Virus record (IMG/VR): IMGVR_UViG_3300050821_011348
Location: 1 to 25,232 of that record
Strand: one strand, 5' to 3'
Source of the DNA: a virus
Length of the DNA: 25,232 nt
This document shows positions 1 through 25,232 of this stretch, in pieces (position 1 is the first letter of the stretch; each line of letters starts with the position of its first letter). The notes under the pieces were generated by a model, which was given only the letters and a program-made list of their open reading frames with translations, had not been told where the DNA came from and searched no databases. The position numbers and the translations under genes are program-made.

Positions 1-429
1 GCTCCGCAGGATCTGGTCAGCTTCATCGGCCAGTGCCTGGCGCAACTGCAGATCAGCGGCAAGGATTATTCCACGACGCTGGTCTCGAAACTGCCCGCTG
101 GCGGCGGTGCCTTTGGCACCTTCCCCTCGACGCAAACACTGGCTGCGGGTGGAACGATGGCGAACGTTGGGGCGAACGGTTACCCGCACGCACTCAACGC
201 TTACACCATCGTCGACGAAATGCCGCAGGTGCCTGGGCTTCCGTCAATGGATCCGATTCTGGGTCAACTGATCGAACAGCAACAGAACTTTTTTGTTGTG
301 CTCGATCCGACGATCACGGGTTCGGCTGCATTCACGACAAGCGCAGCGGCTCCAGCGACTCAGTTCGTAGGGACAGGGCTTAACGTCCATGTCTACCTGG
401 AAGGAATTTTGATGAGGGCAGTTCTTTAA
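1..429 (+). CDS. Putative virion structural protein, 5' end outside window
   Basis: Frame 1 is open from the first base of the window to a TAA at 427-429, so this is the last 142 residues of a longer protein. An internal ATG at 157 exists, but the reading frame upstream of it is open and protein-like (residues such as DLVSFIGQCLAQLQISG), so the true start lies outside. The sequence is rich in Gly, Ala, Thr and Val. It ends in a strand-like segment (NVHVYLEGILMRAVL) similar in pattern to the C-termini of the next three plus-strand proteins. No family was recognised by name. The position at the head of a late-type operon suggests a capsid or other virion subunit; that role is inferred. Confidence 0.7.
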   Translation, partial: APQDLVSFIGQCLAQLQISGKDYSTTLVSKLPAGGGAFGTFPSTQTLAAGGTMANVGANGYPHALNAYTIVDEMPQVPGLPSMDPILGQLIEQQQNFFVVLDPTITGSAAFTTSAAAPATQFVGTGLNVHVYLEGILMRAVL

Positions 430-453
430 CTCTCAGCAAAAGCATTCTGGGAT

Positions 454-1095
454 TTACGCCGGGGCGCGCATGGCAGCAGTTTTACGCGCAGCTTTTAGTT
501 CGCGGTGTGTCTGCACGTGGCAGGGATTGCACAGCGGAAGCACGTTGCGGACGACGTTCTTACCACCATCGGCAAGGGGTTTGATGTGGTGCAGTTCAAG
601 TTTTCGACGACGACGACAACGAGCGCAGCGATGTTGATAGCGGCGCAGCTTTGCTTCCCATTGCTTGGTGGTGAGGGTACCTCCGTTTTGGCGAAGGCGG
701 GCGCGGCGTATCGCAGTGTTCTTCTGTTTGTTGCGAACGCCATGCGGTGTGCGTTCCCAGTTTCACCGGATTTTGAGGCGACGTTCGTGATTCTGTTTCG
801 CCCACTCGGACGCTCGGCGAAGCGCCTCTTTGCGATGCTTCTTGTACCAGCGCTGCTGATACTGCTGTGCCTCTGCTTTGTGCTTGCGATAGTACAGGCG
901 CTGCGCTTTCCGGCATTTCTTCAAATGTTTTCGGTAGTAAGCGCGAGTGTACTGGCGATGCTGGCTGCGATGTTCTGCGCGCCACTCTTGCGAGAGTTTG
1001 CGAAATTTGGTGGGGTCTTTTCGGTATTGAGCCTTTACGGGCACGCGGAATTTTACCACCACATCAAGAAAGGAGTTCAACCTTGGACCCAACAC
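454..1095 (-). pseudogene. HNH homing-type endonuclease, broken by in-frame TGA
   Basis: The minus strand reads about 110 residues rich in Lys, Arg, Tyr and His (repeats like YYRKH), then a TGA at 763-765. The same frame then continues for 102 residues to a TAA at 454-456. The second half carries a textbook HNH zinc site: CARC, then ELHHIKPL, an Asn-rich stretch, then CNPCH. Neither half alone is a normal phage HNH protein; together they match the family in order and length. TGA is an ordinary stop throughout this genome, so a nonsense mutation is the simplest reading. No ATG, GTG or TTG start follows the stop in frame before the HNH core. The start is uncertain: GTG at 1095, or GTG at 1044 just before the Lys-rich region. 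The gene is antisense to the late operon, between the truncated first gene and the intron-split gene. Confidence 0.75.
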
Positions 1096-1725
1096 AAGTG
1101 GATGATCAGTTCGAGCGCCAGTGGTTTAATTACACGCTCGACCGTGTCGTGCCGGCGAATGCTGTGCAGGATGCGAATCAGTTACAAATCCTCACAGACG
1201 CGGATTAACAACCTGGTCCGCGAAAAATTCTCTCTGATTGACTTGGACGGTGAGATTCCCAACAAGGCCGAAGGCGCAAGCCACGGTGAACGACTGAGCG
1301 AGAGAACATCCGCAAGGATGATGCGACAGTCTGGACTCATGGGAATGATGAACCATGAGAGAGCGGCAGAAATGTCCGCTCCCGCCCTGTAGGGGCGAGT
1401 AACAACTTCGTTTGAGTGGTGGTGGTTGATTGGTTCCCGTACCTCGGGCCTGCTGAAAGTGCTCATCAAGGAAGCGGCGACGGGCCGTGACTTCATCGGC
1501 ACGACGGCTTCGGCAGTCTCTGGCGCGGGCGCATTCAACGGCATCAATTTCGATCTGCTCTGCGGTACCGCAGCGGCGGTTGCAGCGTTTCCGCTGGCGG
1601 TTCCCTTTGTCATGCCGGCGACGCGCACGTACTCCGTCTATTTCACGGATACGTCGGCCGCACCAAACACGGTCGAACTGGTGTTCTCCGGTTTCAAGCT
1701 CTGGCAGAAGCCGAAACAGTCGTAA
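1083..1725 (+). CDS. Putative virion beta-sandwich protein, split by a group I intron
   Basis: Proposed join of 1083-1205 and 1411-1725, giving 145 aa after splicing. Exon 1 starts at TTG 1083, seven bases after AAAGGAG (1069-1075), and encodes 41 residues ending LTDAD. Without splicing it stops one codon later. Exon 2 resumes with FEWWWLIG at 1411 and stops at 1723-1725. The joined sequence LTDADFEWWWLIGSRTSG reads as one continuous protein, while exon 2 alone has no ribosome binding site. The C-terminus (PNTVELVFSGFKLW) has the same strand pattern as the next protein (TNTVQIVLYGVAAPF). This suggests a small all-beta capsid or spike subunit. The structural role is inferred; the split is supported by RNA pairing described under the intron. 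Confidence 0.7.
1206..1410 (+). ncRNA. Group I self-splicing intron, 205 nt, no ORF
   Basis: P1: exon CGCGGAT (1199-1205) pairs with the internal guide GTCCGCG (1216-1222), with a U.G wobble exactly at the 5' splice site. P3: TTCTCTC (1228-1234) with GAGAGAA (1300-1306). P7: GACTG (1292-1296) with CAGTC (1327-1331). P8: CATCC-GCAA-GGATG (1307-1320). P9: CTCATGG (1336-1342) with CCATGAG (1353-1359), then GAGCGG/CCGCTC (1361-1381) and CGCCC/GGGCG (1383-1397). The last intron base is G1410, as required for omega-G. Removing 1206-1410 fuses two exons in frame. P4-P6 must lie in 1235-1291 but was not resolved by eye. The order P3-P7-P3'-P8-P7' is the diagnostic group I topology. It is small and lacks its own endonuclease gene. 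Confidence 0.85.
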
Positions 1726-1735
1726 GAAAGGCGCG

Positions 1736-2239
1736 ATGCGTCAGGCGAATCTTAAATCGCTGCGGGCTGAGTTCATCAACCCGTATACCCGCTTCATCCC
1801 ACTCAAGGGATGGCAGGCGGACGTCTACCGCATGGCGGAGAACATTCCGCCCGGGCTCGAGGGCTATCAGCCTCGCTGGGAAGTGGTGAATGCGGTCATC
1901 CTGGCGCAGCAATCGCTCGAGGTGAAAGTCGACATCATGACCGGCTTTCATTTGATGGCGGTGCTGGGGAGCGCGACAACCAACACGCTCGGTGGATTCC
2001 GGACGCAGTTTTATGACGCGATCAAGAAGCGGCGCTTTCACGATCGCCCGGTGCAGTTCCCGCAGCTGGGCGGGAATTCCGGGTCGCCGTTTTTCCTGCG
2101 CGAACCGTATCACTTCGATCTGCCACGGTCGCAGATGCTGCTCATCCTGCAGAACATGGAAATCGTAACCAACACGGTGCAGATTGTGCTCTACGGAGTG
2201 GCTGCACCATTTCAGGGGACGCTGAGCAATGAGTACTGA
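1736..2239 (+). CDS. Putative virion structural protein, 167 aa
   Basis: Starts at ATG 1736, ten bases after the previous stop, with AAGAAAGG upstream. Its last 11 bases overlap the next gene. The N-terminus has NPYTRFIPLKGWQ. The middle contains alternating strands (VVNAVILAQQSLEVKVDIM), and the end has MLLILQNMEIVTNTVQIVLYG, resembling the C-terminal strands of the intron-split protein before it. No signal peptide or membrane segment is seen. The family was not recognised. As part of a tight run of similar-sized beta-rich proteins it is probably a virion component such as a capsid or vertex protein; this is inference from context and pattern only. Confidence 0.75.
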   Translation: MRQANLKSLRAEFINPYTRFIPLKGWQADVYRMAENIPPGLEGYQPRWEVVNAVILAQQSLEVKVDIMTGFHLMAVLGSATTNTLGGFRTQFYDAIKKRRFHDRPVQFPQLGGNSGSPFFLREPYHFDLPRSQMLLILQNMEIVTNTVQIVLYGVAAPFQGTLSNEY

Positions 2240-2705
2240 CGACGTAGCCGCGCAGACCATCCAGCGGATCACGCTCCCGCTAAACCTCTTCCCGCCGGAT
2301 CGGTGGACGAATCTCGACGTCAGCAATTACGTGGCGCTGCCGGCGCAGGCCGCGCAAGCGACCGTGATTTCGTTTCAGGTGCCACTCGGCCAGCATGGCA
2401 TCGTAAAGAAAATCGCCAACAACTTCGTGGGCGGTGGATGGGTCGAAGGTTCGGCTGGGATTGTTTGGCAGATTCTGGTCGATGGCGCACCCCCGCCGGG
2501 CACAACGTCTTACGACAACATTCTCACTTCGCTTGGCAATCCTTCGAATCCAGTCGAGATTGCCGGCTTCCGTATTTTCGAAAATCAAATTCTCACCCTG
2601 GTGGTGAAAAACATCAACATCGTTGTCGCTGGGCAGCTTTCCGGCGGGCGCTTTGTGGGCTGGCTCTATCCCCGCGACATGGAGGATGACGGCATATGGC
2701 TCTAA
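2229..2705 (+). CDS. Putative virion structural protein, 158 aa
   Basis: ATG 2229 overlaps the end of the preceding gene, and its own end overlaps the next start at 2696, so translation is probably coupled. The protein is beta-rich with a Gly-rich centre (NNFVGGGWVEGSAG) and a C-terminal block FRIFENQILTLVVKNINIV followed by GGRFVGWLYP. That block follows the strand-loop-strand pattern ending in a Gly seen in its two upstream neighbours. No signal peptide or transmembrane segment. The family was not recognised. A single jelly-roll or other beta-sandwich fold is a reasonable guess, testable by structure prediction. Confidence 0.75.
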   Translation: MSTDDVAAQTIQRITLPLNLFPPDRWTNLDVSNYVALPAQAAQATVISFQVPLGQHGIVKKIANNFVGGGWVEGSAGIVWQILVDGAPPPGTTSYDNILTSLGNPSNPVEIAGFRIFENQILTLVVKNINIVVAGQLSGGRFVGWLYPRDMEDDGIWL

Positions 2706-3559
2706 AGCGACTGTGTGCGGCGTTTGTTGTTGTGTTGGCTCTGGCGCTCGCGGTGAGTGCGCAGAACCTGACGGCAGTATCGGCGACGGTCACGGATCCG
2801 AATGGCATTCCTTATGCGAACGGCACGGTGTTATTTACGCTGGGACCTCTGCCATTCACCACGTCGCCGACGTTGCCCACCACACCTCCGACTCCTGTAG
2901 CTGGAACGCTTGGCCCGTTTCCTCTCTCTATCGCCGGCGTGTTGAATGTGAACCTACCAAGCAATGCAGCGATCACTCCGGGGTCGACGCAATGGACTCC
3001 AACTGTTTGCTCGCAAGCTGGTAGCGGCCATCTCGATCAACCGATAGCGGGAAATTGCTTCACCGCGGCCGCGATCACAATCTCTGGAGCATCGCAGGAT
3101 ATTTCGGTGCAACTTGCGGCAGCGGCGCTGCCATTGATCCAGCGCGTTAACGTGGGCCGACTCTTTAGCGCCTTGCCGGCTGCTGGAACGAGCTCGCTTA
3201 CAGCGACGACGATGGTCACGGCTCCCACGATTCCGGCCGCGGGGACAAGTTATCGGTTATCCGGATACATCAGTCAGACCGTGCTCGGTGCCAGCTGCGC
3301 GGGCAACACCACGATTGTGCTGAACGCGATTTTTCAGGACCCGGCTGCAGCGGCGCCACAGACGTCGGGCATGGCCACGTTTACCGTCACCACGAATGGA
3401 ACGCTTGGCATCGTGCCAATTACAGCGGAATTAGGGAATCCCTTCATGATCCGCGCGAAGGCGGGCACAGTGGTGCAGTATTCGACAACCTACACGCCGG
3501 GCGGATCATGTTCACCGGCGCCGGCGGTGCAGGTTTATCCCGTTTTGGAGCAAATGTAA
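2696..3559 (+). CDS. Exported protein with N-terminal TVTDPNG domain, 287 aa
   Basis: ATG 2696 overlaps the preceding stop. Residues 1-22 form a Sec signal peptide, probably cut at VSA-QN. Residues from about 25 carry SATVTDPNGIPYANGT, the opening of a small beta domain like the carboxypeptidase-regulatory-like repeats abundant in Acidobacteriota surface proteins. A Thr/Pro-rich linker follows, then two more beta-rich regions with four or more Cys. The first 140 or so residues are paralogous to the start of the 616-aa protein at 7339-9189, down to a 17-base identical DNA stretch. Location between structural genes suggests a virion surface or receptor-binding protein carrying a Sec signal, which is unusual. 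The function is inferred. Confidence 0.75.
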   Translation: MALKRLCAAFVVVLALALAVSAQNLTAVSATVTDPNGIPYANGTVLFTLGPLPFTTSPTLPTTPPTPVAGTLGPFPLSIAGVLNVNLPSNAAITPGSTQWTPTVCSQAGSGHLDQPIAGNCFTAAAITISGASQDISVQLAAAALPLIQRVNVGRLFSALPAAGTSSLTATTMVTAPTIPAAGTSYRLSGYISQTVLGASCAGNTTIVLNAIFQDPAAAAPQTSGMATFTVTTNGTLGIVPITAELGNPFMIRAKAGTVVQYSTTYTPGGSCSPAPAVQVYPVLEQM

Positions 3560-3563
3560 AACC

Positions 3564-4361
3564 ATGAAACGCTTGCTGCTCATCGTCGCCTTATATGCCA
3601 TCTGTGCGCTGCGCTGCGAAGCCCAATTTATCGGCTATGTGTCGATCCAAACGACGCAGCAAAACGTCTTTACGAATCAGGCAGCGAATGCTGTAAGTGC
3701 CTCACTGACAAATCTCGGACAGGGTGCGCATTTTCTGGTCATCTGCAACAACGCGTTTGTTGGCACGGTTAGTCTCGAGTCGAGTTCAGATGGAACCTTT
3801 GCGGCGCCAAATTCGATTGCATCTGCCAGCTACGCACTGCCGGCCGGGCCTGGTGACACGGGCTGTCATACGCTGCAGGCGGGTGGTTACTACCCAGCGG
3901 TGCGGGCGCGCATCACGAATTTCTCCACCGGCACCACTACAGTTACATACTCATCGGTGGGCGGGCCGATTAGTTTCGCGCCGGCGGCGCTGAATTCGCA
4001 AGGGCCAACATCGCCCATTGCCTGCGATTTTGAGATCGGCCCCTCGGCGATTTCGCAGAATACCGCTGCAAGTAGTTTGCAGGTGGGCATCGCCGGGCAG
4101 AAACTTTATGTGTGCGCGATCACGATCAGTTTCAATGCAGCGACAACGGCCGGACAGATTCAATTTTTAAGCTCCTCTGGTAGCTGCCTAGCGGCGACGC
4201 AGGCCTTTACATTGAACATCACGGCGAGCACTCCGCAGATTGTGCATCTGATCGGTGGCCCTGGTGGCCTGTTTCGTTTAGCGCCTGGCCAGCAGTTGTG
4301 TGTGGCAACGGGTGCAATTACAGCGCAGTCGTTGCTGCAAATTTCGTTTACGCAGTTCTGA
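3564..4361 (+). CDS. Exported beta-rich protein, 265 aa
   Basis: ATG 3564 follows the previous gene by four bases. Residues 1-20 are a signal peptide ending CEA-QF. The mature part has evenly spaced strand-like segments, several Cys pairs (VICNN, GCHTL, ACDF, YVCAI, SGSCL, LCVATG), and repeated phrases about variation around a mean typical of virion surface beta domains. No catalytic motif was seen. Cysteines suggest disulfide bonds formed outside the cytoplasm. It ends in a TGATG overlap with the next gene. The family is not recognised; role as a surface or receptor-contact protein is inferred from export and location. Confidence 0.75.
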   Translation: MKRLLLIVALYAICALRCEAQFIGYVSIQTTQQNVFTNQAANAVSASLTNLGQGAHFLVICNNAFVGTVSLESSSDGTFAAPNSIASASYALPAGPGDTGCHTLQAGGYYPAVRARITNFSTGTTTVTYSSVGGPISFAPAALNSQGPTSPIACDFEIGPSAISQNTAASSLQVGIAGQKLYVCAITISFNAATTAGQIQFLSSSGSCLAATQAFTLNITASTPQIVHLIGGPGGLFRLAPGQQLCVATGAITAQSLLQISFTQF

Positions 4362-4525
4362 TGGCGCGGAAAAGGGCAGTCAATCGTGTGGTCTCGCTCT
4401 GGCATGACGGGCATAACGTCGGCGTGATCAGCACGACAGATGATGATTTCCTCGAGCACTTAAAGGAATGGGCGAAGCGCAAGGGCTACACGATCAGAGA
4501 GGGTCCGGAAGAACATGAAACCTAA
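4361..4525 (+). CDS. Small basic protein, 54 aa
   Basis: Starts at ATG 4361, sharing the A of the preceding TGA. An upstream in-frame ATG at 4298 would overlap the previous gene by 64 bases and is less likely. The N-terminus is basic (MARKRAVNRVV); the rest contains a predicted strand-helix (HNVGVISTTDDDFLEHLKEW). Its 3' end overlaps the following ATG at 4515. No family recognised. Confidence 0.6.
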   Translation: MARKRAVNRVVSLWHDGHNVGVISTTDDDFLEHLKEWAKRKGYTIREGPEEHET

Positions 4526-4928
4526 CCTGGTGCACGTCCTGATCTATAGCGCGGGCTGGATTCTGTTCGTAGCCGCACAGGCGTACAACTCCGTGCGCTC
4601 TTCCGCTAACGGGCTCTATGGCTGGGATGGCTATCTGCGCTGGCTCAAACTGCAGGCGGTCAACCTGGCGACGCGGGTTTTTTTCTGCGCGATTCTGTTT
4701 GGCTGGGTCATGCAGCTGGTCACGTCGAAGATTCAATCGGCAGGCCTCGGCCTCGAGTCGAATGCAATCGCCGGGATTGCCGGCTACGCGGCGAATGCGC
4801 TGCTTTATCAGGCTTTCGGTTTGCTGCCATTCCTGCGCGTCGAAGTGCAGGACCTGGCACCGCCGGCCAACGCGCAAGTTGTTCCCGTTGCACCATCTGC
4901 ACCGCCACCATCGGAGACACGCTCATGA
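4515..4928 (+). CDS. Membrane protein with three hydrophobic segments, 137 aa
   Basis: ATG 4515 overlaps the upstream gene. Hydrophobic segments are visible at about residues 8-24, 52-70 and 84-106, followed by a Pro/Ala-rich tail. Size, topology and position a few genes ahead of a lytic transglycosylase fit a holin or a virion membrane protein, but no holin family signature was recognised. The last four bases overlap the start of the lipoprotein gene (ATGA). Confidence 0.7.
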   Translation: MKPNLVHVLIYSAGWILFVAAQAYNSVRSSANGLYGWDGYLRWLKLQAVNLATRVFFCAILFGWVMQLVTSKIQSAGLGLESNAIAGIAGYAANALLYQAFGLLPFLRVEVQDLAPPANAQVVPVAPSAPPPSETRS

Positions 4929-5389
4929 GAAAACGAATTTTGCTTGTGGTCGTCGCGGCGGCCTTAGGTACCTTAGGTTGTATCCACAAGACAGGCGGCG
5001 CGGTCACTCCGTGGGAGAAGGTCCACACCTACAACGCGGCGCTCGCTGAAGCGAACAATGCAGTCGAGAAGGGCGCAGAAGCGGTCGCAACTTCAGGACT
5101 CGCATCGCCGCAAGAGATGGCGCCCATGATCAACTGGACGGGAGAGGTGGCGATGCTGCATCAGCAGATCACGTCCATTTTGGCGCAGGGACAGGCGACG
5201 CAGCCCAACATCGCAAGCGTGAAAGCGCTGGTCGATGTGGTTAAGAGGTCGATGACGACGCTTCCACCATCGTCGCTAGGATTGAAAAATCCGAAATCTG
5301 CACAGCTTTTCCAGAATGATGTAGCGAACATCGGCACGCTGGCGGATTCCGTGCTCGCCGCACTTCAGGCAGTCGGGGGTACTCCATGA
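4925..5389 (+). CDS. Putative lipoprotein, 154 aa
   Basis: Coupled by ATGA at 4925. The N-terminus MRKRILLVVVAAALGTLGC has a positive start, a hydrophobic core and a lipobox (TLGC), so the mature protein should carry a lipid on Cys19. The rest is helical with heptad-like Ala/Leu spacing and no Cys. Phage lipoproteins near lysis genes can be spanin outer subunits or superinfection exclusion proteins, but this one is longer than typical o-spanins and lacks a Pro-rich stretch, so neither is assigned. It overlaps the next ATG at 5386. Confidence 0.7.
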   Translation: MRKRILLVVVAAALGTLGCIHKTGGAVTPWEKVHTYNAALAEANNAVEKGAEAVATSGLASPQEMAPMINWTGEVAMLHQQITSILAQGQATQPNIASVKALVDVVKRSMTTLPPSSLGLKNPKSAQLFQNDVANIGTLADSVLAALQAVGGTP

Positions 5390-5649
5390 CACCGCAGTTG
5401 ATCGAAGAAATTGTCGCGCTGATTGTGCAGCTGGGTCCGCTCGGCGTGGAACTGTTCGTAAAACTCGAGGGTCTGCTGAACCTGGGCCCAGACGAAAAGA
5501 AGAACATTGCGAACGCGATCGCCTCGGCGCAGGCCGCGGACCAAGACACCATCAACCGGGTGGCGGACTGGATGAAGGCGAACGGCTTTCAGCAATCGGT
5601 GACGTTTGCAGCGGTACCGGTTGCGCCGTCGACGGACGCACCTAAATAG
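5386..5649 (+). CDS. Small helical protein, 87 aa
   Basis: Coupled to the lipoprotein gene by ATGA. The first 30 residues form an amphipathic or moderately hydrophobic helix (IVALIVQLGPLGVELFVKL); a second helical stretch follows (DEKKNIANAIASAQAADQD). The end is Ala/Pro/Val-rich. No family recognised. It may be membrane-associated and act with the preceding lipoprotein; that is inference from order. Confidence 0.6.
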   Translation: MTPQLIEEIVALIVQLGPLGVELFVKLEGLLNLGPDEKKNIANAIASAQAADQDTINRVADWMKANGFQQSVTFAAVPVAPSTDAPK

Positions 5650-5665
5650 AAAGGTGCATGAGTGC

Positions 5666-5848
5666 GTGGCCAATGAATGGCAGCAGCAGGTGTGTACCGT
5701 GTGTTGGTACAACGATCAGGATGCGCGGCCGAAGATGTGCTTTTACTGTCCGGTATGCGATGCCTGGATCTGTGAACGGGATGCGGATGCCTGGGGCCGC
5801 CGGGCGGTGGCGAGCGCAAAGCGGATCGCGGAGCAGATGAGGGCGTGA
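5666..5848 (+). CDS. Cys-rich zinc-ribbon-like microprotein, 60 aa
   Basis: Frame 2 encodes CTVC followed by CFYCPVC and a further Cys (WICERD), a likely zinc-binding knuckle. Two GTG starts are possible: 5654 or 5666. AGAAAGG at 5648-5654 favours 5666 by spacing. An alternative frame from ATG 5658 gives an Arg/Ser-rich sequence typical of a shadow and was not chosen. The stop overlaps the next GTG (GTGA). Confidence 0.55.
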   Translation: MANEWQQQVCTVCWYNDQDARPKMCFYCPVCDAWICERDADAWGRRAVASAKRIAEQMRA

Positions 5849-5997
5849 ACGAGGACAATATCCGGGCGGAACTGGCCAGACTGACGGCTCTTCTTCCGGG
5901 GGAGACCGACTCCGGAATCCGTCGCGCGATCGAACATCGGATTGCGGAGCTTGAAAGGGACCTGGAAAAGATTCGAGAGAAGGAAAGGAAACCATGA
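5845..5997 (+). CDS. Short coiled-coil protein, 50 aa
   Basis: GTG 5845 overlaps the upstream TGA. The sequence is nearly all helix, with charged heptads (IEHRIAELERDLEKIREKE) predicting a short coiled coil. AGGAAAGGAAACC inside its 3' end supplies the ribosome binding site for the next ORF, whose ATG overlaps its TGA. Function unknown. Confidence 0.55.
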   Translation: MNEDNIRAELARLTALLPGETDSGIRRAIEHRIAELERDLEKIREKERKP

Positions 5998-6152
5998 TCT
6001 CCATCATTCTGCTCGTGTTCGCGTTTGTGTTGGCGTGCCTCGCGGCTCGCAATATCGGCGCGCCTAGCTGGTCGCTCGGATGGGCCGCGATGGCTTGTTT
6101 CTTCCTCAGCTTGTTGCTGGGTAGCGCTGGGCTTGGGGCGCACTGGCGTTAA
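5994..6152 (+). CDS. Tiny two-segment membrane protein, 52 aa
   Basis: ATG 5994 is coupled by ATGA to the coiled-coil ORF and preceded by GGAAAGGAAACC. Two hydrophobic stretches (about 2-17 and 27-44) separated by a short polar turn suggest a membrane hairpin. Size and topology would suit a pinholin-like or i-spanin-associated peptide, but no signature supports a specific role. Confidence 0.55.
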   Translation: MISIILLVFAFVLACLAARNIGAPSWSLGWAAMACFFLSLLLGSAGLGAHWR

Positions 6153-6162
6153 AAGGAGTCGC

Positions 6163-6414
6163 ATGCTTTCACCTGCGGTGATGTTTATCGAATCCGCGAT
6201 CGATGACTTGAAAAATGTTCCGCAGAATATCGCGGACAGTCAGAAGCGCGAACTGTACAGCCTAGGCGATGCTCGCGCGGAAAAGGCGGGCGCTTCCGGG
6301 GTTACTACAGATTTCACGGCTGGCTATGTGCTTGGATTGCAGACGGCTCGCGTAATTCTAGCGGGCAGCGCGGCGCTCGTGATGAAAGGCGTGGATCCGA
6401 AAGACGTGCTGTGA
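6163..6414 (+). CDS. Hypothetical protein, 83 aa
   Basis: ATG 6163 has a strong AAAAGGAG at 6151-6158. The protein is mainly helical with a central DSQKRELYSLGDARAEKAG and a more hydrophobic C-terminal helix (LQTARVILAGSAALVM). It ends with an overlap with the next GTG at 6411. Family not recognised. Confidence 0.65.
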   Translation: MLSPAVMFIESAIDDLKNVPQNIADSQKRELYSLGDARAEKAGASGVTTDFTAGYVLGLQTARVILAGSAALVMKGVDPKDVL

Positions 6415-6626
6415 AACCGGGAGAGGCAAAAGTCGGGCAGAAGGTGCGCACGATCGTCGCGTTTGCGGCCTATCCGGAAGTCAAAGTCGGAACAAATGCG
6501 ACGGTGATCGAAGTTATGGCGCAGAAAGACGACGGGGCAACGGATGTACTGATCGTGCATCCGCACACCTGGATGAACAAGAAAGTGATGCCGTGCACCG
6601 CGGCGGACGTGGAGCTCGTTTACTAA
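6411..6626 (+). CDS. Small beta-barrel-like protein, 71 aa
   Basis: GTG 6411 overlaps the upstream TGA (GTGA). The pattern of short strands (GQKVRTIVAF, GTNATVIEVMAQ, DVLIVHPHTWM) resembles a KOW or SH3-like barrel. No named family recognised. The stop lies one base before the TTG start of the next gene. Confidence 0.6.
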   Translation: MKPGEAKVGQKVRTIVAFAAYPEVKVGTNATVIEVMAQKDDGATDVLIVHPHTWMNKKVMPCTAADVELVY

Positions 6627-6627
6627 A

Positions 6628-6870
6628 TTGGCCTTTCTTCTCGAGGTGGCGATCATCGACGGCGGGGATGACACGGTCAAAGTCGTGCATCAGTTCTTCG
6701 GGGTGACGGAGCGCGAAGTCGAAACCTACAAGCGGGAGCACTTATCCGGCTGCGAGTACTTCCGCACCGCGGAGCGCGAGGGGCGGACGATCGAGGACCT
6801 TGAGGAAATCGACGCGAGCGAACTGCCGACCGCGGAGGATTACGAGCTCGAGGAGGAGGAGGGCGCATGA
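6628..6870 (+). CDS. Acidic small protein, 80 aa
   Basis: TTG 6628 is the only start consistent with the compact layout. The protein opens with strands (FLLEVAIIDGGDDTVKVVHQFFG), then a helix with charged residues, and ends in an acidic tail (EDYELEEEEGA). Its stop overlaps the ATG of the lytic transglycosylase gene, suggesting coupled expression. Family not recognised. Confidence 0.6.
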   Translation: MAFLLEVAIIDGGDDTVKVVHQFFGVTEREVETYKREHLSGCEYFRTAEREGRTIEDLEEIDASELPTAEDYELEEEEGA

Positions 6871-7334
6871 AACTCGAGATACCGCAACTGATCGCGCTGG
6901 CTGCGGGCGCTGGTTTTGTGGGCGACGACTTAACGACAGCCGTGTCGATCGCGCTGGCCGAATCGGGCGGAGACCCAAACGCCTACAATCCCGAGCGCGC
7001 GGCGAACACTCCGCAAGGCGCGGGCTCGTTTGGACTCTGGCAGATCTATCTCAAAGCGCACCCCGAGTACAAAGGGCAGAACCTGTTTGACCCGCAACTG
7101 AACGCATCGGCGGCGTTTGCGGTTTACAGTTCCGCCGGCAATTCCTTCCGTCCATGGTCCACATTTGGAAACGGGGCATACCTGGCGCACGTCGACACGG
7201 TGAACGGAATCATTACCGCTTCGCAGGACACGACGGCGAGCGACGGCGGACCGGTTCCGGGCGATGGGGGAATGCTGGGAATGGCCATCGTGGGCGCGCT
7301 CGCGCTCTGGCTGGCGATGAAGTACTTCGGGTGA
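6867..7334 (+). CDS. Lytic transglycosylase with C-terminal membrane anchor, 155 aa
   Basis: A lysozyme-like SLT-type domain fills residues 20-125. The catalytic Glu sits in ALAESGGDPNAYNP (Glu32), followed by the family's GSFGLWQIYLKAHPEY and a Phe/Asn-rich region ending FGNGAYL. This family cleaves the beta-1,4 link between MurNAc and GlcNAc in peptidoglycan with formation of a 1,6-anhydro end. Residues 134-153 form one hydrophobic helix (MLGMAIVGALALWLAM), so the enzyme may be membrane-anchored by its C-terminus with no N-terminal signal. It could serve in cell entry as a virion enzyme or in lysis at exit; the membrane tail fits either. It is coupled to the previous ORF by ATGA and followed by the spike gene after four bases. 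Confidence 0.85.
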   Translation: MKLEIPQLIALAAGAGFVGDDLTTAVSIALAESGGDPNAYNPERAANTPQGAGSFGLWQIYLKAHPEYKGQNLFDPQLNASAAFAVYSSAGNSFRPWSTFGNGAYLAHVDTVNGIITASQDTTASDGGPVPGDGGMLGMAIVGALALWLAMKYFG

Positions 7335-7338
7335 GCGG

Positions 7339-9189
7339 ATGCGGCGGGCTCTTGCCATCTTCCTCTTTGTCGCGCTGGCTGGTTCTGCGGCAACGGCGCA
7401 ATTCACTACAGTTTCAGGCACCGTCACGGATCCGAATGGGCTGCCCTATGCGAACGGTACCATCTCGGCCGCGCTAGTCATCAGCGGTTCGCCCACGCTC
7501 GGCGGGATCGCCTACACTCCGCCGACGCAACCGACCGGCCTAAACACAGCCGGCTCCTTCACGATGCGACTGGCGGACAATACACAACTCTCGCCTGGTG
7601 GCAGTACCTGGAGTTTCACAGTGTCGTGCGCGGCTGGGTGCATTCCTGTTTCTGGTGGCAAGGGTCCGGTTAGCTTCACGGTCACGGGCGTCACCATCTC
7701 AGGAGTATCGCAATCGATCACGGCGACATTGACAGCTGCAGCCCTTGCGCTCTCTAACGCTTCAGGGGGTGGACTTCCTGCCAACCCGGTCAATTCCGTT
7801 CAATTCAACAATGGGGGCGCGTTCGGTGGCGATGCGAACCTGACATGGAATAACTCAACCAAGCAACTCCAGTATGGAACCTCGGTTGGACCGTCCACGT
7901 TTTCTATTGCGAGCAATGCCTATATCACAGGCTTTCCGCTCATCAGCTCTTTCACAACCACCACTGACACCACTTCGACAGTGAATGGACCGCTTGCTCT
8001 TCCCAACAATTTTTCCATGGATATCAATCCGGCTACCGGTTCGCAGACAACGGAGGCGTGGACTCTGAACGCGCTGGCGTACACTGACCCCTCAAACAGC
8101 AGCACATTCACCAACGAGTTGGTTGGAATGCATGGCGAGTTCGATCACCGCGGCAGCGGATTGGTCACGAATGGATACGGGCTCTCTGGTGAGATTTTTG
8201 ATATCGGCAGCGGGAACATCACATTCGAGACTGGAGTCCTTGGCAATGCTGGTACCTGGACCGGAAGCACCGGCAACATAAATACTGCGTCGGCGTTTGT
8301 TGGTCTTATATGGAATGCTGGGTCAGGCACAATCACGAACGGGTACGGGCTTCACGTCTTTGCCCATACTACTGGTGGCGCAACGGGCACCATCACAAAC
8401 ATGACTGGCATCCAAATCGATGATATCAACGTGACAGGAGTGACCAATCCTCTCGCGATCAACGTCGCCGCCAACGATTCCAATTTGGGCCCGGCGCATA
8501 CTTCTATCGGACTTTTGAAGATGACTGGGCCTGCCGATGATGCTCATCCAACAATAGGGTTTTACGAAGGTGGAACTTCGAATGTCCCTGGGTTTGAAGT
8601 CAACGGCTCAGCTGGTTCTTCTGCCATTATGTACGGCCTCATCGATGGCGTGAAGCTGACAGCTTTGGACTTCAATTTCGGACTCACGATGGTTGACCAG
8701 TCCGGGCTCGGCTTTGCAAGCTCGGGCCTCAGTCGAAATTCAGGCTTTTTCCCACTCGCCGCCAGTACGATTGCGGTGGGCAATGGCAACAATGCCGATA
8801 CCTCTGGAATCCTGGTCGGCAATCACGGTGTTTCCATCGTGGCGTCTCTTGCGCTTACTGCGGGCCAGCCAGTCAAAATAGACACCACTGCAAACAACCA
8901 AGTTGTGGTCACAACAACCGCCGATACCGGCGGCGGCATCGCCATAGGCTTTGTTAGAAACAGTCCTGCCGGAGGTGCATCAGCTTTCATTGTCACAACT
9001 GGATTCATCAACACGCCGATTTTGGGAACCGGGACTTGCGCAACAGGCAATTTCGTGATTGTTGATACGACGACAAACGGCAGAGTCATGTGCACTGCCA
9101 CGTACACGGCTGGCACGGTGCTCGGAAAGGCGACGCAAGCACAAATCACTGTGGGGAATGCCGTCAGCGTCGAAGTTGGGCTTCGCTGA
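7339..9189 (+). CDS. Large exported spike- or fibre-like protein, 616 aa
   Basis: Residues 1-21 are a signal peptide ending ATA-QF. Residues 24-150 repeat the TVTDPNGLPYANGT domain of the 287-aa protein (2696-3559). Then comes NSVQFNNGGAFGGDANLTWN, the kind of head-binding segment found at the start of phage tail-fibre repeats. The centre is a long Gly/Ser/Thr-rich beta region. The last 130 residues (LALTAGQPVKIDTTANNQ, then TAGTVLGKATQAQ) resemble the small beta domain found in phage decoration proteins of the DUF2190 type. The likely role is host-surface recognition as a fibre or spike. The Sec signal is odd for a virion protein assembled in the cytoplasm and suggests either a periplasmic assembly step or a surface protein of the lysogen. 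Confidence 0.75.
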   Translation: MRRALAIFLFVALAGSAATAQFTTVSGTVTDPNGLPYANGTISAALVISGSPTLGGIAYTPPTQPTGLNTAGSFTMRLADNTQLSPGGSTWSFTVSCAAGCIPVSGGKGPVSFTVTGVTISGVSQSITATLTAAALALSNASGGGLPANPVNSVQFNNGGAFGGDANLTWNNSTKQLQYGTSVGPSTFSIASNAYITGFPLISSFTTTTDTTSTVNGPLALPNNFSMDINPATGSQTTEAWTLNALAYTDPSNSSTFTNELVGMHGEFDHRGSGLVTNGYGLSGEIFDIGSGNITFETGVLGNAGTWTGSTGNINTASAFVGLIWNAGSGTITNGYGLHVFAHTTGGATGTITNMTGIQIDDINVTGVTNPLAINVAANDSNLGPAHTSIGLLKMTGPADDAHPTIGFYEGGTSNVPGFEVNGSAGSSAIMYGLIDGVKLTALDFNFGLTMVDQSGLGFASSGLSRNSGFFPLAASTIAVGNGNNADTSGILVGNHGVSIVASLALTAGQPVKIDTTANNQVVVTTTADTGGGIAIGFVRNSPAGGASAFIVTTGFINTPILGTGTCATGNFVIVDTTTNGRVMCTATYTAGTVLGKATQAQITVGNAVSVEVGLR

Positions 9190-9199
9190 AAGATAAACG

Positions 9200-9562
9200 A
9201 TGAAAACTACGATCCTTCTTACAATCGCGCTCTATTCCTCTCTTCTCTTTGCCAAAGACAAGGACAAGAAGGATGAAAACGCACCACCTCCTCCACTAAC
9301 ACAGGAGCAAAGAATTGAACTTTTGACGCTGCAGCGCGATGCAGCGGTCCGGGCAGTCGAAGCGCAGCCCTATATCCTGCGGATGCAAGAAGCGAACGAG
9401 CGCTATCAAAACAAACTGCGGGAGCGGATGAAAGATGTCGATCAAGGCAAGTGGTCCCTCGACGGCATGACTCTCGAATTCTTGCCGGTTCCTCCGGGTC
9501 CACATTCCCCAGCAGCTACTGCGCCGGTTGTACCCAGCGAGAAGAAGCCCGATCCGAAGTGA
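9200..9562 (+). CDS. Small exported protein, 120 aa
   Basis: ATG 9200 follows the spike gene by ten bases. A short signal peptide (MKTTILLTIALYSSLLFA) precedes a Lys/Asp-rich stretch, a helical segment (QEQRIELLTLQRDAAVRAVE, then QEANERYQNKLRERM) likely to form a coiled coil, and a Pro-rich tail. Such exported coiled-coil proteins next to lysis or fibre genes can be spanin-like or fibre chaperones; neither is claimed. It is the last gene of the plus-strand block. Confidence 0.7.
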   Translation: MKTTILLTIALYSSLLFAKDKDKKDENAPPPPLTQEQRIELLTLQRDAAVRAVEAQPYILRMQEANERYQNKLRERMKDVDQGKWSLDGMTLEFLPVPPGPHSPAATAPVVPSEKKPDPK

Positions 9563-9586
9563 TGACGGGCTCGACATGGAAGTGCT

Positions 9587-9625
9587 CTAGTGTGCCCTCT
9601 GAATCCGCGGCGCTTCCACCTCGTC
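9587..9625. repeat. Diverged copy of the zinc-ribbon gene's 3' end
   Basis: This 39-base segment matches 9910-9948, the 3' end of the zinc-ribbon gene, at about 31 of 39 positions, with GCGGCGCTTCCAC identical. On the minus strand it encodes DEVEAPRI and a TAG stop, where the intact gene has DDVEAPRI and a TAG stop. It lies at the end of the small ORF 9624-9824. Confidence 0.5.
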
Positions 9626-9824
9626 AACCCGCGGAGGCAAACAGGCGGCGCAGATAGTTCCTGGTTGCGATATAGCAGGCGGTGTTCCATCCGGTTTTCT
9701 TAAACCGATTTTCGCACCGCACCGCGATCAACTCTCCGAATGACCCACCGCCTGATCGTCTATGACGTAGTACTGCGGCCTTTGTCGCTCGCCGATAATC
9801 GCGGGCAATGACAATACGCCTCAT
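9624..9824 (-). CDS. Possible small basic protein, 66 aa
   Basis: An ATG at 9824 opens a basic sequence (MRRIVIARDYRRATKAAV) ending NRFKKTGWNTACYIATRNYL and a short tail. Composition is protein-like, unlike the Arg/Pro-rich shadows around it. There is no strong ribosome binding site. Bases 9825-9909 upstream hold no gene. It sits between two copies of the 3' end of the next gene, as if inserted. Existence is uncertain. Confidence 0.4.
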   Translation of the reverse strand: MRRIVIARDYRRATKAAVLRHRRSGGGSFGELIAVRCENRFKKTGWNTACYIATRNYLRRLFASAG

Positions 9825-9909
9825 CGTACCGGATTCAACTTTGTGACGGTGCGGCTTCGGCCGTCCAGCCTGATCACAGAGAGAATCGGCCGTGATGGAA
9901 TGGCGCAAA

Positions 9910-10140
9910 CTAGCTTGGCCTCGAGATGCGCGGCGCTTCCACGTCATCCGGGATGAAAACAATCTGCATGGTGAGAATCTTCCGGCACTCCTCGTGCGAG
10001 CAAGCCACGGCGAACGTCATCGAGTGAGGCGTGGGCCACTGGAAAGCTATGACGGCCGGGAGCTCTTCTCCGCAGTGAGGGCAGCAGGGGATGGGGATCG
10101 GGATGTTTACGTCTGGCTGGTACTTGTTGGGGGTGCTCAT
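9910..10140 (-). CDS. Zinc-ribbon protein, 76 aa
   Basis: ATG 10140 is coupled by ATGA to the ATPase gene and preceded by GGAGAGGTGAAACC. CPHCGE at residues 20-25 and a second pair CSHEEC near 47-52 form a four-Cys zinc ribbon. The N-terminus is Pro-rich. Co-expression with the ATPase suggests an accessory role, but no partner domain is recognisable. Confidence 0.65.
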   Translation of the reverse strand: MSTPNKYQPDVNIPIPIPCCPHCGEELPAVIAFQWPTPHSMTFAVACSHEECRKILTMQIVFIPDDVEAPRISRPS

Positions 10141-11219
10141 GGTTTCACCTCTCCGCGCTCTCGATCAAACTCTTGCACGATCGCCCTGGCGCTGTCCACG
10201 GATTCCTCGCCGCGGGCTATTGCCTCCGCGTGCAACGCGCTGCGCATCCATGCGGGCCACACATAGGTTTTGAACATTTGATCGTCAAAACACACAATGA
10301 ATTCGCCTTTCCCGAGCGTCTGAATGTCAGAGCGCGACGGCCGCGGATAGAGGTTTTCGGGGATGGCGTCGAGGGTCTTTTCGATTTCCGCGCGCAGGCG
10401 CTGCACCCCAAACAACCACACCCGGATCTGGCTCAGCAGTACCGCACTGATGCCGGAAATATTCTGGGAGTCAATCCAGAGGAAATTCTCGAGCGCTGCT
10501 CCCTGGCGGATGAACTCTTCTGCGGCGTCGCGCACTGGCGAGCGGCGCTGGGCCGGTGCGAAACGCCAAGCTTCGGGCATCGCGACAATCGTGCGAAAAC
10601 TGTGCTGGTGTACCCACCGGATGACGGATCGCACAATGAGCGATTGGATGTGGAACTCGTAGCGCTCGAGGTCGATCACGTTCAAGCCGAATTCCAGATC
10701 TGGTTTGGCGGAACTGGTTTTGAGTTTTGCGAGTTCTTCGATGGCGGTTTTTAGATCGTCCTGAATCTCGCCGAAAACCATCTCCCGTTGGCCGGTGGCT
10801 TTCGCCAGGGCGATGCTGACATTCTTCACCACATCCTCGAGCGTGTCGGGCCGCGGCCATTCGGCAAAGAGCTTGGACCCGGGCCGCCCCGCCTGGCCAG
10901 CACGGCAAACGCTGCGCAGGCACTGGCGCTGGAACTTGTCCCATCGCTCCTCTGTGAGCGCTTCGCAGAGGGTCCGGACTGTTCGCCAGTCGACATGGTC
11001 TTCATAATAAGGCGGCAATTCCCGCGAGAGGCGGAAGGAACCTTCGCCGCGCTTGGTGAGGAAGGCGATGCACTTCGAATCGGAACGGGAGGCGCAGGCC
11101 TCGAGGGCAGTTGTCTTGCCGGCGCGCTGGGTCTGGCCGACGATTACCATGTGGCCCACCGGGAGGTGCACGGGGTTCCCGGTACCGGATTCGAAGCCGA
11201 GATGGATCACGTGAGACAC
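10137..11219 (-). CDS. HerA/FtsK-like ATPase, candidate genome-packaging motor, 360 aa
   Basis: Residues 24-36 give a strand and P-loop (MVIVGQTQRAGKT). The loop is one residue longer than the classical GxxxxGKT. Near residue 215-225 is a Walker B-like strand followed by Pro-Glu-Ala (TIVAMPEAWRF) with the downstream Pro typical of HerA-type enzymes, and then FLWIDSQNISG with a sensor-like Gln. The middle is helical. The HerA/FtsK superfamily includes DNA translocases, conjugation pumps and packaging ATPases of tailless membrane-containing viruses. No membrane segment is present, unlike FtsK or filamentous-phage Zot. It is overlapped at its start by the 70-aa Cys-rich gene and coupled at its end to the zinc-ribbon gene. 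A packaging role is inferred; a role in conjugation or plasmid partition is possible. Confidence 0.75.
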   Translation of the reverse strand: MSHVIHLGFESGTGNPVHLPVGHMVIVGQTQRAGKTTALEACASRSDSKCIAFLTKRGEGSFRLSRELPPYYEDHVDWRTVRTLCEALTEERWDKFQRQCLRSVCRAGQAGRPGSKLFAEWPRPDTLEDVVKNVSIALAKATGQREMVFGEIQDDLKTAIEELAKLKTSSAKPDLEFGLNVIDLERYEFHIQSLIVRSVIRWVHQHSFRTIVAMPEAWRFAPAQRRSPVRDAAEEFIRQGAALENFLWIDSQNISGISAVLLSQIRVWLFGVQRLRAEIEKTLDAIPENLYPRPSRSDIQTLGKGEFIVCFDDQMFKTYVWPAWMRSALHAEAIARGEESVDSARAIVQEFDRERGEVKP

Positions 11220-11419
11220 CTGCGCAGAATCTCAAGAGCGGCAAGATATCTCGCTTGCACTTCCGCGTCAGTTCTAGCGAGTCGCGCTCCCGGTCGATCA
11301 GTCGCAGGAATTGCGATGCAGGATGTCAAACCGCCAAGCGCGGCGACTACCTCCTCCAGCGTTGGCTTCCCTTGCATCTTTCGACAGGTGGAGCAATCGC
11401 AGCACTCACAGGCGCTCAT
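11207..11419 (-). CDS. Cys-rich small protein, 70 aa
   Basis: The N-terminus MSACECCDCSTCRKM has five Cys within twelve residues, likely binding metal. The rest is helical (TLEEVVAALGGL, AEVQARYLAALEILRRC). Its 3' end overlaps the ATPase start by 13 bases, and it lies 26 bases after the recombinase stop. Family not recognised. Confidence 0.6.
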   Translation of the reverse strand: MSACECCDCSTCRKMQGKPTLEEVVAALGGLTSCIAIPATDRPGARLARTDAEVQARYLAALEILRRCLT

Positions 11420-11445
11420 AAGGTTTTCTTTAATCCGGCTCTTTC

Positions 11446-12087
11446 CTAGTTTTCCACAGCTTTTGCAACTGCTTTGTTTTCAACGGCTACGGCTTCGCTG
11501 TTTTCTGAACCTTTTTCCGCATGCCGTCGCATGAATTTTCGGACAGTGGACTCATCTGCCTTCACGCGGTGCGCAACCTCGCGCCACGGCAGCCCCTGCT
11601 CGCGCAGGCGGGTGATTGCAACCGCGTCCAAGCCAAGCGCGGGCCGCCCGATGTGCTGGCCGTTTGCCCTGGCATGAGCCATTCCGCTCCGGACTCGTTC
11701 GCGGATAAGTTCGCGTTCAAACTCGGCGATGGCTGCGAAAACTGCGAATGCAAAGCGTCCCATGGGCGTGGTGGTGTCGATCGCTTCATGGACGGAGATA
11801 AACTCCACTCCGAGCGCGCGGAATTCCTCGAGCGCGTTCACAAGGTGCTGCGTTGACCTGGCGAAACGATCGAAGCGGTAGACGATCACCACGTCACACT
11901 TCCCGCGGCGTACCAACTGCATCATGCGGTCGAGCTCCGGGCGCTGCGCCTTCGCTCCTGAAAATCCGGCATCGATAAACACCTCGAGGTCGCATCCGCG
12001 GCGCTCGGCAAGTTCGCGCATCTCGCGCACCTGCATGCCTTCGTTTTGGTCGCCAGTGCTCACACGGGCATAGAGAAAAGCTTTCAT
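11446..12087 (-). CDS. Small serine recombinase (resolvase/invertase family), 213 aa
   Basis: Start ATG 12087 overlaps the upstream TGA (ATGA). An ATG four codons earlier is possible. The catalytic domain begins KAFLYARVSTGDQ with Ser10 as nucleophile, followed by family landmarks GFSGAKAQRPELDRM, VYRFDRFARS and FERELIRERV. Residues 145-185 are a C-terminal helix-turn-helix (REQGLPWREVAHRV, DESTVRKFMRRH). Length is standard for resolvases and invertases and too short for a large integrase. A repetitive Ala/Val/Glu/Asn tail ends the protein. Likely roles are dimer resolution of a circular replicon or inversion; no paired res or inversion sites were found. Confidence 0.85.
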   Translation of the reverse strand: MKAFLYARVSTGDQNEGMQVREMRELAERRGCDLEVFIDAGFSGAKAQRPELDRMMQLVRRGKCDVVIVYRFDRFARSTQHLVNALEEFRALGVEFISVHEAIDTTTPMGRFAFAVFAAIAEFERELIRERVRSGMAHARANGQHIGRPALGLDAVAITRLREQGLPWREVAHRVKADESTVRKFMRRHAEKGSENSEAVAVENKAVAKAVEN

Positions 12088-12268
12088 TGGCGAATCCATT
12101 CGATAAACGTACGCGCAAAAACACCTGCGATAAGTGCCCAGACTGCTGTCTTTTTTGAGTAGCGCGGCCCATCTTCGGCAGCAGCGATGGCGCTGTATGC
12201 GACACCCAGCAGCAAGACAACTCCCATCGTGTAAGAGTGCCAGACGTGGGCATAGAGAAAGGCTTTCA
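12066..12268. repeat. Pair of 21-bp direct repeats flanking the small membrane gene
   Basis: Copies lie at 12066-12086 and 12248-12268, 182 bases apart, differing at one position. Each covers codons 2-8 of a minus-strand gene in the same reading frame: the recombinase and the small membrane protein. Confidence 0.75.
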
Positions 12269-12269
12269 C
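12084..12269 (-). CDS. Small membrane protein, 61 aa
   Basis: GTG 12269 overlaps the previous TGA (GTGA) and is preceded by GAGGG. Two hydrophobic segments (about 15-31 and 44-56) flank a polar loop. Its first seven residues (MKAFLYAHV) copy the start of the recombinase that follows (MKAFLYARV); the DNA is 20 of 21 bases identical. It therefore seems to have arisen with a duplication of the recombinase 5' end. Function unknown. Confidence 0.6.
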   Translation of the reverse strand: MKAFLYAHVWHSYTMGVVLLLGVAYSAIAAAEDGPRYSKKTAVWALIAGVFARTFIEWIRQ

Positions 12270-12544
12270 TCGGGCACCCTCAGCAATTTGCAGCGCGGGC
12301 ACCACTCGAGGCGGATCAACTGCGGTGAACGTTGGTGATTGAGAAAGATCGGCTGCGGATCTTCGATTGGCGGGTCAGGCGCGACGATGACATAGATGGG
12401 CGACGGCTCCCAGTGGCAATCGTAGGTGTTGGTTGAGCAAGTCATGTGGTCTCGCAGTTCATAGGACTCGTGCGTGCTGCGCACAATCTCGGCGTGCAGG
12501 GCGAAGATCAAGTCATCGCGCGGGTTGCGCTGGCGGGTGGTCAC
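12266..12544 (-). CDS. Hypothetical protein with CPRC motif, 92 aa
   Basis: GTG 12544 follows GGAATGGA on the minus strand; it ends with a GTGA overlap with the membrane gene. The C-terminal WCPRCKLLRVPE and an upstream pair (MTCSTNTYDC) may bind zinc. The middle is Pro-rich. It is probably the first gene of the minus operon carrying the recombinase and ATPase. Family not recognised. Confidence 0.55.
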   Translation of the reverse strand: MTTRQRNPRDDLIFALHAEIVRSTHESYELRDHMTCSTNTYDCHWEPSPIYVIVAPDPPIEDPQPIFLNHQRSPQLIRLEWCPRCKLLRVPE

Positions 12545-12831
12545 TCCATTCCTGCCATTCTGCGAAGTTCTGCTAGTTCGCGATCTTCGCTTCTAACGCG
12601 TCTTTTGCCGTGTGGGCTCTCGGTTTCTGCCTGTCTCGATACCGATGGCCCTGGCAAGCGTAAAGGCGGCAACGGCGATGAGAAAAGCGAACAGTTGCGC
12701 ACAGGCGGTGCGTACCAGGGCTGGGGCCTTATTTCCTCTCTGGCCCCACTTTGGAGGTCACCTCAATGGTGACAAGGTGAAGTTTTATAGCCAACCACAC
12801 CAAACATCTTGCAAATAACGATTTAAGCCGT
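12545..12831. promoter_or_regulatory. Intergenic control region with promoter and 6-bp inverted repeat
   Basis: This 287-base gap holds no convincing gene. On the minus strand TTGCAA (12809-12814) and TATAAA (12784-12789) are 19 bases apart, or 18 if the -10 is read as CTATAA; this is a modest sigma70 match. Just downstream lies GTCACC-5-GGTGAC (12757-12773), an inverted repeat at the expected transcript start, as an operator would be. It would drive the 92-aa gene, recombinase and ATPase. Its AT-rich sequence also marks the edge of the tectonin-like gene. Confidence 0.35.
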
Positions 12832-14310
12832 TTAATCACATGGTCCTCCTACTGGGTCGTGAACGACGCTCAACTTAACGCAGAGGGGTGGGGTACCGAT
12901 GTAAGCCGAGATGAATAGCCACGGCCCTGTGGACGGCAGCACGTTCGCCACCCCCTGGGCGATCGGTAGGTTAGCGCTCGACACCATCTCTCGAAGGTCC
13001 ATCACGCGAGGGCTACCGATTATGACCTCCTCGATGATACAGGTGGGATTTCCAAACGCGCAGTTAAACTCCACCGGTATGTGGACTTGGATGTTCCAGC
13101 GGCTTCCATCCCACTTCGGAGATTCTTGCCAAGGGTTAGCGAGGGCACTCAACCTGTAGCGAGCGTGCGAAATGTTTCGGGCCGGTTGGTTTGCTTGCCC
13201 TATCGGCCCGGCTTCGCTGCATTGTTCGTTTACGCTCGTGGTTGACTGACACTCCGGATCGCCGGACATAATCCCGATGAAGGGATCGCAGAACGGGTTG
13301 GCGTCGAACGATCCGTTGCTCATCGTCCCGGTCGCGGGTATCCTCTCCGTCGCGACGGTCCCGCCTCCAGGTACGTGGTGGGGGAACGTGATGTGCACCG
13401 TAGAGGTGTGTTGTGCGACCTGAGGGTTCATTCCCTGAAAAGTGTAGATACCCGAGGTTAGTTCCGACAGAGCCCCGGCCAGAAAGTTCAGGTGGTAAGG
13501 GTAGCCAGAGGAGTTCAAGGCGTACAGAGAACTCTTGTTGGAACCAGCTACCTTGTTCGCCACTAACCCTGATACCTGGTGCCACGCGCCGTCGTCGTTG
13601 TAGTAAACGGCTCCAGCGCCGTTCCACGTTACGACCGCGCCGTGGTCCAGGGGGAACGAGGCGCAGCCCACGAGTCCGGCGGCGGGGGAGCCGAGACTAA
13701 CGGCGGGGTTACTAGACGATACCTCGTAGACGTTATTGCCGACGTTGACCGCGCACCCGACGCCACCCACCCACATGTTGACGTAGCGCCATCCGGTAGA
13801 CCACGAGGTCCACGTCGATCCCCCGTTAGTGGAATACCATAGTTGGTTGAAGCTGTTTACCCCGGCTACGAAGCCATCGACGCCAACCGACATCTGGATG
13901 AGGCAGCTGTTTGAACTCGGTTGAACCCAACTGGACCCGTTCCACTTGAATATCCCAAGGTTTGGAGGATACCCGTTGCAGTAGGTCGTCGATTGAAGTG
14001 AGTAGACGCTACTCCCGTCCTGCACGGCGAGGGATTTCACCGCGGTTCCCATCGCCGTCTGCTTCGTCCAACCGCTGGGGGCGTACGAGTAGACGTACTG
14101 GTCCGTCCCCACGCACCACGGGAGTCCGTCGGAACCTACCGACAGGGTCGACAGAGTGCATTGACCCGGCATAGCCTTCCAAGCGTTCGTGCCGGATTTA
14201 ACGTCGGACGTGATGTCCATAACTGGATCACTAAAGGTGTGTGTGTACTGAGCACTCGCGGAAATCACAAGTGAAATCAAACAACCAAACAACAGGATGA
14301 GTTTTTTCAT
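12832..14310 (-). CDS. Exported tectonin-like beta-propeller protein, 492 aa
   Basis: ATG 14310 lies ten bases after AAAAAAGGAG. Residues 1-20 form a signal peptide ending ASA-QY. From about residue 42 there are five or six repeats of 35-45 residues with the tectonin pattern: a strand with Ser-x-Gly-x-Asp-Gly, then a Val/Trp strand, an aromatic-rich turn and a Trp (LSVGSDGLPWCVGTDQYVYSY; MSVGVDGFVAGVNSFNQLWY). Tectonin propellers bind sugars or lipopolysaccharide in other proteins. The last 200 residues are a separate Cys-containing domain with no recognised family. Its flanks are AT-rich and it has its own strong ribosome binding site. It appears to be acquired cargo that could coat the cell surface or bind glycans; that role is inferred. 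Confidence 0.75.
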   Translation of the reverse strand: MKKLILLFGCLISLVISASAQYTHTFSDPVMDITSDVKSGTNAWKAMPGQCTLSTLSVGSDGLPWCVGTDQYVYSYAPSGWTKQTAMGTAVKSLAVQDGSSVYSLQSTTYCNGYPPNLGIFKWNGSSWVQPSSNSCLIQMSVGVDGFVAGVNSFNQLWYSTNGGSTWTSWSTGWRYVNMWVGGVGCAVNVGNNVYEVSSSNPAVSLGSPAAGLVGCASFPLDHGAVVTWNGAGAVYYNDDGAWHQVSGLVANKVAGSNKSSLYALNSSGYPYHLNFLAGALSELTSGIYTFQGMNPQVAQHTSTVHITFPHHVPGGGTVATERIPATGTMSNGSFDANPFCDPFIGIMSGDPECQSTTSVNEQCSEAGPIGQANQPARNISHARYRLSALANPWQESPKWDGSRWNIQVHIPVEFNCAFGNPTCIIEEVIIGSPRVMDLREMVSSANLPIAQGVANVLPSTGPWLFISAYIGTPPLCVKLSVVHDPVGGPCD

Positions 14311-14359
14311 TTTTTGTAGTCTCCTTTTTTGAAATTACTGCGCACAGTAAACAGTGGGG

Positions 14360-14555
14360 ATCACGGCTGCACCCCCGGCGGCGGGTCCGTGGGCAATGTA
14401 ACCTCATAAGCAAGACAATCACGTCCACAGCGCTGACACTTTGCTTGCGGAGATATCTTGCTAAAGTGGAGCACTACCGTTTGTTCCTCGACCATTTTGT
14501 CTACGCACTCGCTGCAGAGAATCACGGCTGCACCCCTGGCGGCGGGTCCGTGGGC
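14360..14555. repeat. Pair of 35-bp direct repeats flanking the 54-aa gene
   Basis: Copies at 14360-14394 and 14521-14555 differ at one base and lie 161 bases apart. Both encode the last ten codons and stop of a minus-strand gene, although the two genes use different absolute frames. Confidence 0.85.
14361..14525 (-). CDS. Zinc-ribbon microprotein, 54 aa
   Basis: GTG 14525 overlaps the upstream TGA (GTGA). CSEC near the N-terminus and CQRCGRDC further on form a four-Cys zinc ribbon. Its last ten residues, PTDPPPGVQP, are identical to those of the preceding 210-aa protein because the DNA is duplicated. Function unknown. Confidence 0.65.
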   Translation of the reverse strand: MILCSECVDKMVEEQTVVLHFSKISPQAKCQRCGRDCLAYEVTLPTDPPPGVQP

Positions 14556-15154
14556 TTGCGCGGGTCGGGCATGATGGCGCGGGGCTTGCGCTTGGGCTTC
14601 GGTGGCTCTTCCGGCGTCGTTGCTTTCGGAATCAGATCGTGGTCGCCATCGTGGTCGACGAAGAGCGTGCAGCCGGGGAAGGGGCAGAGGCGTGTCACTT
14701 CCTCCTGGCACTTGTCCGGCGCGGGCGCGGGCTCTTCGGCGAGTTTCTCGAGGTTTGCGGCGCTCAGGTCGCTTACGCTGGGCTCTGGTGCCGGCGACTC
14801 GGCGAGTGGGAACTGCAGCGTTTCCTGTTTTTCCTCCCACGTCATGTCATGGGTTTCTACCAGTTCGTTGCGGTCCATCCGGAAATAGGATTTCTTGCCG
14901 GGCTCGGGATGGTCGTAGCGGATATCACAGCCGATTTGTGCGGTCTCGCCGCCTTTGTTGTACTTCTTGGCGAGTTCGGACACCGCGGCTGAAAGCTTCT
15001 TCATGCGCTCATTGAATGCGGCATCGGAAACTTTCTTCTCGACTTCGACGGTTTCGTAATCGGCCTGCGCCTGGGCCATCTGCTGCGCGGTGGTGGTGAG
15101 TTCTTCCGGGGTGTACTTCTCAAAGATTGCGAGTGTGATGCTGTCGGATCTCAT
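14522..15154 (-). CDS. Hypothetical protein with coiled coil and Cys/His knuckle, 210 aa
   Basis: ATG 15154 overlaps the ASCH gene stop (ATGA). Residues 15-65 are helical with heptad spacing (LTTTAQQMAQAQADYETVEV and following). Residues 70-105 hold a beta segment (CDIRYDHPEPGKKSYFRMD). After an acidic Pro/Ala linker comes CPFPGC followed by DHDGDHDL, a Cys2/His2-type knuckle frequent in phage proteins. The C-terminus is Pro/Lys-rich. Family not recognised. The N-terminal part resembles a nuclease or recombination accessory scaffold only loosely, so no function is given. Confidence 0.7.
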   Translation of the reverse strand: MRSDSITLAIFEKYTPEELTTTAQQMAQAQADYETVEVEKKVSDAAFNERMKKLSAAVSELAKKYNKGGETAQIGCDIRYDHPEPGKKSYFRMDRNELVETHDMTWEEKQETLQFPLAESPAPEPSVSDLSAANLEKLAEEPAPAPDKCQEEVTRLCPFPGCTLFVDHDGDHDLIPKATTPEEPPKPKRKPRAIMPDPRKPTDPPPGVQP

Positions 15155-15546
15155 GCGGTGTGCTCCTTTGGCTCAAACTTCCAATGAATGATCTGGCCTT
15201 TGAATGGCAGACGTCCTGCCCAAAACTCAAGCATCTGATTGAATCCATCCGGAAAACCATCGCGTTTTGCGAGTGCGTCACGTTCGGATGGACTCAACTC
15301 GACGCCATCGATAGATACGAATGGATCGCAATTGCACTCATGCCCACATGCGTCGATTTCTATTTCTTCGACCTTGAGGCAAGGCACGCGCATGAGCAAC
15401 TGCGCGCCTTTATGGCGCAGTCCGGTGTAGAGGTGCAAGGTGTTACCGGGCTTGTCCGGGTTGCTGCGCGTCGCGCGGATGGTGTGCGTTTTTTCGCCGG
15501 CGAGAATGAACGGCACAAAGCGCGACTGAAAGTTATAGAGCCCCAT
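15151..15546 (-). CDS. ASCH-domain protein, 131 aa
   Basis: ATG 15546 has GAGGAG ten bases upstream; a TTG at 15573 is less likely. MGLYNFQSRFVPFILAGEKT and HTIRATRSN are the opening of the ASCH fold, a PUA-like RNA-binding barrel found in phage and bacterial proteins. The central GHECNCDP is a Cys/His insertion. The end FKGQIIHWKFEP is the closing strand. ASCH proteins are thought to bind or modify RNA; some hydrolyse modified nucleosides. The role here is unknown. It overlaps neighbours on both sides. Confidence 0.75.
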   Translation of the reverse strand: MGLYNFQSRFVPFILAGEKTHTIRATRSNPDKPGNTLHLYTGLRHKGAQLLMRVPCLKVEEIEIDACGHECNCDPFVSIDGVELSPSERDALAKRDGFPDGFNQMLEFWAGRLPFKGQIIHWKFEPKEHTA

Positions 15547-15712
15547 GCGTGGCGTGCTCCTCTCGTGCGGCAATTCGTCTCACATCTGCTTCCGCCCTAA
15601 ATTCGGCGGTTTCCCTGCTGACGTTGCTCATAAATTCAATAATTCCTGCCCGTTCTTCGAACAATTCCAACCACTTCTTGTCCCAGCGGGCGCGGTTGGG
15701 TGGAAGGTTCAT
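15533..15712 (-). CDS. Small charged helical protein, 59 aa
   Basis: ATG 15712 shares ATGA with the DUF551 gene's stop, and the ORF runs to TAA at 15533-15535, overlapping the ASCH start by 14 bases. The sequence is a charged helix (WDKKWLELFEERAGIIEFM; SRETAEFRAEADVRRIAARE). It contains the GAGGAG that serves the ASCH gene. Coupling on both sides supports it. No family recognised. Confidence 0.65.
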   Translation of the reverse strand: MNLPPNRARWDKKWLELFEERAGIIEFMSNVSRETAEFRAEADVRRIAAREEHATHGAL

Positions 15713-15963
15713 GACTTCGACTTCTCTCGGGTCGGCGGCGGTTCCGGCAGTTCGCGCCAGTGCGTGACGTCGATCCAGTTCGGAGCTGTGTTTGAAGGCG
15801 AACCGTCTCCTCGCGGATAAGTGAAGAATGGTCTATGCATACCCATGCAAATTCGCCCTTGAAAGATCCAACCGTCGCGATTGAAACAGAGAACATCTTG
15901 ATGCCGCGGTGGCCATCTCTCTTCAACTGATATCCACTGCGGCTCTGTCTTTATGTCGGTCAT
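15709..15963 (-). CDS. DUF551 family protein, 84 aa
   Basis: ATG 15963 overlaps the upstream stop (ATGA). QWISVEERWPPRHQDVLCFN at the start and THWRELPEPP near the end are the signature ends of DUF551, a small phage and bacterial family with an SH3-like fold and no known function. Length is typical for the family. Confidence 0.8.
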   Translation of the reverse strand: MTDIKTEPQWISVEERWPPRHQDVLCFNRDGWIFQGRICMGMHRPFFTYPRGDGSPSNTAPNWIDVTHWRELPEPPPTREKSKS

Positions 15964-16139
15964 CGGCTAAGCCTCACAATCACATCCAGCAGAAAATCGA
16001 CGTCCACAGCGCTAACCATGAAGCGGTTCCCCCGGTCGCGCGCGATCCGAAACAGCCTCTTGCGCTCTTCGTCGCTGAGCGGCAAACTGCGGGCCCGGGT
16101 GGCGCTTACGGTGGCATTCGCGGCAACTCCAGATAACAC
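15960..16139 (-). CDS. Possible small protein overlapping the HNH gene, 59 aa
   Basis: A GTG at 16139 opens a frame running through the last 128 bases of the HNH gene and beyond to a TGA at 15960, which overlaps the DUF551 start (ATGA). The C-terminal part (SDEERKRLFRIARDRGNRFM, then VDFLLDVIVRLSR) looks like real protein, and the stop-start overlap fits the operon's style. The upstream part of the frame looks like a shadow of the HNH, so the start is uncertain. Confidence 0.4.
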   Translation of the reverse strand: MLSGVAANATVSATRARSLPLSDEERKRLFRIARDRGNRFMVSAVDVDFLLDVIVRLSR

Positions 16140-16368
16140 CGGCTTCACTGTCGTCTCGATTCGCTCCGTGCTTTCGGTGAGAAAGTTCGCCGTGCTTGAG
16201 CCCATCCCATCCGGCGAATCGGTTGCAGCGCTTTCCGTTTCGGATTTCTTCACAGCGTCCCCCTGCTCGGTTGTAGACGTCGCGGCGCAGGTCGGTCTTG
16301 TCCTGGCCGCGGAGTTGGACTCGTCCGGTGCGCCACAAGACTTTGCTGCGCGGATCTTTGAAGTTCAT
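16012..16368 (-). CDS. HNH endonuclease-like protein, 118 aa
   Basis: ATG 16368 overlaps the Gp37/Gp68 gene stop (ATGA), preferred to GTG 16428. RDVYNRAGGRCEE opens the HNH fold; a second Cys occurs in GKRCNRF; ELSHRKHGANRDD carries the central His and Asn; CRECHRKRHPG closes the zinc site. Together these are the elements of an HNH nuclease of about normal minimal size. It could be a DNA nickase in recombination or packaging, or a free-standing homing endonuclease. Confidence 0.75.
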   Translation of the reverse strand: MNFKDPRSKVLWRTGRVQLRGQDKTDLRRDVYNRAGGRCEEIRNGKRCNRFAGWDGLKHGELSHRKHGANRDDSEAGVIWSCRECHRKRHPGPQFAAQRRRAQEAVSDRARPGEPLHG

Positions 16369-17333
16369 ACGCTCACCATCGCGGCCTTTGGGCTCGGGAA
16401 CTCGCGGACGCGAAGTGATTCCGGCCACTCGGAAGGCTCTCCGCCCTTACGGTCGTGCTGGCGTACTGTCTCCATGCCGCAATCGGGATGTGTGCATGAT
16501 TCGTCGCGGCATGAGTGCACCTGCGGGTGCGAACCTAGCTGCTTCATGAAGAACGGCACGCCCGCGGCGCGGCACTGCTCGAGCAGCGATTCTGCCCATG
16601 CCAGATTGAACGGTCGCGCACCTGGTCCGGACTCTCCGCCACAGATGACCCAGTCGATTCCGGGGATTACTGGGTCGCACCCATCAAAGCCCGTTAGGTA
16701 GGAGATCCATCCCACTTCTGGAGTGTCGTGGCCTAGTTCGATGTGCTCTAGTTGCGGCTCGATGCTCAGGAAGCGGACGGCGGCGGGAGTTTCTTGTAAT
16801 CGCGGGATGCGCTCAAGGGCGCGCTGCTGATCTTCGACGGAGACACCTAACCAGACATGCGAGAGCGGAAGCAATCCACGATAACGTTGCGGGGCAGTAT
16901 CGGCTGCTTCGCTGAGAATCTTGCGCATGCGCTCGGCGCGTTTCGTCAGCACCTGGAACGTGTGCTGGCAGCACTGCTCCATGACGGCGAATACTTCGCC
17001 GATTAGATCGTCCGGAATGGCTTCGTGGAATAGGTCGAACATGTCCCCGACGAAGATTCGGGCCGGTTTCTTTCGGTGCAGCGGTTCGGCCATGATCTTC
17101 TCATCGATGAAGAATTCGACGCGCTCCAAGTTGGGCACGGTGTACTCGAGTCCGTTGCCAAAGCGCTTGTTGATGACGGAGGCGTAACAGTGCGTGCAGC
17201 CTGGGGAGATGCGCGTGCAAAATGTACCTGTGCGTGGACCGTCGGCGAGTGCGGATTGTGGTAACGGATCTGTTCGGCGTGCGCGGATCGGATTCCATGT
17301 GTAGTCCGTCCATTCGATTGGCGTCTTGTTCAT
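16365..17333 (-). CDS. Phage Gp37/Gp68 family protein (DUF5131), 322 aa
   Basis: ATG 17333 is preceded by AAAGGATAGCAGG. The start MNKTPIEWTDYTWNPIRAR and the cluster FCTRISPGCTHCYA (Cys-x7-Cys-x2-Cys) are the family signature, with GGESGPGARPFNLAWAESL and GVPFFMKQLG near the end. The family is widespread in phages and mobile elements and has a radical-SAM-like Cys cluster; its reaction is not established. The last 40 residues add a Cys/His-containing tail (HSCRDESCTHPDCG). The gene begins 118 bases downstream of the ERF stop, across a long inverted repeat that may control it. Confidence 0.85.
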   Translation of the reverse strand: MNKTPIEWTDYTWNPIRARRTDPLPQSALADGPRTGTFCTRISPGCTHCYASVINKRFGNGLEYTVPNLERVEFFIDEKIMAEPLHRKKPARIFVGDMFDLFHEAIPDDLIGEVFAVMEQCCQHTFQVLTKRAERMRKILSEAADTAPQRYRGLLPLSHVWLGVSVEDQQRALERIPRLQETPAAVRFLSIEPQLEHIELGHDTPEVGWISYLTGFDGCDPVIPGIDWVICGGESGPGARPFNLAWAESLLEQCRAAGVPFFMKQLGSHPQVHSCRDESCTHPDCGMETVRQHDRKGGEPSEWPESLRVREFPSPKAAMVSV

Positions 17334-17343
17334 CCTGCTATCC

Positions 17344-17447
17344 TTTCCGGGTGTGGCTTGTTGCCCGTGTCACCGTGCCGCTTCAATCGCTTCGCGAGAA
17401 ATTAAAACGGCAATCCTGAATAGTGGCTAACTGCCACACCCCGGAAA
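17344..17447. repeat. Long-range inverted repeat between ERF and Gp37/Gp68 genes
   Basis: TTTCCGGGTGTGGC at 17344-17357 pairs with GCCACACCCCGGAAA at 17433-17447, with one extra C. The 75-base loop contains smaller hairpins (TCGC-TTC-GCGA near 17390). On the minus transcript the 3' arm ends next to the Shine-Dalgarno of the Gp37/Gp68 gene, so folding could hide or expose it. No known riboswitch was recognised and there is no U-run for a classical terminator. Confidence 0.6.
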
Positions 17448-17451
17448 CTCG

Positions 17452-18252
17452 TTAAATCGCGTACGGCTTATCCTTCGGCTGAAACTCCACGGTCTGGTTC
17501 CCGATTCGCATCTCCACCGACGGGGCCGCCCGCAGCGGGAGAGCTGGCTGGGCTGGGACGGCCTGGGGTTTTGGGGGCGCGACAGTGCCGCGGCCATCCG
17601 ATGCCCACCGAAAGAGTTCTTTAAAGTACTTCTGTCTCATCTTTGCTAGTTCAGCGGCATGTCCAATCCTGGCGACGGCTTGTGATAACTGCTCCTCCGT
17701 TTTGCCGGTGTTGGCCATGGCTTCGCGGAGATTGTCGATTTGATAGTCGGCGAGCGGCTTTTCCTTCCGTGGGGCGCGCATGGGCGCGACATCGTCTAAG
17801 GTTTCGCCGGCGGGCGTTTGTGTGCCATCCCATTCCGGGTCGTCTACTTCTTCGGCCATGAGTCCGAAGCGTTTCAGGAGTGCTTTCTGCGCACCGGTTT
17901 GAGCTTTGTAGAGTGCTTTGTCTTCAACGTCGCGGCCGACTCCGTGCACAGTGAACGGGCCGATTTCTCCACTGGCATCTCTGAATGAGTACCTTACGGG
18001 CAGACGACATTCTGTGATCTGTTCGCCGCCGTTCGATTGCGCGACGGCGACATATTCCGGCGTGCCTTCGTCGTGGATTACCAGCACGCCGCGGTTGAAG
18101 AATTCGAGGCGCACGGCTTCGAATACATCGGTGGCGCGGGTCCACTTGTAGTGGCGCTTCGTGTTGGTGCCGGCGCGCTGCAGTTTGCCTACGGCTTTGA
18201 AGGCCTGGGCGATCTTGTCGACGAGTAGGACGGGTGTTTTAGGTCGACTCAT
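17452..18252 (-). CDS. ERF-family single-strand DNA annealing protein, 266 aa
   Basis: ATG 18252 overlaps the upstream stop (ATGA). Residues 1-160 match the ERF superfamily pattern: a helix and strand (LVDKIAQAFKAVGKLQRAG), KRHYKWTRATDVFEAVR, a beta section (ITECRLPVRYSFRDASGE), and the conserved GRDVEDKALYKAQTGAQKALLKRFGL helix, shown here in outline. ERF proteins such as P22 Erf anneal complementary single strands and promote phage recombination and genome circularisation. The remainder is a Pro/Ala-rich linker and a helical region. It sits with HNH and HTH genes in an early recombination cluster. Confidence 0.85.
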   Translation of the reverse strand: MSRPKTPVLLVDKIAQAFKAVGKLQRAGTNTKRHYKWTRATDVFEAVRLEFFNRGVLVIHDEGTPEYVAVAQSNGGEQITECRLPVRYSFRDASGEIGPFTVHGVGRDVEDKALYKAQTGAQKALLKRFGLMAEEVDDPEWDGTQTPAGETLDDVAPMRAPRKEKPLADYQIDNLREAMANTGKTEEQLSQAVARIGHAAELAKMRQKYFKELFRWASDGRGTVAPPKPQAVPAQPALPLRAAPSVEMRIGNQTVEFQPKDKPYAI

Positions 18253-18464
18253 CGCTTTGTCCTCTTCTGCGCAACTTCTTCGGCGCGCTTCATGGCTTGC
18301 TCCTTGGTGAGAAATTCTCCGAAGATAGCTCCATGTGAAGAAGCAACCCAAGCAGTCTTTGGACCGTGTTGCTGCACACTGGCTTGGATTTCTCCGCTTT
18401 CGTTCTCAACGAAAAACCATTCAATCCAGCCAAGCGTGTGATCTGGAGATTCGATCCACTTCAC
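18249..18464 (-). CDS. Small protein, 71 aa
   Basis: GTG 18464 overlaps the HTH gene stop (GTGA). A beta-rich first half (LGWIEWFFVENESGEIQASV) leads to KTAWVASSHGAIFGEFLTKE and a helical end (AMKRAEEVAQKRTKR). The pattern resembles a small single-domain accessory protein of ERF loci. No family recognised. Confidence 0.65.
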   Translation of the reverse strand: MKWIESPDHTLGWIEWFFVENESGEIQASVQQHGPKTAWVASSHGAIFGEFLTKEQAMKRAEEVAQKRTKR

Positions 18465-18661
18465 TGGTTCACCTCGGCAAATTGCACGGCTTTCTCCCGG
18501 CGCTGCATAAATTTTTCTACGGCTTCCTCGCGGAAGCGGATCGAGCGGTGGCCGAAGCGCAAATAGGCAATCTTTCGGTTTGAGCGCAGCACCTGCAGCG
18601 TCTTGAGGCATACGCCTAAGCGTTTGCAGACTTCGCGAGTGGTGAGTAGGCGTTCGGTCAT
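18461..18661 (-). CDS. Excisionase-like / MerR-type helix-turn-helix protein, 66 aa
   Basis: ATG 18661 overlaps the HNH stop (ATGA). MTERLLTTREVCKRLGVCLK gives the winged-HTH opening, and YLRFGHRSIRFREEAVEKFM gives the wing and following helix, as in phage excisionase and AlpA-like DNA-binding proteins. A role in excision or early regulation is likely. No integrase partner is visible in this window. Confidence 0.8.
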   Translation of the reverse strand: MTERLLTTREVCKRLGVCLKTLQVLRSNRKIAYLRFGHRSIRFREEAVEKFMQRREKAVQFAEVNQ

Positions 18662-19077
18662 GCAGGATTCCTCCACGACCACGAGGTGCGCTCACGCTCC
18701 GTACAGAGTTTTTTCAACAAGCCCGGTTCGTTTGCTTCTTCCGGCGAGAGCATCGCAGGTTTAGGTTTAGGTATAGGTATACCGACGTGGGCTATGGATT
18801 TCTGCAGTAAGCGATGACGCTCTGCGTAAAATTCCGATTCCGTCCGCCAAGCTTTCAGTCGATTGCACGGGGTGCAGGCGGGCACGATGTTCTCGATGGA
18901 ATCGTCTCCGCCCCTGCAAATAGGCGTCTTGTGCTCTTTCTCGGCCTGATTCAGCGTGAGTGGAGTTTCGCAGTAATAGCACTTACATCCGCACTGTTGA
19001 AACTTTTCAATCCACTCTGTGCGCGTGTGGCGTTTTGCTCTTAACGGTGGAAAAATTATCGCTGCCTCGCTACTCAT
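18658..19077 (-). CDS. HNH endonuclease, 139 aa
   Basis: ATG 19077 follows GGGACAGGGCC. The HNH core runs from CYYCETPLTLNQAEKEHKTP through GGDDSIENIVPACTPCN: CxxC, EHKTP with the catalytic His, an Asn-containing GGDDSIENIV, and CTPC. This resembles Cas9/McrA-type HNH nucleases used by phages in packaging or recombination. The C-terminus has a Pro/Lys-rich segment. Its stop couples to the HTH gene. Confidence 0.85.
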   Translation of the reverse strand: MSSEAAIIFPPLRAKRHTRTEWIEKFQQCGCKCYYCETPLTLNQAEKEHKTPICRGGDDSIENIVPACTPCNRLKAWRTESEFYAERHRLLQKSIAHVGIPIPKPKPAMLSPEEANEPGLLKKLCTERERTSWSWRNPA

Positions 19078-19136
19078 GGCCCTGTCCCTTCGTTGTGCGA
19101 AAAACTTGGTTGTGATTCTTTTGCAAAAGTGGAAAT

Positions 19137-19358
19137 CTACAGTCCCATCCTTGCGAGCACGCGCGTGGTGCGCTCGATGATGGTTTCACCGCGCGCGGTC
19201 AGTTCGTCCCAGTCCGGATCCTCTTCCGGGTCGGGCGGTGCGTCGAGGATCTGCACGATTGGCTGGGGTGGTCGAGTTCCGCCTAACTGCACGATGCGCG
19301 TGGCAAGGTACTCCCAGCAGGCGGCGTCGATTTCGAGTTCAGCAAGTAGTCGGCTCAA
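19137..19358 (-). CDS. Hypothetical protein, 73 aa
   Basis: TTG 19358 lies six bases after GGGAGG. The helical start (LSRLLAELEIDAACWEYLAT) is followed by a Pro/Asp/Glu-rich linker and a short helix (ARGETIIERTTRVLARMGL). Longer in-frame starts would enter the upstream membrane gene. No family recognised. Confidence 0.6.
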   Translation of the reverse strand: MSRLLAELEIDAACWEYLATRIVQLGGTRPPQPIVQILDAPPDPEEDPDWDELTARGETIIERTTRVLARMGL

Positions 19359-19375
19359 CGGTAGCCTCCCAGTTT

Positions 19376-19480
19376 TTATTGCACTCCGTGCTCGAGAATG
19401 GCCCACAGGACAAAGCAGAAAACCGCGGTGATGAATCCCAGCGCCATAACGAATGCGATTTTCCCGGCTTTCTCAATCAT
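19376..19480 (-). CDS. Single-span membrane microprotein, 34 aa
   Basis: ATG 19480 overlaps the previous TGA (ATGA) and has GGAGGAAG upstream. A short basic N-terminus (MIEKAGK) precedes one hydrophobic helix (IAFVMALGFITAVFCFVLWA) and a brief tail. Below the size most gene finders keep; the coupling and ribosome site argue it is real. Confidence 0.6.
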   Translation of the reverse strand: MIEKAGKIAFVMALGFITAVFCFVLWAILEHGVQ

Positions 19481-19623
19481 GGCCGCTTCCTCCAGCGACT
19501 CGCGAGACAGATGGGGCACCACCAGTTGTCCTGTTTTCCCTCCGGAAAACGAGAGATACAGGCCGCAGTCAGGACGCAGAAAACTATCCCTAGCGCCACG
19601 AAAGACACCAATAAAGCGGTCAC
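19477..19623 (-). CDS. Membrane microprotein with CPIC motif, 48 aa
   Basis: GTG 19623 overlaps the previous TGA (GTGA). A hydrophobic helix (ALLVSFVALGIVFCVLTAAC) is followed by a polar segment with WWCPICLASRW. It may bind a metal at the membrane face. Coupled downstream to the 34-aa membrane gene, so the two may act together. Confidence 0.6.
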   Translation of the reverse strand: MTALLVSFVALGIVFCVLTAACISRFPEGKQDNWWCPICLASRWRKRP

Positions 19624-20120
19624 GCGCGCACCCCGATGATGTTCAAATACTTGCCTTCCTTCGCGGGCACCACATAAAGCGTGGTCAGTTGCCCGGTCAG
19701 TTGGCTGGACTTGCATTTGCTGATAATCCACGGCCAAAGCTTCTGATCGAAGCAGTTGGCGTCGATGTATCCGTTGGCGTTCGGTCCTGCGGCCTGCCAT
19801 GTAACTTTCAGAAATTTCGGCGTTTGCTCCACTTTCCAAATGGCGACTTCTCGCTCCTGGCATCCGGTGGGCCATGGCACTTCATTGCCTTGACGGTCCC
19901 TTGCCCAGCGGTCGCGCTGCTCGATGGGGGATGCAGCAGGCGCGGCCGCCGGGGGCGCTGTCGACGGCGAAAGAAGCGCACGGGCGGTGTGGGTGCCACC
20001 TGTGGGTGCTTCGAGTTGCACGCGACAATTCGTCAACTTGCTCACAAAGGTGCCGAGCGCGGCTGCCATGGCGGTGCGCTCGGATTCGGTGAGAGTGATG
20101 GTGTAGGTGGGCTCGCTCAT
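19620..20120 (-). CDS. Hypothetical protein, 166 aa
   Basis: ATG 20120 overlaps the upstream stop. The N-terminus (MSEPTYTITLTESERTAM) is followed by an Ala/Pro linker and a beta-rich C-terminal domain: EREVAIWKVEQTPKFLKVTW, NGYIDANCFDQKLWPWI, then GQLTTLYVVPAKEGKYLNII. The C-terminal pattern resembles a single-stranded DNA-binding or OB-like domain but this is not certain. Central position in the early recombination cluster would suit an SSB-type role. Confidence 0.65.
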   Translation of the reverse strand: MSEPTYTITLTESERTAMAAALGTFVSKLTNCRVQLEAPTGGTHTARALLSPSTAPPAAAPAASPIEQRDRWARDRQGNEVPWPTGCQEREVAIWKVEQTPKFLKVTWQAAGPNANGYIDANCFDQKLWPWIISKCKSSQLTGQLTTLYVVPAKEGKYLNIIGVRA

Positions 20121-20308
20121 GGACGACCTTCCGGGTATTCGAATGTGCGATCGCGAATGTCTAAGGGCTTCAGGCGTTCGTTCAGTTCGGCAAGCTGCGC
20201 GGCGATTTCCATCAGACAAAACGCTTGCATGCGGCCCGTGAGGCCAAACGAATGCCACCACTTACGCGGGCCAAGGCTGCACATCTTGCGGATCTGGTCG
20301 GCGGTCAT
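20117..20308 (-). CDS. Hypothetical protein, 63 aa
   Basis: ATG 20308 overlaps the upstream stop (ATGA). The sequence is mainly helical (TADQIRKMCSLGPRKWWHSF; MEIAAQLAELNERLKPL), with a Pro-containing tail. No family recognised. Confidence 0.6.
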   Translation of the reverse strand: MTADQIRKMCSLGPRKWWHSFGLTGRMQAFCLMEIAAQLAELNERLKPLDIRDRTFEYPEGRP

Positions 20309-20718
20309 TGAACTCTCCCGTGCGCGGACATTCCCGCGGCGATGCCAAAGTCAGCAATTCCAAAAAGCAGGACGGTCCGCGCCATCTTGGGATGCCCGTG
20401 CTTGCGCAGTTCGTACGACACTACGGCGTCGAGAACAAAGCATCCGGCGAAGTATCCGGCGGCGAGCGGTCGACCGTGTGTTACAAACGGGCGGGCGATG
20501 GGATTCGATTCTCCTCCGCTTCCGGAATAGCAGTAGCTGCCCCACGGTGTGTTCGTTTTGCAGATCGTCTGGAATGCGGCGTTGTGGGTAGTGAAGTAAA
20601 AATCAGCGACTTTGGCGGCGCCATCGATCGCCAGCAGAGCGCGGTCGGTCTTAATGGCTTCCTGTCCCCAGCAGAGCGACGCGGTGATGATGAATAGAAG
20701 TGCGGCAACGGTTTTCAT
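20305..20718 (-). CDS. Exported or membrane protein, 137 aa
   Basis: ATG 20718 is coupled by ATGA. A signal peptide (MKTVAALLFIITASLCWG) ends before QE. The mature part has two Cys and SNPIARPF, then hydrophobic stretches (AAGYFAGCFVLDAVVSYEL; TVLLFGIADFGIAAGM) that are likely membrane helices. The pattern is seen in uncharacterised Acidobacteriota membrane proteins. A superinfection or envelope role is possible but unproven. Confidence 0.65.
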   Translation of the reverse strand: MKTVAALLFIITASLCWGQEAIKTDRALLAIDGAAKVADFYFTTHNAAFQTICKTNTPWGSYCYSGSGGESNPIARPFVTHGRPLAAGYFAGCFVLDAVVSYELRKHGHPKMARTVLLFGIADFGIAAGMSAHGRVQ

Positions 20719-21473
20719 GCGACCCCCTCTTGTGCGAGATTTCGCACAGACTTGTTTTTCTTTTTCTGGGGAGTGATAACCGCGGGCGCTGCAACTCCCG
20801 CGGGTGGTGCATCATTTAGCCCAAACTCCGATGTGCGAATCCGTCGTGCCTCGCGCTTTGTCTCCGTCCTGCAGCTTGACCCGGTGAGGTGATCAGTCTC
20901 AGCCCCATATGCGCACGTCTTTTGGGGAGCATTACCATCGCGATTCGCAGCCATGGGCTGTTTTTTGTTGTGTGGTATGGATTTAGGCCCGAGCAGTGCT
21001 GCGCGTCGTGCGCAGATCGCGGGCCAAACTTTATCGGGATGAATGCCTAGAACCTTGTAAGTGGCATCGATGTGCGGCTGGGGATTTCCGTGGGAGGCGT
21101 AAAGGACTGTGATCCACGCAATGCGGATGTCATCGCGCAGCCACAGGTCGGATTCTTTCTGCTCGGCCGCTTCGAGGCGGACGAGGACGCGCTCGGCCAG
21201 AGGCATGCTGCGCTCTGCAGGAAGCGCGCCGGGGATAGTACTGCCAAGCACTTCAACTCTGAACGAGAGGACCGCGGATGTTACGGAAAGCGGAAAAACG
21301 GCAAAGACTAGCAGCCAGAGGATGATGCGGATGAAAAGCGGACCCGGAAGAATTAGTTTACATGATTTTTGGTCATTTGTTGAATCTAAAGGAGTTACAA
21401 TACCTGTTATCGGACATTGTGACGGGGTGTCACATGTTACATCCGGCCGCGATGTAGTCGTCCATGCCATCAT
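20715..21473 (-). CDS. Single-span membrane protein, 252 aa
   Basis: ATG 21473 overlaps the previous TGA (ATGATG); no later in-frame ATG, GTG or TTG precedes the conserved-looking part. One hydrophobic segment at about residues 47-70 (IRIILWLLVFAVFPLSV). A helical region (ERVLVRLEAAEQKESDLWLR) and a region with IHPDKVWPAICARRAALLG follow. The last 80 residues are Lys/Arg/Ala/Pro-rich and probably disordered. No family recognised. Confidence 0.6.
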   Translation of the reverse strand: MMAWTTTSRPDVTCDTPSQCPITGIVTPLDSTNDQKSCKLILPGPLFIRIILWLLVFAVFPLSVTSAVLSFRVEVLGSTIPGALPAERSMPLAERVLVRLEAAEQKESDLWLRDDIRIAWITVLYASHGNPQPHIDATYKVLGIHPDKVWPAICARRAALLGPKSIPHNKKQPMAANRDGNAPQKTCAYGAETDHLTGSSCRTETKREARRIRTSEFGLNDAPPAGVAAPAVITPQKKKNKSVRNLAQEGVA

Positions 21474-21646
21474 GCGGTTGCGCCTTCTGTCTGCTGCTGG
21501 GGGTGACGTTCGCGGTAGATCCGCTGGGCTTCGCGGTCATTGCATTTGCGGGAATGGAACTTCTGCCCCTTCACGCGGGGCACAAACATGACGTCGCAAT
21601 CTCTGGCGGCGCATTTTGTCTTTTCTTTCTTGGGAGCCTTCGCCAT
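21470..21646 (-). CDS. Zinc-finger-like microprotein, first gene of early operon, 58 aa
   Basis: ATG 21646 is chosen because the promoter's -10 lies only 11 bases upstream; the longer frame would start within the promoter. CAARDC and a later Cys in FHSRKCNDREAQRIYRERH resemble the treble-clef or zinc-ribbon proteins common as first early gene products. The transcript would have almost no leader. It ends coupled to the 252-aa gene. Confidence 0.65.
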   Translation of the reverse strand: MAKAPKKEKTKCAARDCDVMFVPRVKGQKFHSRKCNDREAQRIYRERHPQQQTEGATA

Positions 21647-21648
21647 AA

Positions 21649-21704
21649 CGTAAGTACTTATAGGCGCGGGCAGGCGGAATGTCAACGAAAATCGTAAGTA
21701 CTTA
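21649..21704 (-). promoter_or_regulatory. Early promoter with two TAAGTACTTA operators
   Basis: On the minus strand TTGACA (21680-21685) and TATAAG (21657-21662) are exactly 17 bases apart, a near-consensus sigma70 promoter. CGTAAGTACTTA occurs twice in plus orientation, at 21649-21660 overlapping the -10 and at 21693-21704 just upstream of the -35, 44 bases apart, both centred on the palindrome TAAGTACTTA. The layout is that of a repressed phage early promoter with cooperating operators. The repressor is not obvious in the window. Confidence 0.8.
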
Positions 21705-21767
21705 AGGGCGCAGACGAATAGGTGCCGTTTTGCGCGGCATTTCCACAGGTACGGGGAAATTCACAGA

Positions 21768-21929
21768 CTACGCAGATTTTGGCAGCGCTTTGTGATCGAT
21801 TCGGCGCCGCGGTCTGCGCTTCATGTGCGCATCGACAATGCGGTTCACGTGCTCAATGAATCGGTCGATGCTGCGAGTCCACATGGGATTCGAGAGGGAG
21901 TGCGGCGGGTTGGGGGAAGTTTTCGGCAT
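21768..21929 (-). CDS. Possible small basic protein, 53 aa
   Basis: ATG 21929 opens a Pro/Ser start followed by a helical basic part (DRFIEHVNRIVDAHMKRRPR). There is no clear ribosome binding site, and the longer frame from 21968 looks like non-coding sequence. It is next to the early promoter but upstream of it. Could be a small DNA-binding protein; existence uncertain. Confidence 0.4.
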   Translation of the reverse strand: MPKTSPNPPHSLSNPMWTRSIDRFIEHVNRIVDAHMKRRPRRRIDHKALPKSA

Positions 21930-21995
21930 AGCACATACAGATGTATCGTACCGTGCGCAAGGGCACAATCGGGTGGTTCCTTGATTACTAAAGTA

Positions 21996-22205
21996 CTAGG
22001 GAAGCAGGCGCTTCCACCATGGCAGCCTGGGCGCCGGCGCCTTGTGTTTGGGGATGTCGCAGCTGTCGTGGTGCGGAATGATCAGGTGGGTTAGGAATTC
22101 ACGGCCGCATTCGCTGCAGCGATCGAGCATCAGCACCGAGTTCCGATTGCGTACGTCGAGCGCTTCATCTGCGGCCATAATTCGCAGTGCGGAAAACTGC
22201 TCCAT
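21996..22205 (-). CDS. Zinc-finger-like protein, 69 aa
   Basis: ATG 22205 follows directly after the previous TGA. CSECGREF with HLIIPHHDSC provides a Cys2-His-type metal site. The C-terminus is Pro-rich with KRLLP. Upstream of it on the transcript is the small two-span membrane gene. Family not recognised. Confidence 0.6.
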   Translation of the reverse strand: MEQFSALRIMAADEALDVRNRNSVLMLDRCSECGREFLTHLIIPHHDSCDIPKHKAPAPRLPWWKRLLP

Positions 22206-22406
22206 TCAATCCTGCTTGTCCGGTTTCTCGGCCGGCTTGCCAAAGGCCCACTGTGCGAATCCTCCGGACAGCGTGGCCAGCGATCCAAGAATGTAATCCA
22301 GTCCGTAGCTTGAGTCCTGATGCACCTTGCCAATTGCCACGACCGCGGCTAACACCGCCAGCAGAACCAGTAGAATAAAGCCGAAGATCATGCGTGGTTC
22401 TTTCAT
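22206..22406 (-). CDS. Two-segment small membrane protein, holin-like topology, 66 aa
   Basis: ATG 22406; hydrophobic helix at residues 6-26 (MIFGFILLVLLAVLAAVVAI) and a weaker second at 37-55 (LDYILGSLATLSGGFAQWAF), then a charged Lys/Asp tail. Class II holins have this size and layout, but it lies far from the lytic enzyme and in the opposite operon, so another membrane role is equally likely. Confidence 0.6.
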   Translation of the reverse strand: MKEPRMIFGFILLVLLAVLAAVVAIGKVHQDSSYGLDYILGSLATLSGGFAQWAFGKPAEKPDKQD

Positions 22407-22511
22407 GCTAGACTGACTCCACTTTCGTGACTCGATATCGACTTGTGCCCCAAGAGCCTCGCTTCGGCGGGGCTCTTCCCTGCTCTGGCTGATCTCCGCT
22501 CCTCCTTTTCT
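22407..22511. terminator. Perfect hairpin with UUCG loop in 105-base gap
   Basis: The gap holds an 11-bp stem (22452-22462 with 22467-22477, one T.G) around TTCG. On the plus-strand RNA it would be the very stable C(UUCG)G tetraloop; on the minus strand the loop is CGAA. No U-run follows on either strand. It may end minus transcription from the 22.5-25 kb genes or process the RNA; classical termination is not demonstrated. Confidence 0.4.
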
Positions 22512-22724
22512 TCAGAATTTTCCGGCGTACCTGGTTCGATTGGTGATGAGTGGACCAAGCCTGTTTCGGATCTCTTCGAATGATTCCTTGACGTTCACTT
22601 TGACGTCACCTTCGAGTACGAGGAATGCGTGTAAGGTTTCGGTCTGATCTGCCACGGTGATCACCTTTTCGGTGTTCACGAGCACTAAGCGGCCATCTGA
22701 ATCGGTGAATTCGACGAACATCAT
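22512..22724 (-). CDS. Small FlbD-like hypothetical protein, 70 aa
   Basis: ATG 22724 overlaps the upstream TGA (ATGA). The pattern MFVEFTDSDGRLVLVNTEKV, then ADQTETLHAFLVLEG and VNVKESFEEIRNRLG is similar to small beta-rich FlbD-type proteins found in bacteria and phages, but the match is by eye and no role is claimed. Confidence 0.6.
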   Translation of the reverse strand: MMFVEFTDSDGRLVLVNTEKVITVADQTETLHAFLVLEGDVKVNVKESFEEIRNRLGPLITNRTRYAGKF

Positions 22725-22930
22725 TTCGCCCACGCTTCAAACATCTGCTGCTTGCCGGCCAGTTCGCCCATTTCCATCTCGAGCTCGCCCAAGCGCACGA
22801 CAATGGCCTCGAGCATCAGCGGATCGTCGCGCAGATCCTCGGCCAGCAGGATGGAGCGCAGCAGGTCCTGCGCCAAGCGAATCTCTTCGCTGGGTCGGGC
22901 GGCGACGTCGATGCGGCGCGCAGTGGCCAC
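22721..22930 (-). CDS. Small helical acidic protein, 69 aa
   Basis: GTG 22930 lies six bases after the upstream stop with AGGTG before it. The protein is almost all helix (RLAQDLLRSILLAEDLRDD; AIVVRLGELEMEMGELAGK), suggesting a coiled-coil dimer. Coupled to the next gene. No family recognised. Confidence 0.6.
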   Translation of the reverse strand: MATARRIDVAARPSEEIRLAQDLLRSILLAEDLRDDPLMLEAIVVRLGELEMEMGELAGKQQMFEAWAK

Positions 22931-22936
22931 GGCTGG

Positions 22937-23233
22937 TTACACCTGCAATTTCTCGTGCTCAATGTCGGCAACCAAGTCATCAAATCGCCCAATGATAGCA
23001 GCGAGCGCGGCGAAGTTCGGCACGCTGATCGAGGTTTCCTTGCGGAAGTCGAAGCCCGCAGACTGACCAAAGAATCGCGGAGGTTTTGGATGGAGCATTG
23101 TGCCCATGCTGGCCATTACTCCGACAGCTGCCTGCATCGGATCGCCGCCATGTTGAATTGCGCTAAGGTCCGGCATCTCCGGATCCTCTTCGACTTCGAT
23201 CAGCTTCACTTCGACGGCGAGAGCGTATTTCAT
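22937..23233 (-). CDS. Hypothetical protein, 98 aa
   Basis: ATG 23233 has AGGAG seven bases upstream. The N-terminal strands (YALAVEVKLIEVEED) lead to a Met/Ala/Gly-rich middle, then SVPNFAALAAIIGRFDDLVA. No signal peptide or membrane span. It belongs to a run of small proteins following the exported 146-aa gene. Family not recognised. Confidence 0.65.
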   Translation of the reverse strand: MKYALAVEVKLIEVEEDPEMPDLSAIQHGGDPMQAAVGVMASMGTMLHPKPPRFFGQSAGFDFRKETSISVPNFAALAAIIGRFDDLVADIEHEKLQV

Positions 23234-23242
23234 GGTCGACTC

Positions 23243-23683
23243 CTACTTCGTCACAGTCAGCGTGCCATCCAAAAACACTTTGGTGCAGCCTCCACCGCGT
23301 CCCGACCTGCACCGTGCAGCGAAGTCGATATGCACCGTCACCGTCACAAATACTCCCGACGAATCGAATCCTGAAGCCGTTCCGTCGATCTTTACGTCAT
23401 TCTGCAACCGGAAGTCTGCCGTGCCGGAAAGGTTGGTGAGTGTCGCCGCGGTTCCATCCGGCAAAACGTAGTTGAAGGGATGGCCAGAGAATGGCATATC
23501 GCAGGTGCCGTAGTAGCAGGTCGTGCCACCGAATCCGTAGACGGTATCGAATGAGCCGCCTAGATCGATAGTGGCCTTGACTTCATTGCCCGGACTGACC
23601 GTGCCGGTGCTGGCTTGATAGGTTTGGGCAAACGTGCTCGTGACTAAAAGCAGGAACAGTGGGAGGGGGAATCTTCGAATCAT
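23243..23683 (-). CDS. Exported beta-rich protein, 146 aa
   Basis: ATG 23683 with a signal peptide (MIRRFPLPLFLLLVTSTFA, cut before QT). The mature part is beta-rich with four Cys (TTCYYGTC, ARCRSG, GGCTKV), alternating strands (KATIDLGGSFDTVYGF; VFVTVTVHIDF) and no catalytic motif. Together with the other exported proteins it may act on the cell surface or be a virion surface protein. Function unknown. Confidence 0.7.
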   Translation of the reverse strand: MIRRFPLPLFLLLVTSTFAQTYQASTGTVSPGNEVKATIDLGGSFDTVYGFGGTTCYYGTCDMPFSGHPFNYVLPDGTAATLTNLSGTADFRLQNDVKIDGTASGFDSSGVFVTVTVHIDFAARCRSGRGGGCTKVFLDGTLTVTK

Positions 23684-23706
23684 AGGTGGCGCTCCGTAAA
23701 ACGGCT

Positions 23707-25020
23707 TCAGTTGGGTAGCGGTTTCGCCGGCGGCGGCGTGACAGCCTGGGCATGCTCGGCGGCGACGTCCTCGGCGTGCATGCGCAAAAAGGCGCGAATG
23801 AATTCCACTAACCGCGGCATGTTGTTGCAGGCTTCGCGCAGGATCGGCCGCTCTGTGAACAGTTGCAGCAATCGAGTCTCTCCCAGACCGGCCAGCTGCG
23901 TGACGGCATCGGGATTGAGCGTCTCGAGAAACGCCATCACTTCATCGGCTGCCTGCTCGACCGAAAGGTTGGGGGCTTTCAAAAATTCCACGATTTTGCG
24001 ATCGATGAATTCCACGCTGGGCGCTCCTCCGTTTGCGGGCGGTTGGGCTCCGTTGGGCGGGGCTCCATTGGGGGGAACCGGGGGGAGAACTTGCGGGTTG
24101 ACTCCTGGTGGCATGGGTGCGCCGCGCTGTATGGCGATAATTCTGGCTTCGCTCTCGCGTACCTTAGCGAACTCGCGGATGCCTTCCACGAATTGATTCC
24201 CTAGTGCGGGGAGCATTTGAACGAGCGCGGTGCCTGTGTTCACGGGCGAGCCCGCGGGCGCTGGATTTAACAGACGATCGAGCGCGGTTTTCATAATCGC
24301 CGCGGTTGTTTCGTCCTGGGTGCGTCCGGGATTGAGTTGCGCCTGCAGGGCAAGCAATTTCGTGAGCAAGTCGAGCGGATCGGGCGGCGGTTGGAGCATG
24401 CGCTGCATCATCACGGCCATGAATTGCCGCATCAGGTCATCGCCGGCCTGCGGCCGCCCCTCGCCCATCGTGCGCATGATGTTTGCCGCAGAGGAAAGTG
24501 CATCGATTCCGATGCGCACCGCCTGGTGCTCCGCTCCTGCAATTGTGTCGATGGCTTTGTTTGCGATCTGCGCGGTATCGCCGCTCATCATCGTGCTTCC
24601 GTTGTTGCCCGTGGGTTGTCCGGTGTCAATCGGAATGGTGATCGCGCGCGGCGGCGCATTGATGGCCAGATTTCCCGCGGTGACCATCATCGGGCCTTTC
24701 TTCACCAGTAGGCGGAACACTCCACCGCCGAAATTCTGCAGGAGCGCGAACTCGAGCTCTTCCTCGTCGGCGATCGGGATGCGCTGGCCGTTCGGCATAA
24801 CCACGATTGGCTCAGTGCACTTAAAAATGGGCACCTTGGGCGCTGGTTCGATGCGGTAACCGTAGACGATGTGCCGCGGCCAGTCGGCGTGGCCGATGGT
24901 GCGCAGATAATCCCAAAGATCTGGGGTTTTTGAGTCCTGAAGATCGCTGGCGGGAATGACGCGGCGTCGCGTCGTGGTTTCAATAACGCCATTCTCTTGC
25001 GGGTCGGTTGCAGGCTTCAA
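23707..25020 (-). CDS. Large uncharacterised protein, 437 aa
   Basis: TTG 25020 is the start, shortly after AGGTGAG. The N-terminal 115 residues contain beta segments (HIVYGYRIEPAPKVPIFKC; GGVFRLLVKKGPMMVTAG). A long helical centre follows (Met/Leu-rich, e.g. MRQFMAVMMQRMLQPPPDPL), then a Pro/Asn/Gly-rich linker (PPVPPNGAPPNGAQPPANGG), then another helical region with RLVEFIRAFLRMHAEDVAAE. No signal peptide, zinc site or enzyme motif was recognised. A scaffold, portal-like or internal virion role is possible. It is the first gene of the right-end operon, downstream of a promoter and the repeat array. Confidence 0.75.
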   Translation of the reverse strand: MKPATDPQENGVIETTTRRRVIPASDLQDSKTPDLWDYLRTIGHADWPRHIVYGYRIEPAPKVPIFKCTEPIVVMPNGQRIPIADEEELEFALLQNFGGGVFRLLVKKGPMMVTAGNLAINAPPRAITIPIDTGQPTGNNGSTMMSGDTAQIANKAIDTIAGAEHQAVRIGIDALSSAANIMRTMGEGRPQAGDDLMRQFMAVMMQRMLQPPPDPLDLLTKLLALQAQLNPGRTQDETTAAIMKTALDRLLNPAPAGSPVNTGTALVQMLPALGNQFVEGIREFAKVRESEARIIAIQRGAPMPPGVNPQVLPPVPPNGAPPNGAQPPANGGAPSVEFIDRKIVEFLKAPNLSVEQAADEVMAFLETLNPDAVTQLAGLGETRLLQLFTERPILREACNNMPRLVEFIRAFLRMHAEDVAAEHAQAVTPPPAKPLPN

Positions 25021-25083
25021 CGGCTCACCTGTTTCCGGCTCACCACAACGGTTGGCGCGCCTTGGGTTCTATTTTTCACACCC

Positions 25084-25111
25084 ATGATACAGGTTTTCCA
25101 CAGGATGACAA
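25084..25111 (-). promoter_or_regulatory. Sigma70-like promoter for the 437-aa gene
   Basis: On the minus strand TTGTCA (25106-25111) and TATCAT (25084-25089) are 16 bases apart. The leader would be about 57 bases to the TTG start. TTTTCCACA (25094-25102), a DnaA-box-like word, lies within the spacer, and TTTTTCACA lies at 25072-25080. Confidence 0.6.
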
Positions 25112-25114
25112 GGG

Positions 25115-25203
25115 AACACCACTTTGGTGTTGGCTGGTGTTGGGCCGGTGTTCGCGGAAACACTCGAGTGTTAACACTAGTGTTGCCCTGTGGTGTAACA
25201 CCA
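25115..25203. repeat. Array of ten AACACY/RGTGTT hexamers, operator complex or origin
   Basis: Hexamers start at 25115, 25126, 25136, 25147, 25159, 25167, 25173, 25179, 25192 (last base varied) and 25197, in both orientations. Nested perfect palindromes are AACACTCGAGTGTT (25159-25172) and AACACTAGTGTT (25173-25184), with AACACCA-3-TGGTGTT (25115-25131) and TGGTGT-A-ACACCA (25191-25203). The direct copies at 25126, 25136 and 25147 recur every 10-11 bases, one helical turn. The array abuts the -35 of the promoter and is beside DnaA-box-like words. Confidence 0.8.
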
Positions 25204-25232
25204 AAGTTCTTGCAATGCTCGCGGAAATCCCT

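Follow-up and report, generated by a model that had tools for sequence, protein, structure and literature searches.

The virus record IMGVR_UViG_3300050821_011348, analysed here over its whole length of 25,232 bases and called the window below, carries at its right end an array of short repeats that is probably a multi-site operator, a place where a regulator assembles, in the single divergent control region of a circular phage genome. Conservation of the array, its position between divergent promoters and a concerted change of its motif in one relative (G007) all support the regulator assembly site that an earlier note on this DNA had offered as one of two readings; the other, a phage origin, is not borne out. 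We infer that protein binding is the cause of the features of the array. The regulatory array is conserved; elements of this kind are known, and the array adds one from a phage family that has no cultured relatives. It is likely to be the control centre of that uncultured family of circular phages.

Anatomy of the repeat array

The array is real and lies beyond what chance provides. Nine copies of RGTGTT (AACACY on the other strand) occupy 88 bp, five of them GGTGTT and four AGTGTT, so that the hexamer is a degenerate one. A further GGTGT at 25192-25196 overlaps the last copy inside the palindrome GGTGTAACACC and brings the number of pentamers to ten; the ten copies of a single hexamer in 89 bases that had been described therefore become nine copies in two variants, and ten is reached only by counting this overlapping pentamer. 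A 130-bp stretch across the array holds 10 ACACY/RGTGT pentamers. Shuffling it 2000 times with dinucleotides preserved gave 1.5 on average and never more than 6, and the second-best cluster in the window has 3. The features of the window that concern us are these:

25115-25202: repeat array of mixed orientation, with copies at 25115 (-), 25126 (+), 25136 (+), 25147 (+), 25159 (-), 25167 (+), 25173 (-), 25179 (+) and 25197 (-), from the motif count; kept in seven relatives
25159-25184: two abutting perfect palindromes in the sequence, AACACTCGAGTGTT (25159-25172) and AACACTAGTGTT (25173-25184)
25192-25202: terminal palindrome GGTGTAACACC, with the rightward -35 box 7 bp beyond it
25084-25111, minus strand: predicted leftward promoter, TTGTCA-16-TATCAT, from a consensus scan
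25210-25232, plus strand: predicted start of the rightward promoter, -35 TTGCAA and a spacer with GGAAA, from alignment with relatives
23707-25020, minus strand: 437-aa protein, first gene of the leftward unit, with a beta-rich N-terminal domain in the structure model
9910-23233, minus strand: rest of the leftward unit, with an Erf-like annealing protein, an HTH_17 protein, HNH nucleases, a serine recombinase and an ATPase

The two abutting palindromes are perfect, as the earlier note had said. Its statement that copies stand in helical phase holds for the left side, where the spacings of 11, 10, 11 and 12 are close to one helical turn, but not for the right side, where they are 8, 6, 6 and 18. 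The AT-rich bases to which it drew attention are a weak feature, with 50-55% AT in 60 bp near the array in a genome of 58% GC. The note was correct that no gene explains the repeats: the array is non-coding and lies between divergent transcription units.

Conservation, the motif switch and the predicted flanking promoters

The end of the array is 30 bp from the end of the record, and relatives were needed to read its right flank. They were found through a phage ATPase gene and the 437-aa gene: a search with the latter gave one relative, G001 (36,252 bp), while the conserved ATPase gave eight others. The locus is covered by seven of them (G001, G002, G004 and G006-G009; 29-39 kb), which with the window make up the eight genomes compared here; G003 and G005, short fragments with neither flanking gene, were left out. 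Terminal direct repeats of 123-127 bp in G002, G006, G007, G008 and G009, and of 27 bp in G001, point to circular or circularly permuted genomes in these six. The window aligns with G001 across the ends of that record and lacks about 8.8 kb of it. In every genome covering the locus, the array sits between a homologue of the 437-aa gene on the left and a transglutaminase-like gene (Pfam PF01841 in G001) on the right, the latter lying past the end of the window and seen only in relatives. This gene stands where the earlier note had proposed to look for a Rep or repressor gene. Further proteins of the rightward side in the relatives look structural, as judged from position and conservation, and are accompanied by a lysozyme-like protein. 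The 437-aa protein has no Pfam or PHROG match.

All seven relatives covering the locus carry the array at the same place, so that it is not absent from similar elements, an outcome that would have told against it. In seven of the eight genomes it is the densest ACACY/RGTGT cluster genome-wide, with 7-10 sites compared with 3 in the next. Comparison of the window with G001 gives 0 of 40 positions changed in the ACAC/GTGT cores and 12 of 48 in the rest of the array, the changes showing no bias towards third codon positions. The remaining genome, G007, has at the same place its densest GTAC cluster (5 in 64 bp; the next best has 3), and AACACY has become TGTACY at several sites there. In palindrome B of this genome three base pairs are altered on both arms, the arms of AACACTCGAGTGTT having changed together. 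Across the eight genomes the arms of palindrome B pair at 40 of 48 positions against a shuffled mean of 33.1 (fraction 0.027), a figure that is only indicative, the arms having been picked out by eye in an alignment of related genomes; palindrome A has no arm-pairing excess over the eight genomes. A protein with altered recognition would be expected to leave the same letters changed at several of its sites, and the concerted switch in G007 thus implies a putative trans-acting protein. In the same genome the frame of the serine recombinase (31443-32129) is degenerate after its N-terminus.

Promoter-like elements directed outwards flank the array on both sides, at a constrained distance on the rightward side; both promoters are predictions from sequence. 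The adjacent promoter that the earlier note had seen is the leftward one. It matches the consensus at 10 of 12 positions and is the sole such match in 533 bp, where 0.2 would be expected; an independent scan of G001 also gave 10/12 and again a sole match in the region. Its spacer holds CTGTGGAAAA, which is the DnaA-box-like word read on the plus strand. Relatives retain TTG and TGTGGAAA at the position of this promoter, and the spacer word CTGTGGAAA is likewise retained; G001 has TGTGCAAA. On the other side, exactly 7 bp separate the outermost repeat from the TTG of a -35 element in 8/8 genomes, with an additional TTG at 3 bp in G002 and G004. The rightward -10 is past the record end in the window, and in several genomes where it is present it is poor: TCATCT in G001, TCATTT in G006 and G007, and also GCATTT. 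A consensus scan did not find the rightward promoter, whose elements are too far from consensus.

In six genomes TGTGGAAA is found again deeper in the leftward unit, followed after 60-100 bp by a small RHH-like or zf-CGNR-like gene (window 21740-21747, minus strand; G001 20053, G002 14811, G004 5106, G007 22011, G008 18740). It is similar there to the spacer of the leftward promoter and is possibly a second regulatory element. Another occurrence, at the 3' end of the serine recombinase gene (window 11451-11458, minus strand; G001 9787, G004 14619), is probably coding.

A probable multi-site operator and its rivals

In the operator that we propose, a putative DNA-binding protein, phage- or host-encoded, would bind AACACY half-sites: dimers would occupy the palindromes, and the helically phased copies would be filled side by side. 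Cooperative assembly of this protein on the array would control both outward promoters. The leftward promoter, which is near consensus, would fire first and express the genes for recombination and DNA metabolism. Once the array had filled, the palindrome beside the rightward -35 element would serve to activate the weak promoter in front of the structural genes, and the leftward promoter would be damped. We suggest this direction of control because the 7-bp spacing is fixed and the rightward -10 is weak. A bolder version has the whole genome run from one bidirectional switch by an unrecognised protein, not of known HTH or RHH type and perhaps universal in the family, that polymerises on hexamer half-sites, with G007 as a naturally occurring specificity switch, its protein and sites having co-evolved. 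We regard that version as doubtful.

Known systems share parts of this architecture. The parS/operator arrays of plasmid pSM19035 consist of 7-10 copies of a 7-bp word, direct and inverted, that overlap promoters and are bound cooperatively by the RHH protein Omega, each heptad being read by one dimer (PMC9499535). The number of short words, their two orientations and their location over promoters are shared with the phage array, but the plasmid word is WATCACW rather than AACACY and its heptads are contiguous; the plasmid also has six sites and a ParA partner, neither of which is seen in this phage family. Divergent-promoter phage switch regions such as CI/MOR of TP901-1 (PMC7250872) have operators between or over two divergent phage promoters, and in this the two systems are alike. 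In that switch the two repressors are transcribed from the two promoters, whereas neither first gene here is a recognisable regulator, and the array has 9-10 short sites. P2-type Cox boxes are multiple short boxes beside divergent phage promoters and are read by a winged-HTH protein; in the present family an HTH_17 protein is found in five genomes but is missing from three that bear the array.

The reading of the array as a replication origin, with the repeats as iterons for an initiator beside a DnaA box and an opening region, is in our judgement unlikely. Clustered repeats and a DnaA-box-like word are indeed features of theta-plasmid iteron origins (PMC4980987); the genome is circular, the word (TTTTCCACAG; TTTTGCACAG in G001) is kept near the repeats in relatives, and there is a mild AT rise, its local maxima ranking among the top 0.1-4.4% of 60-bp windows. 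But the adjacent DnaA-box-like words of the earlier note reduce to one, TTTTCCACA at 25094, the single word within one mismatch of TTATCCACA, and it lies inside the spacer of the leftward promoter, GGAAA being present in the spacer of the opposite promoter too. The arrangement of repeats and word tracks the promoters, and the AT rise suits promoters as well. In contrast to such iteron origins, the array has no adjacent Rep gene, is of mixed orientation and is tied to two promoters, and its repeats are short where iterons are long and direct. Profile searches matched no flanking gene (the 437-aa protein or the transglutaminase-like one) to a Rep or repressor family. The 437-aa protein was considered as a Rep and rejected: it has no family match, only poor fold hits, and no recognisable Rep in its structure model. 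Nor does GC skew, the check that had been proposed for an origin, have its extrema consistently at the array, the detrended minima of six circular records lying at variable distances from it. The presence of a DnaA-box-like word next to repeats is thus no sure sign of an origin.

The pSM19035 architecture, in which promoters carry seven to ten short repeats of either orientation (PMC9499535), could also suggest a parS-like partition or clustering site for an RHH protein, and six genomes encode a small RHH-like protein. We hold this to be very unlikely: no ParA-type ATPase occurs among the proteins scanned, there is one array per genome against six sites in the plasmid, and the RHH-like protein, which has no Pfam match, is absent from G008 and the window, while G002 and G004, despite near-identical arrays, have different versions of its putative DNA-contact strand. 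It is still less probable that the array is an accessory site for the phage serine recombinase, serving multimer resolution or inversion. The recombinase gene is present in 8/8 genomes and dyads are the usual targets of such enzymes, but the gene is about 13 kb from the array in the window and degenerate in G007, genomes whose arrays are alike have recombinases with different C-terminal HTHs, and the half-sites are too short and too many. Least credible of all is a coding repeat or an RNA structure. Some genomes have an open frame running through the array, and the minus strand shows somewhat better folding than shuffled sequence (z -2.4); against this, the substitutions are free of codon-position bias, the extended frames of G008 and G009 are unlike in sequence, Rfam gives no match, and palindrome arms 0-2 bp apart are easier to reconcile with a protein dyad than with an RNA hairpin.

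If the array is an operator, as we favour, its reader may be a universal protein without a known family, or a host protein. No candidate regulator of a recognised kind is common to all eight genomes: the RHH-like protein is in 6/8 (and not in G008, a complete genome), the HTH_17 protein in 5/8 and a Fis-like HTH_8 protein in 2/8, and G002 and G004, whose arrays are near-identical, differ in both RHH-like protein and recombinase. Each of these three, like the recombinase, was rejected as the universal binder, being missing, broken or mismatched in some genome. Eight natural arrays, one with an apparently switched specificity, could serve to find the regulator.

The phage family

The window and its seven relatives are circular phages of about 33-39 kb, six of the records having terminal repeats, and are likely to represent an undescribed family. 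Neither the 437-aa protein nor the ATPase retrieved a relative from 84,980 bacterial and archaeal genomes, and none was present among 50,697 phage records; plasmid collections were also without a match. The conserved ATPase and a conserved 259-aa protein have no match in PHROGs or in those phage records, and the structure model of the 259-aa protein, a possible capsid, is of too low confidence for use. Rfam and tRNA scans were empty. Among matches to the array-word pattern, L003 is G001 itself; L004-L017 and the non-family matches of a later search were set aside as chance or unrelated. L094 has 11 sites in a contig of 33% GC that look like a tandem repeat.

Besides the conserved 360-aa ATPase, G001 encodes a HerA/DUF87-like ATPase (L026, 12564-14621). 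An 80-bp stretch at window positions 20900-20979 is 98.75% identical to G001 19020-19099, in surroundings of 74-89% identity, and is possibly the product of a recent exchange between the two phages.
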